In this document: piece after piece, positions 1 to 52,667 of the stretch
Numbering within the stretch: position 1 is the first letter of the stretch
How the letters are laid out: the number at the start of each line of letters is the position of its first letter
IMG/VR virus record: IMGVR_UViG_3300008740_000012
Location: 1 to 52,667 of that record
Reading direction: 5' to 3' (one strand)
DNA from: a virus
DNA length: 52,667 nt
Program-made: the position numbers and the translations under genes
Notes under the pieces: generated by a model
Told to the model about the DNA's origin: nothing
The model's input: only the letters and a program-made list of their open reading frames with translations
Databases searched by the model: none

Positions 1-3000
1 ACATCGTCAGATGATCCAGTAGGAACATTATCATCTGGAGCGCGATTTAACCCACAATCTGTTTACAGAGCAAATAATCAGGGTCAACGGTCGCACCCAT
101 CGGTGGCGGATTCTGGTGAAGTTGATGCGTATCTATATTTTCCTACATTTGATAATGGTTTATATTCCGGTCCAGAGTGGTTGCATTATATAAAACCGTC
201 AAATGAAATAGAAAATGTGGACGAAACAGTTCCGGGGTCTACCTCACGAAAAGATAATATATTTGGTGTTAAATTTTATGATATGCCAAGACCTTCCACA
301 AATAATCATATGGAATGTATCGGGCCAGCAACTGCATTGTTTGGTAATCCAGAATTTGATCCTAATTTTCTTTCGATTGCCACCAATGAAGATGAAAGTC
401 AAATTGCACTTCAATCTCCAGGGCTGTGGCAGGGAGATGCAAATAGTGTGCATTGGTTTGGTGATGACAGTTCTTCGGGTGGTGCCTTTGCAGTAGGAAG
501 AATGAAACCCGGAGTGCTCGGTGTTCGGCGAGGTCATATTATTACAACAGATAATATACCGACCGAAGGCTGGGACCAGAAGCAGGGAAGAAATTCGACA
601 ATGCCTATCACAATTAATGCAACAGCATTTACCGAAGATGGTGCCATTGGAGTAGAGAAATATCAAAGTCTTTCTGAAGCACTTGACTGGTCTGCCCGAG
701 ATTACATGGATGGAAAGCTCGGATACTTTGCAAACTTTACTGGAACTGATGCCGGAAATTGTTTGCCGACTTTTGATTGGGCAAACAAGTTTGGTGATTG
801 GAATGTTCCTCAGTTCAATAATTTTTATCAGTATGACAAAACTATTGGAATTGGTTCATATACAACATTCAAGGATGCTATTGGGACTTCATGGACTGCC
901 GATAATACCAAATTCCTTGATGATTCCATGTGGCTGGGATTTGCAAACAATCGTCATGAATACAAAGGTGATATTTGGCATCCACAATCTCCAACAAAAA
1001 CATATGATGAGCTTTCTGGTATGTTTGGATATGGTGGAACAATCAAAAACCAGGGCGATTGGGCACATTTTGCTGGATTTGGATTAAATTATGGTGCAGA
1101 ATACGGCAACAATAGTCGCGGACCCTGGCAATGGGCAGATTGGCCACAGGATGGTTATTTAGGTATTCAGGCAGTATCTCGTTATGATACATATCCTTCT
1201 GGATATACTCTTGAAAATCAAAAAGAACTTGGTTTTCGGGGTCCGTTTTATAAAACACTTAGTTTTAAAAATCGTCATGGATATCGACCCTATTGTGGTG
1301 CAGCACAATTTGAAGATGTATATGTAGATATGTTTAGATATTATCAAAGGTTTGATGATGATTCAGACGATAAAAAACGATTGAATTTTCAAATATTTCA
1401 ACCATATAGAGAAAGTGATTGGACAACCTGGGCTGTTCATTCATTTCAAAATAATTGGAATGAGGGACCAGAAGGCACTGTTCGATTAAAAGAATTTGAT
1501 GGCAATCCATTAAAAGAAGCTCTTTCTGACGATTTAAAAAAGCATATAGATGAAACTAGTGCTCCGGGCCCAGATGCTTCTGACATATCAAAAGGAAATG
1601 TGGGCAGTACACACTTTGGCGAGGGCCCTAACAATACTTGGCGGCCGCGAATGCCATATACTGATATCCATACAATTATTTCAGCAGATTATGCACATAC
1701 AGATAGTGGATTTGCTGGCCCAGGCACACATGTCAATTATGGGTGTCCACATGATTATGGAAGAATGGGTGCCTTTGGCGCATCAATTAATTTTAGTGCT
1801 ACTAATCTTTCGAGCGTTGAAAATTTAATTTCTAATATAACTCCTCCGAATTTATTTTGGCATGACAGACACCTTCATGAATATCCAAATATTCATTACC
1901 CAGATTGGAGTATGGACAATTATCCCACTTGGGAACAGACTCTTGGTATAGAAAATTGGCAAGAATCGTTATATGCACACACAAGACGTTTTTCAACATT
2001 TGATTCTCATTTGTATATTGACCCAAATACTTGGGAATGGTATAAAAATCGCCCACATTATAAAGAATACGCAGATTATCGTTGGTCTACTCCTTGGAAT
2101 GATTATATGCAACCAGTATATAATGTTTTAGATAGAGAAGCAAAAGACAAAAATAAATGGTCTTCACATCTAGGATTTATGAATGTAAATATGCAATCAG
2201 ATTCTTATGGGTCGTGGTATTCAGACGACCATTTGCCCGCGATTATCTCGCCGCCTCCCGGTGCTACGCTTTCGGGTTCCAGCCAGACCTTCACTTGGGA
2301 GGCTGGTGCCACCGACGAAGACCCCAGACCCATTGTTCAGTGGCTTCTCGTGGCGTTCGGTTTAAATGGAGAATACTATGGCTCTGGGTCAACTGCCTCC
2401 TTCCCAGGCACGACAACCACGGGGACTCTTGAAAGCTTGCCCACGGACGGCAGCGTGGTTGTTGTGAGAATCACTTCCCAGAGGGAAGGGCCCTTGCACG
2501 GAATCAACAACACGTCAGATTTGGAGAACGTACCTCAAAAGTTTTATTACACTGCTCACGACGACGCCCCGGCCGCTACAACAACATATGATGGAAATCC
2601 AAATCGTCATACATTTACTTCGCCTGGAGGTAATTTAAAATACGGAAATAAACTTACCAAAGGAACAGCAGGAGATGATTCATTTTGGAACTCACAAAAC
2701 GTTGAGAAAAGAGTACACCCTTGGAATACTGATGCCACACCATCTCATTTAATGGGTCCGGGGGCATGGACGGAACCACAGACAGGACATTTTGGTCATA
2801 AGGATTCGTTTGTTGTTTCTCGGTGGTATACCTATCCGGGTGCAACATTTTCTTATGATATTTCAAATTTTTCCGGTCCTGCACATTATAATGCATGGTA
2901 CAAAAATGACCAAACAGAAGAAGTTCAAGACTATAAAAGACGAGACTATCCACAGCTATATGAAGGTGGTTGGGGAAACTATGGATACTTTCCGACACAA

Positions 3001-6000
3001 GAACAATTAGACCAGGGAAAGGGTGCAACGCGATTATTTCCTTTTTATGGTTATGAGATAGGTCCGTCAGAAAATCCTGCTCCTAACATATATAATGGAA
3101 TTTTTTTGGATGATAAAAATTATTCTATGAGACATGGAAGAGGGCCGCTCTATGGCAGTAACCATAATTCTTTTAACCCTCTAGGGGCCGCAGCGACTAC
3201 CCGTTTGAATCCACAGAACCAGCCGGCCGGCGCGACCGGGGGAAGTTATGGTTCATATGGAACAGACCCTATGACTCAACCCAACTGGTGGAATGGCGGC
3301 TTCCCCGGCTCCCCGAGCGGCGCATTCTACGGGAGCATATCAACTTCACCACTCTCGGGGACAGAGGGTCAAGAATTTTCAACACTACTTCAGGGCCCTG
3401 ATGTTATTTTTACAAAAACCGCACTTCTTGCAAATAAAGATACAATTGCGGGAAAAACCACTGCCCATCCGTGGAGTAATTTCTCCGGTTGGAGAGACGC
3501 CCAAAGTCGTCCATTTGCAGGCTTTGATATTAACCCCAGAGTATATTTTCTTCCAAATAAAAATCATCTTGGAAAAGCGGTATCAAGAAATTTTGGTATT
3601 CCAAATGAAATTGCTGGTGATTATTATACTGCATCAAAGTGTCACAATGAAAGAGGGCCTCATCCCCATGCACCAACTAGGCTCACAGCATCCGACCCAT
3701 TTTTGTCACAATATAAAAACGATGTAGAGTTTAATGGAGAAGATGCACTTTTTTATGGAGATGCTACTGCCGAAGCACCACATACAAAAAATTGGCTTTT
3801 TCACTTATTACATTCCATTGACCCAATCACATACCCCCAGGAAGTTAGGTATTTAGAAGAATATTATCATCCGACATTAAATCCGGCCCCGGTAATTATT
3901 GCACTTGACCGCCCTCAGCCGAGTGCTTTTTACGCGCCCGAAGCCGATGGAACTCCAACGTTTGATCCCTCCCAGGATACAATAGATACAAAATCCTGGC
4001 CAGGCTGGTACTACGGTCTTGACTCTCAGACATCAAGTGAGGGAGGCCCGGGCGGCGAGCGCGCAGGACATAAAGCAAGACACATTTATCCTGATTATAA
4101 ATTAAATGATTATTTGTTAAAACATGGAATTGACGTAGCCCAATTAGATGTAGGAGAGGCAATTCCAATCCAAGAAGATCCTTATTTTGCAGGAATGGCA
4201 TTTGAAGGAATAAATTCAACCACAGGCGCATTTAATGCTCATCGGTTTGAATTTATAATCAAAAAAACAAAAAGTCATATTAATCATTTCAGACAGAGCT
4301 ATGAATACAATTTGCCAGGAAAATCTCCACACAGAGCAGATACATTAAGACCCATTGGGTATGGATTGGTCACAAATCATTATGGGTTTGATTCTTTTAG
4401 CAGCCCACCCCCGGCAGCACATTCATATTTTGATGGAAGACAACTTGGTGGTGGAATGAGTATTTTAAAAAATAATTATTATCATGTGCTTGATGATGCT
4501 GAATGGGGAGGAACTGATTTTACTATTGGTCATAGTCATAACCTCGGCGAGACTAGATCGTCTGTAAGTAGCGGCTCCTCATCATATCTGAGTCTATTTG
4601 GAAGGGAGAGAATTACTTTCCCACGATATTCATTTATTCGTTATAATGACGGCTCATTAACTGACGATGTTGTGGATATGCAAACGAAATCAGGAACATC
4701 GTTTCAGGGTACTCATCCTTCTGTTGGAAATTCATATTTTAATCTTGCGCTCAATGATGATGAAGCACCTGCCCTTCATGCGGCAAATTATGATAGAGAT
4801 TTATATCCAGATTATGGTCATAATATATTTTATCGCGGAGGTACATATTCATCTCCCACTCGTCGTTGGGATGTTCTTTCTGGTTCATCATTTACTTTGA
4901 CCGGGTTGTCAACATCAATATCAAGACACGGAAGAGATGTTGTTACGGAAGGAATTATTGGTGCAGTAGAAGTTGCCAATGCATTTTTTACAGATTATAA
5001 TGCAACATTCATTAATACACACAGTTTTTATACTCTTGGCGAAACTGAAGAAAACGTATTTCCAGACCCTCCCTCTGGCGAGACTGCGGGTCAAACAAAC
5101 ATTTATGGACCCAATCGCGATGGGCGCGGACCAGCAAATAATTGGCTTTTGGATTATAATATTGTTGATAATTTGACTCCAACAAAAAATTATTATGGGC
5201 TTGGTGGAAAAACATTGAAGTATCGCCCTGCAAAATCTCAGGGTGCCACACCAGAAACTCAAATGTATGGTGCATACCTTGGAACCCCTTGGAACAGATG
5301 GTCAGATACCAGACCATTTTTTACAGGGTTTTCTTCCATCTATACTTCCACAGGAAACTATTGGGAACATGATGTTCTTCCTGGGATGTGCAAGGCAGAC
5401 AATGCGCTGACAAATTGGGGAACGGTTGACCTTTCAAAGTTTAATGAACATCATATTGGTTATAGGTGGCATAATGATGCATGGTATGAATCTGATGGAG
5501 GACCGGGAGAAATTAGAAGATCCATTATTTGGTCGCCGAGTGGTGCCAACACCATGTTCAATGAACATACCTGGGGAAAGAAAGGTTATGGCAAAGACCC
5601 ACTTGGGTTTATGGAACCCGACACCATGCAAAGTGCAATTGACATATGGGCAGAATATCATGGATTTCCTGAAGATAGACACAGAGTAAATCGCGATTAT
5701 AATCGGCACCATGACAACTATGTGACAGGAAGTCCCTCACCCTCTGCTGACCAACCAGTTCCTTTGGTTCGTGTTAATTCTGACGGTATTCCTCAAGCAT
5801 CCTTGACTTCAATTAATTCAGGTGATACTCTTGCCATAGCCAACAATGCTCTTGGAGCAGTTCGAGGTTATCGACATTGGTTAAAAGAAGAACAAGACGG
5901 ATTGCATGGAAATCCTGCTTTGGATACGAGTATATATGATGGTGGATTATACACCAATGGTGTATTTCAATGCACAAATTCAAGACAAGACAAATATCGT

Positions 6001-6612
6001 TTGACTTCTGGTCAAAAGGGTGGATGTTATGATGGATTCCGGCTTCATGAAAGACCAGAATTTCAACCTGTTTCTGGAGATGGAAGATATTTTGGTGGTG
6101 TTGGTGGAGTAGACAATTGGGGAGGAACTTCATATAATACCTGGGGCCCAGGAATGTGTGTTACACCAACCATCAAAGAATTAAAGTGGTCGAGCATTCA
6201 ACATCCGTTTGGGATTGTTCCTGATGAAAATGTTGATTCAAATACATTCTACGGTTCAACATCAATTGAAAATCAAACTTCCTATATTGGTGGCGCACCA
6301 AATATGAGAGTATTGCTCAAGGATGATGGAACTAATTATAACGATGGAATTGGTAATAAATCGGCAACTCCAAAAAATTATGATTGGGCAATTGGAGGGC
6401 ATCAAATTCAATGTAATTATTGGGACCGCACATTAAAGGTTCCTGTCTTGGAAGGTCATGCCAACAACGGAACATCTGAATGGCACGCAAATACGACCTA
6501 TCATTTTCAATACATGTATGATGAAACAAAAATCAATCCACCCAAATATAGGTATTGGGTATTGAGAATTCCTGCCAGTTTAGAGGGTCATTTCGGAGAA
6601 TTAGGACTGTAA
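1..6612 (+). CDS. Giant tail-fibre/adhesin-type structural protein (5' end outside window)
   Basis: The reading frame is open from base 1, so the true start lies upstream; at least 2,200 residues are visible. The protein is rich in Tyr, Trp, Asn, Gly and His, with no transmembrane segment or enzymatic motif recognised. That composition, the size, and the position next to two further giant genes and upstream of the neck genes suggest a virion fibre or adhesin. An Ig-like domain of bacterial type lies at about visible residues 740-860 and is encoded by unusually GC-rich DNA; two more GC-rich patches lie downstream. The gene ends one base before the next gene starts, so the two are probably co-transcribed. 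The exact structural role (long fibre, baseplate spike, whisker) cannot be told from sequence. Confidence 0.7.
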   Translation, partial: TSSDDPVGTLSSGARFNPQSVYRANNQGQRSHPSVADSGEVDAYLYFPTFDNGLYSGPEWLHYIKPSNEIENVDETVPGSTSRKDNIFGVKFYDMPRPSTNNHMECIGPATALFGNPEFDPNFLSIATNEDESQIALQSPGLWQGDANSVHWFGDDSSSGGAFAVGRMKPGVLGVRRGHIITTDNIPTEGWDQKQGRNSTMPITINATAFTEDGAIGVEKYQSLSEALDWSARDYMDGKLGYFANFTGTDAGNCLPTFDWANKFGDWNVPQFNNFYQYDKTIGIGSYTTFKDAIGTSWTADNTKFLDDSMWLGFANNRHEYKGDIWHPQSPTKTYDELSGMFGYGGTIKNQGDWAHFAGFGLNYGAEYGNNSRGPWQWADWPQDGYLGIQAVSRYDTYPSGYTLENQKELGFRGPFYKTLSFKNRHGYRPYCGAAQFEDVYVDMFRYYQRFDDDSDDKKRLNFQIFQPYRESDWTTWAVHSFQNNWNEGPEGTVRLKEFDGNPLKEALSDDLKKHIDETSAPGPDASDISKGNVGSTHFGEGPNNTWRPRMPYTDIHTIISADYAHTDSGFAGPGTHVNYGCPHDYGRMGAFGASINFSATNLSSVENLISNITPPNLFWHDRHLHEYPNIHYPDWSMDNYPTWEQTLGIENWQESLYAHTRRFSTFDSHLYIDPNTWEWYKNRPHYKEYADYRWSTPWNDYMQPVYNVLDREAKDKNKWSSHLGFMNVNMQSDSYGSWYSDDHLPAIISPPPGATLSGSSQTFTWEAGATDEDPRPIVQWLLVAFGLNGEYYGSGSTASFPGTTTTGTLESLPTDGSVVVVRITSQREGPLHGINNTSDLENVPQKFYYTAHDDAPAATTTYDGNPNRHTFTSPGGNLKYGNKLTKGTAGDDSFWNSQNVEKRVHPWNTDATPSHLMGPGAWTEPQTGHFGHKDSFVVSRWYTYPGATFSYDISNFSGPAHYNAWYKNDQTEEVQDYKRRDYPQLYEGGWGNYGYFPTQEQLDQGKGATRLFPFYGYEIGPSENPAPNIYNGIFLDDKNYSMRHGRGPLYGSNHNSFNPLGAAATTRLNPQNQPAGATGGSYGSYGTDPMTQPNWWNGGFPGSPSGAFYGSISTSPLSGTEGQEFSTLLQGPDVIFTKTALLANKDTIAGKTTAHPWSNFSGWRDAQSRPFAGFDINPRVYFLPNKNHLGKAVSRNFGIPNEIAGDYYTASKCHNERGPHPHAPTRLTASDPFLSQYKNDVEFNGEDALFYGDATAEAPHTKNWLFHLLHSIDPITYPQEVRYLEEYYHPTLNPAPVIIALDRPQPSAFYAPEADGTPTFDPSQDTIDTKSWPGWYYGLDSQTSSEGGPGGERAGHKARHIYPDYKLNDYLLKHGIDVAQLDVGEAIPIQEDPYFAGMAFEGINSTTGAFNAHRFEFIIKKTKSHINHFRQSYEYNLPGKSPHRADTLRPIGYGLVTNHYGFDSFSSPPPAAHSYFDGRQLGGGMSILKNNYYHVLDDAEWGGTDFTIGHSHNLGETRSSVSSGSSSYLSLFGRERITFPRYSFIRYNDGSLTDDVVDMQTKSGTSFQGTHPSVGNSYFNLALNDDEAPALHAANYDRDLYPDYGHNIFYRGGTYSSPTRRWDVLSGSSFTLTGLSTSISRHGRDVVTEGIIGAVEVANAFFTDYNATFINTHSFYTLGETEENVFPDPPSGETAGQTNIYGPNRDGRGPANNWLLDYNIVDNLTPTKNYYGLGGKTLKYRPAKSQGATPETQMYGAYLGTPWNRWSDTRPFFTGFSSIYTSTGNYWEHDVLPGMCKADNALTNWGTVDLSKFNEHHIGYRWHNDAWYESDGGPGEIRRSIIWSPSGANTMFNEHTWGKKGYGKDPLGFMEPDTMQSAIDIWAEYHGFPEDRHRVNRDYNRHHDNYVTGSPSPSADQPVPLVRVNSDGIPQASLTSINSGDTLAIANNALGAVRGYRHWLKEEQDGLHGNPALDTSIYDGGLYTNGVFQCTNSRQDKYRLTSGQKGGCYDGFRLHERPEFQPVSGDGRYFGGVGGVDNWGGTSYNTWGPGMCVTPTIKELKWSSIQHPFGIVPDENVDSNTFYGSTSIENQTSYIGGAPNMRVLLKDDGTNYNDGIGNKSATPKNYDWAIGGHQIQCNYWDRTLKVPVLEGHANNGTSEWHANTTYHFQYMYDETKINPPKYRYWVLRIPASLEGHFGELGL
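2218..2580 (+). other. GC-rich island encoding an Ig-like domain inside the giant fibre gene
   Basis: Codon usage shifts abruptly to G/C in third positions, against AT-rich flanks. The encoded segment carries the pattern I-S-P-P-P-G-A-T-L-S-G-S-S, then T-F-T-W-x-A-G, a Y-G-S-G-S strand and an L-P-T-D-G-S-V-V-V-V-R strand. This resembles an Ig-like/Fn3-like repeat found in secreted bacterial multidomain proteins. A recent in-frame acquisition from a higher-GC donor is the simplest explanation. Confidence 0.6.
3180..3375 (+). other. GC-rich patch inside the giant fibre gene
   Basis: This stretch is much richer in G and C than its surroundings and encodes a Gly/Pro/Ala/Ser-rich linker-like segment. 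The reading frame stays intact. It may be a recombination junction or variable segment; no known domain was recognised. Confidence 0.45.
3880..4075 (+). other. Second GC-rich patch inside the giant fibre gene
   Basis: A short run of G/C-rich codons (Pro, Ala, Gly, Arg) sits between AT-rich flanks, with the frame maintained. It repeats the pattern seen earlier in this gene and in the two other large fibre genes. Confidence 0.4.
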
Positions 6613-6613
6613 T

Positions 6614-9600
6614 ATGGATCGTGTATTAATAGGAAAAGGAACAACCAATACAACCAGTTCATATTATCATCGTTCTGGAAAACAAGGTCTTTATGTTTCC
6701 AAACCCGGAGCAAATGTAAATAATTGTCCTGATGGTGATTTGATGTTTGATAGCACCACGCCAACTTTTCTACAGATACTCGGGCGTGGAGCAGCCACCG
6801 TACCAAGCCAAACATATAGTTATGGTGTGTTCGGTGAAAAATACAGTAAAGAAAACCCAGGGGAACCATTACTAACCGATGATAATTGGCGGCTTTCTGG
6901 AGAAGGATTGCCCAAAGAAATAAATGCACAAACAAGTTGGTTATTTGATGGATTAAAATCTTTAAGAGATGATATTAAATCACTTATTGAAACTTTTGCA
7001 ATTCCTTATAAAATTAGCCTACCAGAACAGCTTATAGAGGAGCTAGCGGAAGTGCAACCTCCTGTTGGGCCTATTGAATTAGAACCAAATAGTTGGACTA
7101 TAGATAATTTGGCAGGAGAAATAGGAACTCCAGAGCATAGTTTAGAAAATTATGAAGTCACGGGCTGGAACCGAACTATTCCGCTTAAAGATGTGTGGAA
7201 ATATGAAATATCTGATGAAGATCTGCAAAGATACTATGACTATGCATACGGGGTGGGGTGGCACAACCTTCCACAGACCGACCTCGGCAACTCGAAGGGT
7301 GTATATGAGTTTGAATCACTATGGGACGTCTGGTTCAACGCTAGGGCTGCCACCATCAACTGGAATACAGTAGCAGAGCAGTCAAGATTTATAGTTCTCT
7401 TTTTATTTAGTATGTTGCCAAACCTTGACGATGATGATTATATAAGAAAAATGATTGCAAAATATTGGAGAATTATTGATGTGTTTCCTTTTTTTGCCGA
7501 CATTCCATTGGGCGCTGGCCTTAATGTTAAATCGAGTATAGATGAAGTAATAACGAACACCGAAAACAACTTTAATGGATCACAACTTCCAGAAGTGTTC
7601 TACTCAGGGATTAGCACGGAAACCCCGAGTTACTATTTTGACGGAAACAGGTATGTTCTAGTCCCAGATCAGGAAGCAATTGGCACCGATAAAAATGCTC
7701 TTATTTATACTCATGGGGATAGTTTATGGCAAAATGCTTGGTACAATTATATACAAAACAATACTGTTTATAACGCTAGTGGCATTCCTGTTCATTATGC
7801 CACATACCCCGACAAGACTGCATATTCTGGTGAATCTATGGCAATGGATGCCAGTTTTTTGCCAGAAATGCAACATCCAGAAATTTTAAACTTTCCAAGA
7901 CCTTGGCGAGCTTGGACTGATGAAAGAACAGGAAAATTTAGTGTATATGCAGAAAGACAAGCGGCAGCGGAATTTTACCATATGATGTTACTTTTTTCAT
8001 TTTTACAGGATGATGTTGGGAATTTTGTTAATTCTAATCCAGAGGCATGGGAATATAAAAGACAACCTAGCGATTATTTCTTTAATATTGTTTCAACTCG
8101 TCCTGGCTACACCATAGATTCTGGCAATCCGTCGAGTTTCCTTGATTATCATTATAGACCAAAAGCATCTGCCACAACACGCACTTGGAAATCAATAAAT
8201 CCTAAAAATAATTGGGGATATAGTCATTGGTCCGATGGAAAAATTGAAGTATCTTCTGGTATTGCTCCTCCACTATTAAATTCTCCAGTTCAAGTTTGGT
8301 GGAATCCAATTTCAAGAAGATTTGGAAATACAGTAATGAATTTAACATTTCTTGAATCGAAAGCCAATTTAATTAAAGAAGCAACTTCTGAAAAAAGAAT
8401 TAGGTTATTAAAGCCGGAAGTTCCTACTATCTATGCAAACACTTATGTTCAAGATAATGACTTAAAAATTGCATTTGAACATCCATCTTCAAAAGAGGAA
8501 GCCCAAGTATATTTTACCTTTTTTAAAGAAGTTGCATCCGAAGTAATTTTTGCACGTATTGAATTAGACATCACAGATATAAATGATCCAAATAACCCAG
8601 GAAATAATTATGCAGGAAGAAGAAGTATTCCTGAATCAGAAGGTGGTACTGGAGATGGAAGATATTATACTGTAGTTTTTCCTGATGATTTTATTAAGAC
8701 AAGAGGTTCAGAATCAGAAGAAGACCCGTTTCATCTTTATAGAAACGCAGATGGAAAAATTGACAAACGACTTCAGGTTACACTTAATATTCCAGAAGGA
8801 GTCGAATTGAGTGGTAATGGACATAATAATCATATTACTCTTGAACAATTATCTATGGTGTCAGGTCTTCCTGCATTTCAAGGAGCAACAGCATATGGTC
8901 CCAAGGACACTGACGGGAGGGGTTCACAGGAAAAATTTGCAATGGTTGACCCGTGCATAAAAATAAATTTGAATTCGACAGAATGGACAGAAACTGCACT
9001 CAGAGGATTGGAAATTAAAATTGAAAATAATGGAACAATGGTTGGTGCCGGTGGTTGGGGCCAGTATGGTCAAATGGTGGTTCCTGACAAATGGCAATAC
9101 AAAAATCCTGGTGGTGGAGGAGGAGGAGGAGCAGGATATCATCCGACTTTGGAGGAAGAATTTCCTCAAGTGGATTGGATTGGTGCAGCAAACATTCTTA
9201 CTCCTACCTGGGCTGTTCAAACGAGTGCGGATGGCGAGCCGGGCGTTCAATCATCAGAAGAAGTTGATGTCACTCTTGAAGCTTCAAGCACTCATTGGCA
9301 GGGTCCAAACAATTATGTAGAATGGGGAATTGGTCGTGATCCGATTTCAAATACTGCATTTACCTATATGGATCAAATATCATGGGATTCTGTTGGCCCA
9401 GGAAAACCCGGAACTGGATATTTGGGAGCAACGCCACACACAATTATTAATCAACCACCAACTGAATATCCATATTATGATTCATTTGCATCAATACCTT
9501 CGGAAGGGCCCTTTATTGACATATATTCTCGACTTCCGGGCACCTATTGGTATGAAGATATGGATACGTTGGTGGTGCCGGGGGAGGGGGTACAAGCTGG

Positions 9601-10357
9601 AGTAAGTGCCAATGACAGAAGATTTGAATCTGCCGGGTGGGGCAACCCTGGAACAGCAGGAACTACAGAATCTGGTGGTGCAGGAGGGGCAGAAGTGATG
9701 GTTACAACACCAGGGTATTCACAACATCCACACTATAATGCCGGATATGATGTTACTATTTTTGGTGTGGGCGATGGATCAGGTGATGGATATCCATATT
9801 CTGGTAATGGAGGAGCCTGTGTTTATTTGGTTTCTAATGTGAGCTTTTCTGTGTCAGGAACCAAAGTTGAACTCATAAATAAAACTGGCGGAATAATGAA
9901 AACTGGTGGAGGAGGTGGCTCTGGCGGAAATGGAACTGAAGGGTTGGGCGGTGGAGATTTAGGAAAACCCGGAAAGGGATATCCGGGGATGAATACAAAT
10001 GAAGATGCCCTTTCCAATGGATTTCGTGGAGTAGAAGAAGGTGGACAAAAAAGTTGGCATGATTGGACAAGAAGAGGAGAGCCTGGAAAACTCGTATGGT
10101 GGAATACATCAAATTTGACGAGTAGTTATACAGTCACAAATGAATCTACAAACAAATCCTATGCAATTGAAGGTATGGATTATAATTCTGAAATAGGAGA
10201 TTGGGATTATGTTTCATATGCTCCTGATATAAGTAAAAATGGAATAAATTATAAAGGAATGGCAATTTGGTCAAGAAAAACAGGAACTGAATTTGGTCAA
10301 TTGGTTTATACTGCAATAGGCGAAAGAAGTTTTGAAGATTATTTTGACAGTCTATAA
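6614..10357 (+). CDS. Large tail-fibre protein with C-terminal glycine-rich adhesin domain
   Basis: This 1,247-residue protein starts one base after the preceding stop. Its N-terminus (R-x-L-I-G, then G-L-Y-V-S-K-P-G-A-N-V, then F-D-S-x-x-P) is shared with the 1,018-residue protein encoded further downstream, suggesting a common virion-docking module. From about residue 650 to the end there is a second module: an L-D-I-T-D segment, G-R-Y-Y-T-V-V-F-P, L-N-I-P-E-G-V, D-P-C-I, then long Gly runs at about 835-1150. The same order of motifs makes up the 398-residue protein at 48318-49514. Glycine-rich fibre tips of this kind are known from T4-like adhesins such as gp38 of phage S16. A GC-rich patch lies at 7250-7375. 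Receptor binding is inferred. Confidence 0.7.
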   Translation: MDRVLIGKGTTNTTSSYYHRSGKQGLYVSKPGANVNNCPDGDLMFDSTTPTFLQILGRGAATVPSQTYSYGVFGEKYSKENPGEPLLTDDNWRLSGEGLPKEINAQTSWLFDGLKSLRDDIKSLIETFAIPYKISLPEQLIEELAEVQPPVGPIELEPNSWTIDNLAGEIGTPEHSLENYEVTGWNRTIPLKDVWKYEISDEDLQRYYDYAYGVGWHNLPQTDLGNSKGVYEFESLWDVWFNARAATINWNTVAEQSRFIVLFLFSMLPNLDDDDYIRKMIAKYWRIIDVFPFFADIPLGAGLNVKSSIDEVITNTENNFNGSQLPEVFYSGISTETPSYYFDGNRYVLVPDQEAIGTDKNALIYTHGDSLWQNAWYNYIQNNTVYNASGIPVHYATYPDKTAYSGESMAMDASFLPEMQHPEILNFPRPWRAWTDERTGKFSVYAERQAAAEFYHMMLLFSFLQDDVGNFVNSNPEAWEYKRQPSDYFFNIVSTRPGYTIDSGNPSSFLDYHYRPKASATTRTWKSINPKNNWGYSHWSDGKIEVSSGIAPPLLNSPVQVWWNPISRRFGNTVMNLTFLESKANLIKEATSEKRIRLLKPEVPTIYANTYVQDNDLKIAFEHPSSKEEAQVYFTFFKEVASEVIFARIELDITDINDPNNPGNNYAGRRSIPESEGGTGDGRYYTVVFPDDFIKTRGSESEEDPFHLYRNADGKIDKRLQVTLNIPEGVELSGNGHNNHITLEQLSMVSGLPAFQGATAYGPKDTDGRGSQEKFAMVDPCIKINLNSTEWTETALRGLEIKIENNGTMVGAGGWGQYGQMVVPDKWQYKNPGGGGGGGAGYHPTLEEEFPQVDWIGAANILTPTWAVQTSADGEPGVQSSEEVDVTLEASSTHWQGPNNYVEWGIGRDPISNTAFTYMDQISWDSVGPGKPGTGYLGATPHTIINQPPTEYPYYDSFASIPSEGPFIDIYSRLPGTYWYEDMDTLVVPGEGVQAGVSANDRRFESAGWGNPGTAGTTESGGAGGAEVMVTTPGYSQHPHYNAGYDVTIFGVGDGSGDGYPYSGNGGACVYLVSNVSFSVSGTKVELINKTGGIMKTGGGGGSGGNGTEGLGGGDLGKPGKGYPGMNTNEDALSNGFRGVEEGGQKSWHDWTRRGEPGKLVWWNTSNLTSSYTVTNESTNKSYAIEGMDYNSEIGDWDYVSYAPDISKNGINYKGMAIWSRKTGTEFGQLVYTAIGERSFEDYFDSL
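7250..7375 (+). other. GC-rich patch in the second large fibre gene
   Basis: About 125 bases with mostly G/C-ending codons interrupt an AT-rich gene without breaking the frame. No domain was recognised. It parallels the patches in the other two large fibre genes. Confidence 0.35.
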
Positions 10358-10377
10358 GGAAAAAACAAAATAGTAAC

Positions 10378-10602
10378 ATGTCGTCAATCAAAACAACCAT
10401 ACATAGAATAAGCCAAAAAGGAAAGTCTGCTATTCTTACCATACAAGATGGAGATATTATTTTGCTTGATAAAAAAAATGTTGGCATTCAATTTAATGAT
10501 GACGGAACAGCAAATACAGAATGGTTAAAATTATATACAAAATATGTTGCCTATCATAAGCGATTGGTAAGAATAGATGAAACCGAAAAGGATTTATTAT
10601 GA
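10378..10602 (+). CDS. Small fibre-associated protein, paralogue of the gene at 49530
   Basis: A 74-residue soluble protein with T-I-Q-D-G-D followed by D-K-K-N-V-G-I-Q-F-N-D-D-G. The 83-residue protein at 49530-49781 has T-I-K-D-N-D and D-K-K-N-I-G-L-Q-L-D-E-N-G in the same order, so the two are paralogues. Each sits directly downstream of a glycine-rich adhesin sequence, which suggests a conserved partnership such as a chaperone, adaptor or small virion subunit. The stop overlaps the next start (ATGA), implying translational coupling. No named family was recognised. Confidence 0.7.
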   Translation: MSSIKTTIHRISQKGKSAILTIQDGDIILLDKKNVGIQFNDDGTANTEWLKLYTKYVAYHKRLVRIDETEKDLL

Positions 10603-11132
10603 GACAAAATAAGTTTATTGTCACAAAGAATCATTTTTTAATGCTCGCAGGTTCTAATGAAATTGGCGATGAGTTGTGGGCAGGGCATGTTGAATTTAAT
10701 AAGGATGATTTTGAAAACAAACAAATAAATTCAATAGGGTTTATTGTGAGTGGAACTGTAAACTCTTTTATGAATAGTTCTGATGACCTTGCAAACGTAT
10801 CTTGGGAACCATATGCATCGGCATCTGCGCCTTTGATGCTTCCAAGAAAAAGCTTTACAAATTTTGGAATTGTTTCTACTTCTGAAAAATCTATGTTTGG
10901 TTCAATACAAGCCAGAGAAAATATATTTTCTGGACAAAATGTATCTGTTATGTATGGAATATTGAAAGAACAAGAAAAGACAAAAATCAAATCAGAAGAA
11001 CAGGAAACAGTAAATGTTTCTGATAAATGTAAAATATATAGAAAAAGAGATCTAAATAATTTTATGCTTGTTCCAGAAGAACCACTCAACATTCATACAA
11101 TTTTAGATTCTGAAATTGAAATTGAAGGATAA
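10599..11132 (+). CDS. Fibre-associated protein of unknown function
   Basis: A 177-residue protein starting at the ATG of an ATGA overlap. It has no signal or membrane segment. Its central part (F-I-V-S-G-T-V-N, a Trp-containing segment, A-P-L, then G-I-V-S-T) can be aligned loosely by eye with the 159-residue protein at 50245, which has F-Y-A-E-G-S-L-N, a Trp segment, S-P-L and G-A-V-S-T. Both follow the small D-K-K-N-x-G protein in their clusters, so this is probably part of a duplicated fibre/adhesin module. Function unknown. Confidence 0.6.
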   Translation: MRQNKFIVTKNHFLMLAGSNEIGDELWAGHVEFNKDDFENKQINSIGFIVSGTVNSFMNSSDDLANVSWEPYASASAPLMLPRKSFTNFGIVSTSEKSMFGSIQARENIFSGQNVSVMYGILKEQEKTKIKSEEQETVNVSDKCKIYRKRDLNNFMLVPEEPLNIHTILDSEIEIEG

Positions 11133-11137
11133 AGGGT

Positions 11138-14100
11138 ATGGCACATCGCACATTAATAGGAAATAGACCAGAAACAGGAGAAGCCGGCCTTTGGGTATCA
11201 AAGCCTGGGGCAAATGTTTTGGACCCTGATATTGTGTTGGCGAATCTTACGTTTGATTCGTCCAGTCCCTTGGACTCCTTGCGTATTATTCAGACAGGAA
11301 CATTTCAAATTCAATGTAAAAAAACCTACATGGGGAAAAAAGGAAATCTTGAGATTTGCACAGACGAACAGATGAGAGCAAATGCAGATTATACCAAACG
11401 ATATCCATTTGAATTAGATACACAGAGTGATACTGATTTTTATGCAGAATCTCCTGTGAGCAGTAGTGTTGGTATTTATGGATATGAAGAAGGACAAACG
11501 CCGTTTGTGGGGGAAGGGTTCAATCAACAATATGTACAAAATGTATATTGTGATTATGGAACAACCACAATTGAATTTAATCCACCACTCCCCAAGCATA
11601 TCAAGATTCCTTATATTTCTGTTTTTTTCGCAGTCGCAAATTCTTCTGGACATTTTCATCCCTGGTATGCAAATGTGACTTGTACAACAGGGAAAGAAGA
11701 TTATGAGTGGCAGTATGCAAACAGTCAACATTGTGTGCATATGGATTCTGCATGGTTTCGTGGAAAATGGACGTTTAGGGAACGTGCAGTTGCTCCCTTT
11801 GGAACTGATTTGAATAATGATTATCAATTTGATGTAACAGCGCCCAGTCCAGATAAGGCTCTTTTTGATCATTTCTTCTCCGGCGGACGCGGCGATGTGA
11901 GTAGAGATTTTATTTCTGGCAAAGAAGCAGTGCATCCTAAATTATATAAACAAAAATATAGAAAGAGGCCGGGTACACATCAATCTTATATTGAAGAATC
12001 ACAGCCATATGCCCAACCTTCGGAGCCGGCCACCGCGTGGGGAGAAACTCCTACTATAATTACAACTAGTGTTCCACATAATAAGTATGAAACTGGAATC
12101 GGTACTAATCGTATTCCGCATCCATTCGCCGCGTCTGATTCCTTCAGCTACATCGTACAAGAATCGCCGGGAAATAGATACCTATCTGGAGGTGGACTCA
12201 CCACACCCTCGCCCAGCGGGGGTTTACCCCTTCCGGGCAGCGTCGTGGAAGAGATCATGGGAACCCAATCTGAAGAACAGCAAATAGAAGAAAGAAATGC
12301 AAAACTTGGTTTGAATATTCCTTATTATGCAAATAGAGATATACCAAATAAAAATTCATTTTCAAATAATAATCTTCTTGTTGTAAATACCTTTTCCTTT
12401 AATCAGTCCATCACAGATTTAAATTCGCCTTCTTCTATTTGGGGGGGCACATTCAAATCATTTGCTGGGCTACAGGGGTTAAGTTATTTTGCAAACAGCA
12501 CACATCTTAAAATTGATGGGTTCATGACCCCTACACATTCTCCGACTCCATTTGAAACAGAAATTGTCAAAACAAGAGAAGCCAACCCAAAAGCAGGGCA
12601 ATTTGATTGGTTTAGTGATAGACAAGGAGATATTGGTGAAGGCGCTGCCGAATTTGGTAAAGGAAATAAAATTTTACGAAATTATTTACATGATAGATTT
12701 TTAGAAATACAAGCTCCTTCAAATGACAACCAAAGAGATGGCAGATATGATGTGCATAATTTTTCAGATAGTCTTCCTTTAGACGACCCACAATTTTCAG
12801 TATATGATTTGGGCCCAAGAACTGGAACATTAACTAGTGCTCAGGTATCAGAACGAATTCGTGCAAAATGGGCCAACACCGTTTATAATTTAGAATTTGA
12901 CCGCTTTGGCAACATTAGAAAAAATGTAGGATTGTCTGTTGGGTTTCATGATTTTTCTAATGGGGCAATCAATATACCCAAATATCCCAAACATGAAACG
13001 GGAGATCTTTCGGCAGGCGACCCAATTTCTACAATTCCATTGGCTCACATTCCTGACCCCTGGGAAAATATGGTAGGCAAGGCATGGGAAGCCGGGTATG
13101 GTCTTGATTATAAGGAAAAGCTTCCAAGGTCGTTTCGCACAAATTATTGGGACGGAAGCAGCACAGAGTTTGAGTGGTGGCCAATCGGTCATGCAAACGG
13201 AAGTTTTACAATTGCATATCAGACTGCAAATAATGTTGATGGCACTAATTTTGGCATACATAATGATTTGGCATTGGATGAAGTTCCAACATTTAGTACC
13301 TCACAAAGAGATAAAGATACAAAGGAACGTCCAGGGGCATTATATCAAAATAAAGATTACAGAGACATTCTTAAAGAACAACTTAAAAAAGATGCAATTG
13401 ATATGGGATTTGAAGCAGAGTCGGTGCAGTTCAAAGATGACCATAAATTATATGTGGCAGCAACCTATGGTGACTATAGCCCAATTACATATTTTGGTGT
13501 GGATAATGTGTCACACACGAAATTTCCAAGAGATTATGCCAACGCAGACCCAACTGCGGCTACAGGTGGAGGAGATCTTTGGGATTCAGAAGAACAACCA
13601 TCTCCGTTCTGGCCAATAATAAATAAAGGAACTCGGTTCTCAAATCAACTTCCGACAACAGAAGCCAAGGGATATCCTCCAAATTCACAGTATGAACCCG
13701 GAGATGCCTTCCTGAAAACCAGAACATTCCAGGGTCAACCCACAAGTTTAGATTCATTTTGGAATTCTTTTTCAAATAACATGTCTCAATGGGTTTCTTC
13801 AAATACACCATATGGAGAATTTTATTATACAGATGGTGGATATGCAATGGATGTTTCTTCATATTATAATTATGCAGGGCAACACGCACCATATTCGGCA
13901 GAAAAGGTTAGCCTAAGAGAAGTTGATACAATTGACCTTGGCGGTGGAAATAAAGCAAACCAACATTTTAAAGTCATTAAATTCATTCCATCTGATTGGA
14001 ATAGTCAAAGACAATCTCTTGCAAAGCACAATTGGAATGGCGGAAATCCAAAGGCAGGAATTGGAACAGAAGGAAGACGATTTGGGTTTGGTGGTGCCGG

Positions 14101-14194
14101 TTCCGCAGAAGCTCTTGGTGGCGAAGGCCCAAATGTTTTTGATACTTACATTGGTAAATATATAATATATGACCTTGAAGGAGGAAATAGTTAA
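11138..14194 (+). CDS. Third large fibre-type structural protein
   Basis: A 1,018-residue protein preceded by an AAAGGG ribosome-binding sequence. Its N-terminus (R-T-L-I-G, G-L-W-V-S-K-P-G-A-N-V, L-T-F-D-S-S-S-P) matches that of the 1,247-residue fibre, so the two probably dock at equivalent virion positions. The rest is rich in Tyr, Trp, Asn, Gly and Pro, with a Gly-rich end (about 995-1010), and has no enzymatic motif. A GC-rich patch lies at 12000-12262. Likely a distal or side fibre; the exact role is unknown. Confidence 0.65.
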   Translation: MAHRTLIGNRPETGEAGLWVSKPGANVLDPDIVLANLTFDSSSPLDSLRIIQTGTFQIQCKKTYMGKKGNLEICTDEQMRANADYTKRYPFELDTQSDTDFYAESPVSSSVGIYGYEEGQTPFVGEGFNQQYVQNVYCDYGTTTIEFNPPLPKHIKIPYISVFFAVANSSGHFHPWYANVTCTTGKEDYEWQYANSQHCVHMDSAWFRGKWTFRERAVAPFGTDLNNDYQFDVTAPSPDKALFDHFFSGGRGDVSRDFISGKEAVHPKLYKQKYRKRPGTHQSYIEESQPYAQPSEPATAWGETPTIITTSVPHNKYETGIGTNRIPHPFAASDSFSYIVQESPGNRYLSGGGLTTPSPSGGLPLPGSVVEEIMGTQSEEQQIEERNAKLGLNIPYYANRDIPNKNSFSNNNLLVVNTFSFNQSITDLNSPSSIWGGTFKSFAGLQGLSYFANSTHLKIDGFMTPTHSPTPFETEIVKTREANPKAGQFDWFSDRQGDIGEGAAEFGKGNKILRNYLHDRFLEIQAPSNDNQRDGRYDVHNFSDSLPLDDPQFSVYDLGPRTGTLTSAQVSERIRAKWANTVYNLEFDRFGNIRKNVGLSVGFHDFSNGAINIPKYPKHETGDLSAGDPISTIPLAHIPDPWENMVGKAWEAGYGLDYKEKLPRSFRTNYWDGSSTEFEWWPIGHANGSFTIAYQTANNVDGTNFGIHNDLALDEVPTFSTSQRDKDTKERPGALYQNKDYRDILKEQLKKDAIDMGFEAESVQFKDDHKLYVAATYGDYSPITYFGVDNVSHTKFPRDYANADPTAATGGGDLWDSEEQPSPFWPIINKGTRFSNQLPTTEAKGYPPNSQYEPGDAFLKTRTFQGQPTSLDSFWNSFSNNMSQWVSSNTPYGEFYYTDGGYAMDVSSYYNYAGQHAPYSAEKVSLREVDTIDLGGGNKANQHFKVIKFIPSDWNSQRQSLAKHNWNGGNPKAGIGTEGRRFGFGGAGSAEALGGEGPNVFDTYIGKYIIYDLEGGNS
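12000..12262 (+). other. GC-rich patch in the third large fibre gene
   Basis: G/C-rich codons encode a Pro/Ser/Gly-rich stretch inside an AT-rich gene, with the frame intact. It is the longest such patch outside the first gene. No domain was recognised. Confidence 0.4.
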
Positions 14195-14195
14195 T

Positions 14196-14666
14196 ATGTC
14201 TGTTGATGGAACTAAAACAGTTTATGTATACGAAGAGAATTCAGGAAGGATACAATATACAATAGAGGATGTACATCCTGCACAAATTCAAAACTTTAAT
14301 AAAAAAGGAATTGAATTTTATCTTGGCGAAAAGGGTCACAGAATTGCAGGAACTTTTGTAAAGAAAGATGATGCAGGCAATCCTATTGGTGTATCTCCCA
14401 TTCAACATATGACGTTTATCAATATTAATAAACACACCATTGTTGCAGATGGAGTTGATGAGGCAGTTATTACTGGATTAATTAAAGGTATGCATGTAAA
14501 TATAAACAACGAACACTCTTATATTGTTAAAGATGAAGACGACAAAACGCTAGAACTATCGTGTGATAAATATTCTTATCTTCCACAACACAATCATATG
14601 ACAGTTTATTTCAAGGCATATGGATATCATGATTCACAAATAAAAATTAATGTAATCGAAGGATAG
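14196..14666 (+). CDS. Virion-region hypothetical protein
   Basis: The start chosen is the ATG at 14196, one base after the preceding stop and 11 bases downstream of an AAGGAGG Shine-Dalgarno sequence; an upstream in-frame ATG at 14169 has no such site and lies inside the fibre gene. The 156-residue product appears beta-rich, with no cysteine-pair, membrane or catalytic motif. Position between fibre and neck genes suggests a minor structural or fibre-associated protein. Not recognised. Confidence 0.6.
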   Translation: MSVDGTKTVYVYEENSGRIQYTIEDVHPAQIQNFNKKGIEFYLGEKGHRIAGTFVKKDDAGNPIGVSPIQHMTFININKHTIVADGVDEAVITGLIKGMHVNINNEHSYIVKDEDDKTLELSCDKYSYLPQHNHMTVYFKAYGYHDSQIKINVIEG

Positions 14667-14671
14667 AGAAA

Positions 14672-15115
14672 ATGAAATTCAAACGAGATAATACCAAGGT
14701 TGCTTTGACACAAGAAATGAAAGATGCTGCAATTCAAGAGCAACAAGAAAAACAAGAAAATGCAAAAAGAATTGCACGGAGAAAGAGAAAGGATGTTGAA
14801 AAAAGGAGAATAGCCGAAAGAAAATATGAACAAGCAGTTCAACCAGCAATTGCTCGAAAACGATCATATCCTCCAATTGAAGATCAGCTTGACAAGCTTT
14901 GGCATGACATGGATTCTGGATACATTAAAGTCAATAAACGAAATGCAAATACATGGTATCATGGAATAAAAAAAATAAAAGAACATACTCCGTTGGCCAA
15001 TTCATGGAAAAGTGATTTAGAAGATGCCTATAAAGAAATAGTTCGTCTTAATAAAGAATTGGCTGCTGCCAAAGTAGATGCTGCCAAGACAGATAATGAT
15101 ATTGAAAATGTATAA
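14672..15115 (+). CDS. Charged phage protein with YPPIEDQLDKLW motif
   Basis: A 147-residue protein. The N-terminal half (about 1-65) is strongly charged (Lys/Arg/Glu/Gln) and probably helical. It is followed by R-S-Y-P-P-I-E-D-Q-L-D-K-L-W-H-D-M, a motif common in tail-region phage proteins next to fibre genes (DUF4376/XkdW-like neighbourhood). The C-terminus looks like a short coiled coil. A late promoter overlaps its stop codon. Probably fibre- or tail-associated. Confidence 0.6.
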   Translation: MKFKRDNTKVALTQEMKDAAIQEQQEKQENAKRIARRKRKDVEKRRIAERKYEQAVQPAIARKRSYPPIEDQLDKLWHDMDSGYIKVNKRNANTWYHGIKKIKEHTPLANSWKSDLEDAYKEIVRLNKELAAAKVDAAKTDNDIENV

Positions 15116-15118
15116 ATA
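15111..15118 (+). promoter_or_regulatory. T4-type late promoter TATAAATA before the 15154 gene
   Basis: An exact TATAAATA, the -10-like element used by gp55-containing RNA polymerase in T4, lies 36 bases upstream of the next start codon. A gp55 homologue is encoded at 31009. Confidence 0.75.
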
Positions 15119-15153
15119 CTAAAGAGGTGTTACAATAATAAGGAATTCCTGCA

Positions 15154-15498
15154 ATGGCAAGCAGATCTAAAAATATATCTATTGATATTGGGGCAGATTA
15201 TTCTACAAATGTCTATGCATATGCAAATGGGTCTGTTATTACACCCTTAGATTTAACAGGTTATTCTGCCAATGGTCATGTCAAAAAGAGTTATTATCAT
15301 TCCAATACGGCAGCAACATTTAATGTGTGGATACAGGATGCAACTGCGGGAGTTGTTAATTTGGTATTAAATCGTGCCAATACATCTACTCTTTCTCCTG
15401 GCAATTATGTTTATGACGTTATGGTTATGGATTTGGGAGGGACCAAAACTAGAATTGTAGAAGGTATCATAACTGCAACCCCTGGAGTATCAAAGTAA
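15154..15498 (+). CDS. Small beta-rich virion protein (BppU/Ig-like)
   Basis: A 114-residue protein of the type I-D-x-G-A-D-Y-S, D-L-T-G-Y-S-A-N-G, V-N-L-V-L, L-S-P-G-N-Y-V-Y-D-V, ending V-E-G-x-I-x-x-T-P-G-V. This layout is common in phage tail/baseplate accessory proteins with an immunoglobulin-like fold. It overlaps the gp13 start by one base (TAATG), so it is coupled to the neck genes. Exact role unknown. Confidence 0.6.
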   Translation: MASRSKNISIDIGADYSTNVYAYANGSVITPLDLTGYSANGHVKKSYYHSNTAATFNVWIQDATAGVVNLVLNRANTSTLSPGNYVYDVMVMDLGGTKTRIVEGIITATPGVSK

Positions 15499-16250
15499 TG
15501 GCAGAGCCAACAACAAGAGCAACATTTATTGATTATGTCAAGAGGCGTCTGGGCCATCCAGTTATTGAAGTGAACGTGGACGAACATCAAATGGAAGATC
15601 GAATTGATGATGCCCTGCGGTTTTGGCAGGAGTACCATTTCGATGGAACCGAAAAATTGCTTGAGACACATGTGGTTGATGCTGACGATATTACCAACAA
15701 ATATCTGGAACTCTCTTCTGCTCAGGACAATGCAATCATTGGTATCAGCAGAATGCTCGGAACATCAGGGCAGACAACCAACATGTTTTCTGTTCGTTAT
15801 CAAATGGCATTCAATGACATTGCGACATATAGCACCCGTGGTGTACGAGAGATGCAAAATTATTGGATGAGACTATCTCATCTGAATATGATTCAAGATT
15901 TGATTAGTGGCATGAGCAATCTAAGATTTAACCGAGTGACAAACAAAGTCTACATTGATTGGGATTGGAGCAAAGATGTTTCGGCAGGAGATTATATTGT
16001 ACTGGAAACATATCAGGCAGTTGGAGACACAACAGAATTGTGGTCAAATATGTTTCTAAAAAGTTATGCAACTGCATTGGTCAAAGAACAATGGGGAATG
16101 AATCTCAGTAAATTTGAAGGAGTTCAATTGCCGGGTGGTGTCACACTAAATGGTCGTGCCATTCTTGAAGATGCCAAAGCAGAAATTGCACAATTGAAGG
16201 AACAGATGTCAACATCATTTGAGCTTCCTGTAGACTTTATGGTGGGGTAA
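15498..16250 (+). CDS. 13: Neck protein gp13
   Basis: A 250-residue protein with the N-terminal pattern F-x-x-Y-V-K-R-R-L-G-x-P-V-I-E-V-N-V-D, then Q-M-E-D-R-I-D-D-A-L-R-F-W-x-E-Y-H-F-D-G, which I recognise from gp13 of marine T4-like phages. In T4, gp13 and gp14 form the neck that closes the filled head and joins it to the tail. The gene order gp13-gp14-gp15-gp16-gp17 supports the call. Confidence 0.88.
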   Translation: MAEPTTRATFIDYVKRRLGHPVIEVNVDEHQMEDRIDDALRFWQEYHFDGTEKLLETHVVDADDITNKYLELSSAQDNAIIGISRMLGTSGQTTNMFSVRYQMAFNDIATYSTRGVREMQNYWMRLSHLNMIQDLISGMSNLRFNRVTNKVYIDWDWSKDVSAGDYIVLETYQAVGDTTELWSNMFLKSYATALVKEQWGMNLSKFEGVQLPGGVTLNGRAILEDAKAEIAQLKEQMSTSFELPVDFMVG

Positions 16251-16256
16251 TAAGCC

Positions 16257-16907
16257 ATGCCCACAAATCCACACATCAATAACTTTACAAACACACCAGA
16301 GCAAACTCTTGTTGAGGATTTGTTAATCGAGAGTATCAAATTTTATGGAATGGATGTCCATTGGATTCCAAGAATTACATCCAGTAGCCCAGATCAAATT
16401 TTTGGCGAAGATACTCTTGCCAGTTTCAGTTATAACCGCATGATTGAAATGTATATTAAGAATGTGGAGGGATTTGAAGGACAAGGCGATTTTCTTTCCA
16501 AGTTTGGGCTGGACATACGAGATCAAATTACATTCACGGTTGCCATCCGAAGATTTGAACAACTTGAATCTGGATATTCCCGCCCACGCGAAGGAGATTT
16601 GATTTACTTCCCACTCAACAAGAAGTTATTTGAAATTCAATTTGTTGAGCATGAGAGCATGTTCTATCCAACAGGAACCCTGCCTGTATATGATCTTCGT
16701 TGTGAACTATTTGCATATAATCAACAGTCCATCAACACAGGCATTGATGAGATTGATCAAATAGCACTGACCACTGGTCCGCGAGGTCAGGCATTTACTT
16801 CAAATGCACTTGCTGTCACAACCGACAAGGAAGACAATCTTTCCATTGAAGACAGAGCCGATGCAATTCTCGATTTCAGTGATTCTAATCCATTTGGGAG
16901 TTTCTAA
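16257..16907 (+). CDS. 14: Neck protein gp14
   Basis: A 216-residue protein with E-D-L-L-I-E-S-I-K-F-Y-G near the N-terminus and P-R-E-G-D-L-I-Y-F-P in the middle, both familiar in marine T4-like gp14. It directly follows gp13 and precedes gp15. Role in head completion and neck assembly follows from T4. No unusual feature. Confidence 0.87.
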   Translation: MPTNPHINNFTNTPEQTLVEDLLIESIKFYGMDVHWIPRITSSSPDQIFGEDTLASFSYNRMIEMYIKNVEGFEGQGDFLSKFGLDIRDQITFTVAIRRFEQLESGYSRPREGDLIYFPLNKKLFEIQFVEHESMFYPTGTLPVYDLRCELFAYNQQSINTGIDEIDQIALTTGPRGQAFTSNALAVTTDKEDNLSIEDRADAILDFSDSNPFGSF

Positions 16908-16910
16908 ATT

Positions 16911-18371
16911 ATGTTATCCGAAGCATTTTCACATGGGCTGATACGAGATTTTGTGGTTGCCTTTGGTACATTGTTTAACAATATCAAAATAAATAGACGA
17001 GCAGCCAGTGGTGAAACCGAAGACACAATTGCAATTCCTTTGTCTTATGCTCCACAACAAAGATATCTTGAACGAATTACACAAGATCTAAATCTGGATC
17101 GACCTGTTGCCATGTCTCTGCCAAGAATGTCATTTGAAATAATTTCAATGAATTATTCTTCTGAAAGAAAATTGAATACAATGCAGAGATACTATGGAAA
17201 AAGAACAGATGCCTCAAATACAGAAATATCTTCGTCATATGCTCCTGTTCCATATGATTTTAATTTTCAGTTGAGTGTATTCATTACCAACATTGAAGAT
17301 GGAACACATATTGTTGAACAAATCCTTCCATATTTTACTCCTGAATTTACACTCAGCCTAAAAAGTGTTACTGAATTGGGTGTTGCGTTAGACCTTCCGG
17401 TTGTTCTTAACTCGGTAAACATGGAAGATAGTTATGAGGGGGGTTTTGATGAAAGAAGAATTATAATTTGGACTTTGGATTTTACATTGAAAGGTCATTT
17501 GTTTGGTCCGGTGGCCAATTATGGTTTGATCAATAAAGCCATAGTTAATTTTCACACATCATCAAATACTGCAATTGCAAATAATTATGAACAAATGGTT
17601 AGTCAGCCAGCAATGTTTGCAAATGGAAGTTCAACAAATTCGGCAGCATTGAGTGTTCAATTCAATTTGATTGCTTCCAACAGTGATTATGGAATTTCAC
17701 AAGAAATATATGGGATAGACGAAGACCCGAATACATTTAAACTGTGGGATTTTGAACAAGGATCTCATCAACAAACTGTATCTTTTGGGCCCTGGGCAGG
17801 AAATACATCGTATGATGGTTGGGAATCATTTGAGGCTGGATTGACTGCAAATGGAGATGTTGTTCTTTCCAGACCCCATTCTTTTTTGAGACATACAATA
17901 TCAAAAACTGCACCTCTTTTGGGCACATCAGCTTATAGCGAAGATGCTCAGTTACGAATATATGCAAATTCAACACCAAAGGATACATTTTCACAATTCT
18001 ATGGAAAGAATTATCAAAATGTGTCCATGAGATTCAGAATCAAGGACACCAATAGTACCGGAGATAGTGTGTTTACTTGGAAAGGGCAGTTAAGATGGTT
18101 GACCACAGATAGTCTTGAAAAAGAATGGTCAAGCGGAACCACAAATAGATATATCGAATCCGGCACTCCCTCTGATTATACCACCAGTGATTTTGATGTA
18201 CTTTCACAAAACTTTCAAACCATTAACTTTGACCTTTCTGGAAGGGATGATTGGAATGATAGAATTATTACAGGTCTTTGGATTGACCTTTTTAATGCCG
18301 GAGATAATAATAGCGAAATGGTCATTGAAACAGACATAGATTATATTAAAATTTCTGCAAATACAGGATAA
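16911..18371 (+). CDS. 15: Tail completion/sheath terminator gp15 with extra C-terminal lectin-like domain
   Basis: Residues 1 to about 215 are gp15-like: an N-terminal R-D-F-V-V-A-F-G-T-L-F-N-N-I segment, then P-x-M-S-F-E-I, P-Y-D-F-N-F-Q-L and F-x-L-K-G. In T4, gp15 caps the tail and connects it to the neck. Here about 270 extra residues (about 220-486) follow, so the product is 486 residues against 272 for T4 gp15. The extension is rich in Trp, Asp and Ser, begins with an L-W-D-F-E-Q-G segment and ends in I-T-G-L-W-I-D-L and I-D-Y-I-K-I. These are hallmarks of beta-sandwich carbohydrate-binding-type domains. It may decorate the neck. The fusion is seen directly; the fold is inferred. Confidence 0.82.
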   Translation: MLSEAFSHGLIRDFVVAFGTLFNNIKINRRAASGETEDTIAIPLSYAPQQRYLERITQDLNLDRPVAMSLPRMSFEIISMNYSSERKLNTMQRYYGKRTDASNTEISSSYAPVPYDFNFQLSVFITNIEDGTHIVEQILPYFTPEFTLSLKSVTELGVALDLPVVLNSVNMEDSYEGGFDERRIIIWTLDFTLKGHLFGPVANYGLINKAIVNFHTSSNTAIANNYEQMVSQPAMFANGSSTNSAALSVQFNLIASNSDYGISQEIYGIDEDPNTFKLWDFEQGSHQQTVSFGPWAGNTSYDGWESFEAGLTANGDVVLSRPHSFLRHTISKTAPLLGTSAYSEDAQLRIYANSTPKDTFSQFYGKNYQNVSMRFRIKDTNSTGDSVFTWKGQLRWLTTDSLEKEWSSGTTNRYIESGTPSDYTTSDFDVLSQNFQTINFDLSGRDDWNDRIITGLWIDLFNAGDNNSEMVIETDIDYIKISANTG

Positions 18372-18377
18372 TAAATT

Positions 18378-18803
18378 ATGAATAACAAAGAAAAAATTGA
18401 ACAACTAGAACTTTTGCCCCCAGAAGATGATTCGTTGGTGGAAACAACAGAACGACATACACACCAAGACCAAGACTATGAATATGTTCGCAACAATCTA
18501 CAAAACATCATTGACACCGGCAGCACGGTACTTCAGGGAATTGTAGAACTGGCAGAAGAGTCTGACCATCCGAGAGCATATGAGGTTGTCGGTCAAATCA
18601 TGCGTCAGCTTGCAGAGACGAACAAGGATCTTATTGAACTTCAGAAAGACATGAAGAAGATCAAAAATGAAGAGTCTGCCAAGAAAGTGACACAGAATGC
18701 AATTTTTATGGGTTCGACTGCCGAACTTCAGAAATTCCTTCGGGGACAAGGGCATCTCAGTCAAAAGATAAAGGATGCAAAGACAAAGAAAGTCGATGGC
18801 TGA
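18378..18803 (+). CDS. 16: Small terminase subunit gp16
   Basis: A 141-residue, highly charged helical protein immediately before the large terminase and overlapping it by 8 bases. The central segment (R-A-Y-E-V-V-G-Q-I-M-R-Q-L-A-E-T-N-K-D-L) followed by a basic C-terminus fits T4-like gp16, which recognises DNA and regulates gp17. Length and position match the family. Confidence 0.85.
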   Translation: MNNKEKIEQLELLPPEDDSLVETTERHTHQDQDYEYVRNNLQNIIDTGSTVLQGIVELAEESDHPRAYEVVGQIMRQLAETNKDLIELQKDMKKIKNEESAKKVTQNAIFMGSTAELQKFLRGQGHLSQKIKDAKTKKVDG

Positions 18804-20421
18804 AGAACAAACTTCATATCTTGGCAATCCGCTATTAAAACCTGCCGGGACTCCTCACAATTTTACAGAAGAGGAGCTTGAGGAGTACCTGAAGTGTTCT
18901 GCTGATCCAGAGTATTTTATTGAAAATCATATTAAGGTTGTGCATGTTGACCTTGGTGTAATTCCATTCAAACTTTGGGATTTTCAGAAAACAATGGTCA
19001 ACACGATCCATAAAAATCGGTTTTCTATTTTCTGTACACCGAGACAGGTCGGCAAGTCCACCACTGTTGTTGCCTATTTCCTTTGGTACATCTTGTTCAA
19101 TGAAGATGTCAACATTGCAGTGCTGGCAAACAAAGGTTCCCTGGCTCGTGATATTCTGGGGCGACTCCAACTTGCATATGAAAATCTTCCCAAGTATTTA
19201 CAACAGGGTGTATTGATCTGGAACAAGGGCAATATTGAATTAGAGAATGGTTCAAAGATTATTGCATCATCGACTTCATCTTCGGCAATTCGTGGTGGCA
19301 CCTACAATATGATTTTGTTGGACGAGTTTGCATTCGTTCCGCCTAACATTGCCGATGAGTTCATGGCATCAGTCTATCCCACAATTTCGTCTGGCACATC
19401 CACCAAGATTGTGGTGGTTTCCACTCCCAATGGGCTGAACCACTTCTACAAGATGTGGGAAGATGCACGAGAAAAACGAAATAACTATGTCCCGGTTGAT
19501 GTTCATTGGAGAGATGTTCCTGGCAGAGACGATGAGTGGAAAAAAGAAACCATTCGGAATATTGGCAAGGAACGATGGGCCCAGGAATTTGAAGGAGAAT
19601 TTGTTGGTGGCGTCAACACGCTCATCAATGCGAGTGTGTTGAAAAATCTGGTATTTAAATCGCCAATTGAACAGGTAGGCGGAATTGATATTTATGAACA
19701 CCCAAAGGAAGATCGAATTTATGCAATAGGTGTTGATGTGTCAAGAGGAGAAAATCTTGATTATTCTGCATTTTCTGTGTTTGATGCAACCGAGTTTCCA
19801 TACAGACAAGTTGCCAAATATCGTAGTTCTTCGATTTCGACGCTCTTGTACCCCAGCGTTGTTGCATCGTGTGGGCAACAGTATAATGATGCCTATGTGT
19901 TGATTGAAACAAATGGCATTGGCCAACAGGTTGCAGACATTATGCATAATGAAATTGAATATGAGAATATTGTATTGATTACGGCAAAGGGTCGTGCAGG
20001 GCAGGTATTTGATGGAGGGTTCGGAAAGGGTGCCACACAATTAGGCATCACCATGTCAAAGAAAGTAAAACAAGTTGGATGTAATATGCTAAAGAATCTT
20101 ATTGAAGAACAGAAACTGATTACAAATGACTTTGAAACCATCTCTGAGTTGAGTTCTTTTATATCCAAGGCACAGTCATATGAAGCTGATGTTGGTTGTC
20201 ATGATGATTTGGTGATGACTCTATTATTATTTGCATGGTTGTCATCACAACCACATTTCAAAGATATAACAGACCTTGATTTGAGAAGGCGAATGCTCGA
20301 AGAAAAGATGCAGACATTGGAGAATGAGATTGTTCCTTTTGGATTTATAGACACAGCCAGAGAAGAAGAGGGTTTTGTGGATGACACCGGGCAGGCATGG
20401 TTCTATGTAAACAACCAATGA
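18796..20421 (+). CDS. 17: Large terminase subunit gp17 (packaging ATPase/nuclease)
   Basis: The ATG at 18796 was chosen because it starts at the familiar overlap with gp16; an ATG at 18775 would add seven residues. The 541-residue protein has the packaging ATPase Walker A (P-R-Q-V-G-K-S-T, about 82-89) and Walker B with catalytic Glu (I-L-L-D-E-F, about 173-178), then a motor-to-nuclease linker. The RNase H-like nuclease carries acidic residues in G-V-D-V-S-R-G-E-N-L-D-Y, V-L-I-E-T-N-G and H-D-D-L-V-M-T. It pumps DNA into the prohead through the gp20 portal and cuts the concatemer. All key motifs appear intact. Confidence 0.95.
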   Translation: MAEEQTSYLGNPLLKPAGTPHNFTEEELEEYLKCSADPEYFIENHIKVVHVDLGVIPFKLWDFQKTMVNTIHKNRFSIFCTPRQVGKSTTVVAYFLWYILFNEDVNIAVLANKGSLARDILGRLQLAYENLPKYLQQGVLIWNKGNIELENGSKIIASSTSSSAIRGGTYNMILLDEFAFVPPNIADEFMASVYPTISSGTSTKIVVVSTPNGLNHFYKMWEDAREKRNNYVPVDVHWRDVPGRDDEWKKETIRNIGKERWAQEFEGEFVGGVNTLINASVLKNLVFKSPIEQVGGIDIYEHPKEDRIYAIGVDVSRGENLDYSAFSVFDATEFPYRQVAKYRSSSISTLLYPSVVASCGQQYNDAYVLIETNGIGQQVADIMHNEIEYENIVLITAKGRAGQVFDGGFGKGATQLGITMSKKVKQVGCNMLKNLIEEQKLITNDFETISELSSFISKAQSYEADVGCHDDLVMTLLLFAWLSSQPHFKDITDLDLRRRMLEEKMQTLENEIVPFGFIDTAREEEGFVDDTGQAWFYVNNQ

Positions 20422-20434
20422 AAAACTCCTTTTT

Positions 20435-20442
20435 TATAAATA
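20435..20442 (+). promoter_or_regulatory. Late promoter TATAAATA before gp18
   Basis: An exact TATAAATA lies 13 bases after the gp17 stop and 71 bases upstream of the gp18 start, consistent with strong late transcription of the tail sheath. Confidence 0.75.
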
Positions 20443-20499
20443 TTGAGGAATAAGTTTATGGTTTATATTGATATTATATTATCTTGCCATATTCCTCAA
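20443..20499 (+). promoter_or_regulatory. Inverted repeat in gp18 leader
   Basis: TTGAGGAATA (20443-20452) and TATTCCTCAA (20490-20499) are perfect 10-base inverted copies separated by 37 bases. The second arm ends two bases before the GGAG ribosome-binding site of gp18, so a hairpin could affect translation start or mRNA stability. Confidence 0.5.
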
Positions 20500-20512
20500 A
20501 GGAGAAAAAGAC

Positions 20513-22297
20513 ATGCCTTTTCAAGTTTCACCCGGAGTAAATGTATCCGAAATTGATTTGACGACAGTAATTCCTGCCGTATCAACCAGTGTTGGTGCAT
20601 TTGCAGGACGATTTCAATGGGGACCATGCGAAGTTTCAACGCTTGTAGGATCGGAAGTTGCTCTCGTTGATCAATTTTTTAAGCCAGATTCAAATACATA
20701 TGTTGACTTTCTTACTGCCGCAAATTTCTTGGCATATTCAAATGCTCTTAGAGTTGTTCGTGTTGTCGATGATACATCAACAACTGGAGCAATCAATGCA
20801 CAAGAAGGAGCAAAAGCAGGAACCGATACAGGGCTTTTGATTAAGAACCAAGAACATTTTGACAGTGGTACTTTGTCTTTTGCAAATACCTTTTATGCCA
20901 AGTATCCGGGGGCCCTTGGAAATGATTTGACGGTTGAATTGTGTGATGATCCGGGCGGCGCTGCCGCAGGGGGCTGGAAAGATTGGTGGCCCAACACATA
21001 TTTTGATTCGGCTCCGAATACATCGGTTTATGCCTCCACAAGAGGCGTTTCAAATGACGAAATTCATGTTGCCATCATTGACTCTCCAACAGGAACTTTT
21101 TCTGGAACTGCCAATGGAGTTCTTGAACTCTATCCATTCTTGTCCAAGGGAGCAGATGTAAGAAATTCTTCTGGAGATTTGATTCACTGGAAGACATACA
21201 TCAACAACAATTCCAAATATATCCGAATTGGAAATGAAACTGCCAGGACAAATGCAACATATGGAATGACAATCTCAGAAATTATTGCAGATGGAAAAAC
21301 TTATTATGGCGATCTTGCATCAGACCAAATTGATGGTGGTAAACTTTCAATAAGACTTCAGAGCGGAAGTGATGGCGCAATTGCATCAGCAGATTATGTT
21401 AGAGGATATGAGGTTTTTTCAGATTCTGATCAAGAAGATGTTTCTCTCATCATGGCAGGTGGCGGTGGAGCACCGGGAATATCGGACGAAACTCAAAGAA
21501 ACACAGTTATCAAGAAAGCCATTGATATTTCAGACACAAGAAAAGATGCAGTAACATTCTATTCACCACAACAAGAGGACTCTGGGGCGGCATCTGCTGC
21601 ACTCAAGTTGGCTGCGGTCAGGGATTTCCGAATGAATGGCACCAACAAAAATACCTCATATGCATTCATGGACAGTGGTTGGAAATATCAGTACGACAAG
21701 TACAATGATGTATATCGTTGGGTTCCTTTGAATGGTGACATTGCTGGTCTTGCTGCAAGAACAGACAATCAACGAGATGCATGGTGGAGTCCTGCCGGAT
21801 ACAATCGAGGGCAGATTAAGAACCTTGTCAAAGTGGCATACAATCCTTCAAAGGCACATCGTGATGATCTTTATCAGAAGCAAATCAATCCTGTGGTCAC
21901 ATTCCCAGGACAAGGAACGATTTTGTTTGGTGACAAAACATCACTAACAAGACCAAGTGCTTTTGATAGAATCAATGTTCGACGACTATTCATTGTACTA
22001 GAGAAGGCAATTTCTACTGCTGCCAAGTTCTCACTCTTTGAGTTTAATGATGCCTTTACTCGCGCACAATTCCGAAACATGGTTGATCCATTCCTTCGGG
22101 ATGTCAAGGGTCGAAGGGGAATCAATGAGTTCAAGGTGGTCTGCGATGAAACAAACAACCCAGGAAGTGTAATTGACAGAAACGAATTTGTTGGAGACAT
22201 CTATATTAAACCAGTTCGATCAATCAATTTTATTCAATTGAATTTTATTGCAGTTTCAACTGGTGTTGAATTCTCAGAAGTTGTAGGAAAATTCTAG
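20513..22297 (+). CDS. 18: Contractile tail sheath protein gp18
   Basis: The start at 20513 follows an AAAGGAG site; the longer frame from 20468 lacks one. The 594-residue product begins M-P-F-Q-V-S-P-G-V-N-V-x-E-I-D-L-T, the standard start of myovirus sheath proteins. It contains the A-F-A-G-x-F-x-W-G-P segment and ends with the conserved C-terminal region (I-N-V-R-R-L-F, F-x-x-N-D, I-K-P-V-R-S-I-N-F-I-Q-L-N-F). It forms the contractile sheath around gp19. Confidence 0.95.
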   Translation: MPFQVSPGVNVSEIDLTTVIPAVSTSVGAFAGRFQWGPCEVSTLVGSEVALVDQFFKPDSNTYVDFLTAANFLAYSNALRVVRVVDDTSTTGAINAQEGAKAGTDTGLLIKNQEHFDSGTLSFANTFYAKYPGALGNDLTVELCDDPGGAAAGGWKDWWPNTYFDSAPNTSVYASTRGVSNDEIHVAIIDSPTGTFSGTANGVLELYPFLSKGADVRNSSGDLIHWKTYINNNSKYIRIGNETARTNATYGMTISEIIADGKTYYGDLASDQIDGGKLSIRLQSGSDGAIASADYVRGYEVFSDSDQEDVSLIMAGGGGAPGISDETQRNTVIKKAIDISDTRKDAVTFYSPQQEDSGAASAALKLAAVRDFRMNGTNKNTSYAFMDSGWKYQYDKYNDVYRWVPLNGDIAGLAARTDNQRDAWWSPAGYNRGQIKNLVKVAYNPSKAHRDDLYQKQINPVVTFPGQGTILFGDKTSLTRPSAFDRINVRRLFIVLEKAISTAAKFSLFEFNDAFTRAQFRNMVDPFLRDVKGRRGINEFKVVCDETNNPGSVIDRNEFVGDIYIKPVRSINFIQLNFIAVSTGVEFSEVVGKF

Positions 22298-22305
22298 GGT
22301 TGGCA

Positions 22306-22313
22306 TATAAATA
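22306..22313 (+). promoter_or_regulatory. Late promoter TATAAATA before gp19
   Basis: An exact TATAAATA sits 8 bases after the gp18 stop and 31 bases before the gp19 start. It is followed by TTAGGATAC, also seen after the gp23 promoter. Confidence 0.75.
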
Positions 22314-22344
22314 TATTAGGATACTCAAACAAGGAGATTAACTA

Positions 22345-22887
22345 ATGCCTTTTTCAATTAATAACTTTAGAGCGCAACTCACTGGTCAGGGCGCTCGTCC
22401 TAATTTGTTTGAGGTTACTGTTCCCTTTCCGGGTGGTATTTTTTCTGGCGAAGCAGGAAATAAAATGACTTTTATGTGCAAGGGTGCTCAAATTCCCGGT
22501 GCAGATATTGGTTTGGTTGAAGTTCCATACTTTGGTCGAAATATTAAATTGGCAGGAAATAGAACATTTGCCGAATGGACAACTACTGTCATTAATGATG
22601 AAGATTTTGCCGTACATGGAGCACTCACCAATTGGATGAATGGGATTAATAATCATGGTGAAAATCTAAGGACTCTTGATGGAACTGATTATCAAGTGGA
22701 TGCACAGGTAACTCATTACAAAAAAGAGGGTGACGTTGCAAAAGAAATTACAATAGTCAATGCCTGGCCTGCATCGGTTGCTGCCATTGAGTTGGGATGG
22801 GATACCAATGACGCAATTGAAGAGTTTACTGTTACTTGGCAATATGATTATTGGCAGATTGCAGACAACATATCTCAAACAAATTAA
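22345..22887 (+). CDS. 19: Tail tube protein gp19
   Basis: A 180-residue protein with an AAGGAG site upstream. It has the tail tube layout: N-terminal A-R-P-N-L-F-E-V, then C-K-G-A-Q-I-P-G-A-D-I-G, Y-F-G-R-x-I-K-L-A-G-x-R-T-F-A-E-W, W-M-N-G-I-N and a C-terminal F-T-V-T-W-Q-Y-D-Y-W. The position between sheath and portal matches T4. It polymerises as hexameric rings to form the inner DNA conduit. Confidence 0.94.
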   Translation: MPFSINNFRAQLTGQGARPNLFEVTVPFPGGIFSGEAGNKMTFMCKGAQIPGADIGLVEVPYFGRNIKLAGNRTFAEWTTTVINDEDFAVHGALTNWMNGINNHGENLRTLDGTDYQVDAQVTHYKKEGDVAKEITIVNAWPASVAAIELGWDTNDAIEEFTVTWQYDYWQIADNISQTN

Positions 22888-22898
22888 ACATTAACCTG

Positions 22899-22944
22899 TC
22901 TGATGGGAGAGCATATATAGTTAGTATATTACAACTCCATCAGA
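22899..22944 (+). promoter_or_regulatory. Inverted repeat between gp19 and gp20
   Basis: TCTGATGG (22899-22906) and CCATCAGA (22937-22944) are perfect inverted copies flanking an AT-rich 30-base loop in the 70-base gap before gp20. It could be a weak attenuator or an RNA-processing hairpin. Confidence 0.35.
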
Positions 22945-22957
22945 AAGGTTTTATCTT

Positions 22958-24661
22958 ATGGCAAAAATTCTAGGATTCACGATAGGAAGAGACAAAGAGA
23001 AAGTCCCCGAAGAGAGACTTCAACCTTTTTCTTTACCCGACAATCAAGATGCATCACTTGAAGTTCAGGGACCGACTGTTACTGGTGGTGCCTATGGAAC
23101 ATATCTTGACCTTGAAGGCACGGTCAAGAATGAGATTGAGTTAATCACTCGCTATCGTGAAATGGCAATGAATCCTGAAGTTGAACTTGCCATTGATGAT
23201 ATTGTCAACGAATCGGTCATCACCGAACAAGGGAAATCTCCGGTTGCCATATCCCTTGGCAACATTGATATTCCAGATTCCATCAAAACCAAGATTGCAG
23301 ATGAATTTGATGAGGTTCTGCGTCTTCTCGCATTTCATGAATATGCATATGATATATTCAAGAAATGGTATGTTGATGGCCGATTGTATTATCATGTCAT
23401 GATTGACAGCAAGAACCCAAAAGATGGAATTCAAGAGCTTCGTGCAATTGACCCCAGAAAGATCAAAAAGGCAAGAGAAGTCAAAGGTCAGAAGGTCAAT
23501 GGAGACAAATTGGTTTCACTTCCGCGAAACGTAACAGAATATTACCTATACTATCCCGGTGGAATAGCAACCCGTGTTGGTGGTATGGGTGGTCCGAATA
23601 CACAACAGGCAATCAAGATTACTGATGATGCAATATGTCATATTCATTCTGGTATTCTTGATGCAGGCAATAAAATGATCCTTGGCAATCTTCATAAGGC
23701 AATCAAACCAATGAATCAATTGAAAATGCTTGAGGATGCAACCGTCATCTACAGACTTTCTCGCGCACCAGAACGACGAATCTTTTACGTCGATGTTGGC
23801 AATCTGCCAAAGGTGAAAGCAGAGCAATATCTCTCCGGTATCATGTCCAAGTTTAAGAACAAAGTGGTTTATGATACCGAATCCGGGGAGGTCCGAGATG
23901 ATCGGAAGCACATGTCAATGCTGGAGGATTTCTGGCTCCCGCGAAGAGAAGGCGGTAGAGGAACAGAAATAACCACCCTCCCCGGTGGGACTAACTTGGG
24001 TGAAATTGAAGATATCATCTACTTCAAGAAGAAACTCTACAAGGCATTAGGTGTTCCTGTTTCAAGGTTGGAACCAGAAGGTTCATTCAGTTTGGGTAGA
24101 GCAACAGAGATCAGCAGAGATGAAGTCAAGTTTGGTAAGTTTGTCAATCGTCTTCGATATCGGTTTACCACACTGTTTGATGATTTGCTCGGAAAGCAAT
24201 TATTGTTAAAGGGCATTTTATCCAAAGAAGATTGGGATGTCATCAAGACACTGGTTGAATATAATTTTCGCCAGGATTCACATTTCTCTGAACTCAAGCA
24301 CACAGAGATTATGCGTGAGCGTCTTGAAATTGCACAGACAATGGATGATTATGTTGGGAAATATTACTCAAAGGTTTGGTTACGCAAGAATGTATTGAAC
24401 CAAACAGAAGAAGAGATGAAGTTAATTGATTCAGAGATGGCAGATGAAATTGAGAGCGGTGAGGTTGATCCATTTGAAGATGAACAGATGGCAATTGACC
24501 AACAGAATAATGGAGTCGGTCCACCTCCTCAACAACAACAACAACAAGAGAAAAACTCTCAAGTTGAAGAGAATGTTTCTACACTAAAGAAAATCAAACT
24601 GGTTCAATCAAGATCAAGGGCTGCTGTGGCAATAAAACAACTTGACGAAGATTTAGAATAA
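22958..24661 (+). CDS. 20: Portal vertex protein gp20
   Basis: A 567-residue protein with portal signatures: E-L-I-T-R-Y-R-E-M-A-M-N-P-E-V-E-L-A-I-D-D-I-V-N-E, the Y-Y-L-Y-Y-P segment, S-R-A-P-E-R-R-I-F-Y-V-D-V-G-N-L-P, and E-D-F-W-L-P-R-R-E-G-G-R-G-T-E-I-T-T-L-P-G. The dodecameric portal nucleates the prohead and is the channel for gp17-driven packaging. A run of glutamines at about 525-535, encoded by CAA repeats, precedes the C-terminus and is probably disordered. Confidence 0.95.
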   Translation: MAKILGFTIGRDKEKVPEERLQPFSLPDNQDASLEVQGPTVTGGAYGTYLDLEGTVKNEIELITRYREMAMNPEVELAIDDIVNESVITEQGKSPVAISLGNIDIPDSIKTKIADEFDEVLRLLAFHEYAYDIFKKWYVDGRLYYHVMIDSKNPKDGIQELRAIDPRKIKKAREVKGQKVNGDKLVSLPRNVTEYYLYYPGGIATRVGGMGGPNTQQAIKITDDAICHIHSGILDAGNKMILGNLHKAIKPMNQLKMLEDATVIYRLSRAPERRIFYVDVGNLPKVKAEQYLSGIMSKFKNKVVYDTESGEVRDDRKHMSMLEDFWLPRREGGRGTEITTLPGGTNLGEIEDIIYFKKKLYKALGVPVSRLEPEGSFSLGRATEISRDEVKFGKFVNRLRYRFTTLFDDLLGKQLLLKGILSKEDWDVIKTLVEYNFRQDSHFSELKHTEIMRERLEIAQTMDDYVGKYYSKVWLRKNVLNQTEEEMKLIDSEMADEIESGEVDPFEDEQMAIDQQNNGVGPPPQQQQQQEKNSQVEENVSTLKKIKLVQSRSRAAVAIKQLDEDLE

Positions 24662-24669
24662 CATAAATA
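24662..24669 (+). promoter_or_regulatory. Possible late promoter variant CATAAATA
   Basis: One mismatch from TATAAATA, located at the gp20 stop and 32 bases before the next start. The same variant occurs at 41512. Weaker evidence than the exact sites. Confidence 0.4.
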
Positions 24670-24701
24670 ATAGACACAACATCTTTAGGGAGAAATATAT
24701 C

Positions 24702-24887
24702 ATGAAGGACACAATCAAAGCTGCTATTGTAGATGCAATGGAAGAAAATCCAAATGAAATGCAAGATAAGATTAATGCTGCTCTTGGAGCAAAGGTCGCT
24801 GATGCACTAAAGACCAAGAAGATGGAAATTTCAAACAATTGGTTAAATGATATTCAGCCAGAAGAAAATGGAGAAGACGAAGAATGA
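24702..24887 (+). CDS. Small prohead core protein (gp67/gp68-like position)
   Basis: A 61-residue acidic helical protein between portal and prohead protease, where T4-like phages encode small prohead core proteins. It contains D-A-M-E-E-N-P-N-E-M and I-N-A-A-L-G-A-K-V-A-D-A-L, typical of these short core proteins. The stop overlaps the gp21 start (ATGA), so the two are translationally coupled. Assignment rests on position, size and composition. Confidence 0.6.
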   Translation: MKDTIKAAIVDAMEENPNEMQDKINAALGAKVADALKTKKMEISNNWLNDIQPEENGEDEE

Positions 24888-25537
24888 AACTATTCATTGA
24901 GACAGTAGATGACAACAATGTTGAATTCATCACTGAAGAAAATGCCGAAGGTAAAAAGGATCATTACATCAGAGGCGTTTTCATGCAAGCCGAGCAAAAG
25001 AATCGTAACGGGCGCGTCTATCCAAAAAAGATATTAGACGAACAGGTCAACAAGTATATCAACAATTATATCTATCAAAATAGGGCATTCGGTGAACTTG
25101 GTCATCCTGACGGTCCTGTTGTTAATCTTGAGCGTGTGTCACACATGATCAAGGAACTGAGAGAAGATGGAAACAATTGGGTTGGCAAGGCAAAGATCAT
25201 GGATACTCCCTATGGTAAGATTGTAAAGAATCTTATTGATGAGGGTGCAAAGTTGGGTGTTTCCTCTCGCGGAATGGGGTCGCTCAAGAATATCAAAGGA
25301 ACCAATGTTGTACAAGATGATTTCTATCTTGCTACTGCTGCCGATATTGTTGCAGACCCGTCTGCACCAGAGGCATTTGTTGAAGGCGTCATGGAAGGAA
25401 AAGAATGGGTTTGGGAAAATGGAATAATTAAGGAACGTGAAATTGAAATATATAGAAATGAAATAACAAAAGCAAAAAGGAAGAATTTGGAAGAAACAAA
25501 ACTAGCATTGTTCAAATCCTTTATGTCAAAATTATAG
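24884..25537 (+). CDS. 21: Prohead maturation protease gp21
   Basis: A 217-residue serine protease of the T4 gp21 type. Visible are the N-R-N-G-R-V-Y-P motif, catalytic His in F-G-E-L-G-H-P, and catalytic Ser in L-G-V-S-S-R-G-M-G. It degrades the scaffold and trims gp23 and other head proteins after short (I/L)xE sites. Several accessory proteins in this window carry such a site about 8-13 residues from their start. The start overlaps the preceding stop. Confidence 0.93.
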   Translation: MKLFIETVDDNNVEFITEENAEGKKDHYIRGVFMQAEQKNRNGRVYPKKILDEQVNKYINNYIYQNRAFGELGHPDGPVVNLERVSHMIKELREDGNNWVGKAKIMDTPYGKIVKNLIDEGAKLGVSSRGMGSLKNIKGTNVVQDDFYLATAADIVADPSAPEAFVEGVMEGKEWVWENGIIKEREIEIYRNEITKAKRKNLEETKLALFKSFMSKL

Positions 25538-25541
25538 GATT

Positions 25542-25549
25542 TATAAATA
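25542..25549 (+). promoter_or_regulatory. Late promoter TATAAATA before gp22
   Basis: An exact TATAAATA directly after the gp21 stop, 50 bases upstream of the gp22 start. Confidence 0.75.
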
Positions 25550-25599
25550 TGTTAGAATAAGCTTTGGAATTTTCCATTCTTTTTAAGGAGATGGACATA

Positions 25600-26880
25600 A
25601 TGTCAACCGAACAACAGATTATAGAAGAGTCCTTGGTAGACGAAGAAATTGACCAGATTGCAAATGAAATTGCAGCAGAGCTAGAGTCGGAACTATCCGA
25701 GGCACAGCCCGCTGCTGGCAATCCTGCTCCTGCCGATGCTTCACCAAGTAAGCCCGGTGGTGGTGGTACTGGTGATGCTCCTGAACAAAAGCAGGTAGGT
25801 AAAACCAAGGAATTGAAGGGCAATAAACTATCCAAGAAGAAGGTCAAGGCTGATGTCAAGACTAAGGGCCAGGGCGATGATCCTTCTGAAATAGAAGTTT
25901 ATGAGGAAGATGAAGCCGACGAAACCGAAAATCAGGTTGTCGAGCAAGAACTTCCCGAAACCAAGCAAGAGATGATTCGTTCAATCTTTGAAACTCTCAA
26001 GAATACCGACCAAGATAAATTGGCTGGTACATATTCCAAGTTAATGGCAACCATTCTTGGTGAATCTTCTGAGGATGAGAATGAAGAGGAGTCTATTGAG
26101 CCTGTTGCATATGAGCGTACAGTCATTACCAGTGAAGACATTGACATTGCCGAAGACCTAAATGCTATCTTTGGAAATCACTCTGATGACTTGTCAGAAG
26201 AGTTCAAGACACAAATCCAAACTGTTTTTGAAGCTGCTGTTGTATCAAAGATCAATTCTGAACTCGAAACATTGGAAGAGTCGTTTACTGCCAAGCTAAA
26301 TAATTCTACAAATGAAATCATCAACGAAGTAACTGAAAAGGTAGACAGCTATCTTTCGTATGTTGTCGAGCAATGGATGAATGACAACGAACTTGCAATT
26401 GAGCGTGGAATCAAGGCAGAGATTACCGAAGAATTCATTGGTGGACTCAAGCAACTCTTTGAAGACCACTATATTGACGTTCCTGAAGAGAAGGTCGATG
26501 TTGTTGACAGTCTTGCTGATCGTGTCGAAGAACTTGAAGGCAAGCTCAATGAAGCAGTAGAGAGTAATATCGAACTTTCCTCACAGGTCAAGTCTTTCCA
26601 GAAGGATGAGATTCTTGGTGAATTGTCTGACGAACTAACAGACATTGAATCCGAGAAGCTAAAGAGTCTTTCTGAAGGCGTAGGCTTTGAAGACTCTGAC
26701 CAATACAAGCAAGCTCTTGGAACAATCAAGGAAAACTATTTTCCACGAACAACTCAAGGAAAGTCAGTTGACATTGATGAAGAGTCTGAAGTTTCTGAAG
26801 AGGGAGTTGTAAACGAAAAGCCTCGCAACACACAAATGCAAGGTTATATTGATGTAATTGGGAGAACTGTTACTGAGTAG
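25600..26880 (+). CDS. 22: Prohead scaffold protein gp22
   Basis: The ATG at 25600 was chosen because it lies 9 bases after AAGGAG; the earlier ATG at 25591 touches that site. The 426-residue product is very acidic and helical, with an N-terminal Ala/Pro/Gly-rich stretch, a Lys-rich block and long Glu/Ser/Leu-rich coiled-coil regions. This is typical of the scaffold that fills the prohead and is digested by gp21. The position between gp21 and gp23 is diagnostic. Confidence 0.92.
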   Translation: MSTEQQIIEESLVDEEIDQIANEIAAELESELSEAQPAAGNPAPADASPSKPGGGGTGDAPEQKQVGKTKELKGNKLSKKKVKADVKTKGQGDDPSEIEVYEEDEADETENQVVEQELPETKQEMIRSIFETLKNTDQDKLAGTYSKLMATILGESSEDENEEESIEPVAYERTVITSEDIDIAEDLNAIFGNHSDDLSEEFKTQIQTVFEAAVVSKINSELETLEESFTAKLNNSTNEIINEVTEKVDSYLSYVVEQWMNDNELAIERGIKAEITEEFIGGLKQLFEDHYIDVPEEKVDVVDSLADRVEELEGKLNEAVESNIELSSQVKSFQKDEILGELSDELTDIESEKLKSLSEGVGFEDSDQYKQALGTIKENYFPRTTQGKSVDIDEESEVSEEGVVNEKPRNTQMQGYIDVIGRTVTE

Positions 26881-26893
26881 AAAATTGATATTT

Positions 26894-26901
26894 TATAAAT
26901 A
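26894..26901 (+). promoter_or_regulatory. Late promoter TATAAATA before gp23
   Basis: An exact TATAAATA 13 bases after the gp22 stop and 61 bases before the gp23 start. Confidence 0.78.
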
Positions 26902-26914
26902 AGAGTTAGGATAC

Positions 26915-26937
26915 TGTTGAATTTTATATATTCAACA
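26915..26937 (+). promoter_or_regulatory. Hairpin in the gp23 leader
   Basis: TGTTGAAT and ATTCAACA form a perfect 8-bp stem with a 7-base loop, just downstream of the late promoter and upstream of the AAGGAG site. A 5' stem could stabilise the capsid mRNA. Confidence 0.5.
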
Positions 26938-26962
26938 AACAAATTTTCAAGGAGAAAAACAC

Positions 26963-28339
26963 ATGTTGAATGAAGAACTAGTTCAAAAATGGCAGCCCGT
27001 TCTTGATCACTCGGATCTTCCCGAAATTAAGAATCATTACCGAAAGGTTGTGACTGCACACATGCTTGAGCAGCAGGAAAATGCTCTCAGGGAGCAGGCA
27101 TCGGTTACGGGTGCTGGATCTGCCAGTCTCCTTGGTGAATCAGCCGTACCAACCACAATTGCTGGTGACGGCGGTATCACTTCTGGTAACGTACAGAATT
27201 TTGATCCCGTACTTATCAGTCTTGTGCGTCGTACTGCACCAAACCTAATCGCCTTTGACATCATGGGTGTTCAGCCAATGAGCGGACCAACTGGTCTGAT
27301 CTTTGCGTTGCGACCAACTTATTCTACGGATGCACAGACATCAGGAAATGAGGGTGCAAACGCATTTTACAATGAAGCAAACACTGGCTTCTCTGCTGGC
27401 AAGGCAGGAAATCTTCCTGCATGGGCAGAAGGTTCCGCAAATGCTATGTTCCGTGAAGGCGAAACAGAAGAAGGTCTTGCAGACATTAAAGCTGGTGCTG
27501 CAACAGCAACTGCCGAGCTTTGGGGAACAACTGGTGATGTTATTCCATCCATGTCATTCAAGATTGACAAGACTTCGGTTACTGCTGTTACTCGCGCTCT
27601 CAAGGCAGAGTATTCAGTAGAACTTGCACAGGACTTGAAGGCAATTCATGGTCTTGATGCAGAAACCGAGCTTGCAAACATCCTTACGACTGAGATCAAT
27701 GCAGAAATCAATCGTGAGATCGTTCGCTCAATCTATACGACATGCACAGGCGTTACTGGTATTGATGCTCGCGCATCACGTCCTACTGGTAACAGCGATT
27801 TTGGCCACCCCAGCCTTGGTGTTCTTGACGGTCGTTGGCTCGTCGAGCGTTTCAAGGCACTCGTCTACAAGGTAGAGACTGAAGCCAATGCAATCGCAAA
27901 GAATACCCGTCGAGGCAAGGGTAACTTCATCATCTGTTCTTCAGATGTTGCATCTGCCCTCGCAACTGCTGGCGTTCTTGACCCAACCCCTGCTCTTACA
28001 GTAGATGACACCGGGTCAACCTTTGCAGGCACAATCGGTTCTGGAATGAAGGTCTACATTGACCCCTATTCCTACACTGGAGATGACTTCATCGTTGTTG
28101 GTTACAAGGGAACCAGCCCATACGATGCGGGTATGTTCTACTGCCCATACGTTCCACTCCAGATGGTCCGTGCAATTGGTGAGGATAACTTCCAGCCAAA
28201 GATCGGATTCAAGACTCGATACGGTGTTGGCGTGAATCCATTCGCAACTGACTATGGCACGGCTGTAAGAGATATTGGCAAGAACAACCGATACTACAGA
28301 GGCTTTGGAATAACGTACCTTAACGGTGCAACTATCTAA
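26963..28339 (+). CDS. 23: Major capsid protein gp23
   Basis: A 458-residue protein with gp23 signatures: N-terminal L-x-x-K-W-x-P-V-L-D, R-R-T-A-P-N-L-I-A-F-D-I-M-G-V-Q-P-M-S-G-P-T-G-L-I-F-A-L-R, the segment A-E-Y-S-V-E-L-A-Q-D-L-K-A-I-H-G-L-D-A-E, and a C-terminal R-Y-Y-R-G-F. A likely gp21 cleavage site is L-G-E/S at residues 57-60, close to T4's site at residue 65. It forms the hexamers of the head. Codons are more G/C-rich than in neighbouring genes, as expected of a highly expressed gene. Confidence 0.97.
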   Translation: MLNEELVQKWQPVLDHSDLPEIKNHYRKVVTAHMLEQQENALREQASVTGAGSASLLGESAVPTTIAGDGGITSGNVQNFDPVLISLVRRTAPNLIAFDIMGVQPMSGPTGLIFALRPTYSTDAQTSGNEGANAFYNEANTGFSAGKAGNLPAWAEGSANAMFREGETEEGLADIKAGAATATAELWGTTGDVIPSMSFKIDKTSVTAVTRALKAEYSVELAQDLKAIHGLDAETELANILTTEINAEINREIVRSIYTTCTGVTGIDARASRPTGNSDFGHPSLGVLDGRWLVERFKALVYKVETEANAIAKNTRRGKGNFIICSSDVASALATAGVLDPTPALTVDDTGSTFAGTIGSGMKVYIDPYSYTGDDFIVVGYKGTSPYDAGMFYCPYVPLQMVRAIGEDNFQPKIGFKTRYGVGVNPFATDYGTAVRDIGKNNRYYRGFGITYLNGATI

Positions 28340-28365
28340 CACCAACGTTAGTATCATCTAAAAGA

Positions 28366-28406
28366 AATCAGGGAGTGTCCATCACGGATGCTCCCTGATT
28401 CTTTTT
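28366..28406 (+). terminator. Strong rho-independent terminator after gp23
   Basis: A 15-bp stem (with two G-U pairs) of AATCAGGGAGTGTCC against GGATGCTCCCTGATT, with a 5-base loop, is followed by C and five T. It should end the head-gene transcript. Confidence 0.9.
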
Positions 28407-28414
28407 CGGCCTTT

Positions 28415-28422
28415 CCTAAATA
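28415..28422 (+). promoter_or_regulatory. Possible divergent late promoter CCTAAATA
   Basis: This differs from TATAAATA at two positions but lies just after the gp23 terminator and 23 bases before the next gene, where a new start of transcription is needed. Confidence 0.3.
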
Positions 28423-28445
28423 TATACAGGAGGAGAATTGAACAA

Positions 28446-28955
28446 ATGGCAAAAACATATTCATCACAACCAGACAACATTAATTTCTTATCTCCTGTTG
28501 GATTCAAATTCAACATAGAATTCCTACCTCTGACAAATTACTTCTTGACATCTGCAAATCTCCCAGGGATTTCATTGGCAGAGGTCAATCAACCCACACC
28601 ACTCATGCAAACTCAAGTTCCGGGCAATGATCTTGTATTTGATCCGTTGAATATAACTTTCCTTGTTGATGAAAATTTGAATAACTGGAGAGAACTTTAC
28701 GATTGGTTATTTGGTCTTGGGTTTCCATCCGAGTATCCTGAATATAAAAACCAAAAATACAATAAGACAATATATTCAGATGCAACCCTAAGTATATTGA
28801 ATTCCAATATGAATGTTAATTATAATATATTATTTAAGGACTTGTTTCCTACAAACCTGTCAGAGCTATCCTTTGATTCGGCTTCCACCGATGTTGAAGG
28901 AATGAAAGCAACGGCAACTTTCAGATATCTTACATATTCTTATGAAAAAGTATGA
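28446..28955 (+). CDS. Tail tube-fold protein (gp3-like by position)
   Basis: A 169-residue protein preceded by AGGAGG. It contains N-F-L-S-P-V-G-F-K-F, S-A-N-L-P-G-I-S-L, P-G-N-D-L-V-F-D-P-L-N-I-T-F-L-V-D-E-N-L-N-N-W, and W-L-F-G-L-G-F-P. This layout is close to tail tube-fold proteins of marine T4-like phages. The slot between gp23 and UvsY is usually annotated gp3 (tail tube terminator/tail completion) in these phages. Tail tube-related fold is fairly secure; gp3 identity rests on position. Confidence 0.6.
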   Translation: MAKTYSSQPDNINFLSPVGFKFNIEFLPLTNYFLTSANLPGISLAEVNQPTPLMQTQVPGNDLVFDPLNITFLVDENLNNWRELYDWLFGLGFPSEYPEYKNQKYNKTIYSDATLSILNSNMNVNYNILFKDLFPTNLSELSFDSASTDVEGMKATATFRYLTYSYEKV

Positions 28956-28963
28956 TTTGCCCC

Positions 28964-28991
28964 TTGACAAGAAATCTGTAAATGGTATACT
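28964..28991 (+). promoter_or_regulatory. Consensus sigma70 promoter before uvsY
   Basis: TTGACA (28964-28969), a 16-base spacer and TATACT (28986-28991) form a near-perfect host-type promoter. It is the best sigma70 match noticed in the window. It leaves an untranslated leader of roughly 75 bases before uvsY and probably drives early or middle expression of uvsY, uvsW and gene 55. Confidence 0.8.
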
Positions 28992-29074
28992 ATACACAAT
29001 TTCAGACGTGGGCGGACATCTGTTGGTTCGAGCAGTTGTTGTTATTTAATATAATATAAGGAGTATATTTAAAT

Positions 29075-29530
29075 ATGAATCTTATTGAAGTTACTCATAT
29101 TGAAGACATCTATGAGATGTGGAACAAAGACAGCAAAATTGACACTTTGACGTTGGATGAAGAAAGCATTAAGACTCCTGCTCTGCATTCCAAGTATGTT
29201 CGTATGCTCGGTGACGAGAGACGACAACTAAAGCGAATGCTCTATACACACAAAGTTCTTGAAAAAGACAAGAGTGAATATTATCGAGGAGCGATGTGTG
29301 AGGAGGATTTGGCTGCGCGTGGATGGGAACCATTTGATGTAAGGATATTGAAAACCGACATTCCAAAGTATGTTGACGGGGACAAGGATGTCGTAAAGCA
29401 TCTGATTCAAATCTCTGACCAGAACGAAAAGGTTGAGTTGTTGATTTCCATCTTGAAGACAATCAATAGCAGAAATTGGGATATCCGAAATGCAATCGAA
29501 TGGCGCAAGTTTCTTGGTGGAGTCAACTAA
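29075..29530 (+). CDS. uvsY: Recombination mediator UvsY
   Basis: A 151-residue protein. The N-terminal half contains I-E-D-I-Y-E-M-W, a Y-x-R-M-L segment and the L-x-x-x-K-x-E-Y-Y-x-G motif. The C-terminus I-R-N-A-I-E-W-R-K-F-L-G-G is typical of UvsY. It loads the UvsX recombinase on gp32-coated single strands. uvsX itself is not in this window. UvsW follows two bases later. Confidence 0.9.
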   Translation: MNLIEVTHIEDIYEMWNKDSKIDTLTLDEESIKTPALHSKYVRMLGDERRQLKRMLYTHKVLEKDKSEYYRGAMCEEDLAARGWEPFDVRILKTDIPKYVDGDKDVVKHLIQISDQNEKVELLISILKTINSRNWDIRNAIEWRKFLGGVN

Positions 29531-29532
29531 CA

Positions 29533-31002
29533 ATGCCATCACCAGACAAGGTGATTGTCCATAAGAAGGATGATGTATATCTGTGGGTTAGTACCGAACC
29601 ATACATTACTCGCGAACTATCTGATTATTTTACGTTTGACGTGCCATCTGCCAAGTTTCATCCATCATACAAGATGGGTGCCTGGGATGGAAAAATACGT
29701 CTTTTGAACTATAAAGACGGAACCATCTATGCAGGATTGGTGTCTCATATTAAAGCATTCTGTGAAGAAAGAGGATATCTTTTTGTACATGATGAGGAAG
29801 GCGATGAAAACTTCTCATTACACGAAGCCATTGAATTTATTGAATCATTGAACCTTCCATCCAAATACACTCCGCGCAATTATCAAGTAGACTCGTTTGT
29901 GACAGCAGTTCGCAAACGACGCATGTTGATCGAGTCACCCACTGGCTCTGGCAAGAGTCTGATTATTTACCTATTAATCAGACTGTACATGACAAAACAC
30001 AAAAACAAGAATTTGATTATTGTTCCATCCACTTCGTTGGTGGCACAAATGAAGAAAGATTTTGGCGATTATGGATTGGATGTTTCTGCAATACATGAAA
30101 TCATGTCCGGGCGAGACAAGCAAACCGACAAACCAATTGTAATATCAACGTGGCAGTCATTATTCAGAATGCCCAAAGGCTATTTTGACCAATTTGGAAC
30201 AGTCATTGTGGATGAGTGTCATGGCGTGAAGGCCAAGTCCCTTACCAACATTCTTACCAAAATGGTCAACACACCACATCGGTTTGGTACAACAGGCACA
30301 CTCGACGGGTCACTGACTAACAAACTGGTCATTGAAGGGCTATTGGGCAAGGCACGAAAAGACACCACCACCAAAAAGTTGATTGACGAGAAGATTTTGT
30401 CTGAATTCATGATAAAAGCCATTGTGCTAAAGCATCAAAAGAAAATTCCTTCGGATCTCAAATACCAAGATGAGATTGATTACCTTGTCGGCAATGAATC
30501 ACGAAACGGGTTTATCAAGAATCTGGTATTGAGCCTTGAAGGAAATACGCTTGTGTTATTCAACTATGTCGAAAAGCATGGTATTCCACTATTCAAGGCA
30601 ATAAAGGATGATGCCGCTGTCGGAAGAAAGGTATTTTTTGTGTATGGTGGCACAGAGCTATCAAAGCGTGAAGATGTACGGGCTGCCGTAGAACAAGAGG
30701 ACAATGCAATCATTGTTGCGTCGTCTGGCATGTATTCACAGGGCATTAACATCAAGAGATTGAGCAACATAGTATTTACACACCCAGGAAAATCGAGAAT
30801 AAGAACACTGCAAAGTATTGGTCGTGCATTGCGGAGAGTAAATGATGAAGAAGCGATATTGTATGATATTGTGGATGATTTGACCAATGGAAGAAAGACA
30901 AAGAATTTCTCGTTGAAGCATTACCAAGAACGGTTTGCCACATACAAATCAGAGAAGTTCAAAGTCAAAACATATAATGTAAAATTAAAAGGAGATAATT
31001 AG
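29533..31002 (+). CDS. uvsW: ATP-dependent helicase UvsW
   Basis: The start at 29533 immediately follows uvsY; an upstream in-frame start would lie inside uvsY. The 489-residue SF2 helicase has an N-terminal domain containing G-A-W-D-G-K-I-R-L-L, Walker A S-P-T-G-S-G-K-S (about 136-143), a DEAH-family box V-D-E-C-H-G and T-T-G-T-L motif III. The final motif VI is Q-S-I-G-R-A-L-R-R. UvsW unwinds R-loops and branched DNA and helps switch T4 from origin- to recombination-dependent replication. Confidence 0.93.
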   Translation: MPSPDKVIVHKKDDVYLWVSTEPYITRELSDYFTFDVPSAKFHPSYKMGAWDGKIRLLNYKDGTIYAGLVSHIKAFCEERGYLFVHDEEGDENFSLHEAIEFIESLNLPSKYTPRNYQVDSFVTAVRKRRMLIESPTGSGKSLIIYLLIRLYMTKHKNKNLIIVPSTSLVAQMKKDFGDYGLDVSAIHEIMSGRDKQTDKPIVISTWQSLFRMPKGYFDQFGTVIVDECHGVKAKSLTNILTKMVNTPHRFGTTGTLDGSLTNKLVIEGLLGKARKDTTTKKLIDEKILSEFMIKAIVLKHQKKIPSDLKYQDEIDYLVGNESRNGFIKNLVLSLEGNTLVLFNYVEKHGIPLFKAIKDDAAVGRKVFFVYGGTELSKREDVRAAVEQEDNAIIVASSGMYSQGINIKRLSNIVFTHPGKSRIRTLQSIGRALRRVNDEEAILYDIVDDLTNGRKTKNFSLKHYQERFATYKSEKFKVKTYNVKLKGDN

Positions 31003-31008
31003 TGTGAT

Positions 31009-31626
31009 ATGAGAAATAAATCAGAACATTATGTAGACAACAAGGAGTTTCTTAAACTCATGTTGGAGTTCAAAGAAGAAACAGAGGCAGCAAAAACCAA
31101 TGGAAAGGAGACTCCAAAGATACCGAATGAAATCGGAGAGATATTTGTGAAGATTGCAACACACCTTTCGTTCAAATCCAACTTCATCAATTATGCGTTT
31201 CGTGAAGACATGATTGCAGATGGAATTGAGAATTGCATACAGTATGTGCATAACTTTGACCCAGAGAAATCAAGAAACCCGTTTGCCTATTTCACTCAAA
31301 TCATCTACTATGCATTCCTGCGTAGGATTCAAAAAGAGAAGAAACAACTCTATGTCCGATACAAATCTTTGGAGCATTCACAAATAATGAATTCGCTTGG
31401 TAATGAATTAAATGAAGAAGATTTGCGTAATATGACCAGCATAGGAGCAAGCAAATTGTATGACAACATGAGTGAATTCATTGAAACCTTTGAAGATTCA
31501 ATGGAAAAGAAAAAAGAGATAAAGAGCAAACAAAGAAAGACAGTCACAAAGAAGAAGAAACCTCAAAGGACTGGAAACAGTGTCCTACGGTTTGCAACAA
31601 ATTTGAGCGAAGAAGAAAAAGTATGA
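31009..31626 (+). CDS. 55: Late-transcription sigma factor gp55
   Basis: A 205-residue protein with N-Y-A-F-R-E-D-M-I-A-D-G-I-E-N-C and F-D-P-E-K-S-R-N-P-F-A-Y-F-T-Q-I-I-Y-Y-A-F-L-R-R-I-Q-K-E-K-K, the sigma region 2 segment conserved in gp55. It lets host RNA polymerase recognise TATAAATA promoters, many of which occur in this window. The C-terminus is Lys-rich. It overlaps gp47 by 4 bases (ATGA). Confidence 0.92.
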   Translation: MRNKSEHYVDNKEFLKLMLEFKEETEAAKTNGKETPKIPNEIGEIFVKIATHLSFKSNFINYAFREDMIADGIENCIQYVHNFDPEKSRNPFAYFTQIIYYAFLRRIQKEKKQLYVRYKSLEHSQIMNSLGNELNEEDLRNMTSIGASKLYDNMSEFIETFEDSMEKKKEIKSKQRKTVTKKKKPQRTGNSVLRFATNLSEEEKV

Positions 31627-32678
31627 AAATTGCACTTGTAACAGATACCCATGCGGGGGTAAGGAACGATAGTGATACTTTTGCCGATTATCAGTACAAA
31701 TTCTGGTATGACGTATTTTTCCCTTATTTGGAAGAGCATAACATCAATCATATTATACACTTAGGAGACATTACAGACAGGCGAAAGTGGATAAATTATA
31801 AAACGTTGCATCGGTTCAGAGCACTGATTAACAAAATGGCAAATGAGTACAATCTCAGGGTAATCATTGGCAATCATGACACCTATTTCAAGAATACCAA
31901 TGAAGTAAACTCAATGAATTGCCTGTTTAACAAGGGCTTTTCAACAGAAGACCTTGGCGGTTTTCAGGCATACACTCAGGCAACCGACATGTATATTGGA
32001 ACAGATAAGCCTATCTTGTTTGTTCCTTGGATTAACTCAGGAAACCTTGAACACACGCTTCAAGCAATTGGAGAGTCAAAAGCAGATGTGTGTATGGGGC
32101 ATTTGAATCTTAATGGATTTGAAATGGCACGGGGTTTGTACAATACAGAAGGCATGGACAGAAAGATATTCAGCAAATTTGACATGGTGTTGAGTGGTCA
32201 TTTTCACCAGAGGTCACACAAGGATAACATCTGGTATCTTGGTTCGCCGTTTGAGCAGACATGGATTGATCATGGCGAAGAACGTGGATTTCACACCTTG
32301 GATACGGAAACACTGGATTTGGAGTTTATAGAAAACCCACACAAGATGTTTGCCAAGATTTTCTATGATGGCAATATTGCCGATGATGTGGACGTTTCCA
32401 ATTACACAGGAATGGCAGTCAAGATTATCGTGAATCAAATAGACGACCAGTATTTGTTTAACAAATTTATTGAAGAGATGGAAGCTGCCGACCCTTGGCA
32501 TATGCAAATTATTGACAATACTGATGTGTCAAATGCCGATGATATAGAAATAGAGCATATTGAAAGCAAGGGTACAATTGAACTACTCAATGATTACATT
32601 GAGCAAAGAGATTATGACAACAAGGATGAGGTCAAAAGCCTCATGCGCGATTTGTTTGACGAAGCCATTTCGTCATAA
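31623..32678 (+). CDS. 47: Recombination endonuclease subunit gp47 (Mre11-like)
   Basis: A 351-residue calcineurin-type phosphoesterase. Metal-binding motifs are D-T-H-A-G (about 8-12), H-L-G-D-I-T-D-R-R (about 46), G-N-H-D-T-Y (about 82) and G-H-F-H-Q-R-S. With gp46 it forms the Mre11-Rad50-type complex that resects DNA ends for recombination-dependent replication. It overlaps gp55 and is followed by gp46. Confidence 0.95.
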   Translation: MKIALVTDTHAGVRNDSDTFADYQYKFWYDVFFPYLEEHNINHIIHLGDITDRRKWINYKTLHRFRALINKMANEYNLRVIIGNHDTYFKNTNEVNSMNCLFNKGFSTEDLGGFQAYTQATDMYIGTDKPILFVPWINSGNLEHTLQAIGESKADVCMGHLNLNGFEMARGLYNTEGMDRKIFSKFDMVLSGHFHQRSHKDNIWYLGSPFEQTWIDHGEERGFHTLDTETLDLEFIENPHKMFAKIFYDGNIADDVDVSNYTGMAVKIIVNQIDDQYLFNKFIEEMEAADPWHMQIIDNTDVSNADDIEIEHIESKGTIELLNDYIEQRDYDNKDEVKSLMRDLFDEAISS

Positions 32679-32702
32679 TGGTGCAATAAAGGAGATATCA
32701 AA

Positions 32703-34457
32703 TTGATTGTATTTAAGAAGATTCGCTATAAGAATTTCCTGTCATCAGGAAACGTCTTTACTGAATATGATCTCAATTCCAATAAGAACACGTTAATCAT
32801 TGGCAAGAATGGGTCAGGCAAGAGTACGCTACTCGATGCGCTCACCTTTGCATTGTTCGGCAAGGCATATCGCAATATCAACAAGCCGTCTCTTGTCAAT
32901 ACCATCAACCAGAAGGATTGTATGGTAGAGCTTGAGTTTACCATTGGCAACAAGTCACATTTCATTCGTCGGGGCCTAAAGCCTAACGTCTTTGATGTGG
33001 TCGTCGATGGAATGGAACTTGACAAGATGGCATCTGCAAAGGATTTCCAGAACAACCTTGAAAACAATACACTCAAGATGAACTACAAGTCGTTTTGTTC
33101 TGTTGTTATTCTGGGTGCGCGTTACGATTCATTCATGAACATGACACCTGCCGACAGACGTAAGGTAGTAGAGGATGTGTTGGACATTGAAATTTTCTCT
33201 GAAATGAATGTGGTATTGAAGGACCGATTGGCCAAGCTCAAGGAATCAATTCGTGACAACAACTCCAATATTCAATTGAACGAAGAGAAAAAGGAATTGC
33301 AGATTTTGAATATGGCAGCAACAATGAAGGAGCGTCAGGAGGATATTGACAAAAAGACAGAGCAGTTACAAACAATACAGAATGCCGTTGCCAAAGAGAC
33401 AAGATTGTTGGTAGACGAAAAAGCTCTGCACAAAAAATTGTCCACCGAGATTGATAAGGTCAGGGGCCCTGTAGAGAAGAAAAAGAAGAATGCCGATGAC
33501 ATTTTTCGTGACCTGAACAAGAACAGAACAAAGGTTGCAAAGGAACATCAATTCTTTGAGGGTCATGATACCTGCCCTACATGTGAACAGGAGATTGAAG
33601 AACAGTTTCGTAATCACATGATAAGCACAAAAGAAAACAAGGCATCCGAGTTAGATTCGGCAATTCGTTCATTGACCGAAACAATCACAAATATTGACAA
33701 GGAACTTGAAGATGTGCGTGCATTAGAAATCAAATATGAAGAACAACGCAACAAGTTGACTACTCATGAGACTGATATTTTGATGGGCATCAAACAAGTC
33801 AAAAGCCTTAATGATGAAATTGATACATTGAACAGTCGTCAGGAAGACACCCACGAAGGCGACCGTGCAAAGGTGCTTGAAGATATCGAATGCCAAATTG
33901 TTGATTTGATGGACGACAAGGTTGAGCTTATGAGCAAGAAGAAATCACATGATGTGGCATATGATCTACTCAAGGATTCAGGAATAAAGTCAAAGATTAT
34001 TGAGAATTACCTGCCAATCATCAATGCACAAATCAATCAACACCTACGGGACTTGGATTTCTATGTCAAGTTTGAATTGGACGAAACATTCAACGAAACC
34101 ATCAAGTCAAGACATTTGGACGAGTTCACATACGATTCATTCAGTGAAGGTGAAAAAGCACGCATTGACCTTGCACTGTTGTTCACATGGCGAAAAATTG
34201 CCGAGTTGAAGAACAGCGTGAGTACCAATCTGCTGATTCTGGATGAGGTGTTCGATGGTTCATTGGATGCCATTGGTGCCGATGAGGTCATGGCAAAGTT
34301 GTTATTCAATCGCTCCGAGCATTTCAATGGAGAGATCAGAGACACGCAAAAGGATAATACCAATGTGTTTGTGATTAGTCACAAGATTGATTTGGTGGAC
34401 AAGTTTGAGGACACAATCAAGTTTGAAAAGGTGAAGGGGTTTTCACGAAAGAGTTAA
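32703..34457 (+). CDS. 46: Recombination endonuclease subunit gp46 (Rad50-like), TTG start
   Basis: The start is a TTG at 32703, placed 7 bases after AAGGAGAT; no ATG fits the conserved N-terminus. The 584-residue protein has I-R-Y-K-N-F-L-S-S-G, Walker A G-K-N-G-S-G-K-S (34-41), long coiled coils with the zinc hook C-P-T-C (291-294), the signature F-S-E-G-E-K-A-R-I-D-L-A and Walker B L-I-L-D-E-V-F-D. It is the ATPase partner of gp47. Confidence 0.95.
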   Translation: MIVFKKIRYKNFLSSGNVFTEYDLNSNKNTLIIGKNGSGKSTLLDALTFALFGKAYRNINKPSLVNTINQKDCMVELEFTIGNKSHFIRRGLKPNVFDVVVDGMELDKMASAKDFQNNLENNTLKMNYKSFCSVVILGARYDSFMNMTPADRRKVVEDVLDIEIFSEMNVVLKDRLAKLKESIRDNNSNIQLNEEKKELQILNMAATMKERQEDIDKKTEQLQTIQNAVAKETRLLVDEKALHKKLSTEIDKVRGPVEKKKKNADDIFRDLNKNRTKVAKEHQFFEGHDTCPTCEQEIEEQFRNHMISTKENKASELDSAIRSLTETITNIDKELEDVRALEIKYEEQRNKLTTHETDILMGIKQVKSLNDEIDTLNSRQEDTHEGDRAKVLEDIECQIVDLMDDKVELMSKKKSHDVAYDLLKDSGIKSKIIENYLPIINAQINQHLRDLDFYVKFELDETFNETIKSRHLDEFTYDSFSEGEKARIDLALLFTWRKIAELKNSVSTNLLILDEVFDGSLDAIGADEVMAKLLFNRSEHFNGEIRDTQKDNTNVFVISHKIDLVDKFEDTIKFEKVKGFSRKS

Positions 34458-34460
34458 TTA

Positions 34461-34682
34461 ATGAGAAGAGAACAAACAAAAACACAAGCGTTAAAAGAAA
34501 CAGTTACAACTCGCATCGTAGGATTCATGGTCGCACTCATAACGGCTGAATTATTCGTATATGAAATGTTTGAGGTTAAAGTTTCTGTTGCACAAAATAT
34601 TGGTATAATGATATATTGGACTTGCCAAAGCATTCTTGTTGGTTACATGATGCGTCGGTTTTTTGAATTACGGGGGAAGTAA
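34461..34682 (+). CDS. Small membrane protein, DUF2061-like
   Basis: A 73-residue protein with a basic N-terminus containing A-L-K-E-T-V-T-T-R-I-V, then two hydrophobic helices (about 20-35 and 44-61) and a basic C-terminus. The pattern resembles DUF2061 inner-membrane proteins. It starts three bases after gp46. Function unknown. Confidence 0.55.
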   Translation: MRREQTKTQALKETVTTRIVGFMVALITAELFVYEMFEVKVSVAQNIGIMIYWTCQSILVGYMMRRFFELRGK

Positions 34683-34684
34683 AA

Positions 34685-35029
34685 ATGATTTATTGTTTTG
34701 ATTTGGATAATACACTGTGTGATACAAAAGTAAAAGATGGGCGAATGGACTACATGGGTGCCCTTCCTTTTATGGATAGAATTGCAATAGTCAATAGTCA
34801 CTATGATAATGGGCACACAATTTACATTGAAACAGCCAGGGGTAGTGGTTCTGGAATTGATTGGCATGAAAGAACTACCAAACAACTTGAAGGTTGGGGG
34901 TTAAAATTCCATAAACTGAGAACCGGAGTCAAGTTTGCCGCAGACATATTTGTGGACGATAAAGGTCTTTCTGATAAGGAATTTTTTGACAACCCGTGGT
35001 GGGACATGCCTTCTGATAAGAAATTTTGA
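34685..35029 (+). CDS. Small HAD-superfamily phosphatase-like protein
   Basis: A 114-residue protein starting Y-C-F-D-L-D-N-T-L-C, the HAD nucleophile motif DxDxT. It then has Y-I-E-T-A-R-G-S-G-S (motif II position; Thr/Ser and Arg), a conserved Lys near F-H-K-L-R and the acidic pair I-F-V-D-D-K. This matches short nucleotide/sugar-phosphate phosphatases without a cap domain, and all four motif regions seem present. Its leader is nearly identical to that of the next gene. Confidence 0.75.
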   Translation: MIYCFDLDNTLCDTKVKDGRMDYMGALPFMDRIAIVNSHYDNGHTIYIETARGSGSGIDWHERTTKQLEGWGLKFHKLRTGVKFAADIFVDDKGLSDKEFFDNPWWDMPSDKKF

Positions 35030-35051
35030 GAGTTACACGGGGGAAGTAAAA

Positions 35052-35522
35052 ATGACGGTTGACACTGGCAGTCAATATGAGAAACTTATTGAATCTGCAT
35101 TGAGGAACCATTCAACATATGATTTTGAAGCCCAATATGACCTTGGAATAAAACCCAGCGGAAAGCGACACCGAGCCGATATTTTTTTGGTTAACACCAA
35201 AGAAGTTATTAGTTTGAAAACTCAATCTGTGGGGGGTACTTCCGAAGAAAAAATTCCATATGAAGTATATGTTTTGCAACATGCAGTAAACAAAGGTAAT
35301 TGCAAGTCTGCAACCATTGTACTTCACGGCAATGGATGGAGAGAAAAGGATTGGTATCTATCAGGAGAGTTTTGTTTTAACATGAATTGCCCAGATGTAA
35401 AGATAATTGACCATGATGAGTTCATGAAAGAATATATTGACCACTCCATATGCAGAAATGATAAGGTGGGATTAGAAAAGTTTTTTGTGAGGATATGTTG
35501 TGACGACAATGACAACCAATAA
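35052..35522 (+). CDS. PD-(D/E)XK-type endonuclease
   Basis: The ATG at 35052 follows GGGGGAAGTAAAA. The 156-residue protein has E14 in a helix (K-L-I-E-S-A-L), then R-A-D-I-F at 41-45 and I-S-L-K-T-Q at 53-58, followed by G-G-T-S-E-E-K-I-P-Y-E-V. D43 plus K56 fits a PD-(D/E)XK nuclease core in which the second acid is replaced by Ser54, a known kind of variation. It may act as a restriction-type or DNA-processing enzyme. The neighbouring gene resembles a DNA-modification protein, raising the possibility of a cutting/protection pair. Confidence 0.6.
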   Translation: MTVDTGSQYEKLIESALRNHSTYDFEAQYDLGIKPSGKRHRADIFLVNTKEVISLKTQSVGGTSEEKIPYEVYVLQHAVNKGNCKSATIVLHGNGWREKDWYLSGEFCFNMNCPDVKIIDHDEFMKEYIDHSICRNDKVGLEKFFVRICCDDNDNQ

Positions 35523-36483
35523 TAATACCCTAATGAAATTCATGAATGATAACGAAAATGCAGAGCATGATGGATATATCCCTCCGCATGAGCGTTTCGA
35601 GAAATACGATGGCGACAAGTGTTGGCAAGGGCATCTGAGAGAATTGCACCATGAGCAGGATCTCAAGGATGCCAATTTGACACATGCAGAGGCAGCCGCA
35701 CTTCGTACATCAGATTTTGAATTTGAATATATCCCCAAGGATGACAAGGCAAAATGTCAACAGTTGATTAAATTCATTGAACGTCATGAGTGGCTGGGAA
35801 AAATGCCGACATGGCTCACGCACAGATTCGCATGGTATCTCGACGTACCCGGAAAACCCCGTGTTCTGGCTGGTGTCATCATCATGGCAACGCCGAATGC
35901 ATTTTCCAATCTGCTTGGCCCAGAAAACAGACACAAAGAAAAGCTGATTGCGCGTGGTGCCTGTATCTCATTCGGACCCAAGAATCTTGGGAGTCATATC
36001 ATCATGGAAGCCATCAAATGGATGGTCAAGAATACAGAGTTTCGCTTTTTTACGGCATACTCTGACCCTGATGCCAAAGAACTGGGCACTATATATCAGG
36101 CATGTTCATTTGCCTATTTGGGCCAAAGCAGCGGAACCAAGTATCAGTATTTCGTTCCCGGCAAAGGCTGGAAAGGCGACAAGGCATTTACCGAACGTTC
36201 CGAGTATGTACGTCATGCAAAAGACCTCGGAATTGAATTTCTGCCAGAGTGGCGGAAGGGTGGCAAAATCAACTGGAAGAATGTTCCAGATGAGGTTGCC
36301 GCAAAACTGAAACAGGCTGCAACTGCAAAGAAGGCATCATGCAAGAAACGCATTGCGGCACCCAAGCACAAGTATGTATTTGTGTTGGGCAGGGGCAAGA
36401 AGGAAACGAAGCGTCTAAGAAAATTGTTATTTGAGAACAACCCACAGTTGCCTTTGGAATATCCCAAGAACAGAGGTATATGA
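35500..36483 (+). CDS. GNAT-fold protein resembling Mom DNA-modification family
   Basis: The GTG at 35500 lies 6 bases after GAGGA; ATG codons at 35509, 35533 and 35542 are alternatives. The 327-residue protein has a charged N-terminus and then a GNAT-like core. It contains V-L-A-G-V-I-I-M, K-L-I-A-R-G-A, a helix before I-M-E-A-I-K-W-M-V, and A-Y-S-D-P-D-A-K-E-L-G-T-I-Y-Q-A-C-S-F-A-Y-L-G-Q. The last block (Y-[S/A]-D-P ... G-T-I-Y-Q-A) is what I recall of phage Mu Mom and relatives, which modify adenine to evade restriction. A basic C-terminus (about 270-327) could bind DNA. It overlaps the nuclease gene by 23 bases. Confidence 0.55.
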   Translation: MTTMTTNNNTLMKFMNDNENAEHDGYIPPHERFEKYDGDKCWQGHLRELHHEQDLKDANLTHAEAAALRTSDFEFEYIPKDDKAKCQQLIKFIERHEWLGKMPTWLTHRFAWYLDVPGKPRVLAGVIIMATPNAFSNLLGPENRHKEKLIARGACISFGPKNLGSHIIMEAIKWMVKNTEFRFFTAYSDPDAKELGTIYQACSFAYLGQSSGTKYQYFVPGKGWKGDKAFTERSEYVRHAKDLGIEFLPEWRKGGKINWKNVPDEVAAKLKQAATAKKASCKKRIAAPKHKYVFVLGRGKKETKRLRKLLFENNPQLPLEYPKNRGI

Positions 36484-36504
36484 AAGGAGGACGATACATA
36501 TACG

Positions 36505-36536
36505 CACACACACACACTATTGTTATTGTTATTGTT
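36505..36536 (+). repeat. Simple-sequence repeats in an intergenic gap
   Basis: A CA run (36505-36517) is followed by alternating ATT/GTT triplets (to 36536) between two genes. An AAGGAGG sequence at 36484-36490 has no start codon at usable distance. Similar low-complexity tracts recur at 38781, 38855 and 41530. Confidence 0.6.
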
Positions 36537-36606
36537 GTCCCGGTATAGGCCAAATCTTTGCAAGTTGCAAAATGTGGAATACTGGGCAAACAAGGAGTAT
36601 ATCATA

Positions 36607-37842
36607 ATGTATGATACAAAAGGTATTAAAGCACCTAAAGCTTTTATTGATACAAAACCAAGTAGATTCTTTAAACTAGATGAATGGCTGACGAATCGCG
36701 ATTCAAAAGGTCGTTCAAAAACACCAAACATAAAGGCAGTGTTCCAACAGCTACATCCAGATCATCTGATTGTCATAGAAGGTATTTTGACAGAAGATGA
36801 TGAATGGATTGATGGCACAAAATATCCTGCCGGGAGTAGCTGGAAAATAGATGGGAATTCCAGATTTGAAGTATGGGCAAATCCGTGTACGCCCGTAAAT
36901 CTCAATGATGTCAAAGAATTGCTTGTCATTCAATACCATGCCAAGTCTCTCAAGGAATTGGAGGGTGTATATTATAGGATGAATTCTGTTGATGCTTCCG
37001 AGACAACCAAGGATATTTACAAGGGAATCTACAAATCCTTGAAGGACGAAAAGGGCAACCCGTGGAATTGGGTTTCCCAAAAGTTTCGGAGAGGCGATAT
37101 ATCCATGCTTATGGAATATGCTGCCATCAAGCTATTTCCACATCGCGTACTTTCTGTGAAGAAAGCCAAATCGGATGGCATTGAAACCAAATCCAAAGTC
37201 AAGATTAGAATGAGGCGAAAGCAACTTGACCAATTTGTTATATCGACACGAGTATTGGATCATTTTATTCGACAAGCCGAGATGAATAAAACAGAAAAGG
37301 TAATGAGAGATAATCCTTTGGGTGCTGCTCTCCTTGGATTTTTCTGGGCCGACGGTGCCGAGACATATCCTACTGCTGCTGCATATATTGATAAGATGAA
37401 TCCTCATGTTCGCAAGTTGATTGAAACCCGGCTTGTGCCAATGAAGTTTCTCAAGGATGCAGATCAGAATAACGAGGTTCATATGAATTTTGCTTGCAAT
37501 CGTCTACTTCGTGATGCCAGCACCTATGACAACACAAAGGAACGTGATAGCATTTTTCAGCCTACCATCATGGATCGTTCAAATGCCAATGGTGCCGGAA
37601 TTGCATACAATTGTGCATTGAGTGACATCAACAAGATTGCCAATTCTGGTCTTGAACACCGATCTTCTGTGAAAAATACAGAAAAAGATGTAGAGGATTG
37701 GGTTGCAAAGGTGACAGTAAAAGATCAGCATGAGTGGTTTTCTGACCCGGCTAATCAGGCAATGGTCAGAAATCTTGTTGTCGATGGATTTCTCCCTGAT
37801 GAGGATGACGACGATGACGATGACGATGATGATGATGAATAA
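36607..37842 (+). CDS. ParB-like domain protein with poly-Asp tail
   Basis: The ATG at 36607 follows AAGGAG at good spacing; an upstream TTG-started frame would translate the ATT/GTT repeats. The 411-residue protein has near its N-terminus H-L-I-V-I-E-G, P-A-G-S-S-W-K-I-D-G-N-S-R-F-E-V-W, reminiscent of ParB/sulfiredoxin-type domains where a (D)G-N-x-R motif is central. The middle is basic and helical. The C-terminus is an unbroken acidic tail of about 14 Asp residues encoded by GAC/GAT repeats. Function unknown; a DNA- or nucleotide-interacting protein is plausible. Confidence 0.5.
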   Translation: MYDTKGIKAPKAFIDTKPSRFFKLDEWLTNRDSKGRSKTPNIKAVFQQLHPDHLIVIEGILTEDDEWIDGTKYPAGSSWKIDGNSRFEVWANPCTPVNLNDVKELLVIQYHAKSLKELEGVYYRMNSVDASETTKDIYKGIYKSLKDEKGNPWNWVSQKFRRGDISMLMEYAAIKLFPHRVLSVKKAKSDGIETKSKVKIRMRRKQLDQFVISTRVLDHFIRQAEMNKTEKVMRDNPLGAALLGFFWADGAETYPTAAAYIDKMNPHVRKLIETRLVPMKFLKDADQNNEVHMNFACNRLLRDASTYDNTKERDSIFQPTIMDRSNANGAGIAYNCALSDINKIANSGLEHRSSVKNTEKDVEDWVAKVTVKDQHEWFSDPANQAMVRNLVVDGFLPDEDDDDDDDDDDDE

Positions 37843-37878
37843 CATTATCACAAAATATAGCACAACACGCATATAATA

Positions 37879-37924
37879 AAGAAACCCCCTGTTCCATTAA
37901 ACCGGAGCAGGGGGTTTCTTGTTT
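37879..37924 (+). terminator. Rho-independent terminator after the ParB-like gene
   Basis: AAGAAACCCCCTGTTCC pairs with GGAGCAGGGGGTTTCTT (one G-U) around an 8-base loop, followed by GTTT. It separates this transcription unit from the HiPIP gene. Confidence 0.88.
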
Positions 37925-37931
37925 CTGCCTA

Positions 37932-37939
37932 TATAAAAA
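37932..37939 (+). promoter_or_regulatory. Possible late promoter variant TATAAAAA before HiPIP
   Basis: One mismatch from TATAAATA, located just after a terminator and 16 bases before the HiPIP start. A new promoter is needed here. Confidence 0.4.
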
Positions 37940-37955
37940 GAAGGAGAATTTTGTT

Positions 37956-38267
37956 ATGTCTGGTGTACAGAGAATGAATAGACGAGAATTCATGATGTCG
38001 TCGTTTTTGTTGGTCATGCCGGGTTTTGTTGTAAAATCGGCTCAGGGTGACACAGAAAAGCTAATTACAGATATATCTGCAAATGGTCCGATGATTGCGG
38101 CACTTCAATTTGTGGGTGAATCCATAGTGCCAGATCAGAATTGCGGCAATTGTCAACTCTATAAGGCAGGAGAAGGCAGTACAGGAAAGTGTCAATTATT
38201 TGTTAGTGGCAATGTCCCTAAAGATGGTTGGTGCATATCTTGGGCCAAAAAAGTGGCGTTATATTGA
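37956..38267 (+). CDS. High-potential iron-sulfur protein (HiPIP) with Tat signal
   Basis: The 103-residue protein follows AAGGAG. Its N-terminus has a twin-arginine motif (N-R-R-E-F-M, about 8-13) and a hydrophobic stretch (14-27), as in Tat-exported cofactor proteins. The mature part has C63-x2-C66-x12-C79-x13-C93, with C-G-N-C-Q-L-Y and G-W-C-I-S-W around the ligands. This is the HiPIP pattern (a periplasmic [4Fe-4S] electron carrier). All four cysteines and the aromatic shell are present. HiPIPs are typical of Proteobacteria; I know of no phage example. It may have been taken from the host and could feed electrons to a redox enzyme. Possibly linked to the IscA and di-iron genes 4 kb downstream. 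Confidence 0.85.
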   Translation: MSGVQRMNRREFMMSSFLLVMPGFVVKSAQGDTEKLITDISANGPMIAALQFVGESIVPDQNCGNCQLYKAGEGSTGKCQLFVSGNVPKDGWCISWAKKVALY

Positions 38268-38308
38268 AAAAGCACAAAAAAAGCTAATATGGTGCGTCAT
38301 ATGACGCA
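38264..38308 (+). promoter_or_regulatory. Candidate promoter with 16-bp palindromic operator
   Basis: TTGAAA (38264-38269), a 15-base spacer and TAATAT (38285-38290) are followed two bases later by the perfect palindrome TGCGTCATATGACGCA (38293-38308). The palindrome would sit at the transcription start, a classic operator position. The spacer is short, so the promoter is weak or needs help. Confidence 0.4.
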
Positions 38309-38404
38309 GTGCATCATGTTATGTACAGATAACCTTCAATCTTACGTGTTCTAAGCCCGCGAGAGTACGCGCCACGCGCCTGATTTCGCATCACGCCTAA
38401 CAAG

Positions 38405-38424
38405 TTCTCAAAGAGTCTCTGAGA
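38405..38424 (+). repeat. 20-bp repeat copy 1 (forward)
   Basis: Matches the consensus TTCTCARAGANTCTYTGAGA, with A and C at the R and Y positions. The element is nearly palindromic, so orientation is set by R/Y. Confidence 0.75.
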
Positions 38425-38518
38425 AACCCGGTTATATTCAAATAAGTTTAACATATATGCTGAAATGAATGATTCGCGCATATGCTCGCCTGCTCACTGA
38501 GTTGCTCCTCCTCCAGAA

Positions 38519-38532
38519 TTCTCATATGAGAA
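38519..38532. repeat. 14-bp perfect palindrome
   Basis: TTCTCATATGAGAA is its own reverse complement. Its ends match the outer bases of the 20-bp repeats nearby (TTCTCA ... TGAGAA), so it may be a shortened version of the same recognition site. Confidence 0.6.
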
Positions 38533-38660
38533 CACAACATATACACACATTTCTCTGAGAGGCCCCGTATATGGGGGGCCTATATGGGGTTTTGATGCTC
38601 CATATATGCGACACCTGATTACCTAGATTCAGCCGCCCCACAGGCAGGCTGCCCTGAAGA

Positions 38661-38680
38661 TTCTCAGAGAGTCTTTGAGA
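38661..38680 (-). repeat. 20-bp repeat copy 2 (reverse)
   Basis: Has G and T at the R and Y positions, which makes it the reverse-orientation form of copy 1 with one central mismatch. It lies 32 bases before the terminator stem. Confidence 0.75.
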
Positions 38681-38711
38681 CATCTCAACATATATAATTA
38701 AATATCAATAC

Positions 38712-38745
38712 ACCCCTGGTACAGCAATGTATCAGGGGTTTTTTT
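38712..38745 (+). terminator. Rho-independent terminator inside the non-coding region
   Basis: A 12-bp stem (ACCCCTGGTACA with TGTATCAGGGGT, one G-U pair) is closed by a GCAA tetraloop and followed by a run of seven T. This is among the strongest terminators in the window, with no gene directly upstream of it. Confidence 0.9.
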
Positions 38746-38807
38746 GTGGCCTTTTTTTATATTCAAAGATTCACTGAGTATGTGTGTGTGTATATGTGCA
38801 TTGTGTA

Positions 38808-38919
38808 TTTCTCAAAGAATCTCTGAGATTTTATGTGTATGAGGCAAACACACATACATACACATACATACATACACACACACAAATTTAAATTATATTC
38901 TCAGAGATTCTTTGAGAAA
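38808..38919. repeat. Perfect 21-bp inverted repeat pair (copies 3 and 4)
   Basis: Copy 3 (38808-38828) and copy 4 (38899-38919) are exact reverse complements over 21 bases, separated by 70 bases of TG/CATA/CA microsatellite. They could form a cruciform or a long RNA hairpin. A partial extra half-site follows copy 4 at 38921. Confidence 0.8.
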
Positions 38920-39100
38920 CTTTGAGAAAACACACATACATAACACAACATAACATTGCATAGCATGACACGGGCCAGGGGGTGGGCCATTAGTACAGTA
39001 GGCGGGGCCCAGAAACTAACATGGGGTTTAGCATCATTAAAAAATATTTAAGCTGAAATTTTTTTCTCAAAAGTCGGATGCCTATATATTTCATAATAAT

Positions 39101-39652
39101 ATGGAGCCTCCTAATGATATGCACATATATGACAACCGCATAGATTCTCAGAGAATCTCAAAGATTTTCCATGAAGTCGCAAGGCTTCCCTATTACTATG
39201 GGGAACAGGACAATCCCTGGACGGCACCCACCGGAATGGTTTCAAATATACATGACCTTTCTTCTTCTTTTGTTTTCAAGACACTCAATGACTTCTATAT
39301 GGAAAACAAAAAAGACGAATGGTTTTGCGAATTGGAACGTGCCTATGTGAACATCTTTGCCCCAGGGGAGATGCCCTTCTACCATACAGATGCAGACTTT
39401 CCTGATGGTTGCACCACTCTGATGTACTATGCGAATCCTGAGTGGATATATGACCACGGAGGAGAAACAAAGTTTATTGACCTCAAAGATGATTCAAAGA
39501 TTATTTCGGTGGCACCCATCCCTGGAAGAATTGTCATATTCAATGGAAACCAAGAACATACTGCCACATCATTCAGAAGCCATCATAGATTCTCGGTGGT
39601 ACTGAAGTACGGAACAGAAGAAGAAAATCAACAACGACGTTCTGTATTATAA
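39101..39652 (+). CDS. 2OG-Fe(II) dioxygenase (prolyl-4-hydroxylase type)
   Basis: A 183-residue protein with the complete 2OG-Fe(II) motif: H95-T-D97 (F-Y-H-T-D-A-D), distal H153 (N-Q-E-H-T-A) and R163 (S-H-H-R-F-S) for 2-oxoglutarate. T-L-M-Y-Y-A-N-P-E-W and G-G-E-T-K-F lie between. Such enzymes hydroxylate proteins, nucleobases or small molecules and are common in marine T4-like phages. The ATG at 39101 has no clear ribosome-binding site; an ATG at 39119 with GGAG 12 bases upstream is an alternative. A diverged copy of the local 20-bp repeat lies inside the gene at 39145-39164. Confidence 0.88.
   Translation: MEPPNDMHIYDNRIDSQRISKIFHEVARLPYYYGEQDNPWTAPTGMVSNIHDLSSSFVFKTLNDFYMENKKDEWFCELERAYVNIFAPGEMPFYHTDADFPDGCTTLMYYANPEWIYDHGGETKFIDLKDDSKIISVAPIPGRIVIFNGNQEHTATSFRSHHRFSVVLKYGTEEENQQRRSVL
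39145..39164 (+). repeat. Diverged copy of the 20-bp repeat inside the oxygenase gene
   Basis: TTCTCAGAGAATCTCAAAGA matches the repeat consensus except at two of the last five bases. It shows the element also occurs in coding sequence. Confidence 0.5.
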
Positions 39653-39655
39653 ATA
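39648..39655 (+). promoter_or_regulatory. Late promoter TATAAATA before the 39715 gene
   Basis: An exact TATAAATA overlaps the stop of the oxygenase gene and lies 59 bases upstream of the next start, with GTT/ATT repeats in between. Confidence 0.7.
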
Positions 39656-39714
39656 ATAAAAACACATATTGTTGTTAATGTTGTTATTATTATTGGGGAG
39701 AGCACATCATCCAT

Positions 39715-40731
39715 ATGTCGGAAACAGAAAATCATCATCTATCCATGAACAGCTTCTATCAACACAGTCTTGAAGAAGACGCAGCATGGACAAAGAGTGC
39801 ATCCCAGCATATCTTTACAATGGATGTTCATCTTCCAATGAGTACATCCATGTACAAAAGAATCTTTGAAAAGAAAAAGCCGCCACGTATGACCGTCTTT
39901 CATGTGACCAATCCACAGTATCTTGATGATATGATTAAACTGCAAGGAAAGAAGAAATCAATCTCGGCACTGACTCATGCCCACAAAGATATTATTTCGG
40001 GTGGCATCAACGTAAAGGGTGGATTGGTATTTCAACTGGAAGCAGATATTTTGATTTCTTCGCCACATGACATCATGTCCCGCCCTGATAAAACAGGAAG
40101 GAGATGGCTGGAATTGTTTTATCTGTCTTCCATCAATAACAGCTTGGCAAATGACATGGCCATAGATGGAAGAAAATTAATCAATGGATTGGCCGAGAAG
40201 TATTTGGGTCACAAGGTTCCCATTAATTCTACGTTCAAAGTCTGGACCGAGATGGATCCAAGAAACGAAAAGTCGCCCATTGCACCCCATCATAAATTCA
40301 GCAGGCGAGACAAGAACATGGCAAAGGGCCACAAGCAGATTCAACTTCTGACAAGAAAACTGTTGCATGGTATGGTGAAAGACTACATTGATGCAATGGA
40401 AAAACTTATGAAAAAATACGAAAAACCACTTGCAGAAACTCTATGGAAACATGCTGCCAGCCAATCCAAGTATACAAACACAAATTCTTGGGATGAGTAT
40501 GTCGTAAATAGATTTCAAATTCAGAAAATTCTGATTGATAGAGCAACCATCAAATCGCGATTTGGTGGAAGAGATATGGACGACGATGAACGCACAGAAC
40601 ATTTTGCGATTTTGCTTGCCAAACTCATAAATAAAAACCTTGAATATGAAATCTTTGACAATGCATCACAGGTGGCAGTCGAAATCGCAAAAATAAGTCA
40701 TCGTCATGCACAACAAGATCAAAAACAATGA
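39715..40731 (+). CDS. Hypothetical protein, possibly ADP-ribosyltransferase-like
   Basis: A 338-residue soluble protein. The segment V-F-H-V-T-N, then K-S-I-S-A-L-T and G-G-L-V-F-Q-L-E is compatible with the His, Ser/Thr and beta-strand pattern of ADP-ribosyltransferase-like folds. It is followed by S-R-P-D-K-T-G-R-R-W. No complete catalytic triad could be confirmed. If translation began at the ATG at 39745, the N-terminus (M-N-S-F-Y-Q-H-S-L-E-E) would resemble the capsid-targeting-like leaders of other late genes here. It overlaps the next gene by 4 bases (ATGA). Confidence 0.45.
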   Translation: MSETENHHLSMNSFYQHSLEEDAAWTKSASQHIFTMDVHLPMSTSMYKRIFEKKKPPRMTVFHVTNPQYLDDMIKLQGKKKSISALTHAHKDIISGGINVKGGLVFQLEADILISSPHDIMSRPDKTGRRWLELFYLSSINNSLANDMAIDGRKLINGLAEKYLGHKVPINSTFKVWTEMDPRNEKSPIAPHHKFSRRDKNMAKGHKQIQLLTRKLLHGMVKDYIDAMEKLMKKYEKPLAETLWKHAASQSKYTNTNSWDEYVVNRFQIQKILIDRATIKSRFGGRDMDDDERTEHFAILLAKLINKNLEYEIFDNASQVAVEIAKISHRHAQQDQKQ

Positions 40732-41339
40732 AATCCTTTACACAATACCACAACAATCTGAGTGAACAAAAGAGACTCATGAAACCTCTCTTGAAGTTCA
40801 CAAAGAAACACATCAAGTCTCGGGATTTGATTACGTTGAGCAGTTTTCCTGAAGTGCAGACTCCTCTCAAGAAACACAGGCAACCCGGAAAGAAAGATGG
40901 ATTCATGCTAAAGCCTGAAGGAATCTGGTTTGGTATTGGAGACTCATGGATTAATTGGCTGGAGTCCGAGATGCCGGATTGGGCACAACCATCCATCATG
41001 AAGATTGAAGTCAATTTTTCACGGATGTTGAACATCCGAAAAGATTCAGATTTGGATGTATTCACAGAGAAGTATCAGTACATGGACAAAAAGTATGGAA
41101 TGTGGATGGCCGACTGGAGAAAGGTTGCCGAGGATTATGACGGAATCATTCATTGGAGATGGCCATCAGCGCGGCCCGGAGGGAGGTCAGCCGGAACCCA
41201 TGCCACAAGAGAGAACCCACGACAAATCTGGTACGGATGGGATGTACGCTCTGGATGTATCTGGAACCCGGCAGGCATCAAGAAGATGTCAGTCTTTGGA
41301 AGATATGACGAAGACAAGAAAGAATATGTCAAGATATAA
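40728..41339 (+). CDS. Hypothetical protein with capsid-targeting-like N-terminus, possibly ART-like
   Basis: A 203-residue protein. It begins M-K-S-F-T-Q-Y-H-N-N-L-S-E, matching a leader shared by several late genes in this window and resembling the T4 internal-protein leader. The body has K-P-E-G-I-W-F-G-I-G-D-S-W-I-N-W, E-D-Y-D-G-I and W-Y-G-W-D-V-R-S-G-C-I-W-N. This pattern recurs in marine phage proteins; an ADP-ribosyltransferase-type fold is my tentative guess. T4 packages and injects an ADP-ribosyltransferase (Alt), which makes the idea worth testing. It overlaps the lipoprotein gene by 14 bases. Confidence 0.45.
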   Translation: MKSFTQYHNNLSEQKRLMKPLLKFTKKHIKSRDLITLSSFPEVQTPLKKHRQPGKKDGFMLKPEGIWFGIGDSWINWLESEMPDWAQPSIMKIEVNFSRMLNIRKDSDLDVFTEKYQYMDKKYGMWMADWRKVAEDYDGIIHWRWPSARPGGRSAGTHATRENPRQIWYGWDVRSGCIWNPAGIKKMSVFGRYDEDKKEYVKI

Positions 41340-41520
41340 TTATTATATCATCCTATTATTATTATCTTTTTTTGGTTGTGGTATTGGTGGTAGTGCCAAC
41401 AACAATGAATGTCTCATATGGCAAAATATCGAGGCATGTGTTCCTCATTATTGTTCCTGTGAAGAAGTCATTACTTCAGGAGCAGCATGTGGGTGTGTGA
41501 AGGAGGATGCACATAAATAA
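41326..41520 (+). CDS. Small Cys-rich lipoprotein
   Basis: A 64-residue product starting inside the previous gene. A hydrophobic segment (about 6-17) ends F-F-G-C18, a lipobox-like site. The mature part has Cys at 18, 29, 38, 43, 45, 55 and 57 and the motif E-C-L-I-W-Q-N. A second small lipoprotein at 43612 has G-C-L-V-W-Q-I. A role in spanin-type lysis or superinfection exclusion is possible but unproven. Confidence 0.55.
   Translation: MSRYNYYIILLLLSFFGCGIGGSANNNECLIWQNIEACVPHYCSCEEVITSGAACGCVKEDAHK
41512..41519 (+). promoter_or_regulatory. Possible late promoter variant CATAAATA
   Basis: One base off TATAAATA, overlapping the lipoprotein stop, 42 bases before the next gene. The same variant occurs at 24662 in a comparable position. 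Confidence 0.4.
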
Positions 41521-41561
41521 TAGGTAGTACAATAACAACACACACACACATACACACATAT

Positions 41562-41900
41562 ATGGAAAACGACGACAACAATAACAACGACAACAATTCT
41601 GATAAATGGCCCTGGAGTATCACAGACAGAGAGTTTGGTGCATTGGAACAGGAAGTAAAAGAAATTCGTCATGTATACAGAAATCTTAAAATGATTGTAA
41701 ATGAATCAGGGATTTCCCATATTGACAAAGACGACATCAATGCATTTCGCGACGGCCTGACCAACCTTGAAGAAAGACTCAAGGGAATTGATTCCTTTCA
41801 AGAAGACATTATCAAATTAAAAATCAAAGTATATACTGCATTTTCTGTTATTGGAATCCTTGCGGCAATTATTGTATGGATAGTCGAGGCAATAACATGA
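41562..41900 (+). CDS. Tail-anchored coiled-coil membrane protein
   Basis: A 112-residue protein with an Asn/Asp-rich N-terminus (1-14) encoded by AAC/GAC repeats, a helical charged middle (25-85) and a single C-terminal transmembrane helix (about 91-109). It overlaps iscA by 4 bases (ATGA). The leader contains a CA microsatellite. No family recognised; the topology would suit a membrane tether or lysis accessory. Confidence 0.55.
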   Translation: MENDDNNNNDNNSDKWPWSITDREFGALEQEVKEIRHVYRNLKMIVNESGISHIDKDDINAFRDGLTNLEERLKGIDSFQEDIIKLKIKVYTAFSVIGILAAIIVWIVEAIT

Positions 41901-42229
41901 TTGACATGACACAAAAAGCAGCAGAGATGATCAAATACCAATTAGGGAATTCGTCTGTCTATTCAAATGACTCGGCACTACGAATCAAGATTATTGGGGG
42001 TGGGTGTTCAGGTCTTCGATATAATATGTCTTTTGATAAAAATATAAATAAAGATAGTGATTATATAAAAGAAGAATACGGAGTAAGGCTTGTCATTGAT
42101 GAAAAAAGCGCGCTCTACATGGTAGGTTCACAATTGGATTTTGTGGACGAATTAATGGAAACAGGATTCAAAATCAATAATCCTAATGCCAAGAATTCTT
42201 GTGGTTGTGGCGAATCTTTTGGGGTGTAG
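41897..42229 (+). CDS. A-type iron-sulfur cluster carrier (IscA/ErpA/HesB family)
   Basis: The start at 41897 uses the ATGA overlap. The 110-residue protein has the three conserved cysteines of A-type carriers: C37 in I-G-G-G-C-S-G-L, and C102 and C104 in S-C-G-C-G-E-S-F. Their spacing matches E. coli IscA almost exactly. The segment L-D-F-V-D-E-L-M-E-T-G-F-K-I-N-N-P-N-A is also typical. It would deliver Fe-S clusters or iron to apo-proteins. It lies directly upstream of a di-iron oxidase gene and 4 kb from a phage HiPIP gene, so it may help mature phage iron proteins. Confidence 0.92.
   Translation: MIDMTQKAAEMIKYQLGNSSVYSNDSALRIKIIGGGCSGLRYNMSFDKNINKDSDYIKEEYGVRLVIDEKSALYMVGSQLDFVDELMETGFKINNPNAKNSCGCGESFGV
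42043..42050 (+). promoter_or_regulatory. TATAAATA inside iscA
   Basis: An exact late-promoter octamer about 205 bases upstream of the di-iron oxidase start. Being inside an AT-rich gene it may be chance. Confidence 0.25.
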
Positions 42230-42255
42230 AAAAAGAAGAAAGAAAAAAAAGCACA

Positions 42256-43347
42256 ATGAAATTTCATCAAAAAAATCCTATACCGCTCCCCGAAGTAGGA
42301 GCCACTTCTTCAATCAAATCAACAATAGAAACTGTCTTCGATTGGGAATACGATCTCAAGAGAAAGAATCTTTTAAACCTCTACGAAAAAGGAAAAGCAC
42401 TCAACTGGAATGCAACTGAGCTTCCCTGGGAAACTGATGTAGACATAGAAAAGATTCAAAAGACCCGAATGAAAAATGGCGCAGGAGACATGATGCGTGC
42501 CACGCTGATTCCTCCAAAGCCGGTAGATGATGAATTTTTAATGACATTGGGAATTGAACAAAATGCATTCATGTTGAGTCAGTTTCTTCATGGAGAACAA
42601 GGGGCACTCGTTGCAACAGCAAAACTAGTTCAGGCCTGCCCGGATGAAGAAGCAAAGTTCTATGCCGCAAGTCAGGTATTGGACGAAGCTCGCCATGTAG
42701 AAGTTTATCATCGTTATCTCACAGAAAAATTGGGCACAAGCTATCCCATTCTTCCTTCACTTGGCAATCTGCTTGATGATGTCATTGAAGCAAAGGATTG
42801 GGATATGTCATTTCTGGGAATGCAAATCATGGTAGAAGGGATTGCCCTTGGCGCATTTGCATTCGTGAAGTTGTCCAATCCAGATGAACCTCTCATTCTT
42901 GAAATCACAGAAAGAGTCATGCAGGATGAGTCTCGTCATGTTGCCTTTGGTGTACTGACATTAGAAGATATGTACAAAGATGGGTTATCAGAAAATGAAA
43001 TGCGTGAGCGAGAAGATTTTGTTCTTGAGGCATCTCATGTTTTGAAAGAAAGACTCAACAGCGACCAAGTTCTTGAACGACTCGGAATCAATACACCAGA
43101 TTGGCTTGAATGGCAAAGGAACTCTCCTTATCTTCGTGGGATTACAAGCATGGTATTTTCAAAAGTTGTTCCTAATCTAAAGCGTATTGGATTATTGACG
43201 CCTCGGGTTCGCAAGGCATATGAGCAAATGAATCTGATTCATTTTGAACACGGAAAGGATTCATTAGAAGATGTGACTGTAGAGATTCCTGATGAATTAG
43301 TGAAATCGTTGACAACAATGATAGGAGAAAATACACATGCCAAGTAA
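42256..43347 (+). CDS. Ferritin-like di-iron oxidase/oxygenase (R2/AurF-like)
   Basis: The ATG at 42256 was chosen; an upstream in-frame ATG at 42199 lies inside iscA. The 363-residue protein has a full carboxylate-bridged di-iron set in a four-helix bundle: E114 (H-G-E-Q-G-A-L), E144 and H147 (L-D-E-A-R-H), E194 (V-E-G-I-A-L-G), E225 and H228 (Q-D-E-S-R-H). Spacing of about 30 between E and ExxH is classic for R2-like, AurF-like and acyl-desaturase proteins. It is not class I NrdB: length and surroundings differ and no NrdA is near. Substrate unknown; its electrons could come from the HiPIP. Confidence 0.85.
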   Translation: MKFHQKNPIPLPEVGATSSIKSTIETVFDWEYDLKRKNLLNLYEKGKALNWNATELPWETDVDIEKIQKTRMKNGAGDMMRATLIPPKPVDDEFLMTLGIEQNAFMLSQFLHGEQGALVATAKLVQACPDEEAKFYAASQVLDEARHVEVYHRYLTEKLGTSYPILPSLGNLLDDVIEAKDWDMSFLGMQIMVEGIALGAFAFVKLSNPDEPLILEITERVMQDESRHVAFGVLTLEDMYKDGLSENEMREREDFVLEASHVLKERLNSDQVLERLGINTPDWLEWQRNSPYLRGITSMVFSKVVPNLKRIGLLTPRVRKAYEQMNLIHFEHGKDSLEDVTVEIPDELVKSLTTMIGENTHAK

Positions 43348-43615
43348 CAATACATTTTTCACATCAAGACAATGGGATATCAAAAAACAATTGATTGACC
43401 AAACAGGGCACGCTGTCTATGCGATATTAGTTCTATTGCCTGTTCTCTTGATTCCAAACATAATTTTAGGAACAACAACATCAGCATTGGCATGTGGAAT
43501 AATTCGTGAATGGGAACAGTGGAGAAAAGCAGAAAGTCTTCATCTATTTGACAGAATCTTGGATGTTTGTTTCTTCGGTGTTGGTGGAATTATTATAGGA
43601 AGCATATTATCGTGA
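43337..43615 (+). CDS. Two-helix inner-membrane protein
   Basis: A 92-residue protein starting inside the end of the di-iron gene. After a polar N-terminus with D-I-K-K-Q-L-I-D-Q-T-G-H it has a long hydrophobic region (about 25-55), the charged segment R-E-W-E-Q-W-R-K, and a second helix (about 72-91). Size and topology resemble small phage membrane proteins such as class II holins, but no endolysin lies next to it. The stop overlaps the next start (GTGA). Confidence 0.5.
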   Translation: MPSNNTFFTSRQWDIKKQLIDQTGHAVYAILVLLPVLLIPNIILGTTTSALACGIIREWEQWRKAESLHLFDRILDVCFFGVGGIIIGSILS

Positions 43616-43788
43616 AGATAACAATTTTAACAATAATAATGTTTCTCTCTTTTGGGGCATGTACAACACCCACAACAGAAAACCCAACAAATCCAGAAGC
43701 AGATGATCCAATCATAGAAGGAGAAGAAGTGGTTGCTCCGATTGGGTGTCTTGTTTGGCAAATAAATGATCCAAATGCCGACTGCTAA
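43612..43788 (+). CDS. Small lipoprotein, GTG start
   Basis: A 58-residue protein starting at GTG in a GTGA overlap. The hydrophobic N-terminus ends L-S-F-G-A-C17, a plausible lipobox. A Pro/Asn/Glu-rich linker follows, and the C-terminus holds G-C-L-V-W-Q-I and a final Cys. The C-L-(V/I)-W-Q motif is shared with the lipoprotein at 41326. Candidate outer-membrane lipoprotein of an Rz1-type spanin or an exclusion factor. Confidence 0.55.
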   Translation: MKITILTIIMFLSFGACTTPTTENPTNPEADDPIIEGEEVVAPIGCLVWQINDPNADC

Positions 43789-44176
43789 TACAAATTACAT
43801 AGACGACACAATAGAAGTATTCAATAGAGTACATGCTGGGTTTAAGTATGTCACAGACGAGGTACAATATCCAGAGTCAATAGATGATTGGAGAATTCCC
43901 AAGGATTTTGATCGGGTCACAGGAGACTGTGATGATTTTGCCATTGCATGTAGAACTCTTCTCAAAGAGAAAGGTCACAAGCCTCGGCTTCTTTATTGTA
44001 GAGCCGAAACTGGAGAAGGGCATCTTATTTGCATATTAGGAAAAATGGCACTTGATAACAGAATGTTCAAGGCAGTGGAAATTACAGAATTAACTAGACG
44101 AGGTTACATTCTTATTTCAGTGAGTGGAACTGAGCCTGGAGAATATTGGCGAAGTGTAGAGGATGTTGTTATTTAA
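43766..44176 (+). CDS. Transglutaminase-like cysteine protease (BTLCP/LapG-like)
   Basis: A 136-residue protein with F-K-Y-V-T-D, D-D-W-R-I-P, catalytic C55 in T-G-D-C-D-D-F-A-I-A, H86 in G-E-G-H-L-I and probably D97. This matches bacterial transglutaminase-like cysteine proteinases, a group that includes LapG, which releases biofilm adhesins. It has no signal peptide, unlike LapG, so it would act in the cytoplasm or after lysis. It starts inside the lipoprotein gene (ATG at 43775 is an alternative). Its end overlaps the convergent minus-strand gene by 8 bases. Confidence 0.75.
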   Translation: MIQMPTANTNYIDDTIEVFNRVHAGFKYVTDEVQYPESIDDWRIPKDFDRVTGDCDDFAIACRTLLKEKGHKPRLLYCRAETGEGHLICILGKMALDNRMFKAVEITELTRRGYILISVSGTEPGEYWRSVEDVVI

Positions 44177-44759
44177 ATCCCATCTTCTTTAGTTTGGCAA
44201 TCGTGATACTACTGGCAGTATGATGTATTCCATGACCACCCTTTGCAGTAAATTCTCTAATATTCTTGTCATAATCGTCAATCAATAGAGTGGGTTTTTC
44301 ATTTATTACAGCATAGTCTTGTTTTTGTTCACGAAAGACTAGATGCACCTTTGCAGGTGCTACTTTTAGATTCTTTGCGACCCAAATCTCTTTTCCTTTT
44401 CTACTGAATCCTTTAGGGTCGCTTTTTGGTTTCTTATATGCAGACAGTATATGCACATCATACTTCTTGACAAAGTTCCATAACTTCTTTCCGTCTTTCA
44501 TCCAAGGAAGCTCTGCCCAAAACTTGGCACCTTCTGCGGCAACCATTCTGTGCAGTTCGTTGTTGGACACTTCTTGTGGAATCTGACCCTTTTTATTTGC
44601 CATTGACTTTCCGCGAGCCTTCCATGCTTGCATATCCAGCCCACCAGTCAATTTGGACACTCCTGCTTGTAAGTCTACCAGAACAGAGTCCAAGTCTAGC
44701 ATGATGACAGGTCGTTCTTCTGGAGCAACCTCATATAATATTTGATTATATGTTTTCAT
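44169..44759 (-). CDS. HAD-family 5'-nucleotidase-like protein with capsid-targeting-like N-terminus
   Basis: The ATG at 44759 was chosen because M-K-T-Y-N-Q-I-L-Y-E matches the leader of neighbouring genes; an upstream frame extends into the kinase gene. The 196-residue product has the HAD nucleophile motif I-M-L-D-L-D-S-V-L, H-I-L-S-A-Y (motif II) and L-L-I-D-D-Y (acidic motif). With D-Y-A-V and W-A-E-L-P-W this resembles 5'(3')-deoxyribonucleotidases. It may clear nucleotides. It is the last gene of a four-gene operon. Confidence 0.72.
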   Translation of the reverse strand: MKTYNQILYEVAPEERPVIMLDLDSVLVDLQAGVSKLTGGLDMQAWKARGKSMANKKGQIPQEVSNNELHRMVAAEGAKFWAELPWMKDGKKLWNFVKKYDVHILSAYKKPKSDPKGFSRKGKEIWVAKNLKVAPAKVHLVFREQKQDYAVINEKPTLLIDDYDKNIREFTAKGGHGIHHTASSITIAKLKKMGFK

Positions 44760-44763
44760 TATA

Positions 44764-45468
44764 TTAATTCTTATGTGGTTTGACGGTCTTGACTCCGCGC
44801 TGTTTCTTTTCTTTTTCGATCCACTGCTTTGCAATCTTATTTTGGTGGTCTTTCTTGACCCACTTAGAAACAAAACGATATCCTCTTACGGATGATTTGT
44901 TTAAATCTATTCCTTCGCTATTGTCAATAATTAATAAATCATTTTTAAAAAGAGATTGGAATTTTCCAATGTTGTTCTGGACTCCATTCCACATCTTTTT
45001 GACTTGTTCGTCTGGAAGTCTTCGCGAACGCATTCGATTTCTTTTCAGTGCAGTCTCTACATCTGTATTAACAAAGAGCATCATGGTATCATATCCAAGA
45101 TAATTAAGTGCAACTTTTTGTTTTCTTATCTTTTCATAGTCCTTTCCAGTTCCATCAATAATGAGTCCAAGTCTTCCGTTTAATGCAATCTCTTGTTTTT
45201 TTGCAGTAAGAGCTTTTGCTGATCCGCGAATTGATTGACCCTTTTCAGAAAAAATATCTTCTGGTGTTGTTTTCAAACCCGCTTTGGAGAGTGTGTATTC
45301 AAAGATATCATCAGAGTTAATTAGTTTCAACCCAAGAGCAGTGAGTGCCGTCTTTCCTGCGATGAAAGACTTCCCTGAACCGGGACCACCAGCCATGAAG
45401 ACTGCCTTAAAAATTGCAGGGTCGTTGATGCCTTCATTTATGTTATGATAATCTTTAAACGATTTCAT
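44764..45468 (-). CDS. P-loop kinase, zeta-toxin-like
   Basis: A 234-residue protein beginning M-K-S-F-K-D-Y-H-N-I-N-E/G, a capsid-targeting-like leader with an I-N-E/G cleavage site. Walker A is G-G-P-G-S-G-K-S (about 27-34); further motifs are I-N-S-D-D at the substrate site, L-I-I-D-G-T-G and R-N-R-M-R-S-R-R (Arg-rich lid). This fits the zeta-toxin/polynucleotide-kinase group of P-loop kinases. The substrate is unknown (UDP-sugar, nucleotide or RNA end). It overlaps the preceding stop by one base (TAATG). Confidence 0.72.
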   Translation of the reverse strand: MKSFKDYHNINEGINDPAIFKAVFMAGGPGSGKSFIAGKTALTALGLKLINSDDIFEYTLSKAGLKTTPEDIFSEKGQSIRGSAKALTAKKQEIALNGRLGLIIDGTGKDYEKIRKQKVALNYLGYDTMMLFVNTDVETALKRNRMRSRRLPDEQVKKMWNGVQNNIGKFQSLFKNDLLIIDNSEGIDLNKSSVRGYRFVSKWVKKDHQNKIAKQWIEKEKKQRGVKTVKPHKN

Positions 45469-45683
45469 TATATTCCTCCAACTTCTTTGCGGGCAGCAGA
45501 ATCAACATTTGTCTGACTCTTGGCCCATTTTTGTGCCTGAGCTTTGCTCTTGAATCCATCGGAAACCGGCATCCATTTATTACTTCCTACATGACCCATT
45601 ACATACCACAGTTTATTATGTGGGTTCTTTTCGACAATATACCTTGAGTCTGCTTCTGTTATATGTTGTCTAAATGATTTCAT
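45468..45683 (-). CDS. Small DUF2188-like protein with capsid-targeting-like N-terminus
   Basis: A 71-residue protein starting M-K-S-F-R-Q-H-I-T-E/A, then Y-I-V-E-K-N, L-W-Y-V-M-G-H, G-F-K-S-K-A-Q-A-Q-K-W-A. The strand-helix layout resembles DUF2188 proteins. The I-T-E/A site near residue 10 fits the gp21 cleavage rule closely. It starts at an ATGA overlap with the 50-residue gene upstream. Confidence 0.62.
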   Translation of the reverse strand: MKSFRQHITEADSRYIVEKNPHNKLWYVMGHVGSNKWMPVSDGFKSKAQAQKWAKSQTNVDSAARKEVGGI

Positions 45684-45832
45684 TTTTTACCCTTTTCTAT
45701 TTCCTCAAGTCTATCTGCAATGATATGGGCTGCTCGTTCAAATCCTTCAATGATTGCATTGGCTTGTCGAACCCCAAGCGTATCAATTGATTTTACGATT
45801 GCGTCAACAATTCCTGAATCAAAGAAACTCAT
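45680..45832 (-). CDS. 50-residue helical protein, first gene of minus-strand late operon
   Basis: This short frame begins with ATG at 45832, six bases after AGGAG on the minus strand, and ends TGA overlapping the next start (ATGA). The product (M-S-F-F-D-S-G-I-V-D-A-I-V ... Lys-rich end) is an amphipathic helical protein without cysteines. The ribosome-binding site, the coupling and the late promoter immediately upstream make it a credible gene. Function unknown. Confidence 0.65.
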   Translation of the reverse strand: MSFFDSGIVDAIVKSIDTLGVRQANAIIEGFERAAHIIADRLEEIEKGKK

Positions 45833-45842
45833 AATTGTCTCC

Positions 45843-45869
45843 TATTTATATGAAGTATTTATATAAATA
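45843..45869. promoter_or_regulatory. Divergent overlapping late promoters
   Basis: The palindrome TATTTATATAAATA (45856-45869) contains TATAAATA on both strands: plus at 45862-45869 (22 bases before the SNase gene) and minus at 45863-45856 (23 bases before the 50-residue gene). A second minus-strand TATAAATA lies at 45850-45843. The arrangement is suited to bidirectional late transcription by gp55 polymerase. Confidence 0.75.
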
Positions 45870-45891
45870 ATATTATTGGAGGAATATCAAT

Positions 45892-46236
45892 ATGCATGAA
45901 TATAATGCCGATGTAATAAGCGTATATGATGGAGACACAATTCGCGTTGATATAGACCTTGGATTTGGTGTTTGGTTGAGAAATCAGTCCATTCGTTTAC
46001 TCGGAATTGATGCTCCAGAAGTTCGTGGAGAAGAAAAGGATGCCGGAATTGTGGCAAGAGATCGACTGATTGAATTACTCGAACATAATAATAATAAATG
46101 TATAATTAAAACATATAAATCTGTCAAAAGAGGAAAGTATGGAAGAATTCTTGTTGAGGTGTTTACTGACCCAGATTCCAAATCTTTGAACAAGGTCTTG
46201 ATTGATGAGGGTCTTGCAGACAGATATATGGAATGA
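45892..46236 (+). CDS. Staphylococcal-nuclease-like thermonuclease
   Basis: A 114-residue SNase-domain protein: V-Y-D-G-D-T-I-R-V-D-I-D-L-G-F (calcium-binding Asp residues), I-R-L-L-G-I-D-A-P-E-V-R-G (catalytic Arg, Asp, Glu), and K-Y-G-R-I-L-V-E-V with the second Arg. It has no signal peptide. It is expressed from the divergent late promoter. Possible roles are host DNA degradation or DNA trimming. Confidence 0.9.
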   Translation: MHEYNADVISVYDGDTIRVDIDLGFGVWLRNQSIRLLGIDAPEVRGEEKDAGIVARDRLIELLEHNNNKCIIKTYKSVKRGKYGRILVEVFTDPDSKSLNKVLIDEGLADRYME

Positions 46237-46244
46237 TTAATTTT

Positions 46245-46252
46245 GCTAAATA
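46245..46252 (+). promoter_or_regulatory. Possible late promoter variant GCTAAATA
   Basis: Two mismatches from TATAAATA, 39 bases before the next gene. A small hairpin (GGTTGT/ACAACC, 46260-46277) follows in the leader. Confidence 0.25.
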
Positions 46253-46291
46253 ATAAAGAGGTTGTATAGTCACAACCAAGGAGAAAAGGTC

Positions 46292-46798
46292 ATGAAGTTT
46301 TCAGGCGCAAAAGTAAATGCATTTTATACGGCAGACCAACAAATGCGCGAGTCTATTCGACAGGATGTTCTTGCAGAAAGATATGTTGATCTTCAGCAGG
46401 AGATGAAAAATCTTGAGAACTTGTTGAATATTTCAGAAGAAGAGAGGAATGAAGATCTTTTTGAAATTAATGACATTCTCTTTAATATCATTGAAATGTT
46501 GGTCCCCGAATTAACAGAAGAAATGACCGAAAATCTTGATGAACAAGAAGATAGTTCTTCTTTTGATGCAAGACAAACTGCCCGAAAAGATCGTATTAAA
46601 AAACGAGAAAATGATGCAATTGAGGTTTCAAAGAAAAAGGAAGAATTGGTTCGGGCAAAGAGTGACATTTCAGTGGCAAGACTTGGTTTAAGAGCAGCAG
46701 GAACACCACAAGCAAAAATAGCAGCAGGTGAAAAGCTCCGTAAGGCTCGTGGAAAATTAGCAGTTGCAGGAATTAAAGTAGATGCAGCAAAGGATTAA
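46292..46798 (+). CDS. Charged helical hypothetical protein
   Basis: The ATG at 46292 lies 10 bases after AAGGAG; an upstream TTG frame would run through the hairpin leader. The 168-residue product has an acidic N-terminal half and a Lys/Arg/Ala-rich C-terminal half, both helical. No family recognised. It resembles core- or scaffold-type phage proteins in composition only. Confidence 0.5.
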   Translation: MKFSGAKVNAFYTADQQMRESIRQDVLAERYVDLQQEMKNLENLLNISEEERNEDLFEINDILFNIIEMLVPELTEEMTENLDEQEDSSSFDARQTARKDRIKKRENDAIEVSKKKEELVRAKSDISVARLGLRAAGTPQAKIAAGEKLRKARGKLAVAGIKVDAAKD

Positions 46799-46806
46799 TA
46801 AAAAAA

Positions 46807-47112
46807 ATGGTAATATCATTTAAAAAGTATTTGAACGAAAATTATGAGTTCATGCTACCAGATTATCCCACACAAGTTCCTCCAAAGGATGATCCAAGAG
46901 GTGATTGGATTACTGGTGATTCGCCAAAAGGTATCGACTTTCCTATTGATGGAAATGTAAAAGGAATAGAAAATACAAAAAACATTTTAAACAAAGCATC
47001 TTCTGTAATTGCCAAGGAAAGAGAATTGCAGAAAAAAGCAAAACCAGAAATTTTTCCTCTTGCACATAAAACATATAAAGTAATGGTGTCAAATAAAAAA
47101 ATAAAAGGGTGA
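46807..47112 (+). CDS. Hypothetical protein with capsid-targeting-like N-terminus
   Basis: A 101-residue protein starting M-V-I-S-F-K-K-Y-L-N-E/N; the S-F-K-K-Y-L-N-E core resembles the leader of other late accessory genes here. The body is Pro/Asp-rich, then basic. It starts without a strong ribosome-binding site. Function unknown. Confidence 0.5.
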   Translation: MVISFKKYLNENYEFMLPDYPTQVPPKDDPRGDWITGDSPKGIDFPIDGNVKGIENTKNILNKASSVIAKERELQKKAKPEIFPLAHKTYKVMVSNKKIKG

Positions 47113-47118
47113 TAAATA
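47111..47118 (+). promoter_or_regulatory. Possible late promoter variant GATAAATA
   Basis: One mismatch from TATAAATA, 106 bases upstream of the 47225 structural gene. It overlaps the start of a 43-residue frame. Confidence 0.35.
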
Positions 47119-47249
47119 TGAAATATATAATTGGCGGTTGTATTATATCTTTAATGGTTTTAACTTGTTCCACACCAGCCAAAGCTTATAATGATGATAA
47201 CAAGATATCTTTTAAGGAGATGAAATGGCAAAAAATATCGGAGATGTAG
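47118..47249 (+). CDS. Possible 43-residue secreted peptide
   Basis: The frame from the ATG at 47118 gives a basic start, a hydrophobic core (4-16, with L-M-V-L-T-C) and an A-K-A-type signal peptidase site, then a short polar tail. It overlaps the next gene by 25 bases. There is no clear ribosome-binding site, so it may instead be the leader of the next gene. Confidence 0.35.
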   Translation: MKYIIGGCIISLMVLTCSTPAKAYNDDNKISFKEMKWQKISEM

Positions 47250-47593
47250 ATGCAACTTATCCTCCAAAGCATGATTGGACTACAACACCAAATGATGCAT
47301 TCAATGAGCGAAGAGAGGAGCTAGACAGTCCTGCTTCATCGGCTTTTCCAATTACTCCAAGTCAAGGATTACTTCCGACAACTGTTCGTAGTTTATATAT
47401 TGGCGGGTCTGGAAATGTTTTCTGTCGCATGGCAGCAGGAAACACAATGTATCAACAAGCCAATGCGTTTTTCTATAATGTTGGTGCAGGAACAGTTCTT
47501 CCTATTCGTGTGGATGGGGTTTTTGATACGAATAGTACAGATGGTGATATTTCCCAGAACACCACTGCAACATTCATTGTAGGACTCTTTTAA
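47225..47593 (+). CDS. Spike-base-type virion protein
   Basis: A 122-residue beta-rich protein with D-S-P-A-S-S-A-F-P-I-T-P-S, T-T-V-R-S-L-Y-I-G-G-S-G-N-V and G-T-V-L-P-I-R-V. I associate this pattern with spike base proteins of gene transfer agents and related tail proteins. AAGGAG lies upstream. It opens the second structural block, ahead of a glycine-rich adhesin. Confidence 0.6.
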   Translation: MAKNIGDVDATYPPKHDWTTTPNDAFNERREELDSPASSAFPITPSQGLLPTTVRSLYIGGSGNVFCRMAAGNTMYQQANAFFYNVGAGTVLPIRVDGVFDTNSTDGDISQNTTATFIVGLF

Positions 47594-47612
47594 CACCTAA
47601 AGGAGTTCACAT

Positions 47613-48311
47613 ATGAAACTTTCATCAGGTTTGGGTCTTCCTTCTGTTGCACAATCATTTAATGCAAAGGGCGTGATGGGTCCATATATATGGGCACATA
47701 ATGCAGTTGGTGAAACGATAACTCTCGGTGGAGATAACCCACTCAAAAACCCGTCAAATATCACTCTAGGAAACGTTTCAACCGGAGTGTCCTTAAATCA
47801 GGGAAGTAGTGATGCAGTTTTTCGATTTTGGGAAGCAAATTCTTCAAAAACTTCTGGGCTATTAAATGAAGTTGATACCAACCGAGGAAGATATCTGCAC
47901 ATTGTCATAAGTTTTACTGGGCCAGGAACAGCACAGGGGACTGTTAAAAAAAATAATCATTTATGGTGGTATGCTGGATCAGGCGGGACTGATGATTACG
48001 GTCCATTGGATTCTTTTAATGGCGGGCTTGGTCATCAACCAGTTGCTTCAACGTCAAACGAAGTACATATGAATGGCTCAACAATTGTTCGTGGGCATAC
48101 TACTATTTTGGTTTATGATATGCAGGGTTCAACATTGGTGCCGGGAGCATCAACTACTGAAACATGGGGATCTAATGCCGACCCAATTATGCTCGAATTA
48201 TCTTTTAATAATGATTCTGCTGTAACCAGTATTTATCATGGAATGGTTCTTTCTGATAGAGTTCTTACACATATTCCTCTTCCAATAAGAACTGACATTG
48301 CTTTGGGATAA
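47613..48311 (+). CDS. Structural hypothetical protein
   Basis: A 232-residue protein preceded by AAAGGAG. It is rich in Ser, Thr, Gly and Asn with alternating beta-like hydrophobics, N-K-N-H-L-W-W-Y, and an N-terminus M-K-L-S-S-G-L-G-L-P-S. No membrane or enzymatic motif. Its place between a spike-base protein and an adhesin suggests a virion role, for example a lectin-like or collar/fibre part. Confidence 0.55.
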   Translation: MKLSSGLGLPSVAQSFNAKGVMGPYIWAHNAVGETITLGGDNPLKNPSNITLGNVSTGVSLNQGSSDAVFRFWEANSSKTSGLLNEVDTNRGRYLHIVISFTGPGTAQGTVKKNNHLWWYAGSGGTDDYGPLDSFNGGLGHQPVASTSNEVHMNGSTIVRGHTTILVYDMQGSTLVPGASTTETWGSNADPIMLELSFNNDSAVTSIYHGMVLSDRVLTHIPLPIRTDIALG

Positions 48312-48317
48312 TTTTTT

Positions 48318-49514
48318 ATGTCTCTTTCGTTAATTCCTGTGACAACAAGAAGACCTAGAACTCCCTGGTACAGAACTGAAACACGAAAAAAAATAGTTCC
48401 TACTCCAACAAGATTTTCAATTACGCTTGATGTTCGTGACCATTCACTTTTATCTTCATCTGAAAATGGAACTATTGGAAGTCTTAATAATGATGGAAAA
48501 TATTATATAATTGATTTTCCTTCAAGTTGGGTTGACCATGAATCTGATCAATCTTCGGTTGGGCCTTTGGGTGATCCATTTTCATCTTTTAGAACTTCAA
48601 CATCTCCAGTACAAAATACAACAACTGGTTTATATTTTATGCCAGTCATTACGGCAAATTTAGACATTACAATTAATATTCCAAAAGGAGTAGTTCTTGG
48701 TTCTAATGTGACATTCTTTACTCTCAGAAATCCATGTTTAAACTTTGGGTTTTCAGGAAATTATTCTGGGGGAGATATAGTTGACCTTGATAATAAACCT
48801 TGGTTTACAACTTTTTCAAAAACTGCCTGTGCTGGTGCAATTATAACCATTAATAATACTGGAAATTGTCATGGTGGCGGCGGGGCTGGCGGAACGGGTT
48901 CTGGTGGTTTTGATGTGAAAACTGGATGGTTTGCCGGTGGCGGTGGGGGTGGTGGCGCAGGATTGACGGCTGGCGGCGGCGGCACGGTTTATAATAATGG
49001 TAATCCTGGGAGTGCTGGTTCTTTTCCACATACCGGAGGTTCTGGTGGTGCTCAAAAAGTAGGCATGACATCGGGTTCACAAGGCTCTACTGTACAACCT
49101 ACTGCTGGGCATCAAGGTGGTCCCGTATTTGTAAATTGGAATCCTGCTCGGTATAGAGAAGATTCAACTGTATTTGCAGATACTCCAGTGTTTATTATTA
49201 ATAATAATAATGATGGAGACAATACTAGCGGCTATCTTTATGGTGGCGGCGGTGGCGGCGGCGGCGGTGGTGGTGCCGGAGGAACAGGTGGAGGAAAAAC
49301 TTCAGGAACTGCGGTTGGAGGCCAAGCAGGGTCTAGTGGAGGTGCCGGAAGTGGAGGTGCTTCTGGAATATCTGGAGCATCAGGGGGTGTTGGTGGAAAA
49401 ATATTTGATAATGAACGTTTTGGTATTTCAAATGGAGGAACTTTTACCTTAAACAATTCTCATGATACAGGAAACAATCAAGTTACTGTTCAAGGAAGTG
49501 ATGGAACTTGGTAA
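48318..49514 (+). CDS. Glycine-rich adhesin-type protein, stand-alone paralogue of the large fibre C-terminus
   Basis: A 398-residue protein. Residues about 30-180 carry the motifs L-D-V-R-D, G-K-Y-Y-I-I-D-F-P, I-N-I-P-K-G-V, N-P-C, then I-T-I-N-N-T-G. These occur in the same order in the 1,247-residue fibre. Residues about 190-380 form long Gly runs separated by short polar segments, as in glycine-rich receptor-binding tips of T4-like phages (S16 gp38 type). It probably caps a fibre. The poly-Gly codons are mixed GGT/GGC, making the DNA locally G-rich and repeat-prone. Confidence 0.68.
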   Translation: MSLSLIPVTTRRPRTPWYRTETRKKIVPTPTRFSITLDVRDHSLLSSSENGTIGSLNNDGKYYIIDFPSSWVDHESDQSSVGPLGDPFSSFRTSTSPVQNTTTGLYFMPVITANLDITINIPKGVVLGSNVTFFTLRNPCLNFGFSGNYSGGDIVDLDNKPWFTTFSKTACAGAIITINNTGNCHGGGGAGGTGSGGFDVKTGWFAGGGGGGGAGLTAGGGGTVYNNGNPGSAGSFPHTGGSGGAQKVGMTSGSQGSTVQPTAGHQGGPVFVNWNPARYREDSTVFADTPVFIINNNNDGDNTSGYLYGGGGGGGGGGGAGGTGGGKTSGTAVGGQAGSSGGAGSGGASGISGASGGVGGKIFDNERFGISNGGTFTLNNSHDTGNNQVTVQGSDGTW

Positions 49515-49529
49515 ATAAAAGGAAATTAT

Positions 49530-49781
49530 ATGAGTATTTCAATTAAAATACACGATACTGATTTAGTAGCTCAAACCTGTGTTGTGACTATTAAAGATAA
49601 TGATGTGACTGTTATTGATAAAAAAAATATTGGATTACAGCTTGATGAGAATGGAGCTTTTGATACAAACTATATAATACAAGATGCCAAGTTAAGGATA
49701 AAAGATATCAGACTTGCAAATACTGAAAATGATGTTGTAGTGACAGGACATCCTTCACCAGTTTTGTTTACAGGAGAATAG
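49530..49781 (+). CDS. Small adhesin-associated protein, paralogue of the 10378 gene
   Basis: An 83-residue protein with T-I-K-D-N-D and D-K-K-N-I-G-L-Q-L-D-E-N-G, the same order and spacing as in the 74-residue protein at 10378. It follows the glycine-rich adhesin by 15 bases, mirroring the first cluster, and has a short extra C-terminus. A conserved partner, assembly factor or small virion subunit of the adhesin is likely. Confidence 0.68.
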   Translation: MSISIKIHDTDLVAQTCVVTIKDNDVTVIDKKNIGLQLDENGAFDTNYIIQDAKLRIKDIRLANTENDVVVTGHPSPVLFTGE

Positions 49782-49789
49782 AAAATATT

Positions 49790-50248
49790 ATGTCAAGTGT
49801 CTATGTGACAAAAGACGAATATAGTCTGTACCTGACGAATATGTTAGAAGCAGGAGAACAAATTCAATATGATTGGTCATTGTCTAAATCATATACTATG
49901 GTTACTGCAAAGGGAAAGTCAAATCTTATTTTATCTTCTTCTAATATGCCTCATGTCTGTGTGGCAATTGGTCTGCATCGAATTCCTCCAGGCGAAAGTT
50001 TAACTGTGTCTGCAACAGAACAGACTATTTTTATTTGTCCATTTCTTTTGGACGATGATGTGTCAATGAATGAATTGTTTCCAACCACATCTACTTTAAC
50101 TTCATTGCGTGCTAGTTCTTCCTATTTAAATCCAACAACAGATAATGGTGTAGAAGACCATGTGGAATTGGATTATGGTTCATCGGGAAATACAGTATTT
50201 ACTTTGTCTGATTTAGATGCAGCAGTTCTTGGAGGGCTTTCATCATGA
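49790..50248 (+). CDS. Adhesin-associated beta protein, paralogue of the 50762 gene
   Basis: A 152-residue protein. N-M-L-E-A-G-E-Q-I-Q-Y-D-W-S and I-F-I-C-P-F-L-L-D-D-D-V-S-M parallel N-M-V-D-P-G-E-T-I-N-Y-D-W-S and Y-C-I-S-L-F-R-V-D-D-D-N-V-M in the 147-residue protein at 50762. The turn-rich G-x-x-x-x-Y-D-W pattern is cupin-like. The metal-ligand histidines of enzymatic cupins are not obvious, so it is more likely structural. It overlaps the next gene (ATGA). Confidence 0.55.
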   Translation: MSSVYVTKDEYSLYLTNMLEAGEQIQYDWSLSKSYTMVTAKGKSNLILSSSNMPHVCVAIGLHRIPPGESLTVSATEQTIFICPFLLDDDVSMNELFPTTSTLTSLRASSSYLNPTTDNGVEDHVELDYGSSGNTVFTLSDLDAAVLGGLSS

Positions 50249-50724
50249 GAAAGCTAAAAACAATTTCAACACAAGACCATTTAATTCATGTTATTGAGGT
50301 AACTTCGGGTAATACTGACCTTGCTTGTGGTTTATCTGAAAGTAAAGTGCAGCTAGATGAAATAATGACTGTTTTTTATGCAGAAGGTTCATTGAACCAT
50401 TTCACCAAAGAAAATCTTTCTGATAACTGGACACTACGAGGAAATACGAGTTCACCATTATGGGCATTTTCAAAGCCGGGGGATTGGTTTCGAGGCGCAG
50501 TATCTACAGAACCTATGGTGATGATTACATTTATTCCAAAAATAAATGATTATTCTTCACCAGAATTGAATTATTTGAATGATGTGGATGTTGAAAACAT
50601 AGACAGAGAATCTTATTTGGAACTTGGGACTGCCAATATGCAAAAACAAATGAACCCAAATACATATGAAGAACTCGATGATGTGCTCGATGATGAAGTG
50701 TCTGATGAAGTTGTTTTTGAATAA
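50245..50724 (+). CDS. Adhesin-associated protein, distant relative of the 10599 gene
   Basis: A 159-residue protein starting in an ATGA overlap. Its central F-Y-A-E-G-S-L-N, N-W, S-P-L and G-A-V-S-T can be lined up with the 177-residue protein at 10599. The C-terminus is very acidic (about 140-159), likely disordered. It sits in the duplicated adhesin module; its function is not known. Confidence 0.5.
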   Translation: MRKLKTISTQDHLIHVIEVTSGNTDLACGLSESKVQLDEIMTVFYAEGSLNHFTKENLSDNWTLRGNTSSPLWAFSKPGDWFRGAVSTEPMVMITFIPKINDYSSPELNYLNDVDVENIDRESYLELGTANMQKQMNPNTYEELDDVLDDEVSDEVVFE

Positions 50725-50735
50725 GTGTGTAATTA

Positions 50736-50743
50736 TATAAATA
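50736..50743 (+). promoter_or_regulatory. Late promoter TATAAATA before the 50762 gene
   Basis: An exact TATAAATA 12 bases after the preceding stop and 18 bases before the next start, followed by AAGAGGGAAG. Confidence 0.72.
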
Positions 50744-50761
50744 AAGAGGGAAGAAGATAAT

Positions 50762-51205
50762 ATGGCATATGCGAGATTGGTATTTAATTCACAGACCTTG
50801 GCAATCATGAATATGGTTGACCCAGGAGAAACAATCAATTATGACTGGTCAATTGACGAAGACTATTCTATTGTTCTTCTTGAAGGCTCTGTGACAGTTA
50901 ACGGTAATGTTTTGGAAGGAGTGTGCGAACACCGAGTGCAGCCAAACGAACAGTTGTCCATGACAGGAACAGGAGATACAAGGAGCTATTGTATTTCTTT
51001 GTTTCGTGTAGATGATGATAATGTAATGGATCAAATTGTTTCTGAAACAGGCAAGACACGAATGCGTACATTTGAACCAACGTGGATTGATGATGGATGG
51101 CCATCCAATCCAGATACCACATGGAAAGATGATTTTACTTCTGGAAATTATACATATACCAAGACAATTGTAGAGACACAGATTGCAAACTCAGAATGGG
51201 ATTAA
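50762..51205 (+). CDS. Beta protein, paralogue of the 49790 gene
   Basis: A 147-residue protein sharing N-M-x-x-x-G-E-x-I-x-Y-D-W-S and D-D-D-x-x-M with the protein at 49790. A Trp-rich C-terminal part (T-W-I-D-D-G-W, T-T-W-K-D-D) is unique. Single-domain cupin-like fold suspected. It opens a new late transcription unit that continues through the HNH-like gene. Confidence 0.55.
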   Translation: MAYARLVFNSQTLAIMNMVDPGETINYDWSIDEDYSIVLLEGSVTVNGNVLEGVCEHRVQPNEQLSMTGTGDTRSYCISLFRVDDDNVMDQIVSETGKTRMRTFEPTWIDDGWPSNPDTTWKDDFTSGNYTYTKTIVETQIANSEWD

Positions 51206-51211
51206 AAAGAA

Positions 51212-51490
51212 ATGAAAACATTTAAAGATTTGAGTGCAGAACTAGAAGAAAGAGATTACAAACGAGAATATGCAAATTATCATTCTCGCCCGGATCAGAT
51301 TGCCCGAAGATCTGCAAGAAATTCTGCGCGTAGAATTGTATCAAAGAAAGTAAAAGAAGAAGACCTTGAGGGGAAGGATGTTCATCATAAGGATAATGAC
51401 CCCTTGAATAATGACCACACCAACCTTTCTGTTGTAACACAGCATTACAATAGAAGAGAGCCACGGCTCAGAGAAAAGGAAGAAGACTAA
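51212..51490 (+). CDS. HNH-like protein with capsid-targeting-like N-terminus
   Basis: A 92-residue protein starting M-K-T-F-K-D-L-S-A-E-L-E-E, then a basic helical stretch rich in Arg. The C-terminal half contains K-D-V-H-H-K-D-N-D-P-L-N-N-D-H-T-N-L, the H-H ... N core of HNH-type endonucleases. Small proteins with this tail are common in marine phages. It could nick DNA; packaging in the capsid is suggested by the leader. Confidence 0.65.
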   Translation: MKTFKDLSAELEERDYKREYANYHSRPDQIARRSARNSARRIVSKKVKEEDLEGKDVHHKDNDPLNNDHTNLSVVTQHYNRREPRLREKEED

Positions 51491-51491
51491 A

Positions 51492-52091
51492 ATGGCAGAA
51501 GATACATTAGATTTTCTAAAAGGGTTTCAACTAGATGATTATGACCTAGATTTAGGAATTACTTTTGTTGATGAAAATCCAGAAGCAACAATATCTACTG
51601 AAACTGTAGAAACTATTTCTTCACAAGTTGAAGGTATTGGCGATCTTGGTGTGAGGGTAGACCAAATTCAAAGCACGTTGTCTGGTATTAAAGCATTGCT
51701 TGATTTTGATGAATTAAATATAGAAGGTAAGTTAGATAAAATCTTGGAAAAGGTTGCCGAGGTTCCTGATACTGTTGTGTCGAGTGCAGGTGTTACAGGA
51801 GAACCCGCAAACATTGCACCAGAGACAGTAGATAAGATTGATAAGATTATTGAGATTATGGGAGATCCAGAAGCAAGGAAAGCAGAGATTGAAAGAAGGC
51901 TTCAGGAATCCATTGATAATCAAAAAGCTATCGTAAACGAAAAGCTATCGGATGTGGAAAAATTGATACTTCCATTGCTTGTCAATTTAATCAAACCAGA
52001 ATCATTGGAACAGAAGTACATATACTGGCCCAACAGAAAAGAGGTCATTGAAAGACAGATTAAAAAGATTATTCAGGTAACTCGGGAGTAG
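51492..52091 (+). CDS. Coiled-coil structural protein
   Basis: A 199-residue protein starting one base after the previous stop. The start A-E-D-T-L-D-F-L-K-G-F resembles leaders of marine-phage virion proteins, and the partial gene at 52531 begins with a comparable A-T-L-E-D-T-F-R-L-M-K-G. The rest is acidic, helical and coiled-coil, with a basic end. Probably a tail or baseplate accessory. Confidence 0.5.
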   Translation: MAEDTLDFLKGFQLDDYDLDLGITFVDENPEATISTETVETISSQVEGIGDLGVRVDQIQSTLSGIKALLDFDELNIEGKLDKILEKVAEVPDTVVSSAGVTGEPANIAPETVDKIDKIIEIMGDPEARKAEIERRLQESIDNQKAIVNEKLSDVEKLILPLLVNLIKPESLEQKYIYWPNRKEVIERQIKKIIQVTRE

Positions 52092-52095
52092 TAGT

Positions 52096-52362
52096 ATGGA
52101 AAAAAGAAAAGTTGAATTTGAATTTGAACCGCTGAAAGCTTTGGCTGCCATTGCGACCATTGCATCCGTTGTAACTGCTGGATATTATGCTGCCAGTTGG
52201 TTTGATGATGCCGGGGAATCACATACCATTGTAGAACAATTGGCACAAGGACAACTTCAATTGCAAAAAGAAGAAGAACTCAGGCAAGAACTTTGGGGTG
52301 ATAATTACCGAAAGAAGATTACAAAAATACTCGATAAAGAAAACGAGACAAGGAGTGAATAA
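52096..52362 (+). CDS. Single-pass membrane protein
   Basis: An 88-residue protein with a polar start, one transmembrane helix (about 13-33, Ala/Ile/Val-rich) and a long charged C-terminal helix (E-Q-L-A-Q-G-Q-L-Q-L-Q-K-E-E-E-L). Such a layout fits an inner-membrane spanin subunit or a membrane-tethered virion component. Not recognised. The start is 5 bases after the preceding stop. Confidence 0.5.
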   Translation: MEKRKVEFEFEPLKALAAIATIASVVTAGYYAASWFDDAGESHTIVEQLAQGQLQLQKEEELRQELWGDNYRKKITKILDKENETRSE

Positions 52363-52363
52363 A

Positions 52364-52531
52364 ATGGCAAAAAAACATCTACAAGAAATCTATGGTGAAG
52401 AAGAAGATAATGAAATAGAAGTAACAGATGAAGAGGTTGGTATTGCACTTAATGAAATCATTGCAGAGTTAAAGAAAAAGCATGGAAAAGATTGGTTCAA
52501 ACACATTGGAGAAAAGACGGAGCAGGAATAA
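52364..52531 (+). CDS. Short acidic hypothetical protein
   Basis: The ATG at 52364 follows AGGAGTG and lies one base past the preceding stop. The 55-residue product is acidic (E-E-E-D-N-E-I-E-V-T-D-E-E) with an amphipathic helix. It ends in a TAATG overlap with the next gene. No family recognised. Confidence 0.55.
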   Translation: MAKKHLQEIYGEEEDNEIEVTDEEVGIALNEIIAELKKKHGKDWFKHIGEKTEQE

Positions 52532-52667
52532 TGGCAACATTAGAAGATACCTTCAGACTTATGAAAGGCCAGGAGCCTGTCAATACTGATAGAATATCTG
52601 AATTTGATAATAGAGTCAATGAGACAAAGAAATCATTTATGAGAAATACCAGTGGTCTTCCAGCAGG
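52531..52667 (+). CDS. Virion-type protein, truncated by window end
   Basis: The gene starts in a TAATG overlap preceded by GGAG and remains open to the window edge, so only about 45 residues are visible. The opening A-T-L-E-D-T-F-R-L-M-K-G-Q-E-P-V is familiar in structural genes of marine T4-like phages. Identity cannot be settled from this fragment. Confidence 0.55.
   Translation, partial: MATLEDTFRLMKGQEPVNTDRISEFDNRVNETKKSFMRNTSGLPA

What the first reader, a model, noticed from the sequence alone, without database searches (positions are those of the whole stretch)
40728..51490. Shared N-terminal leader suggests a set of capsid-packaged, injected proteins
Unrelated proteins at 40728 (M-K-S-F-T-Q-Y-H-N-N-L-S-E), 44759 minus (M-K-T-Y-N-Q-I-L-Y-E), 45468 minus (M-K-S-F-K-D-Y-H-N-I-N-E), 45683 minus (M-K-S-F-R-Q-H-I-T-E), 46807 (S-F-K-K-Y-L-N-E) and 51212 (M-K-T-F-K-D-L) start alike. 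Nearly all have (I/L)xE about 8-13 residues in. T4 internal proteins carry a similar leader (M-K-T-Y-Q-E-F-I-A-E) that targets them to the prohead and is removed by gp21, which this phage encodes. Most of these genes lie downstream of late promoters, as packaging would require.
Basis: partly seen in the sequence, partly recalled or inferred. Interest (0 to 1): 0.82.

Follow-up and report, generated by a model that had tools for sequence, protein, structure and literature searches.

The report
Leader-tagged proteins packed in phage head
A marine T4-like phage puts a short, cuttable address tag on six unrelated proteins, several of them enzymes, and closely similar tags in related phages mark proteins already found by mass spectrometry in virus particles, so these proteins are probably packed in the head and delivered with the DNA.

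Summary
Six unrelated proteins (40728+, 44759-, 45468-, 45683-, 46807+, 51212+) start alike and reach [I/L]xE within 10-13 residues. A model trained only on T4 internal proteins and mass-spectrometry-detected cyanophage virion proteins finds 5 of 62 window genes at p<0.002, against 0.12 expected.

The leader matches the T4 capsid-targeting sequence: residues 4 and 7 target, 8 and 10 are processed (PMC9026906). The window encodes gp21. Its major capsid protein keeps an LxE site where T4 gp23 has FLTE. T4-type late promoters precede the leader operons.

Three independent tests agree:
1. A leader model blind to S-CREM2 ranked six virion-detected proteins first among 216 S-CREM2 ORFs (P=1.2e-4; one is probably a chance hit).
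2. The HNH protein equals leaderless podovirus HNH proteins plus exactly MKTFKDLSAELEE.
3. In another gp21 phage the orthologous nucleotidase carries that phage's own, different shared leader.

Head targeting and cleavage are well supported; injection and function are inferred. Cargo includes a polynucleotide-kinase-like enzyme, a nucleotidase-like phosphatase and an HNH protein.

The parts
40728..41339 (+). Leader protein 1, 203 aa, unknown function (distant match to phrog_8582 and mycobacteriophage proteins); leader MKSFTQYHNNLSE = 40728-40766
   Evidence: p=0.0005
44169..44759 (-). 5'(3')-deoxyribonucleotidase-like HAD phosphatase, 196 aa; leader MKTYNQILYE = 44730-44759
   Evidence: phrog_2643 E=1.3e-19; p=0.0005
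44764..45468 (-). P-loop kinase (Zeta_toxin/AAA_33; fold closest to polynucleotide kinase), 234 aa; leader MKSFKDYHNINE = 45433-45468
   Evidence: p=0.0012
45468..45683 (-). 71-aa orphan; leader MKSFRQHITE = 45654-45683, the best fit to the T4 rule
   Evidence: p=0.0001
46807..47112 (+). 101-aa orphan; leader MVISFKKYLNE = 46807-46839, shifted by one residue
   Evidence: fits the motif, not significant alone
51212..51490 (+). HNH protein, 92 aa; leader MKTFKDLSAELEE = 51212-51250, absent from podovirus homologues
   Evidence: p=0.0011
39745..40731 (+). Tentative: internal ATG of the 39715 gene gives MNSFYQHSLEE
   Evidence: no Shine-Dalgarno seen, no homologues
39648..39655 (+). Late promoter TATAAATA before 39715/40728
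45843..45850 (-). Late promoter TATAAATA before the minus operon 45832-44169
45856..45863 (-). Second late promoter TATAAATA before the minus operon
45862..45869 (+). Divergent late promoter TATAAATA before 45892-47112
50736..50743 (+). Late promoter TATAAATA before 50762/51212
24884..25537 (+). gp21-type prohead protease (Peptidase_S77)
   Evidence: E=6.5e-40
26963..28339 (+). Major capsid protein gp23 with LLGE|S at the T4 cleavage column

Best explanation
The shared N-terminus is a capsid-targeting propeptide of the T4 internal-protein kind. Inferred steps: cargo proteins made late carry the leader; an aromatic residue at about position 4 and a hydrophobic residue or His at about position 7 dock them on the scaffold core of the prohead; gp21 then cuts after [I/L]xE and frees the mature protein inside the head before DNA is packaged; the cargo leaves with the DNA at infection. 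Cargo in this phage: a polynucleotide-kinase-like P-loop kinase, an NT5C-like phosphatase, an HNH protein and three uncharacterised proteins. Shown here: the leader and its excess over chance, gp21, the conserved LxE site in the capsid protein, late promoters, and the link between leader and virion detection in related phages. Inferred: packaging, cleavage and injection in this phage. Estimates: about 0.8 for head targeting with cleavage, about 0.65 for delivery into the host.
For: T4 CTS determinants at residues 4, 7, 8 and 10 (PMC9026906) are the conserved positions here; window-blind model 5 of 62 genes versus 0.12 expected; S-CREM2-blind model ranks virion-detected proteins 1-6 of 216 (P=1.2e-4; top four; proteome table); T4-GC190 with the leader is in S-SM1 virions and its homologue is labelled a virion protein in S-SCSM1; HNH natural experiment; leader goes with the phage and not with the enzyme, contig G001; gp21; conserved [IL]xE in gp23; late promoters; disordered leader in the kinase model.
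Against: No proteomics for this phage. The unsupervised test is not significant in the window. Some relatives show few or no leaders (S-PM2 none, HTVC008M one). S-SCSM1 ORF30 has a strong leader but is not labelled a virion protein. The S-CREM2 authors allow that such enzymes could be CsCl carry-over. The invariant E-G of the kinase family also occurs inside a longer Atu_ph07 protein.
Confidence: 0.8

Rival explanations
1. The leaders are chance or composition: genes of an A+T-rich phage often begin MK[ST]F, and [IL]xE is a short motif.
For: The motif is short and was noticed after the fact; the unsupervised test in the window is not significant; MK starts are common in A+T-rich genomes.
Against: 5 of 62 versus 0.12 expected with a model that never saw the window; rate far above ten other genomes; podovirus controls are empty; link with virion detection.
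Confidence: 0.07
2. The proteins are head-targeted but serve assembly, or are bystanders, and are not delivered: an internal scaffold-like role with no action in the host.
For: [quoted passage not shown] no injection evidence here.
Against: Enzyme domains (kinase, phosphatase, HNH) have no evident use in a scaffold; in T4 internal proteins with this kind of leader are injected and act on host defence (PMC12373910).
Confidence: 0.15
3. The leader is another kind of sorting or regulatory signal (a translation-start element or membrane/pole targeting) unrelated to the head.
For: The leaders sit at start codons of late genes; some virion-detected proteins of S-CREM2 and S-SCSM1 have no leader.
Against: Codons differ while residues are kept; the conserved end follows the gp21 rule; the HNH comparison puts the boundary at the predicted cut; the leaders are polar and short, unlike membrane signals.
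Confidence: 0.05

Closest known systems
T4 internal proteins IPI, IPII, IPIII with capsid-targeting sequence (CTS)
   Same: 10-19-residue leader with aromatic residue 4, hydrophobic residue near 7, end [IL]xE; gp21; late promoter type; unrelated mature parts
   Different: T4 IPs are small, several block GmrSD restriction enzymes (PMC12373910); here cargo includes enzymes, and three leaders have 2-3 extra residues before the cut
T4 Alt, head-packaged ADP-ribosyltransferase
   Same: An enzyme packaged in the head and processed by gp21 (PMC9026906)
   Different: No Alt homologue was identified in the window; different enzymes; Alt is also cut at its C-terminus
Virion-associated enzymes of cyanophages (NMNAT/cytidylyltransferase, SAM hydrolase, APH-like kinase; S-CREM2, S-SCSM1, S-SM1)
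   Same: Same leader type on enzymes in gp21-bearing Kyanoviridae
   Different: Different cargo; the leader was not reported in the papers read
Ejection proteins of phiKZ-like giant phages (SPN3US, 201phi2-1)
   Same: Head protease homologous to gp21 cutting after a short x-x-E motif; cargo ejected with DNA
   Different: Propeptides are often longer than 100 residues and the phiKZ motif is S/A-x-E

Membership tests
T4-type CTS-bearing internal head proteins | N-terminal leader of 10-19 residues, aromatic at 4, hydrophobic at 7 | tested here: met
   Model trained without the window, 5 of 62 genes at p<0.002; 46807 is shifted by one residue
T4-type CTS-bearing internal head proteins | Leader ends in the gp21 cleavage motif [L/I]xE | tested here: met
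   All six, at residues 10-13; [IL]xE also kept in gp23 at the T4 column
T4-type CTS-bearing internal head proteins | gp21-type prohead protease in the same genome | tested here: met
   PF03420, E=6.5e-40
T4-type CTS-bearing internal head proteins | Late expression | tested here: met
   TATAAATA upstream of the leader operons and of capsid and tail genes; expression itself not measured
T4-type CTS-bearing internal head proteins | Unrelated mature parts | tested here: met
   Different families or none
T4-type CTS-bearing internal head proteins | Present in the virion | not testable with these tools
   For this phage no data; in S-CREM2 leader proteins are virion-detected
T4-type CTS-bearing internal head proteins | Leader removed in the mature head | not testable with these tools
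   Needs N-terminal mass spectrometry; the HNH boundary fits
T4-type CTS-bearing internal head proteins | Injected with DNA | not testable with these tools
   Inferred from T4 (PMC12373910)
T4 Pnkp-type end-healing pair | P-loop 5'-kinase domain plus HAD phosphatase | tested here: inconclusive
   Kinase fold closest to polynucleotide kinase but adenylate kinase and zeta toxin score about as well; the phosphatase is nearer NT5C; two adjacent genes, no fusion

The most novel reading that the evidence does not exclude
Marine T4-like phages use a lineage-specific, interchangeable head-entry tag to deliver a pre-made kit of nucleic-acid enzymes (here kinase, phosphatase and HNH protein; in other lineages a CCA-adding/poly(A)-polymerase-like enzyme, SAM hydrolase and NMNAT-like enzymes), so that damage to DNA or tRNA by host defence can be countered before any phage gene is expressed.
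Probability: 0.2. Interest if true: 0.85.

Novelty: new variant of a known kind. Interest (0 to 1): 0.64.

Why it matters
Enzymes turn up repeatedly in cyanophage virion proteomes, and the authors could not tell carried cargo from contamination (PMC10665884, PMC9602691). The leader gives a sequence rule that bears on this and can be run on any gp21-bearing genome, cultured or not. It also provides a list of candidate first-minute effectors of abundant marine phages, and natural address tags to compare with the T4 one. Among the open-licence papers searched here only one review holds both 'capsid targeting' and 'cyanophage', and the passages read there do not report this.

Tried and rejected
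1. Structure of leader protein 1 (40728) from a single sequence failed (pLDDT 38), and too few relatives were found for an alignment; an ADP-ribosyltransferase-like fold was suspected by eye and could not be tested. 2. Homologues of the 39715 gene: none in phages or viral contigs. 3. Unsupervised gapless clustering in the window: not significant. 4. Reading the invariant E-G of the kinase family as proof of a cut: weakened by Atu_ph07, where EVTEGVND lies inside a longer protein. 5. A near-identical phage in the annotated collection: none by megablast. 6. The 39745 alternative start as a further leader: kept only as tentative for lack of a ribosome-binding site. 7. A 10-mer profile hit at the predicted scaffold start (MSTEQQIIEE): dropped, no aromatic at position 4. 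8. In S-CREM2, the hit at 83440 (baseplate protein, internal GTG): counted in the ranking but judged a chance hit.

Full report
WHAT THE WINDOW IS. The window is a 52,667-base virus record of a T4-like phage. It has no close relative in the annotated phage collection by megablast. Its kinase and nucleotidase are closest to Methylophilales phage Melnitz and Pelagibacter phage HTVC008M, both Kyanoviridae, and its capsid protein is 48-51% identical to those of Kyanoviridae. It encodes a gp21-type prohead protease (PF03420, E=6.5e-40), followed by a predicted scaffold and the major capsid protein.

OBSERVATION. The six N-termini are as described. The common elements are M-K-[ST]-[FY], a hydrophobic residue or His three positions later, and [I/L]xE ending at residues 10-13. 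M-K-[ST]-[FY] starts 5 of 62 genes here, against 12 of 1977 in ten comparison genomes, and follows none of 269 internal methionines in the window. A relaxed motif with shuffled N-termini as null gives 7 seen, 0.73 expected. A gap-tolerant score trained only on T4 internal proteins and on virion-detected cyanophage proteins (with one Syn9 and one P-SSM2 homologue of a detected protein) gives five window genes at p<0.002, 0.12 expected. 46807 fits by eye but is not significant alone. Two weaknesses: gene calls were made with a simple longest-ORF method, and the unsupervised gapless test is not significant for the window.

MATCH TO THE T4 RULE. In T4 IPIII the first ten residues suffice for head entry; residues 4 and 7 matter for targeting, 8 and 10 for processing, and gp21 cuts after L/I-x-E (PMC9026906). 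MKTYNQILYE and MKSFRQHITE fit without gaps. MKSFKDYHNINE, MKSFTQYHNNLSE and MKTFKDLSAELEE have 2-3 extra residues before the cut, fewer than the nine in T4 IPI (MKTFKEFTSTTTPVSTITE). The window's gp23 carries LLGE at the alignment column of T4 gp23 FLTE. All seven other Kyanoviridae examined have [IL]xE there; contig G001 lacks a clear site.

BLIND TEST ON PUBLISHED PROTEOMES. A gapless profile built without S-CREM2 was run on S-CREM2, whose virion proteome is published (PMC10665884). The four best of 216 ORFs are all virion-detected. With GTG and TTG starts allowed the best six are all detected (50 of 216 ORFs detected; P=1.2e-4). The cut-off at six was set by the score gap after seeing the list, and one of the six (83440) is a baseplate protein hit at an internal GTG, most likely by chance. 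The other five are the SAM hydrolase, the APH-like kinase, the cytidylyltransferase, gp13 and gp136; the first two and gp13 lie within about 9 kb. The cytidylyltransferase/NMNAT family is a virion protein in S-SM1 (T4-GC190, PMC3037559) and S-SCSM1 (PMC9602691; record note), and bears MKSFSQFLTE, MKKFSAFLSE or MKSFLQFLKE in P-SSM2, Syn9 and S-SCSM1. In T4 the four best hits are gp61.1 and three proteins that I identify from their leaders as IPIII, IPII and IPI. The podovirus controls P-SSP7 and HTVC019P give nothing. The rule is not complete: several virion-detected proteins have no leader, and S-SCSM1 ORF30 has one but is not labelled a virion protein.

LEADER AS A MODULE. Free-standing HNH proteins of podoviruses (HTVC011P, HTVC204P, HTVC025P, P-RSP2; 47-51% identity) start M(A/T)RDYRxEYxNY or similar; the window protein reads MKTFKDLSAELEE-RDYKREYANY. 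The extra part is exactly the leader and ends at the predicted cut. The nucleotidase has the window-type leader here, none in Atu_ph07 (MNTLFCDLDG) and Phosso (MPQIFCDFDG), and MLKLSKLIKE in contig G001. In G001 other proteins share that different leader, among them a CCA-adding/poly(A)-polymerase-like enzyme (MIKLKNLLQE) and three small proteins related to each other (MIKLKKLIKE). The G001 cluster has 8 neighbours, against a maximum of 2 in 100 shuffles, and G001 encodes gp21. So the leader goes with the phage and not with the enzyme. In the kinase family residues 2-11 diverge while E12-G13 is invariant in 14 sequences; as Atu_ph07 keeps E-G inside a longer protein, this is suggestive only.

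EXPRESSION. TATAAATA occurs 12 times (2.6 expected). Sites lie upstream of sheath, tube, scaffold and capsid genes, and at 39648+, 45843-, 45856-, 45862+ and 50736+ upstream of the leader operons. The minus-strand operon 45832-44169 holds three leader genes in a row.

CARGO. The kinase model (pLDDT 72, 11-sequence alignment) has a disordered leader. Its best fold matches are bacterial polynucleotide kinase, with adenylate kinase and zeta toxin close behind. The adjacent gene is an NT5C-like HAD phosphatase. A kinase next to a phosphatase recalls T4 Pnkp, but substrate and membership are open. Leader protein 1 and two small orphans could not be assigned.

MECHANISM AND CONFIDENCE. Best reading: late synthesis, docking of the leader on the prohead core, gp21 cleavage after [IL]xE, release into the head, exit with DNA. 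Head targeting and cleavage about 0.8; delivery into the host about 0.65, by analogy with T4 IP1-3, which block type IV restriction enzymes (PMC12373910). A nucleic-acid repair role is speculation at about 0.2.

NOVELTY. The tag principle is known from T4, and its use by T4-like phages for various proteins has been suggested (PMC9026906). What is new in the material searched here is its presence on enzymes of uncultured and cultured marine T4-like phages, its power to predict a published virion proteome, and the lineage-specific leader in G001. Most subscription papers and all preprints were outside the search.

Noticed in passing
T4 NC_000866 18966-19130 (gp61.1; locus L122): T4 gp61.1, annotated as hypothetical, begins MKTFKEFIKE, a near-perfect capsid-targeting leader scoring with the known internal proteins; it may be a further packaged T4 protein.
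   Followed up: partly
G001 (168,383-base contig; loci L119, L132-L140): A different shared leader M(I)KLKKLIKE on a nucleotidase, a CCA-adding/poly(A)-polymerase-like enzyme and several small proteins.
   Followed up: yes
S-SCSM1 MK867354 91626-91835 (ORF93; locus L124): A small virion protein whose C-terminus reads KRTFKEFLEYIE, a leader-like motif at the other end; possibly a C-terminal tag.
   Followed up: no
S-CREM2 OR473000 7704-10313 (gp12; locus L092): The virion-detected Cas9-like nuclease has RFASFMAE, leader-like, about 18 residues inside the annotated start.
   Followed up: no
window 45843-45869: Three TATAAATA late promoters within 27 bases, two on the minus strand and one on the plus strand, form a divergent late promoter.
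   Followed up: partly
window 43766-44176: A BTLCP transglutaminase-like cysteine peptidase (PF06035, E=3e-10) next to the leader operon, without a leader.
   Followed up: no
window 45892-46236: A staphylococcal-nuclease-like protein (PF00565, E=3.4e-9) behind the plus-strand late promoter, without a leader.
   Followed up: no
Melnitz (L019), HTVC008M (L018), Syn9 (L089): DUF6267 proteins with a K-W/Y-DGAP stretch, as in nucleotidyltransferases/ligases by eye, sit in the same gene cluster as leader-bearing enzymes.
   Followed up: no

Follow-up and report, generated by a model that had tools for sequence, protein, structure and literature searches.

The window analyzed here, a 52.7 kb virus record (52,667 nucleotides), carries a gene for an A-type Fe-S carrier (IscA/ErpA-like) directly ahead of a gene for a ferritin-like di-iron protein, raising the question whether these two, together with a HiPIP and a 2OG-Fe(II) oxygenase encoded nearby, work as an iron module or came to lie side by side independently. 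The record contains a T4-type gene set comprising terminase, portal, major head protein, a UvsW-type helicase, SbcCD/gp46-47 and a tail sheath stabiliser. The four genes and the frame directly ahead of IscA are all on the plus strand. The IscA gene (41897–42229; 110 residues) starts with the ATG at 41897 and overlaps in an ATGA with the upstream frame, which encodes a 112-residue protein (41562–41900) and whose stop ends at 41900. The ATG of the di-iron gene (42256–43347; 363 residues) follows 26 bp past the IscA stop. Upstream of IscA lie the genes for the HiPIP (37956–38267; 103 residues) and the 2OG-Fe(II) oxygenase (39101–39652; 183 residues; PF13640, 34.5 bits against a cut-off of 27; phrog_274, 2.5e-24), the span from HiPIP to the di-iron gene being 5.4 kb (37956–43347). 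The original prediction had named these four families, their spacing and the intact metal ligands of two of them, and Pfam and NCBIfam scores as well as the ligand alignment confirmed it in each of these respects; all four are genuine genes rather than chance open reading frames. Simple repeats, (ACAC/ACAT)n and (AAC)n, occur at 36518–36536, 38848–38956 and 41538–41597, in or near intergenic gaps and before start codons.

The carrier retains all three cysteines (Cys37, Cys102 and Cys104; C...CxC) and scored 110.4 bits against TIGR00049 (cut-off 58.8) and 61.8 bits against Pfam Fe-S_biosyn (PF01521; cut-off 26.3). The NCBIfam equivalogs for IscA, ErpA and SufA stayed below their cut-offs, with 91.5 versus 150.6, 99.5 versus 117 and 82.4 versus 136.2 bits, respectively. 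On these scores, we classify the protein as a generic A-type carrier. Its nearest relatives belong to the same Myxococcota class as those of the di-iron protein (59% identity to G091, 55% to G088 and G090), compared with up to 47% for phages and up to 52% for the remaining sampled bacteria. The IscA tree agrees with this affinity, although the window sequence lies within no starred branch. Fe-S assembly genes of the SufA/IscU type are an auxiliary gene class already described in marine virus genomes (PMC5332604); the window likewise represents a phage carrying an Fe-S assembly protein, but its A-type carrier has a Myxococcota affinity and adjoins a di-iron oxidase.

The HiPIP shows the four cluster cysteines (C-x2-C-x12-C-x13-C) and exceeds the gathering score of PF01355 (45.2 bits; cut-off 22). 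Its amino terminus, judged by eye, contains an RR pair of the Tat type, suggesting that the protein is probably exported by this route and periplasmic. The best match, at 56% identity, again belongs to the same Myxococcota class, compared with at most 38% among 143 Gammaproteobacteria, a comparison covering two bacterial classes only. No HiPIP was present in the phage records, and a Pfam search of 31 related viral records detected none either; a Tat-type HiPIP is therefore unusual in a phage. A pattern scan of the viral contigs, built from a single sequence and of low power, also yielded none.

Comparison with a sister contig, G048, shows how far the neighbourhood is retained. The two are collinear across structural and replication genes, mostly at 55–80% identity, and also share a Mom-like DNA modification protein (phrog_1384; window 35500–36483; 81% identity). 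Window segments 39715–40731 on the left and 43552–44176 on the right match G048 17161–18726 and 16259–16939, respectively, which are near neighbours there. The plus-strand block that holds IscA and the di-iron gene (40728–43615; about 2.9 kb), located between a 338-residue gene and a lipoprotein/protease pair, is missing between these matching flanks. The protease of this pair, a PF06035 transglutaminase-like cysteine protease (43766–44176), adjoins the small lipoprotein in the window, and the pair is kept in G048. HiPIP, 2OG oxygenase and di-iron genes are absent from G048. As G048 is a fragment, such genes could be located beyond its ends, but the stretch matching the block region is present. 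Its IscA is diverged (36% identity) and placed differently, about 1.1 kb from the homologue of the 112-residue protein (10293–10703; 48% identity). Among viral records with the di-iron gene, 7 of 43 contain an IscA-type gene compared with 2 of 40 control T4-like records, a difference that is not significant (Fisher p = 0.16). In none of the 43 does IscA adjoin the di-iron gene; five viral loci sharing a uvsW context have it within about 5 kb on the opposite strand. The 30 loci fetched around Myxococcota orthologues, some of them duplicates and some short, yielded no IscA. The absence from G048 and the lack of IscA adjacency in relatives thus indicate that the four-gene module is not conserved: the genes are scattered and independent in relatives, the outcome that the original prediction had itself named as refuting it.

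The di-iron protein displays the full ligand set E114, E144xxH147, E194 and E225xxH228. In an alignment with 160 relatives, all 80 viral sequences and at least 79 of the 80 bacterial ones carry each ligand. E114, E144, H147, E194 and H228 are invariant across all 161 sequences, as are H112, Q115, D143 and Q190, and E225 is missing only at one locus, L061, a short contig with a seemingly disturbed reading frame. The window protein keeps 52 of the 54 columns that are at least 97% conserved in the remaining rows. An AlphaFold model (pLDDT 88.8, pTM 0.89) folds like R2 and R2lox proteins, and Chlamydia NrdB and R2lox share the place of closest structure (Z of about 22.8; about 250 residues superposed at rmsd 3.0). 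The conserved ligands and this predicted fold fit the ferritin-like di-iron superfamily, which is defined by the pattern E...ExxH...E...ExxH on a four-helix core. No signal sequence was seen. The window protein resembles R2lox (GkR2loxI; PMC10867098, PMC6060897) in fold (Z about 22), in its six-ligand 2-His/4-Glu set, in being a single chain of similar length and in the frequent location of bacterial relatives near lipid genes. The two differ in sequence, with about 16% identity and an R2lox NCBIfam equivalog score of 37.1 bits against a cut-off of 194. They also differ at what we take to be the positions of the Val-Tyr ether cross-link of R2lox, which are A117 and M189 in the window, Ala in 160/160 relatives and Met in 157/160 (Gly in three). 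Scores for aldehyde deformylating oxygenase (PF11266; 16.6 versus 28 bits) and DUF455 (PF04305; 31.5 versus 34.3 bits) were below gathering, and PHROGs holds no family for the protein.

A motif-weighted scan located the di-iron family at at least 587 bacterial loci and on at least 110 viral contigs, many of them T4-like and with several genome contexts; both counts are lower bounds from two patterns, which were chosen with the help of a consensus row, and tblastn using the window protein as query confirmed every match. Viral loci L092–L095, close to the Acidimicrobiaceae locus L024, may be bacterial contig ends and were left out of the phage evidence. Despite this abundance on uncultured T4-like contigs, none of 50,697 sequenced phage records gave a match in tblastn, whether the query was the window protein or a viral relative. 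Scanning the viral contigs with patterns from one sequence, based on peptides that proved not to be conserved, returned nothing, and the family was absent from 40 MCP-related viral records, many of which are short fragments. Literature searches, with partial coverage, retrieved no description of the family in phages and no characterised member. IscA and the 2OG oxygenase are the ordinary part of the finding; the di-iron family appears to be undescribed in phages.

In the di-iron tree the main viral clade forms one long-branched group. The window copy falls outside it, nested among Myxococcota sequences with support of 100/98 and 98/89. The Myxococcota label is based on the L016 and L019 records and on the taxonomy attached in the tree to L013 and others. 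Orthologues from this phylum share 55–60% identity with the window protein, compared with about 45% for the next paralogues. In one Myxococcota class, represented by 90 genomes, the family occurs in 83 genomes and the 55–60% orthologue in about 26, with up to 21 family copies per genome. Expansions of 14 to 21 copies were observed in G128, G187, G137, G116, G118 and G134, all from this class, which is also that of G091. The nearest relatives of the di-iron protein, IscA and HiPIP fall in different genomes of the class. As the di-iron protein is nested in Myxococcota, IscA less firmly so, and the best HiPIP match comes from the same class, these genes are probably host-derived. For the di-iron and IscA genes in particular, the sequence affinities suggest that they were probably acquired by a phage of that class, and the simplest reading would be that the phage infects, or once infected, one of its members. 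The GC content of the window genes is phage-like (0.36–0.42) compared with 0.61–0.74 in the bacterial loci, so that any transfer would be old.

Clues to the substrate come from the neighbours of relatives, for which we considered homology-supported open reading frames only, because crude gene calling is unreliable in high-GC genomes. In most bacterial orthologues the gene immediately upstream encodes a TetR regulator, and an acyl-CoA synthetase gene adjoins the di-iron gene in three bacterial orthologue loci. On phage contig L145 (9189–11053), a fatty-acid desaturase gene overlaps the di-iron start by one base in an operon-like arrangement, the only such neighbour among 80 viral loci. R2lox proteins are fatty-acid binders, one of which has been reported as an alkane hydroxylase (PMC10867098). 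Based on these neighbours and on R2lox, acyl or lipid oxidation is our leading guess for the reaction, put forward tentatively. Few neighbours carry this part of the interpretation, and ten viral contigs of one lineage (L139, L140, L141, L142, L143, L144, L146, L148, L165 and L166), in which the di-iron gene is immediately preceded by one for an alternative oxidase (PF01786, 230 bits; e.g. L139:3333–3905), might rather hint at redox balance.

The fold class accommodates several other activities. An N-oxygenase of the AurF kind, or another oxygenase of the natural-product type acting on an amine or small metabolite, would be in line with the Pfam AurF model, which matches 44 of 47 members of the family (1e-23 for the strongest), and with the repeated E...DExxH spacing and second-sphere Asp pair (D143, D224) shared with AurF. 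The window protein itself, however, is not matched by AurF at E 0.01, and the neighbours are unlike a biosynthetic cluster. AurF N-oxygenases are marked by a seventh ligand, a His located four positions ahead of the last Glu and giving a 3-His/4-carboxylate site, and CylC-type dimetal halogenases by the motifs QExxH and HxxDExxH (PMC12101540). The window family belongs to the same di-iron oxygenase fold class as these enzymes (PMC12101540, PMC8406957) but lacks the third His, AurF H223 being replaced by V221 in the window and by Val or Ile in all aligned relatives, and the motif at 143–147 is DExxH, with Asp rather than Gln at 143. An enzyme of this type is hence unlikely. A divergent ribonucleotide reductase small subunit aiding phage DNA synthesis would share the fold, and Y151, four residues after the first ExxH His and also found in the Myxococcota orthologues, falls at the position of the R2 radical tyrosine. 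This position is Phe in 80/80 viral and 45/80 bacterial relatives, which alone does not exclude R2, because class Ic R2 proteins also carry Phe there. Against R2 stand further the tail of the window protein, whose final 35 residues contain no Tyr for radical transfer to NrdA, phage contig L111, which has separate NrdA and NrdB genes beside its di-iron gene, and the many paralogues per bacterial genome, making an R2 role barely credible. Judged by its own residues, we conclude that the protein is neither an AurF, a CylC halogenase nor an R2lox, and that it is probably not an R2; it is best called a member of an uncharacterised ferritin-like di-iron oxidase/oxygenase family.

A redox or O2-consuming function, either with the alternative oxidase as O2 or electron sink or in iron or peroxide detoxification during infection, is suggested by the ten viral loci in which this oxidase, also a di-iron protein, precedes the di-iron gene. 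Yet these loci form one lineage, no alternative oxidase gene was found near the di-iron gene in other viral or bacterial loci, nor in the window, and the predicted R2-like single chain is not a ferritin cage subunit, so that we regard such a role as rather improbable. The original prediction had HiPIP reducing the di-iron enzyme, IscA supplying iron or clusters and the 2OG oxygenase acting in the same pathway. The clustering of the four genes and the common affinity of IscA, HiPIP and the di-iron protein for one Myxococcota class speak for it, and several of these genes point to one donor lineage; a functional module is not supported. Beyond the missing conservation in G048 and other di-iron phages and the missing adjacency in the donor class, electron transfer from HiPIP is unlikely, because HiPIP is probably periplasmic whereas the di-iron protein shows no signal sequence, so that the two are probably in different compartments. 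For their assembly, carboxylate-bridged di-iron sites use O2 together with Fe(II) (or Mn/Fe); they need ferrous iron and do not accept Fe-S clusters, so that no cluster carrier is required, which argues against IscA feeding the enzyme. Altogether, such a module is very unlikely, while an iron enzyme modifying a metabolite remains plausible for the di-iron protein itself.

We therefore favour, at about an even chance for the reading as a whole including function, two adjacent auxiliary genes, each probably taken up on its own from a host lineage within the Myxococcota, in a variable block of the genome of a T4-like phage. The di-iron protein would be a cytosolic, O2-activating oxidase or oxygenase with a 2-His/4-Glu centre, presumably loaded with Fe(II) (or Mn/Fe) from the cell pool. 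Di-iron oxygenases draw electrons from ferredoxin- or flavin-type donors, and a host donor of this kind may reduce the enzyme, which would then oxidise an organic substrate, probably of the acyl or lipid type. During infection, it may supplement a host pathway whose usual regulator is of the TetR type. IscA would act independently in the manner of A-type carriers, whose clients are Fe-S apoproteins; it would pass clusters to such proteins rather than serve the di-iron site, and could help to load the phage HiPIP before its Tat export.

On a wider scale, it is conceivable, though doubtful at present, that uncultured T4-like phages commonly carry this undescribed di-iron oxygenase family as an auxiliary gene, captured more than once from bacteria and using O2 to remodel the lipids or acyl chains of the infected host, with the window being a T4-like phage of the Myxococcota class. 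The gene ancestry suggests a host, open to testing, for a lineage of T4-like phages, and the substrate of the family would reveal a new way in which phages intervene in metabolism as well as a function for a large bacterial family.
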